NCBI GenBank assembly: GCA_020852965.1
Contig: JADYZV010000151.1
Coordinates: 1 to 64,000, forward strand
Reading direction: 5' to 3'
DNA: 64,000 nucleotides
Origin: Pirellulaceae bacterium
GTDB taxonomy: Bacteria; Planctomycetota; Planctomycetia; Pirellulales; Pirellulaceae
Position 1 is the stretch's first letter. Each line of letters begins with the position of its first letter. The translations under genes were made by a program, and so were the position numbers. Below the pieces are notes generated by a model, which had not been told where the DNA came from, made no database searches, and saw only the letters and a list, made by a program, of their open reading frames with translations. Positions 1 through 64,000 of this stretch are shown here, in pieces.

Positions 1-54
1 TTACGAGTCCCAAACGGTTAACGATTTAAAGGGACTCGTAACCTCGTCCACTAC
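1..54. repeat. Hairpin repeat family A (GGACTCGTAACC core), cut by window edge
   Basis: TTACGAGTCC at 1-10 is the reverse complement of GGACTCGTAA at 32-41, and the repeat core GGACTCGTAACCTCGTCC runs on to ACTAC at 54. The same core recurs at 8933-8974, 28951-28972 (diverged), 47190-47212 (diverged) and 55416-55438. The left arm is probably truncated by the window start. It lies just downstream of the glutathione peroxidase gene, which is on the minus strand and ends at 87. Confidence 0.75.
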
Positions 55-86
55 CCTAAAAGTCAAGTTTGACAAATCACTAGCGA

Positions 87-707
87 TTACTCGTTGGACA
101 ACAGCTTCTCAATGGTTGCAACCACGGCCTTGTCATCTGGCTTTGTCTTGGGTGCGAAGCGCGCTACAGGCTGGCCACTGCGGTCGATGACGAACTTCTC
201 GAAATTCCAATCGATGTCCCCCTTGCCCTTCGGTTGTAGCTCGAGTGCGGTCAACTGTTTGTAGAGTGGGCAGGCATCGTCGCCGTTGACTTCGACCTTG
301 TCAAACATGTCGAACGTTACACCATAGTTCTTCGTGCAAAACTCAGAAATCTCTTTGGCAGTACCCGGCTCTTGCTGACGGAATTGGTTGCAGGGGAAGC
401 CCAATACGACCAGCCCTTGATCTCGGTACTTCTCATACATGGCTTGCAGCTCGGTGTACTGTGGGGTCAAGCCACATTTGCTGGCCGTGTTGACGATCAG
501 CACCACCTTGCCCTTGTACTTCGATAGGTCGACCATTTTACCATCGAGGCCCTTCATCGACTCCGTGAGCGCCGAAGTGCTATCGGACTTGTCTGCGGCT
601 TTCTCTTCGGCTGTGGTTTGCAGCGAGGCTGCGACCAACAGGCAGGATGCGCTCAACATCATTCCTAGACGAGTGGGACGAACCCAAAAACTAAGTGCGT
701 TTTGCAT
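87..707 (-). CDS. Glutathione peroxidase family protein, exported
   Basis: Thiol peroxidase of the GPx family (206 aa), reducing hydrogen or lipid peroxides, probably with thioredoxin-type reductants as for bacterial Cys-GPx. An N-terminal hydrophobic signal-like segment (about residues 10-30) precedes the GPx fold. The family hallmarks are present: VNTASKCGLT with the peroxidatic Cys at about residue 78 (Cys, not selenocysteine), the LGFPCNQF block with the resolving-type Cys, and a WNFEKF block near the end. ATG at 707 is chosen because AAAGGG lies 8 nt upstream and a signal peptide starts there; an upstream in-frame start at 785 would add 26 residues lacking family character. It is monocistronic, and the signal segment suggests a cell-envelope location. 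Confidence 0.9.
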   Translation of the reverse strand: MQNALSFWVRPTRLGMMLSASCLLVAASLQTTAEEKAADKSDSTSALTESMKGLDGKMVDLSKYKGKVVLIVNTASKCGLTPQYTELQAMYEKYRDQGLVVLGFPCNQFRQQEPGTAKEISEFCTKNYGVTFDMFDKVEVNGDDACPLYKQLTALELQPKGKGDIDWNFEKFVIDRSGQPVARFAPKTKPDDKAVVATIEKLLSNE

Positions 708-996
708 AGTAAACCCTTTGCAGTAAATATCCGGAACGGGAACAGACGTATGTAGCCGTTGCGCGGGCAGTTCGATCGCTCGCATTCGGGCAATTCAGTT
801 AGAGCATTATACCAGCCGGGCAACTCAGCGCTAGCCCCGCAAACAGTGGGCATCACAGAGGTCTGGGGCTCGTCCAGTCGCTTTCCTATCGGTGCTCCGG
901 CCTGCCATCCATGCTAGCCCATCGGCATCGATTCCGGCACCGATGACAGGGCCGGAACAGGGATGTCACGACAGCGGGATTTCATCCTCGTGATAA

Positions 997-3945
997 CTAA
1001 AAACTCTGGGTCGTCGGTTTTTCGTCCGCCTTGTCTTTCTTTCCGAACAACTGGCTCGGTAGCGAGAATAAGTCAAAATTCATCGTCGGCAGCATGCTCG
1101 GCAGTTGGGGATCGTGTTGCACAGCCAAAGGTTGCATCTCCAATTCGATACTGCCTACCAGCGCCAAACTGTCTGCCCCCTGCGTGACGTGAACTTTGCC
1201 GCCACGAAACCAATCGATCCATGGTGCGGAGTAGCTAGGTGGAGGAACGGGCTTGCCGCGGTTGTCGAAGGTGGCTTCGCTCCAGGCCGTACTGGTCCAC
1301 CAGCCCCCTTTGCTAGCAGTCGCTGACGCACTGGCCTGCGATTGGCTGCTCTGTGGCTGGAATTGGTACGTGCCTCCTAGGGGGCACTGCAAGCGCACAT
1401 CGAGCAGACGTTGGGCCGCGGTCAAGCAGTCGGCGCTGGGGACTTTCAACTGCTGACTTATGGTGTCGAGCAAACGCGAGTTGCCGTGCGATGCCTTCCA
1501 GGCGCGGATGTACCACTGTTGATTGATCCATGTCGCTAGTCGTGAACCGGTCAAGTTGGCGACGCGGGCGCGCACCTGAGCCAGGTCTTGCGTCTGGCTG
1601 ACTCCGAGTTGCGGTATGGCCTGTTCGAGAATCGAGCGATCGAACGAGAGCAAACTGAACTGTTCATTTTGCCATCGCCAAAGACCACCAATCAAGCGCG
1701 AAAATCCGGCGGCATCGGGATGAGCCAAACCGATCCCTAACGGCAATTGCTCTAAGATGCCAGGTCGCGGCCAGCCACCGATATAGGCTGGTGCGGCTCG
1801 TAGAGCCTGAAATGTTTTGATAAGTCCTTGAGTATCTTCGGCGTCGGGCGGGATCATATCTTTGACACCGCCAAACAAGTGATAGTCGGCGGAGGAAATT
1901 CCGAGTGTAGTGCTTCCACGCACGTGAACTTGGAGCGACGCAGCGTCATCGGCGGGCAGCTTCAATTCGACCGGTGTGGGTGCGCCGAGCTGCCGCGCGA
2001 TCCAGCCATATTTTTTTGGCTCGAACGGCGCAATGTAGGCTTCCACGGCCACTTGTTCGGTATGGCTACCATCGGCGCGGAAGCGGCGCAGGCCGAGCAG
2101 CAAAGGATCCATGTGACGCCATTGTTCTTGATAGAATTGCGCGATGTTAGCGTAACCCTCAGCCTCGATTGGATTAACCGTCGTCAGCTCGACATCGGCT
2201 ATCGGCAAGAAGCTTCCGCGCGCTCCGCGCATGGAATCGATGAAGCCCGCATCGGACCGCAATGTCCGCGCACCGTCGACGCGCTCGTCGAACCAGGGCG
2301 ATAATAGCCCAGCAGCTTTCATGCTGTCCAGGTCCAGCGGCTCGATACCTTCGCTCTTAGCCACCGCCGTCGCGACTTCGGCAATCTCCAGGTGAGCAAT
2401 AGCAGCCAGCCGCCGGCGCAGCTCGATTTGATATTGGGGGCTTACGAGACGATGAAAGAACTCGGGTGAAAAGTACGCGAAGATGGAGTAGTTGTTTGCA
2501 TCGGGCATCCACGAGCGGGCCCAGCGGAAAGATGGCGAATCGGCCAGTGCCGGAGCACCTTGGCCTACTTCCAGAAAGCGACGCACCAAGGTGCGGCTCG
2601 TCGAAGTGAAAATATAGGGACCATCGATGGCCAGGAACGAACGAATGCGATTGTCTGGCGTGCTTAACAATGAAACCTGCCGTCCAGCAATGGTCACGTC
2701 AGTCAGACTCGCATCGGGATTTTTGGCCAACACCCCCTTCCGCTCCGACTCGATCGAGGCGGTCAACAATTGAGGGTTAGTCGCCAGCAACATGACTCCG
2801 ACGCTAGCACCTTCCTTCATGTACATATCGCTGCCGACGATGGCCATGTCGCCGACAAGCTTGTCGCCAAACATTTTGGCAATCGCAGTAAGCTTCGTTG
2901 CCAGCATGCGTTCCATGCGTGCCGAGGCATCGTAGTTAAACCCGCGCAGCAGTACCGACTGCGCGATATCGCCGCCGTATCGCTCTGCCAATTCCTGGAA
3001 CCAAACATAGTTGGAGAACGAACCGAACCGCAAGTAGAAGCACTCGGGTGGAACACGCGTGGCCAACGACTCGATGACCACATCGGCTGGGACAGGCGGC
3101 AACACGGCTGGCTCCCATAATGGTTCGGGTGGCAGCGGCAAATTTGGCACCGCAGCAGGCGCGGGCGCTGCGAGCACCTCATCCAAGATCTCCTCACGCA
3201 GCGGTTCAATGGCAGACAGTAGGGCCAAAGTCTTCAGCGGTTGCGACAGTTCTTCTTCATCTTCGTCGGCTGGATCGAGATCGACCGCCGGTAAGTTGAG
3301 TCTCGCTCCGAGCATGCTCACCAACACTTTGTGAACCAGCTTAGGGAAGTCATCTTCGGCCAGCGCCTGGCGCGCCGATTGCGTATAGGCCGTCCACCAT
3401 TGGCTAAGCAGCGCCGCGTGGCTGACGCTCGTAGCCCCCACACCCAACACACCCGACGCGACGCTCGACGACGGAACGATGCGGACTCGCTGCTCGATGT
3501 CTCCGGTGAGCTGCAGTTCGATCGGTCCGTCTCCACGGAACAATGCCGAGACGGTAATGGCCACCGGGAGTTGTCGTTTCTGTGACTGACCGCGCACGAC
3601 TTTCCGCAAGCGATCGATCAAGCCGCCACGCCGTCCGATGCCGGGCGCCGGCTGCTGTTCCACTACCTCGACCGTTCGCACCACGATGGCTGGATAAAAA
3701 AGGCGTCCCTGGCTCTCTTCGACCAAGACACGTGGTGGCCCGCTTGACAGAGTGGTTGGCAGCGGCACTTCCACTCGCATAACCCCAAACGGCTCACCGG
3801 CGATGGCAATGGGTGCCATCGCTTGCACGTAGCCGCCCTGCGGTGCAGTGGGGATTTCCTGAGCCGATGTTGGACTGTATTTTAAGCCCGCATCACCGCA
3901 GAATAGTACGATGCAGATCAATTTCCAGTGGACTCGCAATGTCAT
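997..3945 (-). CDS. Large secreted orphan protein (982 aa)
   Basis: I do not recognise a named family. The first roughly 28 residues form a signal peptide (basic start, hydrophobic run, cleavage near TSAQE), so the protein is exported. The following region (about 35-200) is beta-rich with a basic patch, then comes an acidic stretch (PADEDEEE, about residue 225) and a proline-rich linker (about 265-290). The long C-terminal body has no membrane segments and no obvious catalytic motif. Repeated wording such as threshold-like and difference-like segments, common in planctomycete substrate-scoring proteins, is not clear enough to call. It is transcribed divergently from the lactonase at 4321, across a MITE-like element. 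ATG at 3945 has only a weak ribosome site. Confidence 0.75.
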   Translation of the reverse strand: MTLRVHWKLICIVLFCGDAGLKYSPTSAQEIPTAPQGGYVQAMAPIAIAGEPFGVMRVEVPLPTTLSSGPPRVLVEESQGRLFYPAIVVRTVEVVEQQPAPGIGRRGGLIDRLRKVVRGQSQKRQLPVAITVSALFRGDGPIELQLTGDIEQRVRIVPSSSVASGVLGVGATSVSHAALLSQWWTAYTQSARQALAEDDFPKLVHKVLVSMLGARLNLPAVDLDPADEDEEELSQPLKTLALLSAIEPLREEILDEVLAAPAPAAVPNLPLPPEPLWEPAVLPPVPADVVIESLATRVPPECFYLRFGSFSNYVWFQELAERYGGDIAQSVLLRGFNYDASARMERMLATKLTAIAKMFGDKLVGDMAIVGSDMYMKEGASVGVMLLATNPQLLTASIESERKGVLAKNPDASLTDVTIAGRQVSLLSTPDNRIRSFLAIDGPYIFTSTSRTLVRRFLEVGQGAPALADSPSFRWARSWMPDANNYSIFAYFSPEFFHRLVSPQYQIELRRRLAAIAHLEIAEVATAVAKSEGIEPLDLDSMKAAGLLSPWFDERVDGARTLRSDAGFIDSMRGARGSFLPIADVELTTVNPIEAEGYANIAQFYQEQWRHMDPLLLGLRRFRADGSHTEQVAVEAYIAPFEPKKYGWIARQLGAPTPVELKLPADDAASLQVHVRGSTTLGISSADYHLFGGVKDMIPPDAEDTQGLIKTFQALRAAPAYIGGWPRPGILEQLPLGIGLAHPDAAGFSRLIGGLWRWQNEQFSLLSFDRSILEQAIPQLGVSQTQDLAQVRARVANLTGSRLATWINQQWYIRAWKASHGNSRLLDTISQQLKVPSADCLTAAQRLLDVRLQCPLGGTYQFQPQSSQSQASASATASKGGWWTSTAWSEATFDNRGKPVPPPSYSAPWIDWFRGGKVHVTQGADSLALVGSIELEMQPLAVQHDPQLPSMLPTMNFDLFSLPSQLFGKKDKADEKPTTQSF

Positions 3946-4320
3946 CGGGAGCTATCTTCAGTAAAGCAAATCTGACAACGATAATTCAACAGCCAGCTAC
4001 CATAGTACGTGTGCGAGCTGGTCCGAACAAGCGTAGCCCTTCACCCGATAGTCGCTGATCGCTCTGTCGGTCAGTCGCTTTTGTGTCGTATCGAGTCGAT
4101 GCTAAGCACCCACGCATAAGTTTATGCGCATATTTGGCCGCGTTGGCGTTAGCCAGGGTTGATTGATATGCCAGGTAACTTATGCGTGGGTGCTTACCAG
4201 ATTGGGAGTTGCGAAACCATGGACCGACCGAGCGGTCCACGGGCAAAACGATTAGAATGCCTTCATCGATCTGCCTGCCAGTCGCCTCACTAAAACCCCT
4301 GAACAACAAGGATTATCGTT
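3946..4320. other. Divergent intergenic region
   Basis: This 375-bp stretch separates the 982-aa orphan (minus) from the SMP-30-like gene (plus). It is dominated by the 94-bp inverted-repeat element at 4103-4196. No tRNA or small ORF with a convincing ribosome site is seen. Confidence 0.6.
4103..4196. repeat. MITE-like element with 20-bp perfect terminal inverted repeats
   Basis: The left arm TAAGCACCCACGCATAAGTT (4103-4122) is repeated exactly in reverse complement at 4177-4196. The 54-bp centre contains a further TGGC/GCCA pairing (around 4135-4155), so the single strand could fold into a long branched hairpin. No coding capacity. It sits in the shared promoter region of two divergent genes. 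Confidence 0.85.
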
Positions 4321-5244
4321 ATGAAGTCGCACTGTTTGATCATGCTGAGCGTTGCTGTGTGGCTCGTCAGCAGCGTTTCGGCAACTGCGCAGCAACTGGC
4401 CGGCTTGGGGGAACACGGTGCTGTGACCAAGATCCAAGGTGGCTTTCAGTTCGTGGAGGGGCCGGCCCAAACGCCCGATGGCTCAATCTATTTCACCGAT
4501 ATTCCTGCCAATATTATCCATCGCCTGACTCTCGACGGCAAGATCGAGGTATTCATCGAGCCTTCGGCGCATGCGAATGGTTTGATGTACGGTGGGCAGG
4601 ATCGCTTGTTGGCTTGTCAAATGGATGGACAATTGGTTAGCATCGATTTGACGAGCAAGCAGATTACCACTTTGGCTGACAAGTATCAGGGGAATCGCTT
4701 CAATGCGTGCAACGATCTGGTGATCGACAAGCTCGGTGGGATCTACTTTACCGACCCGCGCTACAACGCCCCCGATCCGTGGCCGCAGGAGAAAGAGGCC
4801 TTTTACTATCGCTCGGCCGATGGCGACGTTGCCCGCTTGGGAGACAATCTCACCGCCCCCAATGGCATTGGTCTCTCACCCGACGAAAAGACACTCTATG
4901 TGATCCCTTCGATGGGCAGCGAGATGATGGCCTATGAAGTCAAGCAGCCCGGCGTGCTCGGCACCGGTCGCGTCCTTTGTCGATTGCAACAAGTTGGCGA
5001 TGCTACCAACGGCGGCGGTGACGGCATGGCCCTCGACGTGCAAGGCAATCTATACATTACTTCCTCAGCCGGCATTCAAGTCTTCTCACCCGCCGGAAAG
5101 CTGCTCGGTATCATCGCCGTGCCCGAGACGCCCGCCAACTGCGCCTTTGGCGGTGAGGATCGCAAGACGCTGTTCATCACTGCCCGGACCAGCCTCTACC
5201 GCTGCACCGTCCCCGTGGCTGGGTTGATACCGCGCAGTGAATGA
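4321..5244 (+). CDS. Secreted SMP-30/gluconolactonase-like protein
   Basis: Six-bladed propeller enzyme of the SMP-30/gluconolactonase/LRE group (307 aa). Family members hydrolyse sugar lactones with one bound divalent metal. A signal peptide spans about residues 1-23 (cleavage near SATAQQ). Hallmarks are FVEGPAQTPDGSIYFTDI with the first metal-binding Glu, NACNDLVIDKLGGIYFTD, APNGIGLSPDEKTLYV with the metal-site Asn, and DGMALDVQGNLYI with the catalytic Asp. ATG at 4321 is preceded by AAGGA at a good distance. It stands alone, so the physiological lactone cannot be inferred from neighbours. Confidence 0.87.
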   Translation: MKSHCLIMLSVAVWLVSSVSATAQQLAGLGEHGAVTKIQGGFQFVEGPAQTPDGSIYFTDIPANIIHRLTLDGKIEVFIEPSAHANGLMYGGQDRLLACQMDGQLVSIDLTSKQITTLADKYQGNRFNACNDLVIDKLGGIYFTDPRYNAPDPWPQEKEAFYYRSADGDVARLGDNLTAPNGIGLSPDEKTLYVIPSMGSEMMAYEVKQPGVLGTGRVLCRLQQVGDATNGGGDGMALDVQGNLYITSSAGIQVFSPAGKLLGIIAVPETPANCAFGGEDRKTLFITARTSLYRCTVPVAGLIPRSE

Positions 5245-5272
5245 CAAATCGTTTAGCTCCAATGCCGTTCAA

Positions 5273-5364
5273 AAAGTAGCAGGCACAATTCCTTGTGCCG
5301 TCCGCAGTATCGTGAAACCCTTGGCTTCAACGGACTACGGCATACGGAGTGTGCCTGCTACTTT
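5273..5364. repeat. Inverted-repeat element with 15-bp perfect arms
   Basis: AAAGTAGCAGGCACA (5273-5287) is matched exactly in reverse complement by the 15 bases at 5350-5364. The inner part has a partial second pairing (GCCGTCCG near 5298 with CGGACTACGGC near 5332). It lies between two convergent genes (ends at 5244 and 5525), where it could also act as a bidirectional 3' end structure. Confidence 0.75.
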
Positions 5365-5524
5365 GAAAACATTGAACTGAAATCGTTTAACGCCGAGCCG
5401 TAGCAGGCCGTAAAGCAAGAGTTGCTTGCGTCGATACGTGAGTCCTTGATGTATCACAGCGCTAACCAACCTTAGTCGCTGCCTGCGCAGGCGACGGCAC
5501 GGGCAGCGGCCATACACTTCTTTA

Positions 5525-6520
5525 CTAACGGTCACGTCCAAGCTGTGCTTTAACGGGACCGCCGTCGGTGGACAGCACCTGGGTATTGGTCAGCGAGTTG
5601 CCAAAACGCTTGAAGTCCTGGAAGGTCCACACGACTTGTTTATCGCGAGTGAGCTCGATGACTTGAGGCTGGCTTTCACCGGCGTGGCAATTGCCAATCA
5701 CCAGGTTGCCATTAGGGAGCTGCTGCACGGTGGTGACCCAAGCCAGGGTGATGTTGGGCAAGTCGAATTGCTGTAGCTGCCACACGATTTCCTTTTCGCG
5801 AGTCACTTCAATAACACCATGCCCGTTGCCTGTGGTGATCAGCGTATTGCCATTGGCTAGGCGAAGGGCTGCGAAGCATTGATTGCCAAACGCTTCCGGG
5901 CCGTGTCCATCAGCCGGCAAGCGATCGAACAGTGGCACGGCGTACTCCCACACGGTCTTGCCGTTAGGGGAGTATTCGCGAACGACACCATCCCCTTCGT
6001 GGCAGACCAACAAGTTGTCGTTATCGAGCTGGCGTACCAAGCGCGTATCGCGGTGGGGATGCGGATGTGCAACCGACAGAGCGACTTCATGCGCGATCTT
6101 ACCGGCTTGATCGACTTCGATGATTCGTGGAATTCCGCTCTCGGCGATCATGGTGTGGCCGTTGGCTAAGCGCTGAAAGGCGTGTACTTCAATGGCTCGG
6201 CCCGCGTTGCCTCCCGAGTTCGCCGAATCGTATTCCCACACGCGCTGGCCCGTTTTCGGATCGACTTCGACGATCGTGGTCCAATTGGTTTGCAGCAGTA
6301 CATGACCATTGTCGAGTAGATGCAAGTCATGCAAGGGACCGATCTTCATCTCCCACTCGGTCTTGCCCGCTTCGTCGATGATTGCAATCCGCTCGCGCGA
6401 CGAGTCGGCGATGAGCAGTCGATGACGCGGCTCGGCGGCTGAGAGTGCGCCAGAGAGAATGGCAGAGTTGTTCCAACAGAGTGCGACGGCGAGGAGCGAG
6501 GCTATCGGCAGCAAACGCAT
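5525..6520 (-). CDS. Secreted beta-propeller protein (PQQ/arylsulfotransferase-like repeats)
   Basis: 331 aa with a signal peptide (about 1-29). Repeating units of about 45 residues follow a pattern of idea-plus-verb strands: LLIADSSRERIAIIDEAGKT, then WEYD, EVDQAGK, YSPNGKTVWEY, ANGNTLITTGNGHGVIEV and LPNGNLVIGNCHAG. Such NGN-L-I and VVW repeats are typical of PQQ-like or arylsulfotransferase-type propellers. I see no PQQ-ligand set or sulfotransferase His that would assign a reaction, so a binding or structural role is equally possible. It converges with the lactonase gene, from which it is separated by the inverted repeat at 5273. Confidence 0.75.
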   Translation of the reverse strand: MRLLPIASLLAVALCWNNSAILSGALSAAEPRHRLLIADSSRERIAIIDEAGKTEWEMKIGPLHDLHLLDNGHVLLQTNWTTIVEVDPKTGQRVWEYDSANSGGNAGRAIEVHAFQRLANGHTMIAESGIPRIIEVDQAGKIAHEVALSVAHPHPHRDTRLVRQLDNDNLLVCHEGDGVVREYSPNGKTVWEYAVPLFDRLPADGHGPEAFGNQCFAALRLANGNTLITTGNGHGVIEVTREKEIVWQLQQFDLPNITLAWVTTVQQLPNGNLVIGNCHAGESQPQVIELTRDKQVVWTFQDFKRFGNSLTNTQVLSTDGGPVKAQLGRDR

Positions 6521-6830
6521 GGGAATCGAACTTGTAAAGAGTTACTTTGGGAACTTCATGGATCAATATAATTTAAGCAGAGCATAATTGAGCTCTGTAG
6601 GAATCGGAATGCCATAGCCTACAGCGGAAATGAGATGAAAAGTAGCACAGTGCCAATTTGGTGAGGACGAGTTGGCGGGCTTGTATTCTATCGGATCCTA
6701 TGGCAGGTCTGTAGAGATCGATAACAGAGAGGTAATACACGTATCGCAGCCGTTGAGGTCGTGCTGCGGGTGGATCGCATAGGTTAGAATGAAACCAACT
6801 ATCTGCATGTTCTAAGACAGGATATTGGCC
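6521..6830. other. Divergent intergenic region, nothing else seen
   Basis: 310 bp between the propeller gene (minus) and the L12-like gene (plus). It presumably holds both promoters, but I could not pick a convincing -35/-10 pair. No small gene or repeat recognised. Confidence 0.5.
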
Positions 6831-7277
6831 GTGACTAATGACATTCCGCCCGAATCTATGGATGAGATCATCAAGCTGATTGGCGCTGGCCAGAAACTGG
6901 AAGCGGTCAAACGGTATAAGAACCTGCGCCGAACCAGTTTGTTAGAGGCAAAGAATTTCATCGAAGAATTGACGGATCGGCTCGAACAGGAGTCCCCAGG
7001 AATTCTCGCGGCCCCGTCGGAATTGGAGGAAATCTCAGAGCTGATCTACGCTGGCCAGAAACTGGAAGCGGTCAAGCGTTACCGAGATCAGCGATCGACC
7101 AGTCTGGTGGATGCCAAACAGTTCGTCGAGCAATTGACGGACGAACTCAAACAAAAGTATCCTGACCGGTTTTCCGCTCGTTCTACAACAGGTTGTGCGG
7201 GGCTGATCGCCCTGATCGCAATCGCTCTGGTAGCCGCGACAGCGGGACTGATGCTGAGTTTTGAACTTAAACCCTGA
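6831..7277 (+). CDS. Tandem L7/L12 C-terminal-like protein with membrane anchor
   Basis: 148 aa. Two near-copies of a roughly 45-residue helical unit (about residues 7-50 and 64-108) share the core AGQKLEAVKRY, then a TSL.(E/D)AK segment and a final helix. This resembles the C-terminal domain of ribosomal protein bL12 (KLEAVK...GLGLKEAKD), which binds translation factors, but here it is duplicated. A hydrophobic C-terminal helix (about 118-142) should anchor it in the membrane. GTG at 6831 is preferred over TTG at 6825, because the AGGA at 6819-6822 is 8 nt from the GTG and only 2 nt from the TTG. It is not in a ribosomal operon. Its role is unknown; a scaffold or stress function is possible. 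Confidence 0.7.
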   Translation: MTNDIPPESMDEIIKLIGAGQKLEAVKRYKNLRRTSLLEAKNFIEELTDRLEQESPGILAAPSELEEISELIYAGQKLEAVKRYRDQRSTSLVDAKQFVEQLTDELKQKYPDRFSARSTTGCAGLIALIAIALVAATAGLMLSFELKP

Positions 7278-7508
7278 TCTAGCATATGCGGCACTACCAT
7301 CTACACGTACAAGCGAGACTGCGAAGCCTTTTTCACCAAAAGGCACAATTATTGGAAACTTAGTGACGCTACCAGGCGTTTACACGTAAGAGCGACGGAT
7401 TTTTCAAAGTTGCAGGCGCACTGTTACCGGGCTCGTCACGCTGCGGCCGACGGCTCGGAGGGCGGTGGCGGCTACATTGGCGATAAGAACCTTTTCCTTT
7501 AGGAGCGG

Positions 7509-8867
7509 ATGATGAAATTTGGCAATTTCCATGCAGGGCTGCTGACGCTGGCGAGCATCGTAACCCAGGCCGCCGCTGTCGAGGCGAAACAGATTCAGTT
7601 GGACGTGGCTCTGGCGCACCCCACCATGCACATCGGTGAGCATGGTAAGGGGGAGAATCATTTGCGAATCGCCTTAAAGGGCTTCGATCTTCCAGCAGAA
7701 AAAGAGCGGATGAGCGTCAATGTGGCGATCGTGATCGACAAATCGGGCTCGATGCAGGGGGAGAAGATCAAACAAGCAAAGGCGGCAGCCGCGGCGGCTA
7801 TCGACCGACTGCGCGATAACGACATCGTGTCGATCGTGACCTACGACTCGGCGGTTGAGGTGGTCTTGCCGGCCACCAAGGCCTCGGATCGCCAGCGTAT
7901 CCAAGAGCAGATTCGCGCCATCCAGGCTGGGGGCAACACCGCACTCTACGCCGGTGTGAAGAAGGGGGCGGAAGAGATTAAGAAGTTCTTGGATGACAAA
8001 CGCGTCAATCGCGTAATATTGTTGTCTGATGGATTGGCCAACGTCGGCCCTTCGTCGCCCACGGAACTTGAAGAACTGGGGCAGAAGTTGATCGAGCAAG
8101 GGATCAGCGTGTCTACGATGGGATTGGGGCTGGGCTACAACGAGGATTTGATGAGCCGTCTGGCGCTGGCCAGTAGTGGCAGCCACGTGTTCATCGAAGA
8201 CGCGGAGAACTTGGTACAAGTCTTTCAGAATGAGTTTGATGATGTACTCAGTGTGGTGGCGCAAAGGCTGACCATCGATGTCACGCTGGCTGAAGGCGTC
8301 CGTCCCGTAAAAGTTCTCAACTACCCTGCAGATATCGAGGGCCAACGTGTGCATATCGATCTAGGGCAACTTTATTCCAACCAAGAACGCTACTTTGTGC
8401 TTGAGATTGAAATTCCCTACGGAGAAGCGGGCGGATCGCGGGCCGTCGGTGAGGTGGCGGTTGGTTACTTGAACATGCTCACGCAAACCGAAGATAAACT
8501 GTCCAGCAGTGTGGCCGTGAAGTTCACGACGGCAGAAGATGTAGCGGCCAAGGATGTGAACAAAGAGGTATTGGCCGCCTGCGTGATCCAAATCGCCAAC
8601 GAGCGCAATCGTGAAGCGACTCGGCTACGCGACGAAGGCAAGATCGATCAAGCTCGCGAATTGCTCGAATCCAACGCTGGCTATCTGAGCGCCGAATCGA
8701 CTCGCCTGCAGCTACCTGCCCTTCAACTGCGTGCCGAACGGAACGCTGCTCAGGCAGGGAGCCTGTCCGAGCCCAATTGGGCTGGAAATCGCAAGCGTAT
8801 GGTTGAAGAGCAGTATGGCGATTCGGTCCAACAGTCCTATCGCGGCACTGGAAAGAAAACCCCCTAG
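7509..8867 (+). CDS. Exported von Willebrand factor A domain protein
   Basis: 452 aa with a signal peptide (about 1-25). The vWA domain (about residues 68-250) has a full MIDAS: DKSGSM (DxSxS), a Thr in GGNTALYAG and an Asp in LLSDGLANVGP, so it should bind a divalent metal and a protein or matrix ligand. The rest (about 255-450) is beta-sandwich then helical, as in the family annotated as Ca-activated chloride channel-like. AGGAG at 7501-7505 lies 3 nt from ATG 7509 and 6 nt from the next ATG at 7512, so the true start may be 7512. Monocistronic; a repeat of family A follows the stop codon. Confidence 0.85.
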   Translation: MMKFGNFHAGLLTLASIVTQAAAVEAKQIQLDVALAHPTMHIGEHGKGENHLRIALKGFDLPAEKERMSVNVAIVIDKSGSMQGEKIKQAKAAAAAAIDRLRDNDIVSIVTYDSAVEVVLPATKASDRQRIQEQIRAIQAGGNTALYAGVKKGAEEIKKFLDDKRVNRVILLSDGLANVGPSSPTELEELGQKLIEQGISVSTMGLGLGYNEDLMSRLALASSGSHVFIEDAENLVQVFQNEFDDVLSVVAQRLTIDVTLAEGVRPVKVLNYPADIEGQRVHIDLGQLYSNQERYFVLEIEIPYGEAGGSRAVGEVAVGYLNMLTQTEDKLSSSVAVKFTTAEDVAAKDVNKEVLAACVIQIANERNREATRLRDEGKIDQARELLESNAGYLSAESTRLQLPALQLRAERNAAQAGSLSEPNWAGNRKRMVEEQYGDSVQQSYRGTGKKTP

Positions 8868-8888
8868 CGTTTGGACAAGGCTCAAATT

Positions 8889-8974
8889 GTGGTGGATGAG
8901 GCAACGAGACCGTTCGATTCGGGATGCGCCCGGGACTCGTAACCTCGTCCACTACGGACTCGTAACCTCGTCCA
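8889..8974. repeat. Hairpin repeat family A, double copy
   Basis: A diverged inverted arm at 8889-8911 (GTGGATGAGGCAACGAGACC core) faces GGACTCGTAACCTCGTCC at 8933-8950, and a second direct copy follows at 8956-8974. The pair can fold into a hairpin with about 20-nt loop. It starts 21 nt after the stop codon of the vWA gene. Confidence 0.75.
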
Positions 8975-9115
8975 GGACGGCGATTGTGTGGCAATCGGTC
9001 AAGTCCCGTTCGCGCTAGGTAGGGATTTCGATATAAAAGTAGGCTTTGCGGTCCACCGCTAATGCGATGTCTTCTCTGCTGTGGCCGCTATTGCTGAATT
9101 CCGAAGGACGTTTCT

Positions 9116-10120
9116 GTGCCGTTCGCCGAAATAGGGCCGATTGCAATCCATTTCCCTGAGCGGGCCGAGACCAACGCTGACTTACAAGCTGCGTTTCCGG
9201 AATGGGATATGCCAGCCATTGCAGAAAAGACGGGGATTGGTAGCCGCTACATCGCGGCGCCCAACGAGACCGCTTCCGATTTGGCTGTGGCGGCTTGCGA
9301 GAAGCTCTTTCGTGAGTTTGGAGTACAGCGCGAGTCGATCGACTTTGTATTGTTCTGTACTCAGACCCCCGACTACCCGCTGCCAACAACCGCCTGTTTG
9401 TTGCAACATAGGCTGGGCCTACGCGAGAATTGTGGAGCGCTCGATTTCAATCTAGGCTGTTCGGGCTTTGTCTATGGCCTGGCTATGGCTGATGGGCTGA
9501 TCCGCATGGGGGCTGCCCGCCGCATTTTGTTGATAACTGCCGAGACGTACTCGAAGTACATCGACGATCAGGACCGAAGCTTACGCACAATCTTTGGCGA
9601 CGCGGCAGCAGCCACTTTGGTGCAGGCCAGCGATCAACAAAGCCTCACTGGCTTCCAGTTTGGCACCGACGGGAGTGGGGCAGATACACTGCTCGTCGCC
9701 GACGGGGGGGCTCGCTCCGAGCAAGACGCGATCAAGCCGCGCCACAGAAAACGCTGGAAAAGCCGGTTATACATGGATGGCCCTAGCTTACTTAGCTTTA
9801 CCATTGTGGCGGTTCCCAGACTGATCGAAGAAGTGCTTGAACTGGCGGAATTGACTGAGCCGCAGGTCGAGTTGTATTTGCTGCATCAAGCTACTCGGAA
9901 GATGCTCGAACAACTCCAAACGAGGTTGGGGCTGGATGAGGCTAGCCTTCCAATCATGCTGGAAAACTATGGAAACACCGTTTCCTGCACGCTTCCCATC
10001 CTGATTTCGGACTTGCGTCGGCAGGGTAGAATAGAATTGGGTACCCAGAGCCTGTTGATCGGCTTTGGCGTCGGTTGGTCTTGGGCCGGCTGTGCCTGGA
10101 AAGAGACTTGGGCGCAATAA
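9116..10120 (+). CDS. KAS III (FabH)-like beta-ketoacyl synthase
   Basis: Thiolase-fold condensing enzyme (334 aa, normal KAS III length). The Cys-His-Asn triad is visible: C115 in FNLGCSGFVYGL, H257 in LLHQAT and N287 in ENYGNTVS. It therefore should catalyse decarboxylative condensation of an acyl-CoA with malonyl-ACP, or a related acyl transfer. The GTG start at 9116 is supported by AAGGA 7 nt upstream. It is not in a fab cluster; the FAAL-ACP-oxoamine synthase gene lies 1.2 kb downstream on the same strand. That suggests, as inference, a dedicated lipid pathway rather than housekeeping fatty-acid initiation. Confidence 0.87.
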   Translation: MPFAEIGPIAIHFPERAETNADLQAAFPEWDMPAIAEKTGIGSRYIAAPNETASDLAVAACEKLFREFGVQRESIDFVLFCTQTPDYPLPTTACLLQHRLGLRENCGALDFNLGCSGFVYGLAMADGLIRMGAARRILLITAETYSKYIDDQDRSLRTIFGDAAAATLVQASDQQSLTGFQFGTDGSGADTLLVADGGARSEQDAIKPRHRKRWKSRLYMDGPSLLSFTIVAVPRLIEEVLELAELTEPQVELYLLHQATRKMLEQLQTRLGLDEASLPIMLENYGNTVSCTLPILISDLRRQGRIELGTQSLLIGFGVGWSWAGCAWKETWAQ

Positions 10121-10201
10121 TCCAAGAGCCCAGCTTGAAAGTTCAGCGCTCAAATCGCCCCCCAAGCTACCCCCTACGCATCCTCCGAAAGCTCGTTCGC
10201 A

Positions 10202-10774
10202 ATGGAATCCGTACAAGGCCTCGCACTCGTCGCCTCTCCTTACTTGACCGATCCGAATTTCTTGCGCTCGGTCGTTTATATGCTTCGCCACGACGAGGAG
10301 GGGGCAATTGGCCTGCTTCTCAATCGGCCAACGCACACCAGCATTGGCGCACTGCTCGAACAACTCAGCGGAGAGACTGTCGAAAATGGACGCCCGGTTT
10401 ATTACGGTGGTCCTGTGGATGGTCCATTGATGTTGTTGCAAGAATGCACGCAGGAAGATGAGCCGTCGATTTTCATCGCTTCGGACCAAGCCCGTATTCT
10501 AGAAATATGCGATCCAGCCCGAAGCATCCCGGCTAGTCATCCCAAGCACTGTGGCGGCGAGTATCGAGTTTTTGATGGTTACGCAGGTTGGGCGCCGGAT
10601 CAGTTGGACGATGAGCTTCGCGGCGGCGGCTGGTTGGTGTGGCGCATTGAGCCTGAGCAGTTGTTTGCGGACCCAGACGATCTATGGCAAAATGCTATTA
10701 ATCAAATCGGCCGTGACATCCTGGCCGGTGGCATCGATCCGTCGAAAATGCCCGAGAATCCAGCTTTCAATTAG
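10202..10774 (+). CDS. YqgE/AlgH family protein
   Basis: 190 aa, the usual length of the YqgE/AlgH (DUF179) family, a small alpha/beta protein of unresolved biochemical role. In pseudomonads it was linked to alginate regulation. Family signatures are GLALVASPYL near the N-terminus, GAIGLLLNRPT (about 35-45), GGPVDGP (about 69-75) and GYAGWAPDQLDDEL followed by GGGWL (about 126-145). No signal peptide, so probably cytoplasmic. It follows the KAS III gene by 81 bp and may be co-transcribed. No good ribosome site is visible before ATG 10202. Confidence 0.88.
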   Translation: MESVQGLALVASPYLTDPNFLRSVVYMLRHDEEGAIGLLLNRPTHTSIGALLEQLSGETVENGRPVYYGGPVDGPLMLLQECTQEDEPSIFIASDQARILEICDPARSIPASHPKHCGGEYRVFDGYAGWAPDQLDDELRGGGWLVWRIEPEQLFADPDDLWQNAINQIGRDILAGGIDPSKMPENPAFN

Positions 10775-14736
<3,962 letters not shown>

Positions 14737-14740
14737 TTGG

Positions 14741-14796
14741 TTCTTAGTTCTTAGTTCTTAGTTCTTAGTTCTTAGTTCTTGGTGCTTGGTGCTTGG
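14741..14796. repeat. Heptanucleotide tandem repeat
   Basis: Eight consecutive 7-mers: five perfect TTCTTAG units (14741-14775), one TTCTTGG, then two TGCTTGG. The array begins 4 nt after the stop codon of the FAAL fusion gene. The stepwise change of the unit suggests growth by slippage. A second 7-mer array occurs at another gene end (58746-58780). Confidence 0.9.
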
Positions 14797-15065
14797 TGCC
14801 CAGCACACCCGGCTCCCACCACCCAGCTCCAGTGCATGGCTAGACGTAGGAATTGCGCGAGAGAGATGTCTAGCAGGGATCGCTCCGCCAGTTCCTGTAT
14901 ATTTGCGTACATTCGCGTGATTCGTGGGCAAAATCTCAGCATGATTTGTGGGTGAGGATTTTGAGCGAGAGCTACCACTGGGCCACGCAAATGCTGCATC
15001 ATTGCAGTCGAGTTTGAGTTATACTGGAGGTTTGACAATCCCCCCACCTCAACGAGACCTATGCC
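14797..15065. other. Upstream region of the oxidoreductase gene
   Basis: About 270 bp with no recognised gene, RNA or repeat beyond the heptamer array before it. It presumably holds the promoter of the Gfo/Idh/MocA gene. Confidence 0.4.
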
Positions 15066-16418
15066 ATGGCAAAACCAACCTCCTCCTCGGATTTGACGAA
15101 CGCGATTTCAAGCAACAGCAGTTCAGATAATGCAAAAGCGGCTACTTCGCGTCGGACCTTTATTGGCGCATCGGCGGCGGCTAGTGCAGCACTCAGCTCG
15201 ATGGTTCACAGCTCTACCGCCCGCGCCGACGAAACGCAAGAAGTGCGGATCGCAGTGATCGGCTGCGGCGGGCGAGGTAGCGGTGCGATCAACGATTCGC
15301 TGACGATCAACGAGAATATCAAGTTCGTCGCTACCGCCGATTTGGACCAGTCCAAGTGCGAAAACCTGCGCAAGGCGATGTCCAAACGCCACCCCGAAAA
15401 AGTAGACGTTGCCGACGACAAGATGTACAGCGGCCTGGACGCATACAAACGCATCTTGGATGACCCACAAGTCGACTTGGTCATCCTGACAACCTCTCCC
15501 GGCTTTCGTCCCTTTCATATCACAGATGCCGTCGCCGCCGGCAAGCATGTGTTTGCGGAAAAGCCAACCTGCGTCGATCCTGTCGGATATCGTATGTGTT
15601 TGCAGGCCGATGAAAAGGCGCAAGCTAATAAGACCGCCATCGTTACTGGAACTCAGTACCGTCGACAAGTCAACTACATAGGTGCTATCGAACAAATTCG
15701 CGCGGGTGCCATTGGCGACATCGTTAGCGCCACGACGCGTTATTGTTCCAACGGTATCTGGTACAAGAATCGCGAGCCGGGGATGAGCGATACCGAGTAC
15801 GAACTTTACAATTGGATGCACTTTATCTGGCTTAGCGGTGATCAAATCTGCGAACAGGCCGTGCATAATATTGACGCCATGAATTGGGTCATGGGCTCCG
15901 CTCCGGTCTCTGCTTACGGCGGCGGCGGACGCTTCACTCGCCCTGCCGACAGTGAGATGTGGGACAACGTGTCCATCGACTACGAGTATCCAGGCAATCG
16001 AATCGTGTCGTTCATGTGCCGGCAAATCCCTGGAACCGAAACGGACAACGGCAACGTGGTCTACGGTACCGACGGGATGTGTTACATCGGTGCTGGCAGT
16101 GCTGGCTCGCGCATTACCGACCGCAGTGGCAAGGAGATTTGGAAGATGGAGGGGAGCATTGGGGCGGCCTACCAGCAAGAGCACAAGGACCTCATCGATT
16201 CGATTCGTGCAGGTCAACCCATTGTGGAGCTCAAGCAGACCGCCGATAGCTCTCTCACCGCCGTGCTAGGCCGCGTGGCCGCCTATACCGGTAAGAAGGT
16301 GACCTGGGACTTTTTGACCAACGAGTCGAAGCTCGATCTATTCCCTAAGGATCTCAAAATCGACGGCGAACGTCCCAAGCCGGCATTCGCTATCCCCGGC
16401 CAAACACCGCTCGTATAG
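15066..16418 (+). CDS. Tat-exported Gfo/Idh/MocA family oxidoreductase
   Basis: 450 aa NAD(P)-dependent oxidoreductase acting on sugars, inositols or their derivatives. A Tat signal is seen: SRRTFIG at about residues 28-34, then a hydrophobic stretch ending near ARADE. The Rossmann domain follows with VIGCGGRGSGAI (about 63-74), the EKP motif (AEKPTCVDP, about 166-168) that carries the catalytic-site Lys, and the C-terminal substrate domain with the HNIDAMNWVMG block. Planctomycetes carry many such secreted members, usually tied to polysaccharide breakdown. The neighbours give no substrate. It converges with the orphan at 16422, only 3 nt between stop codons, so the two 3' ends overlap in transcripts. 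Confidence 0.9.
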   Translation: MAKPTSSSDLTNAISSNSSSDNAKAATSRRTFIGASAAASAALSSMVHSSTARADETQEVRIAVIGCGGRGSGAINDSLTINENIKFVATADLDQSKCENLRKAMSKRHPEKVDVADDKMYSGLDAYKRILDDPQVDLVILTTSPGFRPFHITDAVAAGKHVFAEKPTCVDPVGYRMCLQADEKAQANKTAIVTGTQYRRQVNYIGAIEQIRAGAIGDIVSATTRYCSNGIWYKNREPGMSDTEYELYNWMHFIWLSGDQICEQAVHNIDAMNWVMGSAPVSAYGGGGRFTRPADSEMWDNVSIDYEYPGNRIVSFMCRQIPGTETDNGNVVYGTDGMCYIGAGSAGSRITDRSGKEIWKMEGSIGAAYQQEHKDLIDSIRAGQPIVELKQTADSSLTAVLGRVAAYTGKKVTWDFLTNESKLDLFPKDLKIDGERPKPAFAIPGQTPLV

Positions 16419-16421
16419 CGA

Positions 16422-17921
16422 TTAGTAGCCGCTGCCTTGTTCCCAGAACATGGAGACTTCGCCCACGGCCGATGGCCCCAAGATGACACCGCCCTGGACC
16501 GGCAGGCAGTTGCCGGGCCGCCCCTGCCCGAGCGTATAAACGCGTTCACGCGGGTGATGGGTCAGCGTCTTGTACGGCATAAGCGGAATGCTCCAGAAGA
16601 AGTGTGCCGACGAAAGCAGCGGCTGCACCGCGCGGGCTCGACCGACCCCGTAGCGTTCCAGGTTCGGCTGTTCAAAGTACAGCGGATAGTGATAAAACGC
16701 TGGGCTGATCCAAGTGTAGGGGGTTGGCATCCAGCCGAATTGGCTGGCATCTGCGCGTGGACCCACGGCTGCTGGTGCACCAAAGGTTCGTAGGTCTTCG
16801 GCTAAATCCAAGCGATTAAACAGTTGTTCGGCACCTTTCAAGGGCCCGATCATCGAATCGGTATTCAATAACGGGGTTTCGTCGGGTATCAACTTCTTGA
16901 TCGGTTGAATAGGTATGCCTCTCGCGTTGGACGCGTGATTCCGCTCGGTAGGCTGGTTCGTCGTGTCCGCGACGTTGTTAGTTTTGTCCGTGAAGCGGCT
17001 TATCGCAGGTGGCTCGGATCTTGGAGCTTCTGGTGTGTCAACGACGGGATCGCTAGCAGCCGGCGGTTGCTCGCGTGAGGATCGCTGCTGCACCATAGCC
17101 ACTCGTGACGGCTGAACTTTAGTCGGAATCTCTAGCTTGTCAGCGGGGACGGGAAGCACCAACGATGATTCTGCGTTGCCACTTCCAAGCGGCCTCGCAG
17201 ATGACGCGAGTCGCGCTTGCAGGGGCTGTCGATCCTGTTGCTCCTGTTGCTCCAATCGCTCAGACTGGCTGGGACGCTGCAACGGTCGCGCCCCAGGCGC
17301 ATGTTCCGAAAACGGCCAGTTCGCCGCTGGCGTATCGGTGGCCATGGTGCTATCGTTCCATGGAATGGTAGTTGGCGAGGGCGCATCGCTATCGCTGGTC
17401 GCCACTTTGACTTGAGCTTGCAAATGTGGCGCGACTTGGGGTGTCATCGGGCTCACCTGTGCGCCTCGCATTCCGCCTGCGCCCCGCGTTCCGCCTGCGT
17501 CCCGCGCCTGCCCATCCGCTGAGTCGAGCTCGGCAAAAGAAAAACGCTTGGAAGCGGGCGATGCCCATGGTATGCCCTGCGGTTGTGGCGAGGTTGGATC
17601 GCCAGCACCACTGGCCGTGACAATAGCAGCATGGTCATTCCCCATAGCGATTGCCAATCGCATCCCCGGTTTGCTGAACAAGTCGCCATAGCGCTGCGCG
17701 AGGGACGGTGTATTCGATTGGTTTGCCGCTGGCTGCGACGGCTGCGAAGTTAACGGCAGGGCTTCGGGCCACCTTCTTCGGCTGGCGTCGGTCGCTCCTG
17801 CTGCGGAGCTCGAATTCGAGACTTGCGGAGTGAACCATAGGGGTTGTTGCGCTAACGCGGTGGTGTCGCCACCGGCAGCGATGGATAAACTGACCAGGCC
17901 AGCAATAAGGTAGGCTCGCAT
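16422..17921 (-). CDS. Secreted proline/serine-rich orphan with conserved-looking C-terminus
   Basis: 499 aa, family not recognised. A signal peptide covers about residues 1-24. The middle (about 30-370) is low-complexity, rich in Pro, Ser, Gln and Ala, including short GG(T/M)RGA repeats around residue 145. The last roughly 110 residues are different: aromatic-rich and apparently globular (WMPTPYTWISPAFYHYPLYF, then HFFWSIPLMPY, ending in GEVSMFWEQGSGY). Such a layout suggests a disordered spacer holding a C-terminal envelope or surface domain. It lies 95 bp downstream of the TolC-like gene on the same strand, so it may be co-expressed with it. ATG 17921 has GGGGA 10 nt upstream. Confidence 0.72.
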   Translation of the reverse strand: MRAYLIAGLVSLSIAAGGDTTALAQQPLWFTPQVSNSSSAAGATDASRRRWPEALPLTSQPSQPAANQSNTPSLAQRYGDLFSKPGMRLAIAMGNDHAAIVTASGAGDPTSPQPQGIPWASPASKRFSFAELDSADGQARDAGGTRGAGGMRGAQVSPMTPQVAPHLQAQVKVATSDSDAPSPTTIPWNDSTMATDTPAANWPFSEHAPGARPLQRPSQSERLEQQEQQDRQPLQARLASSARPLGSGNAESSLVLPVPADKLEIPTKVQPSRVAMVQQRSSREQPPAASDPVVDTPEAPRSEPPAISRFTDKTNNVADTTNQPTERNHASNARGIPIQPIKKLIPDETPLLNTDSMIGPLKGAEQLFNRLDLAEDLRTFGAPAAVGPRADASQFGWMPTPYTWISPAFYHYPLYFEQPNLERYGVGRARAVQPLLSSAHFFWSIPLMPYKTLTHHPRERVYTLGQGRPGNCLPVQGGVILGPSAVGEVSMFWEQGSGY

Positions 17922-18016
17922 TGTGTCCGGTTCCCCTGACTATTCGATAACGCGTTCTCAAAGTATTTCTTCGGGTCGATTGTCGCTCGCTTGTGCAGGC
18001 GACCCCACCCATCACA

Positions 18017-19942
18017 TTAGCTCTTCGAACTTGGCGCGCCGATGACGATGTCGCGCGTCGCGGGCTGTGCATCGAAGTCGAGCAGATCACGCCGTTCGGC
18101 TGCATCCACGTAGGCTTTACTCGGTGCCATCGCTTCGACCAGGCTGACATTGCAGTATTCCAGCAAGGTCCCCTTTTCAAAGTTGACATTGCGCAGCGCC
18201 AGCGCATACTCGACCTCGGCTTGGTGGTATCGCAGTCGAGCATCGAGCAAGCGGCGGTGAGTTTCCAAACGCACGTCGAGTTCCGCCTTTTCCCCTTGAT
18301 CGCCTTTGGCGTCGATCGCATTGAGCTGAACGACGATGGCATCGAGTCGTTTGCGTTGCAACAGCATGTTTTCATATGCGCGTTTGCCTTCGTTGATGGC
18401 GTTGCTCAACGAATAGTGGATGAAGCGTTCCTGCTCTTTGAGCAATTGCACTTCTCTCGCTAGACTCAACCGCGAATTCTGCACGGCCGCGTGCGCGCGC
18501 CGAAAGCCGATAGGTAAATTGTATTCGAGTCCCAATTGCCACTCTTGGAATTGCCCGTCGTACAAGCTGGCGCTGGCTGAATTGGAACCTAAGAAGTCTT
18601 CGCCGAAACCACGAAAGCGATAGCGGCTGATGACATCCAGTTGCGGTTTGAGAAAATTGCGGTTGGCCACCAATTCGAGCTCACGCTGCTTGACAATCCA
18701 CTTCTGCTTGCGGATTTCTGCACGACAACGCAGCGCTTCATTGACGCTGCTCGACCAGTCGTAGACCACGGGAGCCGAGAATGGTGAATCGGTCGGTTTG
18801 ATAAGTCTACCATCGTTGATAGGCATACCGACCATCAGCCGCAAGCGGCGTTCGGCAATTCGCACGCCGCCGTTGCTGCGAAACGTACCTGCCGAGCTGC
18901 CGTTGTTCGTACGTGTAGCGTCGATCGGTCGACCATTGAGCGAATCGACTATCTCCGCTTGGAAACGATAGACCTGCTCTTCGGCTTGGGCGATCTTGCC
19001 GCGCGAAGTGGCATTCTCGTCTTGTAGGTTGAGCGTCTCTTGCGCAATGTCGCGCACGTCGATACGCGCCTCGAGGTCGCGATAGGAGTAGTACAAATCC
19101 CAATAGGTGTTTTCAACTTCGGCCAGCAAATCACGCACGCCACGCTCGAATTCAATCAGGGTGACATCGCTGCGCACGCGAGCGAGCAGGACACCATTGA
19201 GCTGGCCTGGTGTGGCGCCAGGACCGGCTATGCGATTGAACTGTGTACCGGCGCCTTGCAGGAGAGGCTGTCGTGCTTCAGCTTCTACGTAGGTATCCCA
19301 TGAATCGAAGGGAAAACGATTGGACAGTTGATTGTTTCGGTCGTAGGCAGTGACATTGCGAAAAGTATAAAAGCCACCCGTGGCAGATCGCTTGCTAATC
19401 CCAGTCTGCGTCGTGTTCAGGTCTTGCTTGAATAGTCCATTGCGACCGAAGAACTGGTTGTTCAAACCGCGATCATTGCGTTCGAAGTAGTTGTTTGCGA
19501 AGAAGTTGGCATCGAAGGCGCTCAACGCGGCTTCTTCACCCAAGCGTGGATCGCTGAACATCAGCCCCGGATCGAGCATGGTGACTACGGATTGTGGTGA
19601 ACGCACGACGGTCCCCCCCAAGTCGCGCATGATCTTCGAGTTCGATAGCGCCAATTGGATGCACTCTTGCAGAGTCATTGGCAGCACATTCTCACTCGAC
19701 AGTGTCCGCTCGTTCAAATCGAGCGGTGAGGCTTGTTCGGCCACCGTCGGCCCGATGCACGGCACCGAACAGACCTCGGAAAACTGCAGTTGTGCAGGTC
19801 CGGGAGTCGGCTGCGTTACCAGCTTCATGCATGAGTTGTCTTTGCAAAAGTCGAACCGGTCGCCATTGAGCGCACAGCCACTTGCTAGCAACAACCCGAG
19901 CAGCCACAGTTTGCCTGCCGCAGTTCGTGGTCGATGATGCAT
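18017..19942 (-). CDS. TolC-family outer membrane efflux lipoprotein
   Basis: 641 aa. The signal peptide ends in a lipobox (LLLASGC, Cys at about residue 23), so the protein is likely lipid-anchored. The body is long alpha-helical coiled coil with two related halves, as in TolC/OEP proteins: LQECIQLALSNSKIMRDL (about 90-107) is the typical entry of the first repeat, and LVRGVRDLLAEVENTYWDLYY-type helices follow. It should form the outer-membrane channel of a tripartite exporter. The start at 19942 is set by AGGAGG on the minus strand about 8 nt upstream; a start at 19981 would lose the signal peptide position. It is divergent from the adaptor/M50 operon at 20273, its likely partner. Confidence 0.88.
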   Translation of the reverse strand: MHHRPRTAAGKLWLLGLLLASGCALNGDRFDFCKDNSCMKLVTQPTPGPAQLQFSEVCSVPCIGPTVAEQASPLDLNERTLSSENVLPMTLQECIQLALSNSKIMRDLGGTVVRSPQSVVTMLDPGLMFSDPRLGEEAALSAFDANFFANNYFERNDRGLNNQFFGRNGLFKQDLNTTQTGISKRSATGGFYTFRNVTAYDRNNQLSNRFPFDSWDTYVEAEARQPLLQGAGTQFNRIAGPGATPGQLNGVLLARVRSDVTLIEFERGVRDLLAEVENTYWDLYYSYRDLEARIDVRDIAQETLNLQDENATSRGKIAQAEEQVYRFQAEIVDSLNGRPIDATRTNNGSSAGTFRSNGGVRIAERRLRLMVGMPINDGRLIKPTDSPFSAPVVYDWSSSVNEALRCRAEIRKQKWIVKQRELELVANRNFLKPQLDVISRYRFRGFGEDFLGSNSASASLYDGQFQEWQLGLEYNLPIGFRRAHAAVQNSRLSLAREVQLLKEQERFIHYSLSNAINEGKRAYENMLLQRKRLDAIVVQLNAIDAKGDQGEKAELDVRLETHRRLLDARLRYHQAEVEYALALRNVNFEKGTLLEYCNVSLVEAMAPSKAYVDAAERRDLLDFDAQPATRDIVIGAPSSKS

Positions 19943-20272
19943 GCCTACCCCTCCTGAAATTCGCGTTTGGACGAACTCCACTATCGTCGGTTGATATAAT
20001 CAGACAGTCAACAATTCGGATGTATCGGTCCTAACAATTCAACAAATCATGCTGCATAGAACAATTGTGCGTCGATTTCCGACGAAGAGTGCGATTTGGA
20101 AAACTAGGCAGACACGTCGAGCGCAGAGTTTCACGGAATCTTCAAGCTGCGAGTACAATAGGACTCAAGTTTTGATTCTTTTCGAACTCGGGTGAATTCG
20201 GGGCAAAGGGGGCACGGGGCCTGTCTTTCCCCCCGTCTCCACTATCCAACCCAACGCTGACGGACGCCGCAT
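19943..20272. other. Divergent promoter region of the exporter locus
   Basis: 330 bp between the TolC-like gene and the GAF-HlyD gene. On the minus strand TTGACT (20011-20006) is followed after 17 nt by a weak GACGAT, a possible promoter for the TolC-like gene. No small precursor-peptide gene with a convincing ribosome site was found here. Confidence 0.4.
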
Positions 20273-22345
20273 TTGTTCACTGCATCGACCGACAATCTCG
20301 ATCAACTGCTTGACCAGTTCGAGGTGCTGGCACGCTCCGACATGCCCACGGGGCAGTTCTTGGCTGATGTGGTCGAGCGTCTGCGTCTTACCATGGCAGC
20401 TCAATCAGCGCGGATAATGCTGTTCGCAGACTCCGATCAGTGTTTGCCGTTGGCTAGCAGTGGCCAATCGCCGCAGGCAGTGCAGATCGAACAAGAGATC
20501 GCCAACCACCTGCGTTCGGTCGGCGCGCGAGAGCGCCCGTGGCTGACCGGCGCCTGGGGCGAAGTGACCTGGATCGCCGTACCGCTACGCCCCGGCGATT
20601 TCTCCAAAGGCTACTTGCTAGTCACCATCGATTCGATTGTCCCAGAACACACCCTAGACGGTTTGATTGAATTGCAAGCCGCCTTTGCGGAAGTCATCCT
20701 CATCCGCCAGCAGGAAGAGCTGGAAGCATTCCTCGGTAGAAGCTGGGACCAAGTTCCAGACCTGTGTCTGCAAATCGCGTCGGCCCCTAGTCAAGATAAT
20801 TCGGCCACGTTGTTGGTGGGAGGCTTGGCCCGCATCTTGGACGCGGCCCGGGTGTCCCTTCTGTGCGGCAGAGCATTGGCACCGCCGAGCGTGCAAGCCG
20901 TCAGTGGTGTCCCCAAAGTCAGCCCGTCTGCCAGCGTCGTCCAGGCCTTACAAGCGATCGGCAGTAAGTTGCAAGGTTCGGGCAAGCCGCTATTGCGGCA
21001 ACAGCCTAGCGGGCGATCTGCTGCCGGCCCAGCGCAACCAGAACTCTCCGAAGACGGGTGCTTTTCAAATCTGCTCGGCTTGCGCTTGGCAGCCGACGCG
21101 ACAACCGGTGTCGTGGCCGACTCGTCGAGATCGACACGGGCCGCCCAACTACCTCCGACGTGGTTGGTGATCGAGTACGAAAGTCACGCCAAGTTGATAC
21201 ACAGCGCAGCACTCTTGCCCCACGTGCTGCCGACGATAGCCGTTGCCTGGGAGCAACAATCGCGATGGCTACGAATCCCCAAGCTGGCTCGTATGTTCGC
21301 GTCAGGTCCCGCTTCGGCGCTGCGCGCGAGCCTGCGACTGCTCAAATGGCCCGTTCTCATCGGGTTGCTCGGCTTGGCCGTATGGGCGGCGCGGCAACCC
21401 TACCCGCTGGTGATCGAAGCCGAAGGTGCTTACGAACCGGCTACGTCGCGCGCGATATACGCCGCTGACGACGGCTTTGTGGAAGAATTGCTGGTCGAGG
21501 ATGGAGAGTCGGTCCAGGCGCGCCAGCCGCTTGTGCAACTGCGCTCGCCAACCTTGGAGCTGCGAATCGAACAAGTCACCGGAGAGCTGCGTGGCGTCGC
21601 CGAAGAGAGTAGTGGTATCCACATCGCCATCAATCAACTCGATCCCGATTCGCCCGACTTATTGAACAATCAAAGTCGTCTGGCAGGCAAAATTGCCGAA
21701 CTCAAAACCAAACAAACCAGTCTGGAACAGCAGCTTGAATTGCTTCAAACCCAGCGCGCGGGTCTGCTGCTACGCGCTCCCATTGATGGAACGATTGTGG
21801 CCAAGGATCTTCAACGCCACTTAGCGGGTCGTCCCGTGCGCCGCGGCGAGCCGCTTTTCTCGATTGTCGATCAAGCTGGACCATGGCAAGTGCGCGTGCA
21901 GGTGGTCGACCGCGATGCCGGCTATCTTCGCACCCACTACGTCGCGCCGACTCCGACGTTCTCTAAACGAGCGACCGAAAGACAGCACAATGCAGAGTCG
22001 CAACTAGTCGGAGAGACGAAGCCAGACAACGAGCCAAGTGGCCAGCGATCCATCGTCAGTGATCTCGATTCGGCCATTACTTTTGGGTTGGACAGTCGTC
22101 CTGTAGAGCGCTGGCCTGCGCAGCTTAGTTGGATATCCGATCATGTCGAAAACATTCAGGGACAGGGCTGTTTTGTCGAAGTTCGTGCACACGTTGAGTC
22201 TCCCGAGCAGATCGGGGCGCATGCTGGCGCTGGAGTCCATGCTTACTTTACTTGCGGCTCGCAGCCGTTGTGGTTCGTGTGGTCCCGACCGCTGGTCGAA
22301 GCCATCCAGCGCAAATTTTGGTTCAGGAGTCGATCCGATGAGTAA
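20273..22345 (+). CDS. GAF-like domain protein fused to an HlyD-type membrane adaptor
   Basis: 690 aa. The N-terminal half (about 1-340) reads as two GAF-like sensor domains, inferred from pattern only: a helix, then strands such as ARIMLFADSDQCLPLASSG and ITWIAVPLRPGDFSKGYLLVTI. A single membrane helix follows (about 364-384). The C-terminal half (about 390-690) is HlyD-like: a split biotinyl-lipoyl domain (DDGFVEELLVEDGESVQARQ and LLLRAPIDGTIVAKDL) around a coiled-coil pair. The protein could sense a cytoplasmic signal and gate export. The TTG start at 20273 is poorly supported; the next ATG is 23 codons in. Its stop overlaps the next gene's start (ATGAGTAA). Confidence 0.78.
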   Translation: MFTASTDNLDQLLDQFEVLARSDMPTGQFLADVVERLRLTMAAQSARIMLFADSDQCLPLASSGQSPQAVQIEQEIANHLRSVGARERPWLTGAWGEVTWIAVPLRPGDFSKGYLLVTIDSIVPEHTLDGLIELQAAFAEVILIRQQEELEAFLGRSWDQVPDLCLQIASAPSQDNSATLLVGGLARILDAARVSLLCGRALAPPSVQAVSGVPKVSPSASVVQALQAIGSKLQGSGKPLLRQQPSGRSAAGPAQPELSEDGCFSNLLGLRLAADATTGVVADSSRSTRAAQLPPTWLVIEYESHAKLIHSAALLPHVLPTIAVAWEQQSRWLRIPKLARMFASGPASALRASLRLLKWPVLIGLLGLAVWAARQPYPLVIEAEGAYEPATSRAIYAADDGFVEELLVEDGESVQARQPLVQLRSPTLELRIEQVTGELRGVAEESSGIHIAINQLDPDSPDLLNNQSRLAGKIAELKTKQTSLEQQLELLQTQRAGLLLRAPIDGTIVAKDLQRHLAGRPVRRGEPLFSIVDQAGPWQVRVQVVDRDAGYLRTHYVAPTPTFSKRATERQHNAESQLVGETKPDNEPSGQRSIVSDLDSAITFGLDSRPVERWPAQLSWISDHVENIQGQGCFVEVRAHVESPEQIGAHAGAGVHAYFTCGSQPLWFVWSRPLVEAIQRKFWFRSRSDE

Positions 22346-23489
22346 ACGAACGGTCCAGAATCCGCCTCTCGAAGCAGGCGTTCACCCGCGGCATGCTCCC
22401 CACGACCTGCGGCAGCGCCCCTCATCCACGTACCCCCAGCATATTCTGCTGTTGTGCGCCTGCGTCGGCTTCTGGTCTTCGAACGCGCTATCTCCGCTTC
22501 AAGCCCAAACGAGCGACACAATCACAGAACCTATTGAGCAGCAGGAGGCAGCACCATTAGATTCCATAGAGCAGCCAAACATGAATGCGGCACCAGCCAT
22601 CGAACTCGAGGGAGCCATTCTAAAAACGATCGACGCAACCAGCCTGGCGGCCCAAGTGGCTGGGCCACTTCGGGAACTGCTAGTCAAAGAGGGAGACATC
22701 GTAAAGGCAAACCAAGCTTTGGGGAGAATCAACGACGATGCTCTGCGGCTCGAACTGGAACAATTGAAAACGCAAATTGCCGTAGCACAGAAAAAACAAG
22801 CCAACGACATCGACGAGCGCTTAGCCGAGAAAAGCTTACAGGTTGCCCACAACGAATATGAACGCGCCATGAACGCCAATGCACGCGTCCCAGGTACCTA
22901 TCCCATCAACGAAATCGATCGCCTCAAGTTATTGGCTGATCGTTCTCAATTGGAAGTCGAACGCGCAAAATACGAGCAGGAACTGGCTGCCTTCGAAGTC
23001 ACTCTTGCCCAAGGAAGCTATCGCCAAACCTACGAACGCTTTTTGCGGCATCAGCTTACCGCTCCTGCTGCGGGTGTCGTGGTCTCCGTCGAAAAGCGCG
23101 CTGGCGAGTGGGTCGAACCGGGGACCGACCTGCTGCGCATCGTGCGCATCGATCAATTGCGAGTCGAAGGATTCATCTCCTCGGAAGAGGCATCTCCGCA
23201 ACTGGTCGGTCGCTCGGCCCGTATCGCTATGGTGGATAAGCACGCCAGCAAGATAGCGGATAGTCAAAGTTGGCAGGGCAGAGTCGTCTTCGTCAGCCCC
23301 GATGTCAATCCGGTCAATTCGCAGGTGCGCGTGTTCATCGAGGTCGATAATCCCCATGGGGTGTTGCGCCCCGGCCTTCGCGTCCAAGCTCAAATTGAAG
23401 GGCCCGTTGACGGCTCCGCTGAAGATAGCGTTGCACATCGCAACCCACCAAACACAGAGTATCACGAGCCGCAAGTCGTCGAAAAATGA
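22338..23489 (+). CDS. HlyD-family periplasmic adaptor
   Basis: 383 aa membrane-fusion protein. After a signal or anchor helix (about 29-50) comes the adaptor fold: first lipoyl half (LVKEGDIVKANQALGRI, about 115-131), a long alpha-hairpin with coiled-coil character, the second half (LTAPAAGVVVSVEKRAGEWV) and a beta-barrel with VLRPGLRVQAQIEG. It should bridge the inner-membrane components to the TolC-like channel. The ATG at 22338 has AGGAG 8 nt upstream and overlaps the end of the preceding gene by 8 nt, so the two are translationally coupled; a longer reading with start 22143 would overlap that gene by 200 nt and is rejected. Confidence 0.87.
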   Translation: MSKRTVQNPPLEAGVHPRHAPHDLRQRPSSTYPQHILLLCACVGFWSSNALSPLQAQTSDTITEPIEQQEAAPLDSIEQPNMNAAPAIELEGAILKTIDATSLAAQVAGPLRELLVKEGDIVKANQALGRINDDALRLELEQLKTQIAVAQKKQANDIDERLAEKSLQVAHNEYERAMNANARVPGTYPINEIDRLKLLADRSQLEVERAKYEQELAAFEVTLAQGSYRQTYERFLRHQLTAPAAGVVVSVEKRAGEWVEPGTDLLRIVRIDQLRVEGFISSEEASPQLVGRSARIAMVDKHASKIADSQSWQGRVVFVSPDVNPVNSQVRVFIEVDNPHGVLRPGLRVQAQIEGPVDGSAEDSVAHRNPPNTEYHEPQVVEK

Positions 23490-25684
23490 GTTCAGCCAGC
23501 GCTCGCGAATTTAGCCCTCGGCTTCGTGCCGATTTGGAGTGGAGTCACCACGGCGATCAAGCGCGCTGGATCGCTCACGATCCTGTCGCCATGCAGTTCT
23601 TCAGCTTCAGTGAACTCGAACGTAGCGCTACTCGTTTGATGATGGGCCGGCTAAGCTTCAGCGAAATCGTCGCGCAATTGCGGCAGAGTTATCCTGCCTT
23701 GGCGATCGATGCGACTTGGGTGTCTAGCCTCCTGTCGCGTCTGCAAATGCACCACCTGCTACAGCCTCGCACGCGCGCAGATACGCTGCGCATCGCTCAA
23801 GCTCAGGCGCGAAGACAGATGCCGGGGTGGGTCCAGCAACTGCTCAGTCCGATTGCCATCCGTGTTCCGCTGTTCAATCCCACTCCCCTACTGAATGTGC
23901 TCAGTCCGCTGGCGCATGTGTTATTTCAGCCGCTACTGTTGCTCGCTTGGTTGGTGGTCGGCTGTGTACTCGGGCTGTGCGTTCTGCGTGAGGTGTTGAC
24001 CACCGGGCTGGCCGCTTCGATCAACTGGAGCATACTGCGTGGCGACGGCTGGTGGTTGTTGTTGGTGAGTTATTTGGTGGCTAAGTCATTGCACGAATTG
24101 GGACATGGGCTGGCTTGCGTACGCTATCGTGTGCAGTGCCGCGAACTGGGCATTCTGTTTCTCTGCTTGGCTCCCTGTTTGTATTGCGACACCAGCGATT
24201 CCTGGAAGCTACCGTCGAAATGGCAGCGTGCTACGATTGCAGGTGCCGGTATGATTGTCGAATGGATTTTGGCAACCATGGCAGCGGGAGTTTGGCTGAT
24301 AACACAGGACGGTAGCCTGCATAGCGTGGCAGCCAGTATGATGGTCGTCTGCTCGGTCGGGACGCTGCTCGTCAATTCGAATCCGTTTTTGAAATACGAT
24401 GGCTACTATTTGCTGTCCGACCTGTGGGGTGTCCCGAATTTATCCGAACAGGGGAGCGATGCGCTGCGCGCGTTGGCAGCTAGCGCGCTCTCAGGTCGAC
24501 CACTCGAACGTTGGCACACGGATGCTCCCATTGCGTTGTTGGCGACATACGCTTTGGTCGCAACTGTTTATCGCACCTTCATACTCGGGGCCATCCTGTG
24601 GATTAGCTGGAAGGTGCTGGTGCCGCTCGGGCTGGGCCTGATAGCGGTACTATTAACTGCCAGCTTGCTTTTCGGTTTGCTGCTCGGATATGCAAGATCC
24701 ATGCGACGATTGTGGCGTGAGGTGTTGCTCGCCGAATCGATTCGCGTCGGGCGCTGGATCGTGTTCTTTACCCTATGCCTGCTTGCCGCCGCGCTCGTTT
24801 TCACCGTACCGCTGCCCCATGTGGTTCGTGTGCGCGGAGTCAGCGACTATCAAGACAAGCAACCCTTGTTCGTCAACCAGACTGCTGAGTTGATCTATGC
24901 CGCCCCAGTCAATCGCCGCTTGCCGGCTGGAGAGTTGCTGCTTGAGTTCGCTGCGCCTGAGAGCCAGTACGAACTGCTCGAATTGCGTGGGCAGATCGCC
25001 ACGCTAGAGCAAACATTGCAACAGCTTCGCTTGCGTAGCACGCTCGATCCCAGCAGCGCCTATTTGATACCCACCAAGACGGAGGAACTGCAACAATTAC
25101 ACGCTCGCGAGCGTGTGTTGCTGCGGGAGATCGCGTCGCTCACCCACACCGCACCGCACGACGGGTATTTGCTTGCCGGTACGCACGTCGTACGCCCTTC
25201 GCTGACCGCGCCGCGCGATGCGCGCTTTCGCCATAATCCACTCGACCCCAACCTAATCGGAAGCACCTGCGATCGCGGTACGCTGGTCGGCTGGTTCTCT
25301 CGTCGGGAGCATAGGATTCTGACGCTGATCGTTCCCGAGCAGGAGATCAAGCGGCTCGTCGTGGGCATGACTGCCACGATTGGCTGGGACGCTAACATCG
25401 CACACCTGGGGCGGGGGAAGGTTGTTCGCATTGCTCCTGAGCCGATCCTCGAGACGCCACCTGAACTCGTAGGCGATGCGACCTTGCTCTCCGAACGCAA
25501 CGCACAAGGGGTTTTCTTGCCCAGCAAGCCTCACTATGAAGTGACTGTCGACGTCGAGCTCAATTCATCGGACTTGCTGCCGCTGCGCGGGAGTCTAGCC
25601 ACGGCGCAGTTTGCACTCCCCGCACAAACGATTTGGCAACGCCTGGTCGAGGCCGTTCGCAACAACCTCAAACCGCTGTCGTAG
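23486..25684 (+). CDS. PqqD-like / M50 metalloprotease / HlyD-like membrane fusion
   Basis: 732 aa. Residues about 28-92 resemble PqqD-type peptide-binding winged helices (FFSFSELERSATRLMMGRLS then a terminal helix). The membrane core (about 145-460, roughly eight helices) is an M50 site-2-protease-like domain: zinc motif HELGH at 203-207 and NPFLKYDG at 299-306, giving the Asp ligand. A periplasmic C-terminal part (about 470-732) carries a coiled coil and an HlyD-type barrel (RLVVGMTATIGWD). Such fusions occur in peptide export or maturation loci, so a peptide substrate is plausible, but none is visible here. ATGA overlap with the preceding gene. No ABC ATPase accompanies it. Confidence 0.84.
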   Translation: MSSASAREFSPRLRADLEWSHHGDQARWIAHDPVAMQFFSFSELERSATRLMMGRLSFSEIVAQLRQSYPALAIDATWVSSLLSRLQMHHLLQPRTRADTLRIAQAQARRQMPGWVQQLLSPIAIRVPLFNPTPLLNVLSPLAHVLFQPLLLLAWLVVGCVLGLCVLREVLTTGLAASINWSILRGDGWWLLLVSYLVAKSLHELGHGLACVRYRVQCRELGILFLCLAPCLYCDTSDSWKLPSKWQRATIAGAGMIVEWILATMAAGVWLITQDGSLHSVAASMMVVCSVGTLLVNSNPFLKYDGYYLLSDLWGVPNLSEQGSDALRALAASALSGRPLERWHTDAPIALLATYALVATVYRTFILGAILWISWKVLVPLGLGLIAVLLTASLLFGLLLGYARSMRRLWREVLLAESIRVGRWIVFFTLCLLAAALVFTVPLPHVVRVRGVSDYQDKQPLFVNQTAELIYAAPVNRRLPAGELLLEFAAPESQYELLELRGQIATLEQTLQQLRLRSTLDPSSAYLIPTKTEELQQLHARERVLLREIASLTHTAPHDGYLLAGTHVVRPSLTAPRDARFRHNPLDPNLIGSTCDRGTLVGWFSRREHRILTLIVPEQEIKRLVVGMTATIGWDANIAHLGRGKVVRIAPEPILETPPELVGDATLLSERNAQGVFLPSKPHYEVTVDVELNSSDLLPLRGSLATAQFALPAQTIWQRLVEAVRNNLKPLS

Positions 25685-25890
25685 ATAGCAAAACGGATTT
25701 GTGCCTTTAGGCGATTTTGGACGGTACGGTGGTTCGGCTAAAGCCTAGCTTGTGGCGCTTAAGTAAAGCCTGTTGCGCAAGCTCGCATGGGGCCCAAAAA
25801 AGATACAAAAAAACGGCACGCTGCGGAGCGTGCCGTTTGATTAAAGCATTCGTAAGTGTCGAGCTCAGGGCTCGGTCACGTTAGCGAGGC
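25685..25890. other. Convergent intergenic region with groEL terminator
   Basis: 206 bp between the M50-fusion gene (plus) and groEL (minus). It contains the strong hairpin described separately, which can serve both strands. Confidence 0.5.
25803..25838 (-). terminator. Rho-independent terminator of groEL
   Basis: A perfect 12-bp stem, AAACGGCACGCT (25811-25822) with loop GCGG and its exact reverse complement at 25827-25838. On the minus strand it is followed by a T-rich tract (the A-run at 25795-25813 read in reverse). It lies about 50 nt beyond the groEL stop codon. Confidence 0.88.
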
Positions 25891-27540
<1,650 letters not shown>

Positions 27541-27563
27541 TTATGCGTGAGGTGGTGGAGGGT

Positions 27564-27887
27564 CTATTCGAGGATGGCGAGGACTTCACCTTCGCTCATC
27601 AGCACATATTCGGTATCGCCGATTTCGATGTTTTCGCCAGCGTAGCTGGTGAACAGCACGCGATCGCCCGCTTTGACTTGCATCGCGCCGCGGCTGCCGT
27701 CATCGAGCAGACGCCCGTCACCCACGCTGACCACCTTGCCACGCGTCGGCTTGTTCTTGGCACTGTCAGGCAGGTAGATCCCTCCTTCGGTGCGATCTTC
27801 GGACTCTTCCCGCTTGACAACAATTTTGTCTCCTAGCGGTTGAAGCTTGATGTTCGTCGATTCTTTCTTCTTAGTAGCCGTCGCCAT
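27564..27887 (-). CDS. groS: 10 kDa co-chaperonin GroES
   Basis: 107 aa GroES, the heptameric lid of GroEL. Visible signatures are LQPLGDKIVVKREE, the mobile loop region TEGGIYLPDSAKNKP with the hydrophobic anchor, GKVVSVGDG, and KAGDRVLFTSYAGENIEIGDTEYVLMSE. The N-terminus has a short Lys/Thr extension (MATATKKKES). ATG 27887 is chosen because GGAGGAG lies 9 nt upstream; a 47-residue longer reading has no family character. First gene of the groES-groEL operon. Confidence 0.95.
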   Translation of the reverse strand: MATATKKKESTNIKLQPLGDKIVVKREESEDRTEGGIYLPDSAKNKPTRGKVVSVGDGRLLDDGSRGAMQVKAGDRVLFTSYAGENIEIGDTEYVLMSEGEVLAILE

Positions 27888-27975
27888 CTGCGGCACTCCT
27901 CCAATAAGTTGGGGTAAGGGGGGTATAGGGATGCAGGACTGGTGTTTTAACAGGTGAGTCTGCGCAAAAACCGAA

Positions 27976-28003
27976 ACTACAAGCCACGCGGCTCGTCGGT
28001 CAA
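27976..28003 (-). promoter_or_regulatory. Candidate sigma-70-like promoter of groES
   Basis: On the minus strand TTGACC (28003-27998) and TGTAGT (27981-27976) are 16 nt apart. It would start transcription about 80 nt upstream of groES. The -10 is weak, so this is only a candidate. Confidence 0.4.
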
Positions 28004-28210
28004 AAAGGCATACAAAGTTTGTCAGCAACCCCTAAGCAAAGCGTGTGCCAGTCCGGTTGCCATGCCCATCGTCATAACGCTCCCCCCAAAGTGACAGGAG
28101 GAGGCGAGCGCGTGATTCATTGGTGACATCCATATTCCGTTCCATCGTCCAACGGGGGTCCCATCAACCAGGCTCCAGAGATCCCAGCACCAGCACGCTT
28201 GCCTACCTTT

Positions 28211-28290
28211 AACTCGGATTATTCATGGACTCCTAAACCAAGCCGTATGGTACCCTCCCGCGCGCGGGAAATACGTGAATAATCCGGGTT
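28211..28290. repeat. Inverted-repeat element with inner GC palindrome
   Basis: AACTCGGATTATTCA (28211-28225) pairs with the 15 bases at 28276-28290 with one mismatch. Inside lies a perfect 14-bp palindrome TCCCGCGCGCGGGA (28256-28269). Together they could form a cruciform or long RNA hairpin. It is MITE-like in size (80 bp). Confidence 0.72.
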
Positions 28291-28488
28291 AAGCGGGCCG
28301 GCCTGCTGCCAAAATGACAAGTGGATGAAAGGTGGACATTATTTGTAACCGTTCCCCATTGAGTCAACGATCACCAATGGCTTGCGGTATAGGGCGCGTA
28401 TGCGTGTCAGCTACGGGGCAACCCCAAGATTAAGAGATTAAGGCGGAATCGACGTGAACAGCACCCCTTTTTTCGATATACTGGCGGC

Positions 28489-28902
28489 ATGTCCCCACTT
28501 TTTAGCGATCAGCAATTGCAGGCCTACTTAGACGAAGCGCTCCCCACGGAGAGCATGTCGAAAGTCGAACAAGGGCTGCGAGATGATGACGAACTGCGCG
28601 AACGACTGCTGGCACTGGCTGGGCAACGCGAGGCGGGCGTGCATGGGCTGGGAGAGATCTGGCGACGGCATCGACTTAGCTGCCCAACCCGCACGCAGCT
28701 CGGAGGTTTCCTGCTCGGCACGCTCGATGCGGAGCAGCACCAGTACGTTCAATTCCATATGGAGCAGGTCGGCTGCAGACTATGTGCCGCCAACTTGGAT
28801 GACCTGCAACAGAAGCATGCAGAACAGCTTCAGACCACACAGGTTCGGCGGCAACGCTATTTCCAAACCAGCGCGGGCCTACTGCGCAACAAACAGGGTT
28901 AA
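28489..28902 (+). CDS. Small protein with zinc-finger-like Cys/His motif
   Basis: 137 aa, soluble. The N-terminal half (about 1-60) is acidic and helical (QQLQAYLDEALPTE, then DDDELRERLL). A central His/Cys cluster HMEQVGCRLC (about residues 85-94, His-x5-Cys-x2-Cys) resembles the metal site of anti-sigma-factor zinc-binding domains (His-x3-Cys-x2-Cys), but the spacing differs. No membrane helix, so it is not a classic membrane anti-sigma factor. No sigma-factor gene is adjacent. I cannot name a function; a metal-binding regulatory adaptor is the best guess. A family-A hairpin follows the stop codon. Confidence 0.65.
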   Translation: MSPLFSDQQLQAYLDEALPTESMSKVEQGLRDDDELRERLLALAGQREAGVHGLGEIWRRHRLSCPTRTQLGGFLLGTLDAEQHQYVQFHMEQVGCRLCAANLDDLQQKHAEQLQTTQVRRQRYFQTSAGLLRNKQG

Positions 28903-28915
28903 TTCGCTGTCTAGG

Positions 28916-28972
28916 GTGGTGGACGAGGCGACGGGTCGGTTGGATTCCGAAACTCGTTGCCTCGTCCACTAC
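28916..28972. repeat. Hairpin repeat family A between two convergent small genes
   Basis: GTGGTGGACGAGGCGACGGG at 28916 faces AACTCGTTGCCTCGTCCACT ending at 28972, separated by about 13 nt, so the copy folds into a hairpin with two to three mismatches. It begins 14 nt after a stop codon and ends 9 nt before the stop codon of the facing gene, where it could act as a bidirectional terminator. Confidence 0.7.
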
Positions 28973-28980
28973 AAAATCTT

Positions 28981-29304
28981 CTATGCAGCCGTGCGCGACA
29001 TGGCTTCTAATCGTGAGAGGGCGATCATCAGTTGGTGCCATTGAACCAACAGCTCGAAGGTATCGAGCTCAGCGGCATCCTCACGATCAAAGCCCAGCTC
29101 GCTGATGCGGATGGTATTCCCGAGGACTCGTACCCCATCGACGACCGACAACTGACTCTTTTCTTCGGGAGTGAGCTCTTCGTCGTCGTACACCGGGACG
29201 ACTTGACGCATCGCACAGTGGATGGCCCACAAGGCGGCTTTCTCAGTGTCTTCGGCCGAAATTAGGGTGCGCACGTTGCCGCTTTGAACATAGTATTTTG
29301 CCAT
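28981..29304 (-). CDS. Small soluble orphan protein
   Basis: 107 aa with no signal or membrane segment. It begins AKYYVQSGNVRTLISAEDTEKAALWAIHCAM, a beta-strand then helix pattern, has an acidic middle (VYDDEELTPEEKSQL, about 40-54) and ends in a helix. No family name is recalled. The start at ATG 29304 is preferred to ATG 29322 because the AKYYVQSG segment looks like the natural N-terminus, though neither start has a strong ribosome site. It converges with the zinc-finger-like gene. Confidence 0.62.
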   Translation of the reverse strand: MAKYYVQSGNVRTLISAEDTEKAALWAIHCAMRQVVPVYDDEELTPEEKSQLSVVDGVRVLGNTIRISELGFDREDAAELDTFELLVQWHQLMIALSRLEAMSRTAA

Positions 29305-29801
29305 GTGGTTGCTGCTTAACATCCGAGTTTTCTGAAATGGGAGAGCGCCAGCGGTGGGTCAATCTCACGCCGACCAACCTCCGCGCATCAGGCGAGTGCC
29401 TTGATACCCTAGATATCGCGGCGCGGCGGACACCTTGGGTCACTCCTGGTCGCATGCCGGAAATTTTTTGTTTTTTTCCACGAGCAGCACCCGCCGACAC
29501 CTGCGACTCCGCCTATGTCATCGATTTGGGCGGAACTTGGTGGAAGTTGGCGGGTTTAGACAAGCTTGAGGCCGGATTGCGTATTGACGGGTCGGACGTA
29601 TCGAGAGTTATCGAATGCCATCGCGCAGACGAACGCCTTGGGCTGAACTAGAATGAAGGGGAGGACATGCCTCACACCTCCCCACCTCCCGGCAAATCCC
29701 CTCGAATCCCTCCCCCCACTCGGAGTGTTCTGTTGATCGGCCAGATCGATCGATGCCTCCTGCGACAAGAAATCTGTTGGTCAACAGCTAGGAAATCATT
29801 G
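29305..29801. other. 497-bp divergent region, mostly non-coding
   Basis: It separates the small orphan (minus) from the MacA-like gene (plus). A 117-codon open frame at 29298-29651 exists but has no ribosome site or family pattern and is not called. A pyrimidine-rich tract (about 29680-29720) is the only visible feature. Confidence 0.5.
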
Positions 29802-31637
29802 ATGCCATCACCCAATTCTGCACACCCAATTGCTCGCCACCGCAGCTCAGGTCGGATTCTCTTCATTGTCCTTGGCCTGCTTGCGGTACTCGCCGGCGGA
29901 GCCTATGCGACCTACCAGTACGGCGGCTTTGCAGGCGGTCCGTTAGTGGACGAGGTCATTACGGAAGCGGCCATTCGCGGCCCGTTCGACCATATTGTGA
30001 TTGAGCAGGGGGAAATCGAAAGCAGCAGCAATGTCGACGTGATTTGTCAAGTCAAATCGCAGGGATCAGGGAGTAGCGGAACGCCGATACTGTGGGTCAT
30101 CGACGAGGGGACTTATGTCAAAGCGGGGGACAAGCTGGTTGAGCTTGACGCCTCGGCGTTGGAAAACCAACTTAAAACCCAACGAATTGCTGTCTCCGGG
30201 GCGGAAGCCATGGTGATCAGCTCCGATGCGGCAGTCCGCACGGCGGAGATCGCGCTCCAAGAATACCTCGAAGGCACATTTATGTCTGAGCGCAAGGCGA
30301 TCTTGAGCGAGATCGATGTGGCCCAGCAGGAATTGCTCACCGCCGAGCTCAAACTGGCCAGCGCTGAACGCATGGCGGCCAAAGGAATGTTCAACAAGCG
30401 GCAGGTCCAAGCCGAGGGCTTTGCCGTCTCCAACGCCAAAAACGTGCTCGAATCAGCCCAAAGCCGCTTGGGGATCCTCGAACGCTTGACCAAAGAGAAA
30501 TTCAAGGTTCAGTTTGAAAGCGATATCGAAGCGGCCAAAGCCAAGCTCAAAGCGGACGCGAGTGTGCTGGCCGAAGAGGAAGATAAGCTGCGCGAACTGC
30601 AAGATCAGATCACCAAGTGTATCATGTTGTCCCCCGTCGAAGGGGTCGTGGTACACAACAATCAATTCAGCAGTCGTGGTGGCAGCGCCGAGTTCGTGGT
30701 GGAAGAAGGGGCTATGGTTCGCGAACGCCAAACGATTATCAAGCTTCCCGATCCCACCAAAATGCAGGTCAAGGCCTCGATCAACGAACAAAACATCACC
30801 CTCATCGCCGAGGGGATGGCGGCCAAGATCAAGGTCAACGCGGTCGATGGGGATATGTTGGCGCGCATCAAACGGGTCAATAAATACCCTGAGCCTGGCA
30901 GTTGGTTCAGCTCGTCGGTTAAGAAATACACGACCTACGTCGAAATCCTCTCTCCGGCCGCCGCGATCCGCACCGGTATGACCGCTGAAGTGCGCATCTT
31001 TGTGCGGCAAATCCCGGATGCTCTACAGATTCCCGTCCACGGCATCTACGAATACAAGGGGCATCACTTTACCCTCGTCAAAAGAGGGACCGGCTGGGAA
31101 ACGGTGGCGATCAAGATTGGTGCCACCAATGACAAAATGGTCACCATCGAAGAGGGCTTGTCCGAAGGGGATTTGGTGGCGCTCAATCCACGGCAACATC
31201 TCGATCTTCTCGAACTTCCCGACGTAGACGAGGTCTCGGATCGAGATAAATTGGCCGAAATTGGTGCCGATGCTGGAAAGCCCGTAGTGCCACCCGCCGC
31301 CGATGGCCAAGAAGTTGCCGGACAAGGCGGTCGTAGTCCCGCAGGCGGCCCAGGCGGAGGTCGCGGTGCGGGCGGCGGCGGCGGTAGCGGTGGTGGCCCT
31401 GGCGGGGGGCCAGGTGCTGGAGGCTTTAATCCACAGATGATCGTCGATCGTATTTTCCAAGCCGACACCGACGGCGACGGCAAGCTGTCGGGGGACGAAA
31501 TCAACGGACTCGACGAGCGGATGCGAGATCGCGTCGGCGAATACGACACCAACTCCGACGGTGTGCTTGAAAAGGACGAAGTGCTCAAGGCGTTCCAGAA
31601 GCGCGCGCAGCAGCGCGAGGCAGGAGGAGGGTCCTAA
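29802..31637 (+). CDS. MacA-type efflux adaptor with C-terminal EF-hands
   Basis: 611 aa. A membrane anchor (about 18-38) is followed by an HlyD/MacA adaptor: lipoyl halves (IDEGTYVKAGDKLVELD and MLSPVEGVVVHNN), a long coiled-coil hairpin (about 130-260) and barrel domains ending in a GLSEGDLVALNP block. After about residue 480 comes a Pro/Gly-rich linker, then two EF-hand loops (DTDGDGKLSGDE near 554-566 and YDTNSDGVLEKDE near 582-593), which should bind calcium. EF-hands on an adaptor are unusual. AGGA sits 8 nt before ATG 29802. The last base of its stop codon is the first base of the next gene's ATG (TAATG). Confidence 0.86.
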   Translation: MPSPNSAHPIARHRSSGRILFIVLGLLAVLAGGAYATYQYGGFAGGPLVDEVITEAAIRGPFDHIVIEQGEIESSSNVDVICQVKSQGSGSSGTPILWVIDEGTYVKAGDKLVELDASALENQLKTQRIAVSGAEAMVISSDAAVRTAEIALQEYLEGTFMSERKAILSEIDVAQQELLTAELKLASAERMAAKGMFNKRQVQAEGFAVSNAKNVLESAQSRLGILERLTKEKFKVQFESDIEAAKAKLKADASVLAEEEDKLRELQDQITKCIMLSPVEGVVVHNNQFSSRGGSAEFVVEEGAMVRERQTIIKLPDPTKMQVKASINEQNITLIAEGMAAKIKVNAVDGDMLARIKRVNKYPEPGSWFSSSVKKYTTYVEILSPAAAIRTGMTAEVRIFVRQIPDALQIPVHGIYEYKGHHFTLVKRGTGWETVAIKIGATNDKMVTIEEGLSEGDLVALNPRQHLDLLELPDVDEVSDRDKLAEIGADAGKPVVPPAADGQEVAGQGGRSPAGGPGGGRGAGGGGGSGGGPGGGPGAGGFNPQMIVDRIFQADTDGDGKLSGDEINGLDERMRDRVGEYDTNSDGVLEKDEVLKAFQKRAQQREAGGGS

Positions 31638-32419
31638 TGCACGCCTGTTCCATCCGCGACTTGAAAAAGGAGTATGTGCTCAAGAGCGAAACGGTGCGCG
31701 CTCTGCGCGGCGTTTCGTTCGATGTCCCTGAGGGAGACTACGTGGCGATCATGGGGCCCTCGGGCTCGGGCAAGAGCACGCTGCTCAACTTGCTCGGTTG
31801 CCTCGACCAGCCTTCCGGCGGTGAACTGCTGTTGGGCAAAGACAACGTGGCCACGATGACCGACGATCAACTGGCCGAAATCCGCTCTCGCCGCATCGGT
31901 TTCGTCTTTCAATCGTACAATTTGATCCAACAACTGACCGTGGTCGAGAATATTCAGGTCCCTCTCTATTACCAGGGCAAGCTGGGGGCCAAGGAGCGCA
32001 AGCGTTGCGTCGATCTGGCTGCGCGAGTCGGATTGCAAGATCGACTGTCTCACCGCCCCACGCAGCTTTCCGGAGGGCAACAACAACGGGTGGCCATCGC
32101 TCGTAGTCTCGTCAATGATCCCTACTTTATTCTCGCTGACGAGGCGACGGGCAATCTCGATTCGAAGACCACGGCCGAGATCCTGTCACTGTTCAACGAG
32201 CTCAACGCCGAGGGGCGTACCATTATCATGGTTACTCACGAAGATGAAGTCGCCGAACGCGCCAAGCGAATCATTCGCTTGCGGGACGGACTATTGCAAT
32301 CGGATCGCCTCAACTCTCCCGAGAGCCGCCAGGCGGCCGCCGAACGCGCCCTAGCCCTCATCCCCGATCCACAGGACGATGAAGAGCAAACACCCACCCC
32401 CATACCAGTCGAGGCTTAG
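31637..32419 (+). CDS. ABC transporter ATPase, MacB/LolD type
   Basis: 260 aa nucleotide-binding subunit. Walker A GPSGSGKST (about 39-47), Q-loop FVFQSYNL, signature LSGGQQQR (about 140-147), Walker B FILADEATGNLD and the H-loop VTHE are all present. The pattern of MacB/LolD-like ATPases suggests it drives substrate extraction or export with the permease at 32428. A C-terminal tail of about 35 residues is rich in Pro and acidic residues. Its start overlaps the adaptor stop (TAATG), and the permease follows 8 nt after its stop codon, so all three genes form one operon. Confidence 0.93.
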   Translation: MHACSIRDLKKEYVLKSETVRALRGVSFDVPEGDYVAIMGPSGSGKSTLLNLLGCLDQPSGGELLLGKDNVATMTDDQLAEIRSRRIGFVFQSYNLIQQLTVVENIQVPLYYQGKLGAKERKRCVDLAARVGLQDRLSHRPTQLSGGQQQRVAIARSLVNDPYFILADEATGNLDSKTTAEILSLFNELNAEGRTIIMVTHEDEVAERAKRIIRLRDGLLQSDRLNSPESRQAAAERALALIPDPQDDEEQTPTPIPVEA

Positions 32420-32427
32420 TCAATCCT

Positions 32428-33750
32428 ATGTTATGGTTGCGAACGCTTTCTCTGGGCGTCAAAAGTCTATTGCTTCACCCGCTTCGATCCTTGCTGACCG
32501 TGCTCGGGATTTTCATCGGCGTAGCCAGTGTGATTTGGCTGCTGGCGATTAGCGAAGGGATTAGCAACGAAGCCCAGCGCCAGATCGAAAGTTTGGGGGC
32601 GGACACCATCATGATCCGTTCTGTCGAACCGCCGTCGGACAAACTCAATGCGCAAGGGGTCACCCCCTACGGCTTGAAGCGGTCAGAATACGACATGTTG
32701 GTGAAAACCATACCCACGCTCAAAACCGCAGTTCCCATCCGCGAGATCAAACGCAAATTCACTCATAAAAATCGCACCGTCGAAGGACGCCTAGTCGGCT
32801 GTACCCCCGAATATGCCGAACTGACGCGTCTGTTCATCGATCGTGGACACTTCATTAGCGATGCGGAGAATTTTCGTCGCGATTCGGTCTGCGTGCTGTC
32901 GGCCGAAGTCGCCGCCTCGCTCTTTCCCTACGAAGATCCGATCGGTAAACGAGTCGATTTGCCCGATCACAAAGACTACTATCGCGTCATCGGCGTGCTC
33001 AAGCCGCGCAATGATTCGGCCGCAATCGGTGGCTCCATGGCGGCCCAAAGCTTCAAGAGCGATCTGTACATCCCGATTCAAACACTACAACTGCGTATCG
33101 GAGATACCGTAGTCAGGCGCGCGGGTGCGTCATTCAGTGGCGAAATGATTGAACTCAATCAGATCACGTTGGCGGTCAAAAGCATCCATGACGTCAAGGC
33201 TACCGCCGCCTTGGTCGAAGATGCCCTGCGCAGCCATGACAGCATGGAGGATATTTCGGTGGCCGTGCCGCTCGAACTGCTTGAACAGGCTCGCACCACA
33301 CGCTTGATGTTCATGGTCTTCATGGGCTTGGTGGCCGCTATTTCGCTGTTGGTCGGTGGCATCGGCATCATGAATATCATGCTAGCCACCGTCACCGAGC
33401 GAACTCGTGAAATCGGTATTCGCCGAGCGCTCGGAGCCAAACAAAAAGATATCGTCGCTCAATTCTTAGTCGAAGCGGCCGTACTGAGTGTGGTGGGGGG
33501 CATCACCGGCATTCTGGCTGGAGTATTCTGCAAGCCGGCGATCGTGATGACGCGTGAATTCGTCTCGCAAACCTATCCCGAGACCATGGCAGCTCTTCCC
33601 GACGTGGTCCGCAATGTGACCCCGGCTATTGTCCCCGAATCGATCCCTATTGCCTTCGGTATATCGCTGGTGGTAGGAGTGGTATTCGGTTTGTTTCCGG
33701 CCATCCGCGCCGCGCAGATGAATCCCATCGAAGCCTTGCGCCACGAATAG
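32428..33750 (+). CDS. MacB-like ABC transporter permease (FtsX family)
   Basis: 440 aa with four predicted membrane helices (about 20-42, 290-312, 340-365, 395-420) and one large periplasmic domain between the first and second, the MacB/FtsX topology. The blocks GGIGIMNIMLATVTERTREIGIRRALGAK, in the cytoplasmic loop, and AAQMNPIEALRHE at the C-terminus are diagnostic. It should form a homodimer with the ATPase and the EF-hand adaptor as a tripartite-type exporter or lipoprotein-type mechanotransmission pump. No TolC gene is adjacent. Two REP-like repeats follow the stop codon. Confidence 0.92.
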   Translation: MLWLRTLSLGVKSLLLHPLRSLLTVLGIFIGVASVIWLLAISEGISNEAQRQIESLGADTIMIRSVEPPSDKLNAQGVTPYGLKRSEYDMLVKTIPTLKTAVPIREIKRKFTHKNRTVEGRLVGCTPEYAELTRLFIDRGHFISDAENFRRDSVCVLSAEVAASLFPYEDPIGKRVDLPDHKDYYRVIGVLKPRNDSAAIGGSMAAQSFKSDLYIPIQTLQLRIGDTVVRRAGASFSGEMIELNQITLAVKSIHDVKATAALVEDALRSHDSMEDISVAVPLELLEQARTTRLMFMVFMGLVAAISLLVGGIGIMNIMLATVTERTREIGIRRALGAKQKDIVAQFLVEAAVLSVVGGITGILAGVFCKPAIVMTREFVSQTYPETMAALPDVVRNVTPAIVPESIPIAFGISLVVGVVFGLFPAIRAAQMNPIEALRHE

Positions 33751-34187
33751 TTAGTGTGGCCCGTTTAATGTGGCCCGACGCTCCGCCGTCGGAGTATTTC
33801 AACTAATGTGGCCCGACGCTCCGCCGTCGGTAGCTCCCGTCTTCCTTAGTCGCAATCTCCCGTCTGTAGCTGCAGGATAACGCGACGCTAGCAAACGCTG
33901 GCACAATCGCTACAACCGAAAATGTCTATCTTGCCGGAATAATTGGAATATTTTAACACGGGATGCCGAAAACAAACATTGACGACGAGATCGGGATCAA
34001 GTATTTCCCTTTTGACGGCAATCGATCGCTGTCAAAGTTAGGTAGCTTGGCGATCCAAATCCTGCACCATTAGCGGGATTTATCGCGTCGAACTGAAGTA
34101 GCAGGGCCGTGAGGATTACGGCACAAGATCGACATGTACCAATCACGGCCGGACCACCGGTACCTTTCGCGAAGAAGGAGAGTCGCG
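33751..34187. other. 437-bp region between efflux operon and secretin gene
   Basis: It begins with two REP-like copies (33767-33830). The remainder holds the leader of the secretin gene, with a GTAGCAGGGCC segment near 34099 faintly like the arm of the 5273 element. No other gene seen. Confidence 0.45.
33767..33830. repeat. REP-like repeat family B, two copies
   Basis: AATGTGGCCCGACGCTCCG...GTCGG occurs at 33767-33792 and again at 33805-33830, 38 bp apart; a truncated GTGTGGCCCG sits just before at 33754. Each copy holds the hairpin CCGACG-CTCCGC-CGTCGG. Placed between the MacB-like stop and the secretin leader. Confidence 0.85.
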
Positions 34188-37100
34188 TTGAGTCAAGAAA
34201 ATTGCAAACAGAAGCGACGTTGGCTTAAACGTATTCTCGGTGCGCGGTCTACCACAGCGTTGTGGTTAGCTCCCGCCCTGCTGTCCCCCGCACTGTCGAT
34301 GACAGTTCTTCCGAGCGCCAGTGGCTATGCCCAAGCACCCAATGTTGTGCAGGCGACGAGTGTGGCCACTCCCACGGTGAACGTCGAGTTCGTCACGGGC
34401 TGGCTCGAGTACGCTGCCAAGCAGGCGGAAGCAGGCGACCTGAGCGGTTCAGCAAAGTCATTTGCCGAGGCGCTGCGGGGCCGTCAACTGCTCAAAGTCA
34501 AAGACGAAAAACTGGAAGCTCGGGTGAAAGAGGTCGAGGCGCTGGTCGTCAGCAAGGGGATGACCCGATCCAAGATCGTCGACGCCATCGGATCGCTCGG
34601 TGCGTTGGCTGCGGCTCCGAAAAGTCCCCTGGCTAAGTCATCGATGGGGCAACCCGGTCAGCTCCCAGCGCTTCCCGGCTTGCCACCCGTCGTCGCGGCT
34701 GGCTCACAACCGCCGCTCCCCGCTGGCACGCCGGCGGTTCACACGGCTTCCAACGCTAGCATGCAACCCAATGCGGTAACCCCCGGTGTATACAACCCGA
34801 GTCAAGATAGCAGTTCGCTACGCCCTGCGAGTACGCAGATCGATCTGGCTGTGCCAGCTCCATTGAGCGGCAATGCCAGTGGTGATGAACTCTACCGGCG
34901 CGGCGTCGAACTGCTTGGCCAAGGCCAGCGTGAGCAGGCCCTCGAGCATTTCCGTCGCGCTTGGCAATTCGAGCGTGAGATGGATCCCGCTCTACGCAAT
35001 CAACTCAAGGACAAGCTCAGCTTGCTGAGCAATGCTTCCAGCAGCGTCCCCAATTCGCCTTCGGCTTCTCCATTGCGTCAAGCTACCGAGGAAGAGCTGG
35101 CGGTGCGTCAAAAGATGATGAGCGAAGTCACCGGCGAAATAGCCGCTGCCGAAGCCAATCGCGAAGCGGAGCCTCAAGTGGTCGCCGAACGGTTGCAAAC
35201 GTTGAGGACGCGTGTTTCGCAAGCTAACATGGACGGTAACGCTCGCAAGCAAATGCTGACCATAGTTGATCGTGCCATCGCTTCGCATCAGATTTACATG
35301 ACGCAGAATCGCGCGATGATCGATCAGAACATGCACAATCGTCAAGTCACCGAGCAGATGGCGCTCGACCAAGAAGAGCGTTTCAAGATCGATCAGCAGA
35401 TCGCTTCACTGGTCGAGACCTACAACGATTTGATGGACAAGAAGAGCTTTTACGAAGCTGAAGTCGTCGCCAAACAAGTTGGTGTGCTCGATCCCGATTC
35501 GACCATTGCCAGCCTGCTTATCTCGAATTCTCGCAATGCTCGCCGAATTGGAGAATACGAACAGATTAAATCGATCAAAGAAGATAAATTCATCGACAAC
35601 ATGCTCACCGTGGATGAAGCGGCAATTCCTTTCGACGATCGCGAACCGCTGCTCTTCCCGAACGCCAAGGAGTGGAGTGATCTGACCAAGCGCCGCGCTA
35701 ACCAGCTCTCGGAAGCTCAACAGGGCATGAGCCCAGCCACACAAAAGATTTGGGGGCAACTCAAACAACCTGTGTTGGTCGACTTCAAGGATCGCCCTTT
35801 GGGTGAAGTGCTTCGCACGCTCTCGGATATGTCCGGCGTTCCGATTCATATGGATCTGAATGGATTGGCCGCTGAGGGGGTCACCACGGACTCGCCCGTT
35901 ACCCTGAGCTTGTCCTCGCAGATTTCGCTTCGCAGTGCACTGAATTTGATCGTGCATCCATTGAACTTGGATTTCCAGCCCCAAAACGACGTATTGACGG
36001 TCACGTCGATGCGCAATGGATCGAAGGCAAACGTAACCCGTACCTACAACGTTCGCGACTTCGTGATTCCGATTCCAAACTTCGTCACCGACTATAACAG
36101 TGGAATGGCTGGAGCCATTCGCCAAGCCTACGAAACGATGGGACGCGGTTTGGTTGCGCGGAATTCTGGAGGTCTGGCTGGGCTGAACAACGATATTCAG
36201 CTCGCCTCGGCGACTTCCTCGCTCGATCCCAACGCTCCCGTACTAGGCCAATTGGCGAACCCGAGCATGATGGGCTTCGGTGGCAACCTGCCTGCCGCCG
36301 GCGGCTTTGGCATGAACAACGGCGGTTTTGGCTTGAACACTCCTGGCGGCTCGTTTGGCGGTGGCCCCATGAATATGGGTGGCGGTGCTCAGGGTGGTGG
36401 TTCGCAGGCCAACTTTAGCCAACTGATGATGCTCATCATGCAGACCATCGATCCACTCGATTTCCAAAGTGGTGACAGCACAATGAGTCCGTTCCAGCAA
36501 ACCCTGTCGCTGGTAGTCAGTGCACCTCAGACAACTCATGAGAAGATCGAAGAACTGCTTGAGACGCTGCGTCGCCAACAACTGGTGCAAGTCACCATCG
36601 AGGTCAAGTTCATCACGCTCAACGATAACTTCTTCGAACGCATCGGTGTCGACTTCGACTTGCGTATCGACGACAATGTTGGCCGCCTGCCTCAAGATGA
36701 TCAAGGCAACAGTGCTGTGGTCGGTCTGAGCGGTGGGGTGAGTGCTACCAACGCGTTCCCTGTCACGGCTGACTTCGATGTGGCCTTCACTCAAGATAGT
36801 TTTGCCAATGCGATTCCTCCCTTCGGTGGCGTATTCAATAGTGACGCGGGAGGTAGTATCGGTTTTGCCATTCTCAGCGACTTGGAGATGTTCTTCTTCA
36901 TGAACGCAGCTCAGGGGGATCAACGTTCGAACATTCTGCAAGCTCCGCGTGTGACGATGTTCGATGGTCAACAGGCTTCGATTACCGACAACGTTTCGCG
37001 ACCGTTCGTTACCAGCTTGATCCCGGTGGTTGCCGACTTTGCCGTCGCCCAGCAGCCGGTGATCGTGGTGCTCAACGAAGGTACCACGCTCAATGTACAA

Positions 37101-37568
37101 GCCACCTGTTCTCCCGACAAACGCTTCGTACGTCTGACGCTAAATCCTTCGTTTACACAAATCGATCGCGTCGACACCTTCACCTTTGAAGGCACGCGAA
37201 CCACGCGTTCCAACAGCCGACGCACGGGGACCAACATCCTCAACCCGCAGGGAACGGTCAACGACAGCAACGATGAAGACGAAGTCGTAGTTACAGGTAC
37301 TACGGTTCAACAGCCAAGCTTGGCTTCGACCAACATCTCGACCACGGTCAACGTGCCCGATGGTGGTACGATCCTGCTGGGCGGTATCAAGCGGATGCGT
37401 GAAGGTCGAGTCGAACGCGGCGTACCGATCCTCAGCAAGATCCCTTACGTCAATCGGTTGTTCAAGAACACCGCCATCGGTCGTGAGACCAGTACCTTGA
37501 TGATGACCGTCACTCCACGTATCATCATCCAGGAAGAAGAAGAAATCAAATACGGCGTAAACCCGTAA
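34188..37568 (+). CDS. Secretin (GspD/PilQ-like) with TPR-like N-terminal region
   Basis: 1126 aa outer-membrane secretin forming a large gated pore for type II-like or pilus-like systems. A long Tat-free signal region (about 1-50) precedes a helical TPR-like part (about 65-330). Then comes an N0/STN-like domain (VDFKDRPLGEVLRTLSDMSG, about 530-550), a Gly/Asn/Met-rich insert (about 685-745) and the secretin core, starting at QQLVQVTIEVKFI and containing VPDGGTILLGGIKRM and VPILSKIPYVNRLFKNT near the C-terminus. The TTG start at 34188 has AAGGAG 7 nt upstream; the ATG at 34134 lacks a site. No GspE/F/G genes are nearby, so it is a stand-alone secretin. Confidence 0.88.
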   Translation: MSQENCKQKRRWLKRILGARSTTALWLAPALLSPALSMTVLPSASGYAQAPNVVQATSVATPTVNVEFVTGWLEYAAKQAEAGDLSGSAKSFAEALRGRQLLKVKDEKLEARVKEVEALVVSKGMTRSKIVDAIGSLGALAAAPKSPLAKSSMGQPGQLPALPGLPPVVAAGSQPPLPAGTPAVHTASNASMQPNAVTPGVYNPSQDSSSLRPASTQIDLAVPAPLSGNASGDELYRRGVELLGQGQREQALEHFRRAWQFEREMDPALRNQLKDKLSLLSNASSSVPNSPSASPLRQATEEELAVRQKMMSEVTGEIAAAEANREAEPQVVAERLQTLRTRVSQANMDGNARKQMLTIVDRAIASHQIYMTQNRAMIDQNMHNRQVTEQMALDQEERFKIDQQIASLVETYNDLMDKKSFYEAEVVAKQVGVLDPDSTIASLLISNSRNARRIGEYEQIKSIKEDKFIDNMLTVDEAAIPFDDREPLLFPNAKEWSDLTKRRANQLSEAQQGMSPATQKIWGQLKQPVLVDFKDRPLGEVLRTLSDMSGVPIHMDLNGLAAEGVTTDSPVTLSLSSQISLRSALNLIVHPLNLDFQPQNDVLTVTSMRNGSKANVTRTYNVRDFVIPIPNFVTDYNSGMAGAIRQAYETMGRGLVARNSGGLAGLNNDIQLASATSSLDPNAPVLGQLANPSMMGFGGNLPAAGGFGMNNGGFGLNTPGGSFGGGPMNMGGGAQGGGSQANFSQLMMLIMQTIDPLDFQSGDSTMSPFQQTLSLVVSAPQTTHEKIEELLETLRRQQLVQVTIEVKFITLNDNFFERIGVDFDLRIDDNVGRLPQDDQGNSAVVGLSGGVSATNAFPVTADFDVAFTQDSFANAIPPFGGVFNSDAGGSIGFAILSDLEMFFFMNAAQGDQRSNILQAPRVTMFDGQQASITDNVSRPFVTSLIPVVADFAVAQQPVIVVLNEGTTLNVQATCSPDKRFVRLTLNPSFTQIDRVDTFTFEGTRTTRSNSRRTGTNILNPQGTVNDSNDEDEVVVTGTTVQQPSLASTNISTTVNVPDGGTILLGGIKRMREGRVERGVPILSKIPYVNRLFKNTAIGRETSTLMMTVTPRIIIQEEEEIKYGVNP

Positions 37569-37613
37569 GCCGATTCACCGAACTTCAGAGCTCTGCTTAG
37601 CAAGCAAACTCCC

Positions 37614-37648
37614 AAGCCTAGCTAGTCGCCCGATTAGCTAGGCTTTTT
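37614..37648 (+). terminator. Rho-independent terminator after the secretin gene
   Basis: An 11-bp perfect stem, AAGCCTAGCTA (37614-37624), 10-nt loop and TAGCTAGGCTT (37635-37645) run into a T-tract. It lies 45 nt after the secretin stop codon. Confidence 0.88.
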
Positions 37649-37755
37649 CCATGTTCCGAAAGCTCCTCGGCGAGCCTAGCTTCGTTTCCAAGCCATGCTA
37701 ATCTAGGCATTGCTCACATGTCACATGCTACTTTGGATGTTTCCGGCAAGCTATC

Positions 37756-38229
37756 ATGAACCATCAGCCGATCACATACGAGCTATCCACCTTAGCAGAT
37801 ACAGAGAGCATGGCTCAGCGAGTAGCCGAGCATCTCACCGCGCCACTTGCCATGGCACTGGTCGGAACGCTCGGTTCGGGGAAAACACAGTGGACGCGGT
37901 TCTTGTTGGCCAAGTTGGGAATCGCCAAAGAACAGGTCACCAGTCCCACCTACGTACTGCAGCATACCTACCTTGGCCCGTGGCCCATTCACCACTTCGA
38001 TTTCTATCGGCTCGAATCTGTCGCGCAAGTCTGGGACCTGGGGATCGACGAACTGTACGAACAGCGTTGTCTCGTGATCATCGAGTGGGCGGACAAATTT
38101 CCCGAGTGTTTGCCAGATGATTGTTTGACCATTGAGTTCATCGAAACATCCCACGGTGGACGGACCGCTACATTGTCTGCAAGCGGCCCTCGAGCTACGC
38201 GATTACTGCAGAGGTTATCCTCCGGTTGA
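37756..38229 (+). CDS. tsaE: tRNA threonylcarbamoyladenosine biosynthesis ATPase TsaE
   Basis: 157 aa, the usual TsaE length. It is the ATPase that works with TsaB and TsaD to install N6-threonylcarbamoyl on A37 of ANN-decoding tRNAs. Visible family signatures are P-loop GTLGSGKTQW (about 37-46), SPTYVLQH (about 61-68), HHFDFYRL (about 76-83) and the late IIEWADKFP (about 103-111). No TsaB or TsaD gene lies beside it. ATG 37756 has no strong ribosome site. Confidence 0.93.
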   Translation: MNHQPITYELSTLADTESMAQRVAEHLTAPLAMALVGTLGSGKTQWTRFLLAKLGIAKEQVTSPTYVLQHTYLGPWPIHHFDFYRLESVAQVWDLGIDELYEQRCLVIIEWADKFPECLPDDCLTIEFIETSHGGRTATLSASGPRATRLLQRLSSG

Positions 38230-38235
38230 AAGCCA

Positions 38236-38253
38236 GCGCTGCGCGGTTAAACA
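38236..38253 (+). repeat. Fragment of the inverted-repeat element family seen at 53364-53507
   Basis: GCGCTGCGCGGTTAAACA is identical to 53486-53503, the right arm of the element between moxR and the DUF58 gene. It lies just after the tsaE stop codon. No left arm is found nearby, so this is a solo end or remnant. Confidence 0.6.
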
Positions 38254-38340
38254 TAGATCTACTTCGGCAGCTTTTTCGCGTGGCCGAAACACAAAACTGT
38301 CTAGCCGCGGCAGCGCTCGACGTGCTCACCAACTCGCAAC

Positions 38341-40128
38341 TTAGAATGGCCAGAAGATGGGAATCAAGACGATTGCAATTGCACCCAGGATGAAATTCAG
38401 AGGAGCCCCAATACGAAAAAAGTCCATGAAGCGATAGCCTCCGGGGCCATAGACCATCATGTTGGTCTGGTAGCCGATGGGTGTCATGAAGCTCGCCGAT
38501 GCGGACAGCGCTAAGGCTATGATAAATGGGCGTGCGTCGGCCGAATAGAGTTTGGCCGTTTCTATACAAATGGGAAACATCAACACGGCCGCGGCGTTGT
38601 TGGTGATCAACTCGGTGATGATCGATCCAAAAGCGTAAATGATGATTAGGCCAGCGATCGGTCCCCAAGTAGCGGTCGAGTCGACGACGGCCTGAGCCAG
38701 ATATGTGGCCGCACCGGAATTCTGCAGGGCGGTGCCCACTCCAAACGAAGCAGCGATGGTAATAAGAACCTGCCATTCGATACTCTGCCGCGCATCATTG
38801 GTGGACAAGCAGCCTAGTACGATCATCAGCGTCGCGACCAGCGCAGCCGAGACCACGATCGGCACTGCACCGCTGGTCATCAGTACCATCAACAGCACGA
38901 ACAGGCCTACGGCCAGCCAACTACGATTTCGACGAACCGGTCTCCATTGGTCGACTTGACTGACCAAGTAGAAGTCGGGATCGTGGCGGTGAGTTCGCAG
39001 GAAATGTGGAGGGATTTGCAGAAGCAGTGTATCACCGGTGCGCAATTCGATATCGCCAATCTTTTGCTTGATGCGCTCACCGAAACGATGTACGGCGACG
39101 ACGGCTGCACCATACACGGCGCGAAAGTCGGCGTCGCGAATGCGCTTGCCATTGAGTGACGAACTCTCGGAGACCACCGCTTCCACCAGTCTCCGTTCGT
39201 GGCTTCTAGCGCTTGGCGACATCGTGGCCGACTCCGCGTTTGAGTCGTCGATGACTACCAGGCCTGGTATTCTCTCGAGCTCCAGAATGCTGCTAACGAT
39301 ACCGGTGAACACGAGACGGTCGTGGGACTGCAACACATCGTCGGGACGGACCGGTGCGATGAGTTGTCCCTCACGCTCGATTTCGATCAAGAATAGCCCC
39401 GGCAGTTGCCGCAGTCCTGCTGCCTCGACGCTCTGACCACTCAGGCGGCAGTTCGCACCAATGAGCATCTCCGCTAGATAGTCGCGCCGAGTCTCCTCCA
39501 GTTGCTCCATCAACTCTTTACGCTCTGGCAACAGGTGACGCCCAAACAGCATCAGGAACAGACTACCGACGATCGCGTAGGGCAAGCCGACTTTGCCAAT
39601 TTCAAACAATCCCATGCCCGGCATGTGATGGTCGATCATCAGCCCGTTGACCACCAGCGTGGTCGACGTGCCAATCAACGTACAGGTCCCACCCAGAATG
39701 GTCAGGAACGAAAGTGGGATAAGGAGCTTAGACGGGGCGATGCGCCAGCGCCGGCACCAATCGATCACGATGGGGATAAACATTGCCACAATGGGTGTGT
39801 TGTTGAGCATGGCCGACATCGGAACGACAAACAGCGAAAGTCGTAGCAACGCTCTGCGCTCCGTTTGAACCTTGCCAAGCACATGATGACCGACGTAATC
39901 CAACACGCCCGTCTCGCGCAATGCGGCTACCACCACGAACAAGAATGCGACGGTCAGCATGCCTGCGTTGGCAAAACCCGCGAAGGCCTGATCTGGCGTG
40001 ATGATCCCCATCACGGACAGAAACGCAGTCGCGCCGACGAATAGCAGATCGGGCGGTGCCCAGTTAGTCACTAGTCCGAAAAGCAAGGCGACGACCACCC
40101 CGAGGGTGATCCAGGCATCTAAATTCAT
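38341..40128 (-). CDS. SLC13-family permease with two RCK-C (TrkA-C) domains
   Basis: 595 aa anion:sodium-type transporter (divalent anion, sulfate or dicarboxylate in the family) in the inner membrane. The N-terminal membrane half (about 1-190) includes MSAMLNNTPIVAMFIP, and the C-terminal half (about 400-595) includes ITELITNNAAAVLMFP, the two NTP motifs that coordinate Na+ and substrate. Between them are two soluble TrkA-C/RCK-C domains (about 205-295 and 310-400), a layout of SLC13 regulators. It lies 111 bp downstream of the convergent tsaE. The substrate is not predictable from the sequence alone. Confidence 0.87.
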   Translation of the reverse strand: MNLDAWITLGVVVALLFGLVTNWAPPDLLFVGATAFLSVMGIITPDQAFAGFANAGMLTVAFLFVVVAALRETGVLDYVGHHVLGKVQTERRALLRLSLFVVPMSAMLNNTPIVAMFIPIVIDWCRRWRIAPSKLLIPLSFLTILGGTCTLIGTSTTLVVNGLMIDHHMPGMGLFEIGKVGLPYAIVGSLFLMLFGRHLLPERKELMEQLEETRRDYLAEMLIGANCRLSGQSVEAAGLRQLPGLFLIEIEREGQLIAPVRPDDVLQSHDRLVFTGIVSSILELERIPGLVVIDDSNAESATMSPSARSHERRLVEAVVSESSSLNGKRIRDADFRAVYGAAVVAVHRFGERIKQKIGDIELRTGDTLLLQIPPHFLRTHRHDPDFYLVSQVDQWRPVRRNRSWLAVGLFVLLMVLMTSGAVPIVVSAALVATLMIVLGCLSTNDARQSIEWQVLITIAASFGVGTALQNSGAATYLAQAVVDSTATWGPIAGLIIIYAFGSIITELITNNAAAVLMFPICIETAKLYSADARPFIIALALSASASFMTPIGYQTNMMVYGPGGYRFMDFFRIGAPLNFILGAIAIVLIPIFWPF

Positions 40129-40451
40129 AATGATCGATTAACTGTTGACGAAGAATATTGCCAGAAACAATACTTTGTAGCTACCGCCGCCAGAAGGTAG
40201 AATTGCGCTTTTGCAAAAAAGAATGAGCATCTGAGCATAGGTCGGCTTCGAACGGAAGGGGATGGGGCCACAGTCCTTGTCAGCGGACTGCTTGGTCGAA
40301 ATTCAGCCTATCAAAACCGTATGCTGGTAGCCGGTATCATTGCGTATCGGCAACGTCCGTGCGAGCAAGCCCCTAGGCGTCTGTGATATGCTGTTGGACT
40401 CCGTCGCCACCATAGAAGCAAAACAATTCCGCTTGAAAACCGACTAACCCC
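40129..40451. other. Divergent region, nothing recognised
   Basis: 323 bp between the SLC13 gene (minus) and the PVC heme protein gene (plus). No convincing promoter pair, RNA or repeat seen. Confidence 0.4.
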
Positions 40452-43400
40452 ATGCGCCCATTAAGAGCTTTGCTAAGTCTAATTCTTCTAATATCTACGA
40501 GCCACTTCGCTAGTGGTGCGCAGGGCGAAGAGCGGTTGTCGCTGTTGTTCCTGGGAGACCAAGGCCCTCACCAGCCACGAGCTCTGGCGGACGCGATCAC
40601 ACCTTTCCTCAAGGACAACGGGATCGACGTCACCTATACCGAGGATCTGCCACAACTCAACTTGAAGAATCTGCAAAACTATTCCGGTTTGTTGCTGTAT
40701 GCCAACATCGATACGATCCCCCCGGACCAGGAGCGAGATCTGTTGCAGTATGTGGCTGAAGGAGGTGGCTTCATTCCGCTGCACTGCGCTTCCTACTGTT
40801 TTCGCAATTCATCAGCTTTCGTCGATCTAGTCGGTGCGCAATTCGAGCGCCATGGCGGCCAGGTTTTTTCTACTGAGATTGTCCAGCCCAAGCATCCGAT
40901 CATGCAGGGTTTCGATGGCTTTACCAGTTGGGACGAGACGTACATTCACACGCGTCACAACCCACGCAACCGCATCGTGCTCGAAGTACGAAAGCTTGGC
41001 AACCAGGCCGACGGACTAAGCCAGGAACCGTGGACCTGGGTGCGCACGCAGGGGCAGGGGCGCGTGTTCTACACCGCTTGGGGACACGACCAGCGAACTT
41101 GGAATAACCCCGGTTTTCAAAACTTGCTCTTGCGTGGAATACGCTGGGCTTGCGCATTTGATCCCAGTGTCGTTGCTGCATTTCACGATATGGCCAGCTT
41201 TACACCACCGGCGATGACGGCGATGCGCACGGATGTGGCACGGTTCGAGTATGAAGACGTCGGGCCCAAGATCCCCAACTACCTAACGGGAGAAAAGTGG
41301 GGAACTCAAGGCGAAGTCAAAACGCAAATGCAAAAACCTCTTTCTCCAGAGGAATCGCTCAAGCACTACGTCGTGCCACAAGGATTTCATCTCGAACTGT
41401 TCGCTGCCGAACCCGACTTCCAAGGCAAGCCGATCGCGATGAATTGGGATGAACGTGGCCGATTGTGGGTCTGCGAAACGCTCGACTACCCCAACGAACT
41501 AAAACCGATAGGACAAGGTCGTGATCGTATTCGTATTTGCGAAGACACCGACCAAGATGGCCGCGCCGACAAGTTCACGGTGTTTGCCGAGCAGCTCAGT
41601 ATTCCGACCGCGATCGAATTCTGCCGCGGCGGAGCCATCGTCCAAGATGGCACAGTGACACTATTTCTACGTGACAACGACGGCGATGACCGAGCCGACG
41701 AGCGCGTCGAGCTGATCAGCGGATGGGCGCTCGGAGACACCCACGGTGGGGTGAGCAACTTTCAATATGGGTTGGATAATCACTACTGGGCCATGCAGGG
41801 CTACAACGACTCGAAGCCCAAGTATGCGGGTGGGCACCACTCCGGTTTCCGCCAAGGCCCCTTTCGCTTCCAATGTGGCTCGACGCTCCGCGTCGTAGAT
41901 GTACCTACCCCTCCCACCCCAAACGTACAATCCCTCGAATTCATTCGCTCGACTACCAATAACAGTTGGGGCTTGGGGAGCAGCGAAGAGGGACTGATCT
42001 TTGCCTCGACGGCCAATCGTGCACCGAGCTTTTTTGTGCCCATCCCCAATCGCTATTACGAACGCGTGCGCGGCTGGACTCCGTCTCTAGTCGCCGATGC
42101 CATTGCCCCCGATCACTTGTTTCACCCAATCACTGACAAAGTCCGGCAAGTCGACCATCATGGCGGCTATACGGCAGGGGCCGGACATGCGCTCTATACG
42201 GCTCGCAAATATCCGCAGAGCTGGTGGAATCGAGTCGCCTTTGTTTGCGGTCCCACCGGGCACTTGGTAGGAACCTACGTGCTCAACCGTCAGGGGGCAA
42301 CCTTTCGCGCTACCAACGAATTCAATTTAGTGGCTAGCGACGACGAATGGGCAGCCCCCATCATGGCCGAAGTCGGCCCCGACGGGAACGTGTGGATTCT
42401 CGATTGGTACAACTACATCGTGCAGCACAATCCAACGCCGCAAGGTTTTGAGACTGGCAAAGGGAACGCCTACGAATCGGACCTGCGCGATAAGAAGCAT
42501 GGCCGTGTCTACCGCCTGGTTTACGATGGTGACGACGGAGAAACGGAAAACAACCAAACACCAATGCTGGACGCATCATCTCCAGCTAAATGGATCCAAG
42601 CGCTCAAACATCCCAATCGACTATGGCGACGCCACGCACAACGCTTGCTCGTCGAGCGTGGCGAATTCGATGTCGTGCCGGGATTGATAGAATTGCTGAA
42701 AGATCGCAGCGTCGATGCAACTGGAAACAATGCCGGAGTAACGCACGCGCTGTGGACCCTGCACGGGTTGAAGTTGGGCCAAGCCAATGCGATCCGTCGA
42801 GTTCCCGCAGAACTGCATCGGCAATTGCTCGAACATCCCGCAGCGGGCGTACGTCGCAACGCGCTGCTGACCCTGGCGGCTGACGCTCAAGCGGTCCAGT
42901 GGATCGTGGCCCTCGATGTGGTGCATGACGTGGACGCCCAAGTACAGCTCGCCGCACTGTTAGTGCTCGCTGACGCCCCCGCCGATCCTCAAGCCGCCGA
43001 GCTATTGTCCGAACTGTGTCGAGAGTCCGGCTTTCTCAACGATCACTTCCTAAAAGACGCAGTCATCTGTGCCGCAGCCAGCCACGCCCGCGACTTCTTG
43101 ACCTCCAATGTGGCCCGACGCTCCGCCGTCGGAACGCCCCCTTCGTCTCCAGAAACTCCGTCCTCCAATGTGGCCCGACGCTCCGCCGTCGGAACGCCCC
43201 TGTCGTCGTCAGACGCTTCTCCCTCCAATGTGGCCCGACGCTCCGTCGTCGGATCTGACTTACCCCCTTCCCCCGAAGCCAAAGAAGTCCTCCGAGTCGT
43301 AGCCGAACACGCAGCGCGCAGCGGCATCGACGACGACGCGCTAGCCGCCCTACTCGATAGCATGGCCCAGTCATCGCCTGCCCAAGTCGCTCCGCTGGCC

Positions 43401-45038
43401 GAAGGCCTGGCAGCCGGCTGGCCGCGTCAGTCCACAGCCGAATTGCCACCTCGCGCAGACGAAGTTCTGCAAAACCTCTGTCGACTCGCCACACCCGCAG
43501 AGCTCCCCGCGCTATTGCGATTAGGTTCGGTCTGGGGAAGCTCGACCACTGCAGAATTTGCTGGAGCACTGTCCGAATCGCTCATGGCCAAAATCGTAGA
43601 TCAGGACGAATCCGATCTCGATCGCATCAAAGCGGCGCAAGAGCTGGTGAGCCTCGTTGGCCATTCGCCGACAGCCATTGCCTCGCTGCTGAAAGGGCTC
43701 TCTCCGCAGATGCCAGCGGCGGTTGCAAGCGGGCTGATTCGTTCGTTGACCGATGCTACTGCCGACAATGTCGCTAGCGAATTGCTCGCGTCATGGCCCT
43801 CGCTGACTCCCGCGCTGCGTAGCGACGCACTGGCGGTCATGCTGGATCGGCCGGAACGTACACTGCTTCTTCTAGCTGCAATTTCAAGTGGGGAAATTTC
43901 GATTGCCGAATTGTCGCTCGATCAACGTCGCTCGCTGGGAAACCATCCCGACAGGGAGATTCGCGAAAGGGCTCAAGAACTGGCCAGCCAAGCGGGCGTA
44001 GCGGTCGATGCCGATCGACAGCGCATCATCGACGGCTATACCCCAGCTACTGAGAACCGTGGGAACCTTGAGCAGGGCAAACTGCTGTTTACCAAGAATT
44101 GCGCTAACTGCCACAAGCACTCGGGCGAGGGGCAGGAGGTCGGTCCCGATTTAACCGGCATGGCGGTACACCCGAAACACGAATTGTTGATCCATATACT
44201 TGACCCTAATCGCAGCGTGGAGGGGAACTTTCGCCGCTACATACTGTTGACGGCCGAAGGGCAAGTGCTCACCGGCATGCTGGCGGGCGAGTCCCAATCG
44301 GCGATCGAATTGGTAGACGCCGAAGGAAAGCGTCAGTCGATTTCTCGCGAAGATATCGAGCAACTGACCTCGACGCAATTATCGCTGATGCCCACCGGCT
44401 TCGAGCAGCAATTGCCAGTGGCCGACATGACCGACCTGCTCGAATTCTTGACGCACAAGGATCGCTTTATCCCCTTGTCTTTGGCCGGAGTGGCTACCGC
44501 CGTCAGTACCAAAGGCTTGTTCTCCGACGGCGATAGCGGGCCTGACCGCATGGTCTTCGATGACTGGGGACCCAAGTTGTTTGAAGGGATTCCATTTTTG
44601 TTGGTCGATCCCCAGGGCAAGCAACGCAACAACATCATCTTGCTCAACGGACCGCGGGGAAACCTGCCCCCCCACATGCCGCGCGAAGTCAGCCTGCCCT
44701 GTAACATGCTGGTCAAGCGCTTGCATCTGCTGAGTGGCGTCAGCGGTTGGGGCTTCCCGTTCGATGACGACAAATCGACGAGCATGATTGTTCGCTTTCA
44801 ATACGCGGACGGTCAAACCGAGGACCATCGGCTACTCAACGGAGTTCACTTTGCCGATTACATTCGTCGCGTCGACGTCCCCGAGTCGACCTTTGCCTAT
44901 GACCTCAACGGACAGCAAGTGCGTTATCTGGCGATTGAACCGGCGCGCGACGAGCCCATTGTTTCGATCGATCTCGTGAAGGGCGAAGATGACACGGCCC
45001 CGATAGTCATGGCTATCACGGCCGAGGGGGAAGAGTAA
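40452..45038 (+). CDS. PVC-type secreted heme protein: ThuA / propeller / HEAT / cytochrome c
   Basis: 1528 aa with a signal peptide (about 1-23). Domains in order: ThuA-like (about 28-235, ALHCASYCFR-type core, here IPLHCASYCF), a membrane-bound-dehydrogenase-type propeller (about 320-680), HEAT-like helices (about 730-1170), a class I cytochrome c with CANCH (Cys 1217, Cys 1220, His 1221) and a C-terminal domain. Such proteins are a planctomycete/Verrucomicrobia hallmark, thought to oxidise sugars outside the cytoplasm. Odd: residues about 474-482 and 886-935 are encoded by REP-like repeats, described separately, that interrupt otherwise conserved sequence (between RF and LEFIRSTTNNSWGLG in the first case). 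Confidence 0.9.
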   Translation: MRPLRALLSLILLISTSHFASGAQGEERLSLLFLGDQGPHQPRALADAITPFLKDNGIDVTYTEDLPQLNLKNLQNYSGLLLYANIDTIPPDQERDLLQYVAEGGGFIPLHCASYCFRNSSAFVDLVGAQFERHGGQVFSTEIVQPKHPIMQGFDGFTSWDETYIHTRHNPRNRIVLEVRKLGNQADGLSQEPWTWVRTQGQGRVFYTAWGHDQRTWNNPGFQNLLLRGIRWACAFDPSVVAAFHDMASFTPPAMTAMRTDVARFEYEDVGPKIPNYLTGEKWGTQGEVKTQMQKPLSPEESLKHYVVPQGFHLELFAAEPDFQGKPIAMNWDERGRLWVCETLDYPNELKPIGQGRDRIRICEDTDQDGRADKFTVFAEQLSIPTAIEFCRGGAIVQDGTVTLFLRDNDGDDRADERVELISGWALGDTHGGVSNFQYGLDNHYWAMQGYNDSKPKYAGGHHSGFRQGPFRFQCGSTLRVVDVPTPPTPNVQSLEFIRSTTNNSWGLGSSEEGLIFASTANRAPSFFVPIPNRYYERVRGWTPSLVADAIAPDHLFHPITDKVRQVDHHGGYTAGAGHALYTARKYPQSWWNRVAFVCGPTGHLVGTYVLNRQGATFRATNEFNLVASDDEWAAPIMAEVGPDGNVWILDWYNYIVQHNPTPQGFETGKGNAYESDLRDKKHGRVYRLVYDGDDGETENNQTPMLDASSPAKWIQALKHPNRLWRRHAQRLLVERGEFDVVPGLIELLKDRSVDATGNNAGVTHALWTLHGLKLGQANAIRRVPAELHRQLLEHPAAGVRRNALLTLAADAQAVQWIVALDVVHDVDAQVQLAALLVLADAPADPQAAELLSELCRESGFLNDHFLKDAVICAAASHARDFLTSNVARRSAVGTPPSSPETPSSNVARRSAVGTPLSSSDASPSNVARRSVVGSDLPPSPEAKEVLRVVAEHAARSGIDDDALAALLDSMAQSSPAQVAPLAEGLAAGWPRQSTAELPPRADEVLQNLCRLATPAELPALLRLGSVWGSSTTAEFAGALSESLMAKIVDQDESDLDRIKAAQELVSLVGHSPTAIASLLKGLSPQMPAAVASGLIRSLTDATADNVASELLASWPSLTPALRSDALAVMLDRPERTLLLLAAISSGEISIAELSLDQRRSLGNHPDREIRERAQELASQAGVAVDADRQRIIDGYTPATENRGNLEQGKLLFTKNCANCHKHSGEGQEVGPDLTGMAVHPKHELLIHILDPNRSVEGNFRRYILLTAEGQVLTGMLAGESQSAIELVDAEGKRQSISREDIEQLTSTQLSLMPTGFEQQLPVADMTDLLEFLTHKDRFIPLSLAGVATAVSTKGLFSDGDSGPDRMVFDDWGPKLFEGIPFLLVDPQGKQRNNIILLNGPRGNLPPHMPREVSLPCNMLVKRLHLLSGVSGWGFPFDDDKSTSMIVRFQYADGQTEDHRLLNGVHFADYIRRVDVPESTFAYDLNGQQVRYLAIEPARDEPIVSIDLVKGEDDTAPIVMAITAEGEE
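41872..41896 (+). repeat. REP-like repeat family B inside the propeller coding region
   Basis: AATGTGGCTCGACGCTCCGC then GTCG, one substitution away from the intergenic form. Here it is read as Q-C-G-S-T-L-R-V-V, a different frame from the copies at 43107. It falls in an extra segment between RF and LEFIRST. Confidence 0.78.
43103..43252 (+). repeat. Three REP-like repeats in frame at 60-bp spacing
   Basis: Copies of CCGACGCTCCGCCGTCGG with flanking AATGTGG start at 43107, 43167 and 43227, exactly 60 bp apart; the third has one change (GTCGTCGG). They are read as NVARRSAVG three times, forming a 20-residue periodic insert between the HEAT-like helices. First two copies share 38 identical bases. 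Confidence 0.92.
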
Positions 45039-45098
45039 GCTCCGAGAGAGCCAGCGATTGGCTTAGGTAGTAGTCTAGCCAACGGAACTCACGTTCAT

Positions 45099-45404
45099 TT
45101 ACTTGGTTCTCGACGACTCGAGTCGTTTTATGATCCACTCCGGATCTCGTCGGCAATCCAGTATTGCATACTCGTCAATCCGATTCCCGCTCGTTTCATA
45201 GTACACCGCAAATGGAAATCTCTTTGAGAGCATTCGATGCAGTCCGTCAGCAGTTTCATGAACTCCCGCATATACATGCAGCGAACTTACATCGCTCTGA
45301 ATACAGTCCAGGAAATAGTCTCCAAGGCCATCAGACTGGCGTTCAAAGAACGCTCATCCATCGCGGAGATCTTCCTTTGCCGATTCAAGAAGCCGAATTT
45401 CCAC
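45099..45404 (-). pseudogene. RelE/ParE-type toxin interrupted by an in-frame TGA
   Basis: Starting at GTG 45404 the reading is VEIRLLESAKEDLRDG, then TGA at 45356-45354 (codon 17), then continues in the same frame as AFFERQSDGLGDYFLDC... HRMLSKRFPFAVYYE ... EYAILDCRRDPEWI, ending at TAA 45099. This is the classic RelE/ParE plasmid-stabilization fold (about 101 codons), with the stop replacing a residue that is usually aromatic (TGG to TGA is one base). The start overlaps the antitoxin gene by 20 nt, the normal arrangement. Either the toxin is dead or this TGA is read through; nonsense inactivation is more likely. It is too broken for a normal CDS call. Confidence 0.8.
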
Positions 45405-45618
45405 GCAATTCTTCCTTCAAATCATTGATAGCCGTATCCCAATCGAGGAACTTCAGCTTTCCCTCCGCGACTAGGCGACGACGATCGTCAAGAATTACCT
45501 TGTGCCATGCTGGAGAAGGGACGCTTGGAGACGTACGAGAAATATCTGCCCAAAGGCATTCCATTGTTTCCAGCTTTTCAGCTAGCGTCATTTGCTCGAG
45601 CGGTAAGACTACTGACAT
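45385..45618 (-). CDS. Addiction-module antitoxin (RelE/ParE partner, TIGR02574-like)
   Basis: 77 aa. The reading MTLAEKLETMECLWADI ... VPSPAWHKVILDDRRRLVAEGK ... DWDTAINDLKEEL matches the pattern of short addiction-module proteins that precede RelE/ParE toxins (an LxxxEK.. helix, a P.W..L.. middle with Arg-rich segment, and a W..V...L end). It would neutralise the adjacent toxin. The next gene, the toxin, overlaps its 3' end by 20 nt and carries a stop codon at codon 17, so the antitoxin may now be an orphan. AGAGGGG precedes ATG 45618 by about 8 nt. Confidence 0.78.
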   Translation of the reverse strand: MSVVLPLEQMTLAEKLETMECLWADISRTSPSVPSPAWHKVILDDRRRLVAEGKLKFLDWDTAINDLKEELRGNSAS

Positions 45619-45722
45619 TCTTTGGCCCCTCTAGATTTCGGTATCGAACACCGCTACTCATTATAACGTCCCGAGCTATCGAGCGACCAGACGCTCGCTT
45701 CACCACAGCAGGTTCTTTTCGC

Positions 45723-45906
45723 TCAATAAATGAACGGGATCAGCATTTTTTGTCCTTTTGACATATTCCTCGTAGCCTTTGCCATACTTGCCTTTGAGTC
45801 ACCACGCACAAATAGCGGATTTTGCGAGCGACAGCCCCCCAGGAATGAACCGCGAATAAAGAACACCGATAAATAATACTGGTAGCATAGTTGCGAGGTA
45901 AGCAAT
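45723..45906 (-). pseudogene. Remnant of an isoprenylcysteine-methyltransferase-like membrane protein
   Basis: On the minus strand one frame reads IAYLATMLPVLFIGVLYSRF, later KGKYGKGYEEYVKRTK, after an internal TGA. A shifted frame then ends MLIPFIY before TGA 45723. KYG..YEEY..RTK..IPFIY is the typical C-terminal end of ICMT/DUF1295-type membrane methyltransferases. The needed frameshift and the internal stop show that it is a decayed C-terminal fragment, not a working gene. Confidence 0.5.
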
Positions 45907-46033
45907 TCAAGTTTGCCTCCAGTAGAGAAACCGAGTCCTTCCAGCCTCATGCACGGCTAGCGATTTTTGCGACTTCGGCAACGGAATTGCGCCAGTGGGT
46001 TGAAGGTTTACCAACTTTTAAAGGAGAAGCTGA
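45907..46033. other. Leader of the esterase gene
   Basis: A short non-coding stretch between the methyltransferase remnant and the esterase. AAAGGAG at about 46019 is the ribosome site for ATG 46034. Confidence 0.45.
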
Positions 46034-46927
46034 ATGAATATTGCTGTGATGAACTGGTCCGTGTTGGTGGTGTTACTTTCTGCTCAATCTCTTTTGGCTC
46101 AAGAAGTGTTGGCACCGATTGCTATTTGGCCAGCCACACCTCCAGGACGTTTGGCTGCCAACGGCGAGGAGGGAGACACCACGACCGAACAAAGTAACAA
46201 GATCGCTGGAATGCCATTAATTCGCTTGGGCAATGTGTCGAAGCCTACGCTGACGATTTACAAACCGGCCGAAGAGAAGAACAGCGGTGCGGCAGTTTTA
46301 ATTTGCCCAGGCGGTGCCTATCGTATCCTAGCCTACGACTTGGAAGGGACCGAGGTTTGCCAATGGCTGAATTCGATCGGCATCACGGCTGGGTTGCTCA
46401 AGTATCGAGTTCCCAAGGCCGACGAGGATCCGCGCCCCATCGAAGCCTTGCAGGACGCGCAACGAGCGATGGCTATCTTACGAAGCCGCTCGGCTGACTT
46501 AGCTGTGGACGACAAGCGAATCGGAGTGTTGGGGTTCTCTGCAGGAGGGCATTTGTCTGCGCGGTTGAGTACCAATTATGATACGCGAGCTTATGAGGCG
46601 ATCGACGAAACGGATCGTGTCAGTTGTCGACCGGACTTCGCCGTGCTCGTCTATCCCGCGTACTTGATTCACGAAGATGCGGAACAAGAGCTGCCCGTCG
46701 ATGCGCAAACCCCTCCCATGTTCTTGACGATGGCGGCCGACGATCCGGTCGACGCCGACAACGTCTTGCAGTTCTCGCTGACCTTGAAGCACGCCAAGGT
46801 GCCGGTTGAATTGCATTTGTATCCCAGCGGAGGACATGGCTACGGCCTGCGCCGTACCGAGGCGATCTGCACGCACTGGCCCGACCGCGCGGAGCAGTGG
46901 ATGCACAGCCAAGGAATTCTCCAGTAG
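46034..46927 (+). CDS. Secreted alpha/beta-hydrolase esterase
   Basis: 297 aa with a signal peptide (about 1-22). An alpha/beta-hydrolase of the BD-FAE/acetyl-xylan-esterase-like type: oxyanion block CPGGAYRIL (about 91-99), nucleophile S169 in GFSAGGH, acid Asp in AADDPVDADN (about 238-247) and catalytic His in GGHGYGLRR (about 263-271). It should cleave acetyl or feruloyl esters from plant or algal polysaccharides outside the cytoplasm. AAAGGAG precedes ATG 46034. No glycoside hydrolase lies next to it in this window. Confidence 0.9.
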   Translation: MNIAVMNWSVLVVLLSAQSLLAQEVLAPIAIWPATPPGRLAANGEEGDTTTEQSNKIAGMPLIRLGNVSKPTLTIYKPAEEKNSGAAVLICPGGAYRILAYDLEGTEVCQWLNSIGITAGLLKYRVPKADEDPRPIEALQDAQRAMAILRSRSADLAVDDKRIGVLGFSAGGHLSARLSTNYDTRAYEAIDETDRVSCRPDFAVLVYPAYLIHEDAEQELPVDAQTPPMFLTMAADDPVDADNVLQFSLTLKHAKVPVELHLYPSGGHGYGLRRTEAICTHWPDRAEQWMHSQGILQ

Positions 46928-47078
46928 GACCCTAATCGCGAAGCACGCCTGTCGCCCCTTCAGGGCAATTTCTCGTTGTACCACATGACTTGTTTTGGAC
47001 CCCCGCGAGCTTGTCTCGCAGGTGAATGAGTTTTGAAGATAGATCGAGGTCCTCACCTATGTCCCCATTTTTTCGCCC

Positions 47079-47103
47079 GCTCGCCACCTCAGGTGGCGAG
47101 CGA
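47079..47103. repeat. Near-perfect palindrome CGCTCGCCACCT-C-AGGTGGCGAGCG
   Basis: Arms of 12 bp are exact reverse complements around a single central base. No T-run follows on either strand in a terminator position, so it is listed as a palindrome of unknown role, possibly a protein-binding site. Confidence 0.75.
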
Positions 47104-47189
47104 GTGGAAAAGTGGTAGGGCTGGGGTATTTCGTCTTGCTCTATTCGCAAGACTTAGCTTTCGCTTGCGGCTGGACAGACTCGCGTGCA

Positions 47190-47212
47190 GGACTCGCAAG
47201 CTCGTCCATTAC
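47190..47212 (+). repeat. Diverged family-A copy
   Basis: GGACTCGCAAGCTCGTCC followed by ATTAC differs from the family core at three positions. It lies 12 nt before the GntP stop codon on the opposite strand. Confidence 0.55.
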
Positions 47213-47223
47213 AATGCTCAGAA

Positions 47224-48933
47224 TCACACCAGCGGCACGAGCCACGCACCCAATAACGTAAATACAAAACCGCTCAAGCCCATCAGCGTTAGGGCGACAG
47301 AAAAGGTCTTGAGCGTTTGCGTGGTCGACATGCCGGTCATGGTAGCTACTTGCCAAAACCCACTGTCGTTCATCCAAGGTAGTGGCTTCGACCCACAGCC
47401 GATCGCCAGCGCCAAATAGAGTGGATGAAAGGGAAATGGGAGCGATTCGGCCAATGGCGCGATAATCGCCACCGACGTAATCATGGCCACTGTGGCGCTC
47501 CCCTGCGCGGCGCGGATTACTGCTGTCAACACAAACGCGGTCAGCAATAACCCCCATGGTGTAGTCAGATTAGTAAATCGACCAGCGATGGCGGTGGCCA
47601 GATCGAGTTGCTGTAGGGCGGCACCGAATGCACCACCAGAACAAGTGAGCAAGACGATCGTGCCGGCATCGCTAATCCCGCGCGCGACCGACTGCTGAAC
47701 AACGCGGGCATTGGAGTAAACTCGTAGCAGGACGATGGCCAGCAGAGCGGAGGCGATGAAGATCAGGCCTGGGTCGTCGATGCTTGCCAACCACTCTTTG
47801 GCCAATTGAACGGTAGGCGTGTCTGCGATTTCCACGGGCAAACTCTTGCTGATCGCAGCGGCTCCCAGCAGGCATATCGGTACTGCGATGGGGAGTAGGG
47901 CCAATCCTAAAGGAATGCGGTGTTCCGGTTCAACACCTGCGTCCGACGCGGCCGTTACCCCTTCATGCGTGTCGGGGGTTGAGTCTGCGACGGCAGTTGC
48001 TGTTATGGAAACAGACGCTGGCTCCACGGCGAGCGGCCACCAGCGACTGCATAGCAGGCCGTAGCTCAAGCCAACGCTGGCGGCGAGTCCACCGACCACC
48101 AGCCCACCGAGCATCATCATTCCCAAATTGATATTCATGGCCGCTGCGACCAGCAGCGGACCTGGTGTCGGGGGGACGAGCGAATGGGCCATGGTGGCAC
48201 CGACAATGATCGACATGACGGCTGCCAAATAGCGAGTTGGGTGTTGTCGACCGACGGCTTTAGCCAGAGGGAGCAGCAAATAGAACACATTATCAAAGAA
48301 GACAGGAATCCCCAGTAGGAATCCGCTGATCGTCAGGGCAGGCGCCGTGCCGCGCGGTCCCAACAGCGACATGATGGCCGAAACGATTCGCGCTGCTGCG
48401 CCACTTTCAAGCAGACACACGCCAACGATCGCAGCCATGGTCACGGGGATCCCTAGCTTGCGAAACGTCTTGGCAAAGCCACTTGCGAGTTTTTCGCCGA
48501 TGTTGTTCCATCGTTGGCGTTCAAAGGCTTCCGCTGATTCGGCTGGAATGAGCTTTGCGTCAGGGAGCAGTATTGGGGCTTGAGCATCGGGAGTGAACCA
48601 AGTTCCACTTGCTGAGCTGTTCGCGACTGCTTGGTCGCTGGCGACCGACAATTGAAATGAACGAGCGGCGGGGTTAGTTTGCAGTTCATCGAGCAGATAG
48701 TAGGACCCTGCCCGAGCATCCACCGATGGAAGCGAGATTCCATGTTGGTTATCTACTTCAATAACTTCGATTGCTAGAGGGCTCAACTCGTTGGTAAGCA
48801 ATACCGAGCGTGGAGTCGCAGACAACACAAATAAGCTGCTGATCAACAGTCCAATCACAGGATGTAGACGTAACACCAGTACTGTAATTAGTACGAAGGC
48901 TACGCCGATGGCCGCTACCCACAAAACATCCAT
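47224..48933 (-). CDS. GntP-family gluconate:H+ symporter-like permease
   Basis: 569 aa inner-membrane permease; GntP members import gluconate or related hydroxy-acids with protons. Diagnostic blocks are GIPVFFDNVFYLLLPLAKAVG (about 218-238), MAHSLVPPTPGPLLVAA (about 258-275) and the end ALAIGCGSKPLPWMNDSGFW. About 115 residues between the second helix (about 40) and the helix near 165 form a soluble insert (NELSPLAIEVIEV... to AFERQRWNN) not present in standard family members, probably periplasmic. It lies downstream of the ptsI-like gene on the same strand (49 bp apart), so they may be one operon. Confidence 0.87.
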   Translation of the reverse strand: MDVLWVAAIGVAFVLITVLVLRLHPVIGLLISSLFVLSATPRSVLLTNELSPLAIEVIEVDNQHGISLPSVDARAGSYYLLDELQTNPAARSFQLSVASDQAVANSSASGTWFTPDAQAPILLPDAKLIPAESAEAFERQRWNNIGEKLASGFAKTFRKLGIPVTMAAIVGVCLLESGAAARIVSAIMSLLGPRGTAPALTISGFLLGIPVFFDNVFYLLLPLAKAVGRQHPTRYLAAVMSIIVGATMAHSLVPPTPGPLLVAAAMNINLGMMMLGGLVVGGLAASVGLSYGLLCSRWWPLAVEPASVSITATAVADSTPDTHEGVTAASDAGVEPEHRIPLGLALLPIAVPICLLGAAAISKSLPVEIADTPTVQLAKEWLASIDDPGLIFIASALLAIVLLRVYSNARVVQQSVARGISDAGTIVLLTCSGGAFGAALQQLDLATAIAGRFTNLTTPWGLLLTAFVLTAVIRAAQGSATVAMITSVAIIAPLAESLPFPFHPLYLALAIGCGSKPLPWMNDSGFWQVATMTGMSTTQTLKTFSVALTLMGLSGFVFTLLGAWLVPLV

Positions 48934-48982
48934 CGGCGTACCTTGTGAGAAGAGAAGTAGTTGCTTGACGGATGACAGGGAT

Positions 48983-50773
48983 CTACTGTATCAGCACAGG
49001 TTCCAGGTTGGGTGCAATTCGTAGCAATTCAGCGGTCAACATTTTGTGGATTTTGCGCTCGGTTTTTTGATGCTGAGCTTGTTCGAGCAGCATTTCAGCT
49101 TGTGAGATCGTCACGTGTGCAGCCAACTCTTTGATCGTGGGCACGAAGGCGGAGCTCATGCTGAAGCGGCGCAGCCCCATACCCAATAGCAGCACGAAAG
49201 CTTGTGGCTGGCCGGCCATTTCACCACAGAGGGTGACGGGAGTGTTGGCCGCGTTACAAGCCGCGACCACCCGTGTGAGCACGCGAATCACGGCTGGGGA
49301 GAGCGGTTGACACAAGTGGCTCACCTTCGGATTGTCGCGATCAGCGGCCATCAGGTATTGCACCAAGTCGTTGGAGCCAATTGAAACAAAATCGACCGAG
49401 CCAAGCATGTGGTCGATCATCACCGCAGCGGCGGGGACTTCGAGCATCATTCCAAAAGCAACTTTGCCGTAGCGCTTGTTGTCTTTGCGCAGTTGCTGTT
49501 CAGCGCGGCGCACGAAAGCGCGTAAGCGTCGCAACTCTTCGATGTTGGTCACCATCGGAAACATGATTTGGACCGGGGTTGCAACGCCCCCAGAGTTCGA
49601 CGCTTGGCCTGCGCGCGGCTCGGGGGCAGCCGCGCGCAGGATTGCGCGAATCTGCGTCAAGAAGAAATTGGGATGCTCGAACGACAATCGTATACTGCGC
49701 CAGCCCATGAACGGATTGGCTTCGCGATCCCCGCGTCCAAGAAACGGGACCGTCTTATCACCACCAATGTCGAGCGTACGAATGGTGGCGGTGTGATTGG
49801 GGCTGGCCGCGATCACATCGCGATAGATGGCCAGTTGCTCTTCTTCGCCGGGGACGCTGGCATGGGTCAAGTACAAGTACTCAGTTCGAAACAGACCGAT
49901 ACCTGAGGCGCCCATAGCGGCCGCCGCCTTGGCGTCGTCGACGCCATTGACGTTCGCCAACAATTCGAGAGACACGCCATCGCGGGTTTGCGCAGGTTTA
50001 TCGCGATTGTGCGCCAATTGATCGCGCAAGTTGAAGAACTCGCGTTCGAGCTTGCGGTAGGCCGCCAGCACCTCGGGGTCGGGATTGACGATCACCAGCC
50101 CCTCACGCCCATCGACAACGAGGGTGTCACCCGTTTGCGTGTGACGCATGATGCCTGTTACGCCGCAGACGGCCGGGATGCCACGACTGCGCGCGATGAT
50201 CGCCGCATGGCTTGTCTGGCTACCAGCTTGTGTGACGATACCATGTACGGGCTTGTCACCCAACATGACGACTTGACTGGGCAGCAGTTCATCGGCAACG
50301 ACGATCGTGGGGCCCACAAAGACCTTCGAATCCTTCTGTAGCGCCTCGCTAAGGTAGCTTGTCAAGCGAATGACCACGTCGCGAATGTCCGCAAATCGCT
50401 CTTGCAGATAGGGATCTTCGGAGCGATCGAGCAGCTCCTTAAAATAGTCCATCAATTTGGCCAGGGCGGCTTGGGCCGAAAGCCGCTCATCCTGAATCCA
50501 GCCGCGAACTTTTCCGACCAAGTTTGGATCGTGCAAAATCGACTCATGTACGGCAAAAATGGCCGCCGCTTCATTGCTGACTTGCTGCTGAACTTTGCTC
50601 TGCAACAATCGCAAGTCCTCGACGGAACGCTTGCGAGCGTTCTCGAATCGCGCTAACTCGCCAGCCGCTTGGTGGGGTTGCAACACCTCCCCACCCGGCT
50701 CCACAAACACCTCATGGATACAGTAGGCTGTGCCAATTGTCACTCCGGGGGATACAGCAATTCCTTTTCGCAT
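48983..50773 (-). CDS. ptsI: Phosphoenolpyruvate-protein phosphotransferase (PTS enzyme I)
   Basis: 596 aa soluble enzyme that takes phosphate from PEP and passes it to HPr. Phosphorylation site H189 lies in SQTSHAAIIARSRGIPAVCG, matching the position in well-studied enzymes. PEP-binding blocks are GLFRTEYLYL, DIGGDKTVPF, MIVPMVTN-like (MFPMVTN) and SIGSNDLVQY, and the active-site Cys is in VTLCGEMAG. No HPr or EII gene is seen within the window, so its phosphoryl acceptor must be elsewhere or the system is regulatory. Divergent from the SGNH gene at 50941. Confidence 0.94.
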   Translation of the reverse strand: MRKGIAVSPGVTIGTAYCIHEVFVEPGGEVLQPHQAAGELARFENARKRSVEDLRLLQSKVQQQVSNEAAAIFAVHESILHDPNLVGKVRGWIQDERLSAQAALAKLMDYFKELLDRSEDPYLQERFADIRDVVIRLTSYLSEALQKDSKVFVGPTIVVADELLPSQVVMLGDKPVHGIVTQAGSQTSHAAIIARSRGIPAVCGVTGIMRHTQTGDTLVVDGREGLVIVNPDPEVLAAYRKLEREFFNLRDQLAHNRDKPAQTRDGVSLELLANVNGVDDAKAAAAMGASGIGLFRTEYLYLTHASVPGEEEQLAIYRDVIAASPNHTATIRTLDIGGDKTVPFLGRGDREANPFMGWRSIRLSFEHPNFFLTQIRAILRAAAPEPRAGQASNSGGVATPVQIMFPMVTNIEELRRLRAFVRRAEQQLRKDNKRYGKVAFGMMLEVPAAAVMIDHMLGSVDFVSIGSNDLVQYLMAADRDNPKVSHLCQPLSPAVIRVLTRVVAACNAANTPVTLCGEMAGQPQAFVLLLGMGLRRFSMSSAFVPTIKELAAHVTISQAEMLLEQAQHQKTERKIHKMLTAELLRIAPNLEPVLIQ

Positions 50774-50810
50774 GCCCTAAAGTCTAGCAAGTGCGGACGA
50801 AATAGACAAT

Positions 50811-50838
50811 TTGGCTCGAATTCATTCCGAAGTATAAT
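50811..50838 (+). promoter_or_regulatory. Candidate promoter of the SGNH-like gene
   Basis: TTGGCT (50811-50816) and a consensus TATAAT (50833-50838) are 16 nt apart. Transcription would start near 50845, giving a leader of about 95 nt before ATG 50941. Confidence 0.65.
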
Positions 50839-50940
50839 ACGATAGTGTTTCATGGCTGCGCACGGCTGCCTCGTGGCGCACCAGCACTCCCCCGCAAACG
50901 ATCCTACCCGCATCGCCACTCTCCCGTATCTGTAAAACCC

Positions 50941-51822
50941 ATGTTTTCTACACGTAGTCCCAGCTATTGGACCGCTTCTTGGTTCCCGATCATTGATGGC
51001 CGAAGTCGCTTAGACTCTGGCCGCTTGAGCCTGAGCGATTGGGCAATTCCTTGGTGCTTGAGCGTTTTGTGTCTAAGTTGGCTTGCCTTGCCGGGACGCG
51101 CATATGGGCAAGTTGAGTCGGAAGCCGCCGTGGCACCACCGGTCAAAATCTACTTAATCGGCAACTCGCTCACCTGGGATGCGCTCCCCGGCTTGCTCGA
51201 CGGCGATGTGCAATGGCATGTCGACTGCGGAAAGAACTTGCAGTACATCTTCGACAATCCGGCTAGCCCGTGCGTCAAAACGTCGACTCCATGGAACGAA
51301 GCCCTGAAGGCCAAGCAGTATGACACGCTATGTGTACAGCCTTTCTTCGGTACAACCCTGGAACAAGACCTACAAGTCATCTCGGCTTGGATGGCGCTCC
51401 AGCCCACCGCTGGCCTAGTCATTCACACCGGTTGGAATCGAGCGGATAACTTGGAGAAGGAATACCATGCAACCGCTGAAGTCAACCTCATGGTTCACTC
51501 GCCAGGCTACTTCCAAGCCTTGCAGACGCAATTGCAGGCCAAGCACCCAGATCGGTCGATTCGTATTACTGCGGCACTCGACGTGCTCGACCATATATGG
51601 CATGACATCGAGCAGGGAAAAGCTCCGTTTCAGTCTTTCCCTGAGCTATATCGCGATGAGATCCACATGACGACTCAGGCAGGCCGTTACTTGATGCACA
51701 ACGTCCTGCGACAGTCCATGCAACAGCCGCACAGCGACCAAGGCTTTCAGCTCGAAGCCGCACAAAAGGAATACCTCGATCAGCGGCTGAGCGTCCTCGT
51801 TGCAAAACAGCCGACCCCGTAG
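50941..51822 (+). CDS. Exported SGNH-hydrolase-like protein
   Basis: 293 aa. A signal or anchor helix lies at about residues 40-60 (after the short basic start). The SGNH pattern follows: block I IYLIGNSLTWDAL with the nucleophile Ser in GNSLT (about 72-84) and the late DEIHMT Asp-His pair (about 241-246). Family members deacylate esters or carbohydrates. The other SGNH blocks (Gly, Asn) are not clear, so activity is likely but unproven. ATG 50941 is favoured over a GTG at 50845 because the promoter-like TATAAT places the transcript start near 50845. Confidence 0.72.
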   Translation: MFSTRSPSYWTASWFPIIDGRSRLDSGRLSLSDWAIPWCLSVLCLSWLALPGRAYGQVESEAAVAPPVKIYLIGNSLTWDALPGLLDGDVQWHVDCGKNLQYIFDNPASPCVKTSTPWNEALKAKQYDTLCVQPFFGTTLEQDLQVISAWMALQPTAGLVIHTGWNRADNLEKEYHATAEVNLMVHSPGYFQALQTQLQAKHPDRSIRITAALDVLDHIWHDIEQGKAPFQSFPELYRDEIHMTTQAGRYLMHNVLRQSMQQPHSDQGFQLEAAQKEYLDQRLSVLVAKQPTP

Positions 51823-51843
51823 CTATCGGCGCCAGAGGGTAGT

Positions 51844-53310
51844 CTATAGCAGGTGCCGGGCCTTGACCTCTAAGTACTGATTGACCAACGGCGTGGTCAT
51901 GTCTTCAGGGAAAACATCCAGAGCTAGGCCACCACGCGCCTTCATGCCTCGGATGACTTGGTCACGCCATAGCAGTAGTTGGCTGGCCGCCGCGCTGCGG
52001 TACAGTACCAGCGGATCGGGCGTGGGGTGATCGGCCGCATCGAACATGCGATGATCACGTGCCAATACCAGCAGCGGCACATGACTGCCGACTAGGTTAC
52101 CCATGTAGCTCTCTATTTGGCTGGCATTCACTTGGTCAATGACGTTGGTGATCAATACGACCAACGAACGGCGGCGACAGTGCGTCGACAAGTAGAGAAA
52201 CGCTTCGTCAAATCGAGATTGTACTAAACGCGGGAATTGATCGAAGCCAGCATGCAACAAGCGGTTCATCTGACGCTTGCCGCCAGCCGGTGGGACGTAA
52301 GTGTGAATATGGTCTGAGAAACAGAGCATGCCCACCGAATCTCCTTGGTCGAGCGCCACGTAGCTGAGCATCAAGACACTGTTGAGCGCGTAGTCGAGCA
52401 AACTGAGTTGCTGGTATTCGTTGGTCATCATCCGACCGCAGTCGAGCAGAAAGATGACGCGTTGGCTCTGGTCGGTTTGGAACTGTTTTACCGTCAGCTT
52501 TTGGCGACGCGCCGATGCGCGCCAATCGATATGCTTGTAGTTGTCGTCTTGTTGATAGTCACGCAAGCGTTCGAAGTTGTTGTCCTGCCCGGGGCGCCGA
52601 GTACGCCTGACGCCGATTTGGCTAAGTCGATTGGTGCGAGCCAGCAGCGCGTATTCACCGATTTGCTTAATGTCTGGATAGACATGCAACGGGCTGCGGC
52701 AGGCAAACGTGTGTTGCTTGCGCCACAGTCCCCAACGACTTAGCTGCTCGCCGTAGACATGTTCGAGCTCGAATGCACCACGACGATGAGCGGTCAAACC
52801 ATGTTGCACGCTCACACGCTTGCCCGCCGGTAGCGTTAGTCGATGCAAGGCCGGCTCGATCACCAGCCCTTGAGTGACATCGTCAGCCAACAGCAGCTCA
52901 ATCGGTCGGGAGTTGTGATTGTCGATCGACAGCTCGATCGAGTGGCGATTGCCCAGCGAGGCGACGCGTTGCATCGTACGCTCGACATGAATCAATCGCG
53001 GCAACGGTAGCGAAAACAGGTCGAGGGTTACGATCAGCGCCAAGGCGAACCCCAGCGCAGCCACGGTCCACCCCCACCAACTCGCCCAGCCGCTGGGCAA
53101 CCATGGGATCGGTAGCGATACGATCAGTGGCAACGCGGCCAGCCAGACCATCCGCCGACTCGGAAAGGTGCGCCCCAGCGACACGAGCAACACCAGTGGT
53201 AGTAGGCATAACAACAGCACCGCCCAGGGAGTGATTCCCCATTGCAGCACCGAAAACGGCTCGATAGCCATTTCACTTGGTACTTCATTTGGCACTCCAG
53301 TAGGATTCAT
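51844..53310 (-). CDS. DUF58 domain protein (MoxR partner)
   Basis: 488 aa membrane protein. Two or three membrane helices at about 25-105 anchor it; then a beta region and the DUF58 core: LRDYQQDDNYKHIDWRASARRQK (about 258-280) is the family signature, followed by a vWA-like Rossmann part (RVIFLLDCGRMM...SLVVLITNVIDQVN) with a degenerate metal site. DUF58 proteins normally act with MoxR AAA+ ATPases to mature or assemble partner enzymes. The MoxR gene lies just upstream on the same strand, but a 144-bp repeat element now separates them. ATG 53310 has GGAAAG 7 nt upstream and is chosen over TTG 53337. Confidence 0.86.
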   Translation of the reverse strand: MNPTGVPNEVPSEMAIEPFSVLQWGITPWAVLLLCLLPLVLLVSLGRTFPSRRMVWLAALPLIVSLPIPWLPSGWASWWGWTVAALGFALALIVTLDLFSLPLPRLIHVERTMQRVASLGNRHSIELSIDNHNSRPIELLLADDVTQGLVIEPALHRLTLPAGKRVSVQHGLTAHRRGAFELEHVYGEQLSRWGLWRKQHTFACRSPLHVYPDIKQIGEYALLARTNRLSQIGVRRTRRPGQDNNFERLRDYQQDDNYKHIDWRASARRQKLTVKQFQTDQSQRVIFLLDCGRMMTNEYQQLSLLDYALNSVLMLSYVALDQGDSVGMLCFSDHIHTYVPPAGGKRQMNRLLHAGFDQFPRLVQSRFDEAFLYLSTHCRRRSLVVLITNVIDQVNASQIESYMGNLVGSHVPLLVLARDHRMFDAADHPTPDPLVLYRSAAASQLLLWRDQVIRGMKARGGLALDVFPEDMTTPLVNQYLEVKARHLL

Positions 53311-53363
53311 GCTCGGGCTTTCCAATTGATTCAACACGGCTCGCGGATCGCCACCACAAATGT

Positions 53364-53507
53364 GGTCTGCTTAACCGCGCCAGCGCGCTGGGGTGAGGTT
53401 AACACGACAGTGGCCGTGGGCCTTGCGCTCGTCCCCCGCTCGGGTGCCGCCGGGTCGTTTCGGTTGGTACATCACCTGCGCGGCCGCGCTGCGCGGTTAA
53501 ACAGACC
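53364..53507. repeat. MITE-like inverted-repeat element between moxR and DUF58
   Basis: The left arm GGTCTGCTTAACCGCGCCAG (53364 onward, about 24 bp) and the right arm at 53485-53507 are reverse complements, with one base change and one extra base. The 144-bp unit carries no gene. Its right end recurs as a solo copy at 38236-38253. It lies inside an otherwise standard MoxR-DUF58 gene pair. Confidence 0.78.
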
Positions 53508-53545
53508 AGTGTACTGCCAACCCAAGATTCTAGTTCATCGTTAAG

Positions 53546-54502
53546 TTACGCGCCACGCGGGACTTCGATACTGCGCAATAGCAGCCGCAATTGATCGTCA
53601 ACCCGCAGCCCTTCGACTTCCGCCTCGGCGGTCAAAATCACTCGGTGACGCAGTGCCGGCAAGGCGATGTCGACCACATCATCGGGAATCGCAAAATCGC
53701 GTCCCCGGAAAGCGGCCAAGGTGCGCGCGCCTTGCATCAGCGCCAAGCCGGCTCGGGGTGACGCCCCCAAATAAAAGGCGGGCCAATTCCGAGTCTGTCG
53801 CACGAGGCGATTGATGTATTGCACCAAGGCTGGCTCGATGCGAATCTGCGCGTTGGTAATAAGCTGTTGCATGATCTCTTCCGGGGAAGTGACCTTCGCG
53901 ATCTCGGTTTCCAAACGCTGATTCAAATCGACTTGTTGGCTATGCAGAGTCAGGATGCGTTCTTCTTCCAGCTCGTCGGGGTACTCGACGACTACCTTGA
54001 ACATAAAGCGATCGAGCTGCGCTTCGGGGAGATTGTAGGTCCCCTCGCTTTCGATTGGATTTTGCGTCGCCAACACGAGAAACGGGCGTGTCAACACATG
54101 GCTCGTGCCGTCGACCGTGACGCGATACTCCTGCATGATCTCCAACAGGGCGGCATGCGTCTTGGCTGGGGAGCGATTGATTTCATCCGCCAATAGCAGT
54201 TGGGTAAACACCGGCCCAGGTCGGAAGCGAAAGTCTTGCGTACGCACATCGAGCAACGGTGCGCCAGTTATATCGGAGGGCATCAAGTCGGCGGTGAATT
54301 GAATCCGACCGAACTGGCAGCCAAGTATTTTGCCCAGCGCCCGCACGAACAAGGTCTTCCCCATGCCCGGTAAGCTCTCGATCAAAACATGCCCGCCAGA
54401 GAATAGTGCCACTTGCGTCGATAGAACCAATTCGTCCTGGCCGACGAACAGTTTCTTCAGCTCGCTGGATATCGTTTCAAATAACTCTTTGGTACTGCGC
54501 AT
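53546..54502 (-). CDS. MoxR-family AAA+ ATPase
   Basis: 318 aa cytosolic AAA+ ATPase of the MoxR type, a chaperone-like machine that works with DUF58/vWA proteins. Walker A ESLPGMGKTLF (about 41-52), Walker B QLLLADEINRSPAKT (about 105-119), sensor 1 ATQNPIESEGTY (about 146-157) and sensor 2 region YLGASPRAGLAL (about 244-255) are all present. ATG 54502 starts the typical N-terminus (MRSTKELFETISSELKKLF); a longer reading from 54625 adds 41 residues without family character. The DUF58 gene follows after the repeat element. Confidence 0.92.
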   Translation of the reverse strand: MRSTKELFETISSELKKLFVGQDELVLSTQVALFSGGHVLIESLPGMGKTLFVRALGKILGCQFGRIQFTADLMPSDITGAPLLDVRTQDFRFRPGPVFTQLLLADEINRSPAKTHAALLEIMQEYRVTVDGTSHVLTRPFLVLATQNPIESEGTYNLPEAQLDRFMFKVVVEYPDELEEERILTLHSQQVDLNQRLETEIAKVTSPEEIMQQLITNAQIRIEPALVQYINRLVRQTRNWPAFYLGASPRAGLALMQGARTLAAFRGRDFAIPDDVVDIALPALRHRVILTAEAEVEGLRVDDQLRLLLRSIEVPRGA

Positions 54503-55005
54503 CAATAGACGTCGATCGTGATGTTGCCGCTGAATGACACCTGCCCAGACGAACCGCTGGTAGTGAAAGAAAGCACGGATTGTAAACAAGTTCCCCACCC
54601 GACGCGACGGTGCAGCCCCGGGCAACTGGGGTTGTATTTATCCGTGCTCCGGCCTTGCCATCCTCGCTACCCCAAGACAGCAAGTTCGAGCGCTGAGCGA
54701 AGGCCTGGGCACGCATGGCAGGCGCCGATCGCCTCGCTCCCGGGAAGTTATTGTCACAATTGGCGCATTCCGTTTCCCTTCCGCAAACATTTGGAGCTCC
54801 CCGCGGGGTGAGTGGAATCGTTGAAAAAGCCGCTTTTGCTAGCATTTCAAGCCGAATCTCCCGATAGAGGCAGATTGAGGCCGTCTGCGATGGGTCGTTT
54901 GCCCGCTCCACGCAATCGCGGTGGCCTCCCATGCTACCAAACGTTCAATCGAACCAACTTAACCATGGCTCAACTAGCAACTGTCCCAATCTCGGAGTGC
55001 GATTT
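54503..55005. other. 503-bp divergent region
   Basis: It lies between moxR (minus) and the small secreted protein (plus). A short GC stem (CCCCGGGCAACTGGGG, about 54618-54633) is the only structure noted. GGAG at 54993 is the ribosome site of the next gene. No tRNA or other gene identified. Confidence 0.45.
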
Positions 55006-55386
55006 ATGTTTCAACCCAAAACCTCGTTTCGCCTGCTATCGGCAGCAGCCCTGCTCATTGGCTTTTCGTCGGTGACCTGCTTTGCACAAGAGCATGCGTT
55101 CCGGGACGATGCCGAGAGCAAGCGACTGCCACTTTCCGGCTCGTCTGCAGCCGCTTACCAGCGTTACGACACCTATCGTGAAGAGGCTCAGCAACAGATC
55201 CGCCAGCGCGTGCAGTTCGAAGCTCGGCAACGAGTGCTTCGCGAGGAGTGGAATCAGTGGATCGGCTACTCGCCCGCTCGCCCGACGGTCAACGCCAGCA
55301 ATCTGTCCAACGGCTTACCGTACTACTACGTCCCCTCGCGAGGCCAGATCGTCACCACCGGCATGGGGCGTTCTTGGTATTGGTAG
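55006..55386 (+). CDS. Small secreted orphan protein
   Basis: 126 aa with a clear signal peptide (about 1-28, cleavage near CFAQEH). The mature part is Arg/Gln-rich and helical (EEAQQQIRQRVQFEARQRVL, about 63-82), then aromatic and Ser/Gly-rich to GRSWYW at the end. No named family. The start at ATG 55006 has GGAG 9 nt upstream; an upstream ATG at 54931 is in frame but adds residues before the signal. Possibly envelope-associated. A family-A repeat follows the stop. Confidence 0.68.
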   Translation: MFQPKTSFRLLSAAALLIGFSSVTCFAQEHAFRDDAESKRLPLSGSSAAAYQRYDTYREEAQQQIRQRVQFEARQRVLREEWNQWIGYSPARPTVNASNLSNGLPYYYVPSRGQIVTTGMGRSWYW

Positions 55387-55415
55387 GCGGACGCGTCCAC
55401 TACGTCGGCTCAGAC

Positions 55416-55438
55416 GGACTCGTAACCTCGTCCACTAC
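55416..55438 (+). repeat. Hairpin repeat family A copy
   Basis: GGACTCGTAACCTCGTCC followed by ACTAC, identical to the copies at 32-54 and 8933-8955. It lies 30 nt after the stop codon of the small secreted protein and 12 nt before the stop codon of the lipoamide dehydrogenase on the other strand. Confidence 0.8.
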
Positions 55439-55449
55439 ACTTGAATTCG

Positions 55450-56844
55450 TTAGGCTGTGTGGATGGCTCGTTTGCTGACGGCCATGGCCGCTTCGTGCAG
55501 CAGTTCCGATAGTGTGGGGTGGGCGTGGCAGCAGCGGGCGATGTCTTCGCTGCTGGCCCCAAACTCGATGGCGGCGGTGGCTTCAGCAATGAGGTCACCG
55601 GCGCGGGGACCGATGATGTGTACTCCCAGGACGCGATCGGTCTTCGCGTGAGCTAGGATTTTCACACGGCCCTGGGTGTCTCCCATCGCCATAGCGCGGC
55701 CGCTGGCACCGAAGGGGCAAATCCCTTTGAGGTACTCGACGCCGGCCTCTTGGAGCTGCTCTTCCGTTTTGCCGACCGAAGCGATTTCGGGGTGGGTGTA
55801 GACCACGGCAGGGATCGCATCGTAGTTAACGTGGCTCTTCATGCCGGCGATGCGTTCGGCGCAAACGATCCCCTCTTCACTGGCTTTGTGAGCCAGCATC
55901 GCACCGCCAATCAAATCGCCGATGGCATAGATGCCTTTCACGGCAGTTTGCAGTTGACCATCGACCGGTAGGAAGCCACGCTTATCGGTCTCGATGCCAA
56001 CGGATTCTAACCCGAGGTCGTGTGAGCAGGGAACGCGGCCCGTGCACAGCAACACGCGGTCACATTCGATCGGTTCGGCATCTTTGCACTTCACGTGACA
56101 TAGCGTGCCATCGAAACTCGCACTCTCAACCCAACTACCGGTGCGAAATTCGATCCCTTGCTTTTCAAAGGCGCGGTGGGCGAGCTGCCCTATTTCAAGG
56201 TCCAGTCCAGGCAGGATGCGGTCCATGGCTTCGAGCACGATGACCTGGCTCCCGAGTCGCTGCCACACGCTCCCGAGCTCGAGCCCAATATAGCCTCCGC
56301 CGATGACGACCAAGCGTTTGGGGACTTGGCTGTATTGCAGTGCCGTGGTGCTATCGCCGATGCGGTCGCCATCGAGCTCGATGCCGCGCATGGTGGCGGG
56401 CTGACTGCCGGTGGCCAGGATGATGTGCTTGGCTTTGATCGTCACGGCCCCCTCGGGCGTCGTCACGACGACTTGATCAACCCCGACCAGTTTCCCGCGC
56501 CCGTTGTAAGGGGTGATCTTGTTGCGTTTGAGCAACATCGAGATCCCGGAGGTCAACTGCGCGACGATCTTGTTCTTGCGTTCCATCATGGTCGCCAGAT
56601 CGAGACCGACGCTTGCGAGCTGGACACCGTGGCTGGCCATGCCATGTTGGGCTTCGTGATACAAGTGGCTCGACTCGAGCAAGGCCTTGCTGGGGATACA
56701 GCCCACGCGCAGGCAAGTCCCGCCGAAGACGCGATTTTCATCGATGCACGCGGCATTGAACCCCAACTGGGCAGCGCGAATGGCCGCGACATAGCCACCG
56801 GGACCACCTCCCAAGACTACCACATCATGTTCTACCGTTTTCAT
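55450..56844 (-). CDS. lpdA: Dihydrolipoyl dehydrogenase
   Basis: 464 aa flavoprotein (E3) that reoxidises dihydrolipoyl groups of 2-oxoacid dehydrogenase or glycine-cleavage complexes using NAD+. FAD site GGGPGGYVAAIRAAQLG (about 14-30), redox-active disulfide in GGTCLRVGCIPSK, NAD site GGGYIGLELGSVW (about 182-194), ATGSQP, and the dimer-interface His in CCHAHPTLSE (His of HPT, about 442-444) are present. Start set at ATG 56844 (MKTVEHDVVVLGGG); a 26-residue longer reading lacks family character. No E1 or E2 genes lie beside it. Confidence 0.95.
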   Translation of the reverse strand: MKTVEHDVVVLGGGPGGYVAAIRAAQLGFNAACIDENRVFGGTCLRVGCIPSKALLESSHLYHEAQHGMASHGVQLASVGLDLATMMERKNKIVAQLTSGISMLLKRNKITPYNGRGKLVGVDQVVVTTPEGAVTIKAKHIILATGSQPATMRGIELDGDRIGDSTTALQYSQVPKRLVVIGGGYIGLELGSVWQRLGSQVIVLEAMDRILPGLDLEIGQLAHRAFEKQGIEFRTGSWVESASFDGTLCHVKCKDAEPIECDRVLLCTGRVPCSHDLGLESVGIETDKRGFLPVDGQLQTAVKGIYAIGDLIGGAMLAHKASEEGIVCAERIAGMKSHVNYDAIPAVVYTHPEIASVGKTEEQLQEAGVEYLKGICPFGASGRAMAMGDTQGRVKILAHAKTDRVLGVHIIGPRAGDLIAEATAAIEFGASSEDIARCCHAHPTLSELLHEAAMAVSKRAIHTA

Positions 56845-56931
56845 TGGCTTGATTCTCTTGGGGGTAAGGTAGCGCGTTGGACTCCGGCGTGATCTCTCAA
56901 CGCGATTGTCGGTGGAGACCACCGAGCTACG

Positions 56932-57318
56932 TTATTCATCTTCGTCGAGCAGGTCGTCATCTTCGTTGTCGTCATCGTCCCCTTGTGGGAACATTTCGCT
57001 GTCGTCGGGCTCGATCTCGTAGTCGTCGTCGAGCTCTTCTTCAAAGTCGTCGTCGAAGTCGTCATCGAAATCTTCGTCGTCGAAGTCGTCAAACGGATCA
57101 TCCTCTTCCTCGGGCTCGAGTGGATCGACATCGATCGGAGCGTCTTCGTCGTCATCGTCCTTGTCAGCAGAGTCGTCCTCGTCTTCGTCTTCGTCCTTGT
57201 CGTCATCCCAGGCATTGCAAAACCTCGATGGTTTGATCACCTCCGGCGCAGTCAAGGCGAGACTCGACCAATCCTCTGGGTTGGTGAGACAGGTTTGTTT
57301 TTCGATCAACAGCGGCAT
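56932..57318 (-). CDS. Extremely acidic Asp/Glu-rich protein
   Basis: 128 aa, of which residues about 45-128 are almost entirely Asp and Glu with scattered Phe and Pro. The DNA is a long run of GAC, GAT and GAA codons, so the opposite strand shows a Val/Phe-rich mirror frame that is not a gene. The short N-terminal part (MPLLIEKQTCLTNPEDWSSL, up to about residue 35) is ordinary protein. Start at ATG 57318 is favoured because GGGGA lies upstream; ATG 57381 would add 21 residues. Not recognised as a named family; acidic tails of this kind bind divalent metals or basic partners. Divergent from the symporter gene at 57477. Confidence 0.62.
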   Translation of the reverse strand: MPLLIEKQTCLTNPEDWSSLALTAPEVIKPSRFCNAWDDDKDEDEDEDDSADKDDDDEDAPIDVDPLEPEEEDDPFDDFDDEDFDDDFDDDFEEELDDDYEIEPDDSEMFPQGDDDDNEDDDLLDEDE

Positions 57319-57476
57319 CGCGAATCCCCGGGAAGAACTACTATCTTGGACGAAGTGAAAAAACTCGCTTACAACCGGCATTTTGTCAACGTAGCTAAGC
57401 CGGTTTGCTGCGCCAAATCGCTTATATTCGATTGTCTCGTTCGCACAGCACTCCTCCAACCCCAAAAGTCTGCTCC

Positions 57477-58754
57477 ATGACCACTCCCCCCAAACAAGTA
57501 GCCAAGTCAGGGTTTTGGGGGCGTTGGGCCGCCACTCCGCTGTACTGGCGCATTTTGCTCGGGATGTTTATTGGCATCGCGACCGGGCTACTACTCGGAG
57601 ATCGCGCCGGGTGGCTAAGAATTCCCAGCGAAATTATCTTGCAGTTGCTCAGCGCATTGGCTCCACCGCTGATTCTAATTGCCGTAGTACACGTATTGAT
57701 GACTTCCGACATACCTCGCAGCTCAGTGGCTCGGCTGGCTGGGTTATTGCTGCTCAATACCACGGTAGCCATCTTTATCGGTCTGACCGTCGCCAATGTC
57801 ATGCAGCCCGGCAAGAGGTCGCCCGCTGCACCGGTGCCCGCGGCCACAGAGGCTAGTGCTGAGCAAACAGCAGGACAGGACGTCGTGGACGAGCCGGCTG
57901 CAAATCCGTTCGATCAATTGCTCGGCAGCCTGCCGCGCAGTCTGCTGGGACCGCTGGGGGATAGGCAAAATGTAATCGGCGTCATCATCATCGCCATCGC
58001 TTTTGGGGTCGCGCTGCGCGACGCGAAAGCCGCCCCGATCACGAACATTACCGACTTGGTGGAAGTAGCGTATCGCACCTTAATTGTGGTGCTGCACTGG
58101 ATTATCGAGTTGGTGCCGATTGGGGTCGCCTGTATTGTCGCAGCGGTGATTGGAACGGAGGGGTTCGGGGCTTTCGTCAACCTGGGGGCTTTCGTGGTGG
58201 CCGTGCTGATCGCCCTGGGATTGCAAGCCGCATGGTATCTCGTGCGAATTCATTACTTTTCGTGGGCCTCGCCTGTGCAGGTGCTGCGCGGCATGCGAGA
58301 CGCGTTGCTGATGGCTTTTTCTACCGACAGCTCCACCGCCACCATGCCGGTGACCTACGCTTGCTTGAAGGAAAAGGTTGGTGTGCGCGAAAAATCGGCC
58401 AGCTTGGGAGCCTTGGTAGGTGCCAATTTTAATAATGATGGTACCGCACTCTATGAGGCGATGGCCGCTCTGTTTGTCGCCCAGATGATCGGTATGGACC
58501 TAACGATGGTTCAGCAATTAACCGTGGTTTTTACGTCGATTCTGGCGAGTGTCGGGGCTGCGGGGATACCCGAGGCCGGGATAGTGACGATGACGTTGGT
58601 CTTCACGGCAGTCGGCTTGGACGTCACCAAAATCCCGATTCTGCTGACCGTCGATTGGTTCTTGGACCGCTGTCGCACCACCATCAACGTGTTGGGAGAT
58701 GTGAATGTGGCTTGCTTGCTGGATGGCAAGACGAAGCAGTCGAGCGAAGAGTGA
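57477..58754 (+). CDS. Dicarboxylate/amino acid:cation symporter (SLC1/DAACS family)
   Basis: 425 aa inner-membrane symporter with about eight helices plus re-entrant loops, coupling uptake of glutamate, aspartate or C4-dicarboxylates to Na+ or H+. Signatures are LLSALAPPLILIAVV, the serine-rich loop AFSTDSSTATMPVT (about 278-291), GANFNNDGTALYEA (about 312-325; others have INMDGTALY) and the substrate-site NVLGDVNVACL near the C-terminus. A soluble insert (about 115-160, ASAEQTAGQ) is longer than usual. The TIR-like heptamers overlap its end. The start at ATG 57477 follows the start of the acidic gene on the other strand by 159 nt. Confidence 0.88.
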   Translation: MTTPPKQVAKSGFWGRWAATPLYWRILLGMFIGIATGLLLGDRAGWLRIPSEIILQLLSALAPPLILIAVVHVLMTSDIPRSSVARLAGLLLLNTTVAIFIGLTVANVMQPGKRSPAAPVPAATEASAEQTAGQDVVDEPAANPFDQLLGSLPRSLLGPLGDRQNVIGVIIIAIAFGVALRDAKAAPITNITDLVEVAYRTLIVVLHWIIELVPIGVACIVAAVIGTEGFGAFVNLGAFVVAVLIALGLQAAWYLVRIHYFSWASPVQVLRGMRDALLMAFSTDSSTATMPVTYACLKEKVGVREKSASLGALVGANFNNDGTALYEAMAALFVAQMIGMDLTMVQQLTVVFTSILASVGAAGIPEAGIVTMTLVFTAVGLDVTKIPILLTVDWFLDRCRTTINVLGDVNVACLLDGKTKQSSEE

Positions 58755-58780
58755 AGAGTGAAGAGTTGGGAGTTGGGATG
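58746..58780. repeat. Heptanucleotide tandem repeat at a gene end
   Basis: Three GAAGAGT units (58746-58766) grade into TGGGAGT and TGGGATG. The array starts inside the last codons of the symporter gene and carries its TGA stop (58752-58754). Compare the TTCTTAG array after the FAAL fusion. Confidence 0.85.
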
Positions 58781-59079
58781 CGCCTACTCTAGGTATGGAA
58801 AACTGATTCGCCAGCGTAGCAAGCAGGCGGGGGGCTAGGGAAACATAGGGAATTGGTGGCAGCGCAGCGGTTAGGCCGACCGCTCGAAAAAAATTCTCCA
58901 CCGGCTATCTCGCATTTGCGGTTGACGCTTCCCGTATGCGTTCTTAAACTTTCGTGCTTCCCGTTCAGCGGAGTAACTCAACGGCGGACCCGTTTCCTCG
59001 GTGCCGACTTGAGCGAATAGCCTGAATGGGGATGAGTTCGTTTGTGTTTTAGCGTGGCTATGGGTTGAGAGGATAAACT
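58781..59079. other. Leader and promoter region of the S10 operon
   Basis: Just under 300 bp between the symporter gene end and rpsJ. It holds the promoter at 58922-58950 and an AGAGGA ribosome site before the GTG of rpsJ. I looked for an L4-type autoregulatory leader structure and cannot support one by eye. Confidence 0.4.
58922..58950 (+). promoter_or_regulatory. Promoter of the S10 ribosomal operon
   Basis: TTGACG (58922-58927) and TAAACT (58945-58950) are exactly 17 nt apart, a good sigma-70-type match. Start would be near 58957, about 120 nt before rpsJ. Confidence 0.75.
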
Positions 59080-59406
59080 GTGTCGGCAGGTTCACACGAA
59101 GTCATTCGCATTCGGATGGAGGCATACGACCACTCGGTGCTCGACCAGAGCGCTCAGGAGATCGTAGATACCGCCAAGCGAACGCACTCCGAGGTGCATG
59201 GGCCGATTCCGCTCCCAACGCGTATCGAGCGCTATACCGTGCTGTCGGGTCCGCATATTGACAAGAAGGCACGGCAGCAGTTTGAGATCCGGACGCACAA
59301 GCGACTGATCGATATTCGCCAGGCGACCGCCAAGACCATCGAGGCCTTGAATAAGCTGAGTCTGCCAGCGGGTGTTGATATCAAGATCAAGGCGACGGCT
59401 CGGTAG
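59080..59406 (+). CDS. rpsJ: 30S ribosomal protein S10
   Basis: 108 aa. The S10 signature blocks are visible: [60 protein letters not shown]. The GTG start at 59080 has AGAGGA 7 nt upstream. First gene of the S10 operon here, read from the promoter at 58922. S10 also takes part in transcription antitermination (NusB/NusE) in other bacteria; that is family knowledge. Confidence 0.97.
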
Positions 59407-59590
59407 TCTCGCTGGTTCGTGTGTCGGATTTGTTCCGCTCGCGAGTGATCTCTGCTCGACCGCCGTTTGGTGGTCACATTGAATTTATTTAGTTTAACGA
59501 GTCCAGCTCTATGCCACGGAGGCCAGTTGGGTAACTCGGGGCTTTAGTAGCTTCGGTCCCATTTGGCAAGCGTTTGACGGGAAAGTAGAA

Positions 59591-60277
59591 ATGACCAAGG
59601 GTATCCTCGGCCGTAAGGTCGGTACAACGCAGATTTTCCAGGAAGATGGCACGGCCGTCCCTGTGACTGTATTAGAAGTTGGCCCTTGCCATGTTCTTCA
59701 GGTTCGCACCGTCGAGCGTGATGGCTATGAAGCAGTGCAGCTCGGTTTCTTGGATAAGCCACGCCGCTTGTCGAGTCGTGCTGAGCGCGGGCATGTCGCC
59801 GCGATTGGCAGTAAGCGCTCCAAGCGTCTTTCGGCTGCTGGGGTTGAGGTTGCTGTTAAGCCGTCTTGTGAGCCGCAGCGTTTTGTTCGCGAGCTGCGCG
59901 GCAAGCCTGCCCATGAGGTTGGTGCTCAGGTTACGGCGGCCATCTTTGACGGTGTCAAGGCGGTCGATGTCACGGGCAATAGTAAGGGGCGTGGTTTCTC
60001 GGGTGTGATGAAGCGGCATAATTTTCACGGGCAGCGCGCTACGCACGGTGTTAAGAAGTGTCACCGTCACGCTGGTGGTACTAGCATGGCGACTTACCCG
60101 GGTCGCGTATTTAAGGGTCAGAAGATGGCCGGGCAGTACGGTGCGACCAAGACGACGGTTCGCAATCTGAAGATTGCCAAGGTGGATGCCGAGAATAATC
60201 TGTTGTTGGTGCAGGGCTCTGTGCCGGGTCCAACTGGGTGCTATGTGGTCGTGCGTGAAACGAACAAGGTGGGTTAG
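59591..60277 (+). CDS. rplC: 50S ribosomal protein L3
   Basis: 228 aa. L3 hallmarks: GILGRKVGTTQIF at the start, VTGNSKGRGFSGVMKRHNF (the RNA-contacting loop, about 125-145), and the HAGGTSMATYPGRVFKGQKMAG block (about 158-180). GGAAAG lies before ATG 59591. Follows rpsJ by 184 bp, the longest gap so far in the operon, and precedes rplD. Confidence 0.97.
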   Translation: MTKGILGRKVGTTQIFQEDGTAVPVTVLEVGPCHVLQVRTVERDGYEAVQLGFLDKPRRLSSRAERGHVAAIGSKRSKRLSAAGVEVAVKPSCEPQRFVRELRGKPAHEVGAQVTAAIFDGVKAVDVTGNSKGRGFSGVMKRHNFHGQRATHGVKKCHRHAGGTSMATYPGRVFKGQKMAGQYGATKTTVRNLKIAKVDAENNLLLVQGSVPGPTGCYVVVRETNKVG

Positions 60278-60345
60278 GCTGCTTGGCTTCGTGAGCGATT
60301 TGCGGTGAGTAAAGACGGTCGAATTTTTTTGAGTGTAAGTCTGAA

Positions 60346-60993
60346 ATGGTCACATTACCAATCTACGATCAAAGCGGCGCCGAGGTGGGCAAGATCGATG
60401 TCGATCCGGCGGCGATTGCCCCGCGGGTCAGCAAGCAGTTGCTGCACGATGCGGTCGTGATGTATATGTCCAATCTTCGCCAGGGAACCAAAAAGACCAA
60501 GGGGCGTGGCGAAGTCTCCGGTTCGACCAAGAAGATGTATCGTCAAAAGGGTACGGGCAATGCGCGGGCGGGCTCCAAACGCGCTCCGCAGCGCCGCGGC
60601 GGTGGTCATGCCATGCAGCTTCGTCCTCGCAAGTATTACTATCGCATGCCCCGTAAGGCGATCCAATTGGCGACGCGTATGGCCATCGCATCGAAATTGG
60701 CCGACGGGCAAGTCGTTGTGATCGACAAGCTCGACATGGCAGCTCCCAAAACTAAAGTGCTGGCCTCGACGCTCAAGTCGCTCGGCTTGGAGGGTGTGAC
60801 CACCCTGGTGACGACGGGTGACTACTCGAGTGCAGTATACATGAGTGGTCGCAATATCCCCAGTGTGCAAGTCACGCGTGTGGCGGACTTGAATGCTTTG
60901 AGTGTGCTGCGTCCTAAGCGAATGTTGGTGACGAAAGAGGCTTTGGAAGCGATTCAGTCACATTATAAAGCACCTGAAGTTGTAGCTAGCTAG
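60346..60993 (+). CDS. rplD: 50S ribosomal protein L4
   Basis: 215 aa. L4 hallmarks are the loop segment with GEVSGSTKKMYRQKGTGNARAGS then RAPQRRGGGHAM (about 53-85), which extends into the exit tunnel, and PRKYYYRMPRKA. The C-terminal half folds as an alpha/beta domain (KVLASTLKSLGL). Position between L3 and L23 is canonical. In other bacteria L4 represses this operon. Confidence 0.97.
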   Translation: MVTLPIYDQSGAEVGKIDVDPAAIAPRVSKQLLHDAVVMYMSNLRQGTKKTKGRGEVSGSTKKMYRQKGTGNARAGSKRAPQRRGGGHAMQLRPRKYYYRMPRKAIQLATRMAIASKLADGQVVVIDKLDMAAPKTKVLASTLKSLGLEGVTTLVTTGDYSSAVYMSGRNIPSVQVTRVADLNALSVLRPKRMLVTKEALEAIQSHYKAPEVVAS

Positions 60994-61075
60994 TTAGTAG
61001 GTCAAGAAACAGTTGAAGATATCGCTGCTCGCCAAAGCGGGCACAACCAAACGAATCGTAGTGGAAGTGGAAGAC

Positions 61076-61390
61076 ATGAGTCAAGCGAAGACACCGACCC
61101 AAGGTTTGAAGCTGGAGCCGCATCAGGTAATCCTCCGTCCTTTGGTTACGGAAAAGGGTGTGCACAAAGCTGCTCGCCACAACCACTATGCTTTTGAAGT
61201 GCACCCGCAAGCGACCAAGACTGACGTGCGTCAGGCCGTTGAGCTACTGTTCAATGTGGTCGTTGAGCGCGTGATGACTCAGAATCGCCATGGAAAATCG
61301 CGACGCTACCGTCAGCGTGTCGGGTTAACCGGCAATTGGAAAAAGGCAGTCGTCAAGCTGAATGCCGAACACCGTATCGACTTCTTCTAG
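61076..61390 (+). CDS. rplW: 50S ribosomal protein L23
   Basis: 104 aa. L23 pattern: ILRPLVTEKGVHKAARHNHYAFEVHPQATKTDVRQAVE, ending in a KAVVKLNAEHRIDFF tail. It lies at the peptide exit and docks trigger factor and SRP. ATG 61076 is chosen; an upstream in-frame ATG at 61013 would add 21 residues with no L23 character. Confidence 0.95.
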   Translation: MSQAKTPTQGLKLEPHQVILRPLVTEKGVHKAARHNHYAFEVHPQATKTDVRQAVELLFNVVVERVMTQNRHGKSRRYRQRVGLTGNWKKAVVKLNAEHRIDFF

Positions 61391-61443
61391 TCAGTGGAAG
61401 CCGGTTGTAGGTAACGGTCCAGATCAAACATTAGGTAAGTAAG

Positions 61444-62301
61444 ATGGGTATTCGCAAATACAAACCAACCTCCGCCGGACGTAGGAATGCGTCGGTGAGC
61501 GATTTTGCCGAGCTAACCAAAGGTGCGGTTCCGGAGAAGTCGTTGTTGCGCCCCAAGCCTAAAAAGGGTGGACGCAACTTCCAGGGGAAGATTACCGCGC
61601 GTCACCGTGGCGGTGGACACAAGCAGCAATACCGTCTGATCGACTTCAAGCGTGATAAAGATGGCATTCCCGCCAAGGTTGATTCGATTCAGTACGATCC
61701 CAATCGTTCAAGCCGCATCGCCTTGCTGGTCTATGCCGATGGCGAAAAAAGATATGTGATTGCACCCGATGGGCTCAAGGCGGGTGACAAGGTTGAGAAT
61801 GGTGCCAGCGCGCCGCCGAAGGTTGGCAATTGCATGCCGCTCAAGCACATGCCCCCGGGGACTGAAGTGTTCTGCATCGAGATGCAGCCTGGTCGCGGTG
61901 GGGTGATGTGCCGCAGTGCCGGCACGCTCGCCACCCTGATGGCCCGGGAGTCCGATTGGGCTCAGTTGATGCTTCCCAGTGGTGAAATTCGGCGAATACC
62001 AGGCGGATGTCGCGCAACGATTGGCAGGGCAAGCAATCCGGACCATGGTGCCGTCGTGTTGGGTAAGGCGGGCCGAAAGCGTTGGATGGGGCGTCGTCCT
62101 CATGTGCGTGGTACGGCGATGAATCCAATCGACCACCCGCACGGTGGTGGTGAAGGTCGAACCAAGGGTGGTCGCCATCCGGTGACGCCGCAAGGCAAGC
62201 CGACCAAGGGTGGGTCGACACGAGCGCGGCGCAAGCCATCGAACTCGGCGATCATCCGTCGCCGCAAGTCGCGACGTTATGGTCAACTGAAGTTGAAGTA
62301 A
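61444..62301 (+). CDS. rplB: 50S ribosomal protein L2
   Basis: 285 aa. Full L2: [20 protein letters not shown], the [28 protein letters not shown] region, [17 protein letters not shown]-type core and the C-terminal [19 protein letters not shown] with the catalytic-site His region, ending [12 protein letters not shown] lies before ATG 61444. It is central to peptidyl transferase assembly. Confidence 0.97.
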
Positions 62302-62365
62302 TATCACGGCAGGTCAGTAGTACACGTTTTCGACAGTCCAAGTGAAACCAGAGTTAAATTGAGTT

Positions 62366-62635
62366 ATGGGACGTAGCACAAAAAAGGGTCCGTTTGTCGA
62401 CCCCAGACTGTACGGCAAAGTGGTCAAGGTTCAGGAATCTGGATCGCACGAGCCGATTACGACGTGGGCTCGGCGCTGCACGATTGTGCCCGAGTTCGTC
62501 GGTGTCACGTTTATGGTGCATAACGGCAAGCAGCACATGAAGGTTACGGTTTCCGAGGACATGGTCGGTCACAAGTTGGGTGAATTCGCTCCGACGCGGA
62601 CCTTCCGCGGGCACTCCGGTCGTGGCAAGAAATAA
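62366..62635 (+). CDS. rpsS: 30S ribosomal protein S19
   Basis: 89 aa. S19 blocks: [69 protein letters not shown]. Small protein of the 30S head. The stop codon TAA at 62633-62635 lies inside the first base pairs of a REP-like repeat, so the repeat begins essentially at the gene end. Confidence 0.97.
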
Positions 62636-62699
62636 TGTGGCCCGACGCTCCGCGTCGGTGTGTGATAGTTGGTGAACGTAGCCCGACGCTCCGCGTCGG
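62634..62699. repeat. REP-like repeat family B, two copies inside the S10 operon
   Basis: AATGTGGCCCGACGCTCCGC...GTCGG at 62634-62658 overlaps the rpsS stop, and AACGTAGCCCGACGCTCCGC at 62675-62699 follows 16 nt later. Both have the shorter GCGTCGG form, allowing a 7-bp stem CCGACGC/GCGTCGG with a 3-nt loop. They occupy the 194-bp rpsS-rplV gap, unusually wide for this operon. Confidence 0.88.
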
Positions 62700-62828
62700 A
62701 AAAGATGTCGGCATCAGATGCTTGACTCACTACCGCAGCAGCGTCCTGTGAGTCTATGGAACATAACGAATACAGAGTTGGTTTGACGGCTTTTCGTCGC
62801 AGAAATACTAAGAGTTAGGGTTGGCACC

Positions 62829-63185
62829 ATGGCATTCAAAGCCATTCACAAGTACGCTCGGATCAGTGCTCGCAAAGTGCGACCTCTGGCCGATTTGGTG
62901 AGAGGCAAGTTCGCCGACGAAGCGCTCGACTTGCTCAAGTACCAGCCGCATCGCGGTGCCCGGATGCTTGAGAAAGTTTTGCGTAGTGCAGTCGGCAACG
63001 CGCAGGACCCCGATCAAAACAAAGGGCAGACTGTCAACCCAGAGCGTCTGGTGGTTATCGACGCTCGCGTCGATGGTGGACCGATGTTCAAGCGTATTCG
63101 GCCTCGAGCGCGTGGGATGGCCTTTGGCATTTTGCGGCGCACGGCGCACATTACGATCGAGCTCGAGCCGATCGACGACATGTAG
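62829..63185 (+). CDS. rplV: 50S ribosomal protein L22
   Basis: 118 aa. L22 pattern: ARISARKVRPLADLVRGK, then EALDLLKYQPHRGARMLEKVLRSAVGNA, with the beta-hairpin tip (MFKRIRPRARGMAFGILRRTAHI) that lines the tunnel and affects macrolide binding. Separated from rpsS by the REP-bearing gap. Confidence 0.96.
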   Translation: MAFKAIHKYARISARKVRPLADLVRGKFADEALDLLKYQPHRGARMLEKVLRSAVGNAQDPDQNKGQTVNPERLVVIDARVDGGPMFKRIRPRARGMAFGILRRTAHITIELEPIDDM

Positions 63186-63239
63186 GGTTCAATTTCGCTA
63201 CGCACGCGGTAGCTAGGTAAGTTCAAGCGAGTTTTAGTT

Positions 63240-63962
63240 ATGGGACAAAAGGTTAACCCTGTCGGCTTTCGGACTGGCGTGGTAATCGGTTGGAAGAGTC
63301 GCTGGTACGCCTCCAAGAAGGAATTCGCGGAACTACTGGTCGAAGACCAAAAGATTCGCAAGTTTATCAAGGATCACCCAGACGCGCGATTCAAGATGCA
63401 GTACCGCAATGCGGGTATTGATCGCATCGAAATCGAGCGGACTCGCGACGAAGTACGCGTGATGCTGTTCGTGGCGCGACCGGGATTGATCATTGGTAAG
63501 AAGGGGCAGGACGTCGAGAAGTTGCAGGAAGAGCTGCAATCGCTGATCGGACGCCGTGTCAATTTGAAGATTGAGGAAGTTGGCCGACCCGAGCTGCAGG
63601 CTCAGTTGGTCGCCGACGACATCGCACAGCAGTTAATGAAACGGACCAATTTCCGACGCACGATGAAACGTGCTTTGGAAACCACTATGGACGCTGGTGC
63701 CAAAGGCATCAAGGTTCAATTGGCTGGTCGACTCGGTGGAGCCGAAATGGCGCGACGCGAAAAGGCGTCCGCTGGATCGCTTCCGCTGAGCACGTTGATG
63801 GCCAAAATCGACTACGGTTTCTCCGAGGCTCAGACACCTCAGGGAAATCTCGGTATTCAAGTCTGGGTAAACCAAGGTTCTCACGCGGGAGACTCCAACG
63901 ATGGCGCTGATGCCCAAGCGGGTCAAGCATCGAAAAAGCCAAAGAGGTCGTATAAAAGGTAA
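63240..63962 (+). CDS. rpsC: 30S ribosomal protein S3
   Basis: 240 aa. S3 pattern: [25 protein letters not shown]-domain [14 protein letters not shown] (about 84-97) and the C-terminal [15 protein letters not shown] with [14 protein letters not shown]. The last about 25 residues ([27 protein letters not shown]) are an extension overlapping the start of rplP by 62 nt in another frame. Confidence 0.96.
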
Positions 63963-64000
63963 TGCTACCCGCGGCAACAAGGTCGTCTTTGGCGACTTTG
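63901..64000 (+). CDS. rplP: 50S ribosomal protein L16, 5' part (cut by the window end)
   Basis: Reading from ATG 63901: [20 protein letters not shown], then [13 protein letters not shown] to the edge. This is the typical L16 N-terminus (MLQPKRTKFRK... in other bacteria). The ribosome site GGGAGA lies 8 nt upstream. An internal ATG at 63910 would also give a normal L16 start. It overlaps the 3' end of rpsC by 62 nt in the +1 frame, so translation of L16 begins before S3 ends. Confidence 0.9.

Follow-up and report, generated by a model that had tools for sequence, protein, structure and literature searches.

A SecA-less subtype of a putative planctomycete secretion module and its candidate cargo of large LExR-motif proteins

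Can HlyD-type adaptors and an outer-membrane channel form an exporter if no ATPase is encoded beside them, and what would they carry? This question is raised by a locus in a 64,000-nucleotide stretch of DNA from a Pirellulaceae bacterium, referred to here as the window. A preliminary description read the locus as an exporter without an ATPase, acting on a peptide. The reading that we favour, and to which we would give an even chance, is that the locus belongs to a SecA-less subtype of the type-I-like secretion module found in planctomycetes and exports large proteins with an LExR leader to TolC.

Table 1. Features of the locus and their positions in the window.
Feature	Position	Strand	Details
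Divergent TolC/OEP-family outer-membrane channel gene	18017..19981	-	654 aa; Pfam OEP 45.5 bits
Intergenic region separating the divergent genes	19982..20272	.	291 bp, from coordinates
GAF-GAF-TM-HlyD adaptor gene	20273..22345	+	690 aa
HlyD/RND-MFP-type periplasmic adaptor gene	22338..23489	+	383 aa; Pfam HlyD_D23 65.9 bits
PqqD-like (RRE) winged-helix domain, fusion residues 1-95	23486..23770	+	
PqqD-M50-HlyD fusion gene	23486..25684	+	732 aa

Profiles and two structure models confirm the arrangement described earlier, in which a TolC-family gene diverges from three overlapping genes for a GAF-HlyD protein, a HlyD adaptor and a PqqD-like/M50/HlyD fusion (Table 1); the models cover two of the four locus proteins, and domains are otherwise taken from profiles. 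The fusion consists of an RRE domain (residues 9-95), a membrane M50 (site-2 protease) core and a MacA-like half (approximately residues 442-721). Profile search and fold agree that its first 95 or so residues are PqqD-like, as had been proposed, and we suggest that this domain may serve as a leader-peptide binder. The M50 motifs are intact, with HELGH at 203 and NPFLKYDG at 299 in the membrane-helix core. Sequence-based profile search gave no GAF domain in the GAF-HlyD protein of the window. Its GAF identity was settled by the fold of the predicted model, which shows a tandem GAF fold over approximately residues 1-345, a hydrophobic helix at 352-372 and then an adaptor half; the GAF sensor domains described earlier are thus supported, and they lie ahead of the membrane helix. 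By fold both modelled proteins match MacA in their adaptor halves, and among the Foldseek matches listed there were adaptors only. The separate HlyD adaptor scored 105.2 bits against NCBIfam TIGR01730 (cut-off 94.9). The TolC-family protein probably starts 13 codons further in, at an in-frame ATG. It gave no match to the strict lipobox pattern; its ASGC fits only a looser one, and its nature as a lipoprotein is uncertain.

The intergenic region would hold the promoters of both divergent genes. Promoter-like matches between 19900 and 25950 were at chance level (1 found, 1.8 expected in shuffles), as were terminators, and a scan for tRNAs and Rfam families at gathering scores gave no match anywhere in the window. 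The ABC gene in the window (31637-32419) is a member of a separate MacAB-like trio, which lies 4 kb from the locus beyond genes resembling groES-groEL.

None of the four locus proteins contains a Walker A motif, and the ABC ATPase of type I secretion is thus not among them. We rejected the idea of a missing ABC transporter: relatives lack a linked one, whose regular presence beside their loci would have undone the earlier reading. ABC-type ORFs, called by a motif rule that can miss members (it passed over the ABC-like ORF that ends locus L108), were at background: 1/40 family loci vs 1/20 random regions, 1/80 named loci (L176) and 1/20 phylum loci (L107). The family loci were chosen, not at random, from those that best matched the window protein and profile A1, the control regions lay at round coordinates in 10 genomes, and five named loci (L138, L161, L167, L172 and L196) were dropped as duplicates of family loci.

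Proteins of the GAF-HlyD, HlyD and M50-HlyD types have been described beside a secondary SecA_DEAD ATPase, which was proposed to substitute for the ABC ATPase in a secretion-related planctomycete locus (Kamneva, Poudel and Ward 2015, PMC4452313). The module in the window is therefore not new in kind. All three protein types are encoded together there, and its contig (C151) has no SecA_DEAD match. The locus is a recurring subtype, with a divergent TolC gene and no SecA: across 115 unique relatives the divergent OEP gene is found in 24 that have no SecA, SecA is found in 13, and the two are never found together. Moreover, the window locus groups in a tree with three SecA-less divergent-OEP loci (100/100), in a topology where the long branches of L022 and L024 meet and cut loci supply some of the labels. 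The full subtype, followed downstream by an LExR ORF, is also present in L128, from a record named as Rhodopirellula baltica strain BR-MGV.

We then consider what such a locus would carry. In relatives, the genes just downstream on the same strand often encode large proteins that have a basic N-terminus and carry an LExRxxLxA motif (LEPR-XLL-like); these proteins are therefore candidate cargo of the module. Their N-termini have a net charge of +3 to +13 and mostly lack a hydrophobic segment. Since related genomes are not independent, the P values that follow are guides. Of the divergent-OEP loci for which 3 kb or more of downstream sequence was available, 8/20 had an LExR ORF on the M50 strand within 7 kb downstream, vs 6/50 full loci that were SecA-linked or of other kinds (P = 0.017). 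The latter figure excludes 18 cut loci with 3 kb or more downstream, 2 of which have LExR; with them added the comparison is 8/20 vs 8/68 (P = 0.008). The first 40 loci served to define the motif, and in the named set, collected after it had been fixed, 4/9 divergent-OEP loci had such an ORF vs 2/47 others (P = 0.004). The ORF lay on the M50 strand at 16 loci and on the opposite strand at one. LExR ORFs occurred at 15/40 family module loci vs 2/20 random regions (P = 0.034), counts that include one doubtful ORF each (L046, which was kept out of profile A3, and L068). For ORFs of at least 1000 residues, 10/16 carried LExR at module loci vs 0/11 in random regions.

Across the phylum, an LExR profile trained on ORFs mostly adjoining the module matched 16/43 genomes with the fusion vs 3/105 without (E ≤ 0.005). 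This contrast is weaker outside the window's class, at 5/27 vs 3/105 (P = 0.009, E ≤ 0.005) and, at E ≤ 0.02, 10/27 vs 19/105 (P = 0.065). The idea that LExR proteins strictly require the module was rejected as stated. G099 and G152 have LExR profile matches without a fusion, and in G022 at least three ORFs are convincing LExR cases and no fusion is found at E ≤ 1e-40; this last case is a weak negative either way, because the MAG is 91% complete and may lack the locus. In 20 sampled contigs of G022 the LExR regular expression matched 0/61 ORFs. In G029, which has the fusion, the LExR search gave no match even at E ≤ 10. The window itself holds no LExR ORF, nor is one found near 12 of the 20 divergent-OEP loci. 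The link is therefore not obligate, and the cargo of the window locus would be encoded elsewhere. DUF4347, considered as a cargo mark, was dropped; it occurs in 30/60 family genomes vs 59/60 for the fusion.

In the mechanism that we infer, the inner-membrane core would be the M50 fusion, whose RRE domain would bind the LExRxxLxA leader of the large proteins and whose site-2-protease site may clip that leader. The HlyD half of the fusion and the two other adaptors would join the TolC-family channel, to which the protein would be passed for export, and the tandem GAF domains could gate assembly or activity. Such binding, cutting and passing would be of the kind proposed in the preliminary description. 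Candidate motors are an unlinked secondary SecA, canonical Sec, the proton motive force, or none. A stronger version, in which giant planctomycete surface proteins have a distinct pathway whose RRE reads LExRxxLxA, whose protease clips and whose adaptor halves lead to TolC with no dedicated ATPase, we put forward only tentatively.

The same exporter might instead be powered in trans by a secondary SecA, the locus having lost only linkage to its motor. We regard this as possible yet doubtful; it concerns the motor and is compatible with LExR cargo. The source genome has six M50-HlyD loci and three short secondary SecAs (contigs C87, C194 and C99), two of them within paralogous loci and one an orphan (G000:C99), so the energy source may act in trans. 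At least two SecA_DEAD matches accompany the fusion (E ≤ 1e-40) in 59/60 family genomes, the exception being G022, with one SecA; across the phylum at least two SecAs occur in 33/43 genomes with the fusion vs 4/105 without (P = 9e-20). Moreover, 6/9 SecA-linked loci fall in one clade of the tree, which includes the branch of the source genome's C70 locus, with no SecA nearby. Against this, no divergent-OEP locus has SecA, and at E ≤ 1e-30 only one SecA is found in 10/43 fusion-bearing genomes of the phylum, including G077 (one contig, 99% complete), a count that missed one divergent copy. A looser search of those ten genomes recovered that copy, which adjoins the fusion (G081), and a marginal 76-position match at the cut-off in G165; the remaining genomes gave sub-cut-off matches or nothing more.

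The preliminary description took the substrate to be a peptide, and a small-peptide or small-molecule exporter, or a RiPP-type maturation system, would fit the fusion's weak similarity to the proteases of daptides and of YydH/LiaK epipeptides and the HlyD and TolC parts common to efflux pumps. We consider it unlikely, as the recurring downstream genes seen in relatives encode large LExR-motif proteins and not a small precursor, although this argument is a weak one. It is more improbable still that the locus is a protease scaffold under sensor control, which lets go of or holds back surface proteins, or performs regulated intramembrane proteolysis, without transport itself: the tandem GAF fold, intact site-2-protease motifs and lack of a motor would suit it, but three HlyD-type halves and a conserved neighbouring TolC-family gene argue for a trans-envelope conduit.

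Returning to the SecA-less exporter of LExR-leader proteins, if the locus does export LEPR-type proteins then a RiPP-style leader-reading domain would be tied to whole-protein secretion, in a trans-envelope exporter that may lack a motor, borrow one or use some other. In the open-licence literature, as far as its text was available, we found no statement on how very large planctomycete LEPR-type proteins exit the cell, and HlyD and TolC were not found in the available text of a polymorphic-toxin review (PMC3482391). The idea is directly testable in the R. baltica strain.

Lastly, we compared the locus with known systems. It shares MacA-like adaptor halves with MacAB-TolC, and MacB is absent from it. 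As in type I secretion (HlyB-HlyD-TolC), a HlyD adaptor and a TolC-family channel are both encoded at the locus; it differs in having an M50 membrane core and no ABC ATPase. In daptide biosynthesis an RRE is fused to the site-2 protease MpaP, which removes a leader with the motif ELExMEAP, resembling LExR, in peptide clusters that also encode modification enzymes and ABC transporters (PMC10036551, in the part available). The MpaP model (NF041824, 379 positions) matches residues 13-413 of the fusion, which likewise has an N-terminal RRE joined to M50, at 148.2 bits, below its cut-off of 300; the model lacks a HlyD half. The motif used here is a looser form than LEPR-XLL (NF012209), which matched the candidate-cargo N-terminus beside a SecA-type locus of the source genome (L010) at 18.3 bits (cut-off 17) and none of the other nine. 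The set of Kamneva and colleagues (PMC4452313) has the same three protein types, an OEP at times, no ABC transporter found, and M50 proposed as the membrane part. That set was assembled around SecA, and the available part of the account mentions neither an RRE domain nor LExR cargo, whereas the subtype in the window lacks SecA, has its TolC-family gene in divergent orientation and runs in the order GAF > HlyD > M50. What is new here, judging from sequence, would be the candidate cargo.

The window locus is real, and the preliminary description characterised it well. From the coordinates, its four genes lie where they had been placed and the overlaps claimed between start and stop codons are exact. 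The M50 motifs of the 732-aa protein that fuses PqqD-like (RRE), M50 and HlyD regions are intact as reported (HELGH, residue 203; NPFLKYDG, residue 299). The claim that no ATPase is encoded also held, as a motif search found the Walker A motif in none of the four proteins. Residues H203, E204, H207 and D305 show no variation across the alignment of fusions (A5, 59 rows). C211, C218 and C234 are unvarying across an alignment of 21 sequences, and C211 and C218 are kept at ≥90% in 59 sequences.

Coordinates of features in the window, the same genome and relatives
Sequence	Positions	Feature	Remarks
Window	11209-14736	1175-aa fusion: AMP-binding enzyme, carrier domain, class I/II aminotransferase (Pfam)	Presumably resembles an acyl-loading alpha-oxoamine-synthase fusion
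Window	22338-22345	Start/stop overlap	ATGAGTAA
Window	23486-23489	Start/stop overlap	ATGA
Window		groEL- and groES-like genes (by eye)	Between the window locus and the MacAB-like trio
Window	29667-33750	MacAB-like trio: HlyD-type adaptor, ABC ATPase, permease	Adaptor has an EF-hand-like region at its C-terminus, under Pfam's cut-off
L010, paralogous locus with SecA on contig C194	17374-18999	LEPR-motif protein with DUF4347	Begins beside the locus
L100, genome G077 (one contig, single SecA)	3639-12055	M50 fusion and HlyD gene adjoining an RND-pump-like operon (by eye)	GAF and OEP without match to local profiles
L101, distant locus	5666-13255	M50, GAF, HlyD and an ORF of OEP-like look	SecA match absent; divergent ORF opens with a LEERIVLDAA stretch and a DUF4347-like region (by eye)
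L102, genome G081	12130-14106	Very divergent SecA-like protein immediately following the M50 fusion	104.7 bits to local profile, 82.8 bits to Pfam

The window locus is a new variant of a published, uncharacterised module. Kamneva, Poudel and Ward (2015, PMC4452313) surveyed the surroundings of secondary SecA_DEAD genes, in Planctomycetes as well as other phyla, and met there genes for GAF-HlyD, HlyD and M50-HlyD proteins, sometimes with an OEP gene, but saw no ABC transporter; some secondary SecA genes were not co-encoded with these partners. In their proposal SecA serves as ATPase and M50 forms the part in the membrane, and they termed the wider role of the module unknown.

The genome itself contains six M50-HlyD loci. 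Those on contigs C87 and C194 have OEP, SecA, HlyD, GAF and M50 all present, those on C70 and C9 have GAF, HlyD and M50 but, within the extracted sequence, no SecA, and that on C198 is interrupted by the contig end. Its SecA_DEAD matches comprise a canonical protein (1253-residue frame), three short copies, of which two belong to the C87 and C194 loci and one is an orphan on C99, and one sub-cut-off match on C70.

Loci of relatives in related genomes (the family genomes) and 80 named loci were assigned to types by profile. Outside the window's own genome, 24/115 unique relatives have a divergent OEP without SecA, 13/115 have SecA, and 49/115 have neither despite at least 6 kb of available upstream sequence; the remaining 29/115 are cut short. 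By this typing, none of the 115 combines a divergent OEP with SecA. A tree built from 46 fusions pairs the window with L020 from the same genus (support 99/97) and also groups it with the long branches L022 and L024 (100/100). The divergent-OEP loci do not form a single clade; the label requires six changes, below every one of 500 shuffles. Six of nine SecA-linked loci share one clade, and the branch bearing C70, without SecA nearby, lies inside it. Taken together, the counts and the tree show that members of this subtype repeatedly lack an ATPase gene nearby, so its absence here is not an accident of one genome.

What then drives the module? ABC-type ORFs occur near it at background frequency. 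SecA may act in trans: 59/60 family genomes combine at least two SecA_DEAD matches with a fusion found at E≤1e-40, and the exception, G022 (a 91% complete MAG), has neither the fusion nor a second match. Moreover, among 148 phylum genomes, two or more SecA matches occur in 33/43 with a fusion vs 4/105 without (P 9e-20). Alternatively, the module may work without a dedicated motor. Ten of the 43 fusion-bearing phylum genomes have a single SecA at E≤1e-30. When these ten and G022 were searched with looser settings, G081 proved to have a divergent SecA adjoining the fusion and G165 gave a marginal match that just reached the cut-off; in the other single-SecA genomes, including the single-contig G077, further matches were sub-cut-off or none.

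We propose large proteins with an LExRxxL(xA) motif near the N-terminus (LExR) as a new cargo class of the module, novelty being judged against open-licence literature, in which two papers name LEPR-XLL. The motif occurs near the N-terminus of 10/16 ORFs of ≥1000 residues in L020-L059 vs 0/11 in random regions, and in 15/40 module loci vs 2/20 random 20-kb regions (P 0.034). Among non-module ORFs, 16/220 have it within the first 120 residues, and 1/268, 1/181 and 2/105 in the next three 120-residue segments. Where at least 3 kb of downstream sequence exists, 8/20 divergent-OEP loci have an LExR ORF within 7 kb downstream on the M50 strand and none has one on the opposite strand. The same test gave 1/9 for SecA-type, 5/41 for other full and 2/18 for cut loci, so that 8/20 compares with 6/50 for SecA-type plus other full loci (P 0.017), or 8/68 once cut loci are added (P 0.008). 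In the named set, gathered after the motif had been fixed, the figures are 4/9 divergent-OEP loci vs 2/47 others (P 0.004). Over all loci, 16 have LExR on the M50 strand and one has it opposite. The N-termini of the LExR proteins carry a net charge of +3 to +13, and most reach only a low value even in their most hydrophobic window, exceptions being L049 (2.75), L027 (1.89, start perhaps too early) and L149 (1.55). Four whole ORFs were scanned, giving one beta-helix, one set of DUF5649 repeats, one DUF5649 match slightly under the cut-off and one ORF without any match.

Several observations weigh against this link. No LExR ORF lies within the window, nor near 12/20 subtype loci. Three genomes lack a fusion yet show LExR: G022 in at least three ORFs that look convincing, G099 and G152 as profile matches. 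Conversely, G029 has a fusion without an LExR match. The profile for LExR had been trained on ORFs of Pirellulaceae type, most of them adjoining the module; at E≤0.005 it matched 16/43 phylum genomes with a fusion vs 3/105 without. Outside the window's class the contrast is smaller, at 5/27 vs 3/105 (P 0.009), and at E≤0.02 it is 10/27 vs 19/105 (P 0.065). DUF4347, seen in one SecA-type neighbour, was rejected as a mark of the cargo; it did not track with the module (30/60 genomes).

Lastly, we compared the module with daptide clusters, which, according to PMC10036551, were found by way of a fusion between an RRE domain and a site-2 protease. An ELExMEAP motif is common to the N-termini of daptide precursors, and leader removal is ascribed there to the RRE-dependent peptidase MpaP. 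Residues 13-413 of the window fusion matched the NCBIfam daptide-protease model at 148.2 bits, below the cut-off of 300. In our comparison, the daptide ELExM appears to resemble LExR of the candidate cargo. Because the daptide RRE-site-2-protease system has this N-terminal leader motif, we read the LExR stretch as a putative leader.
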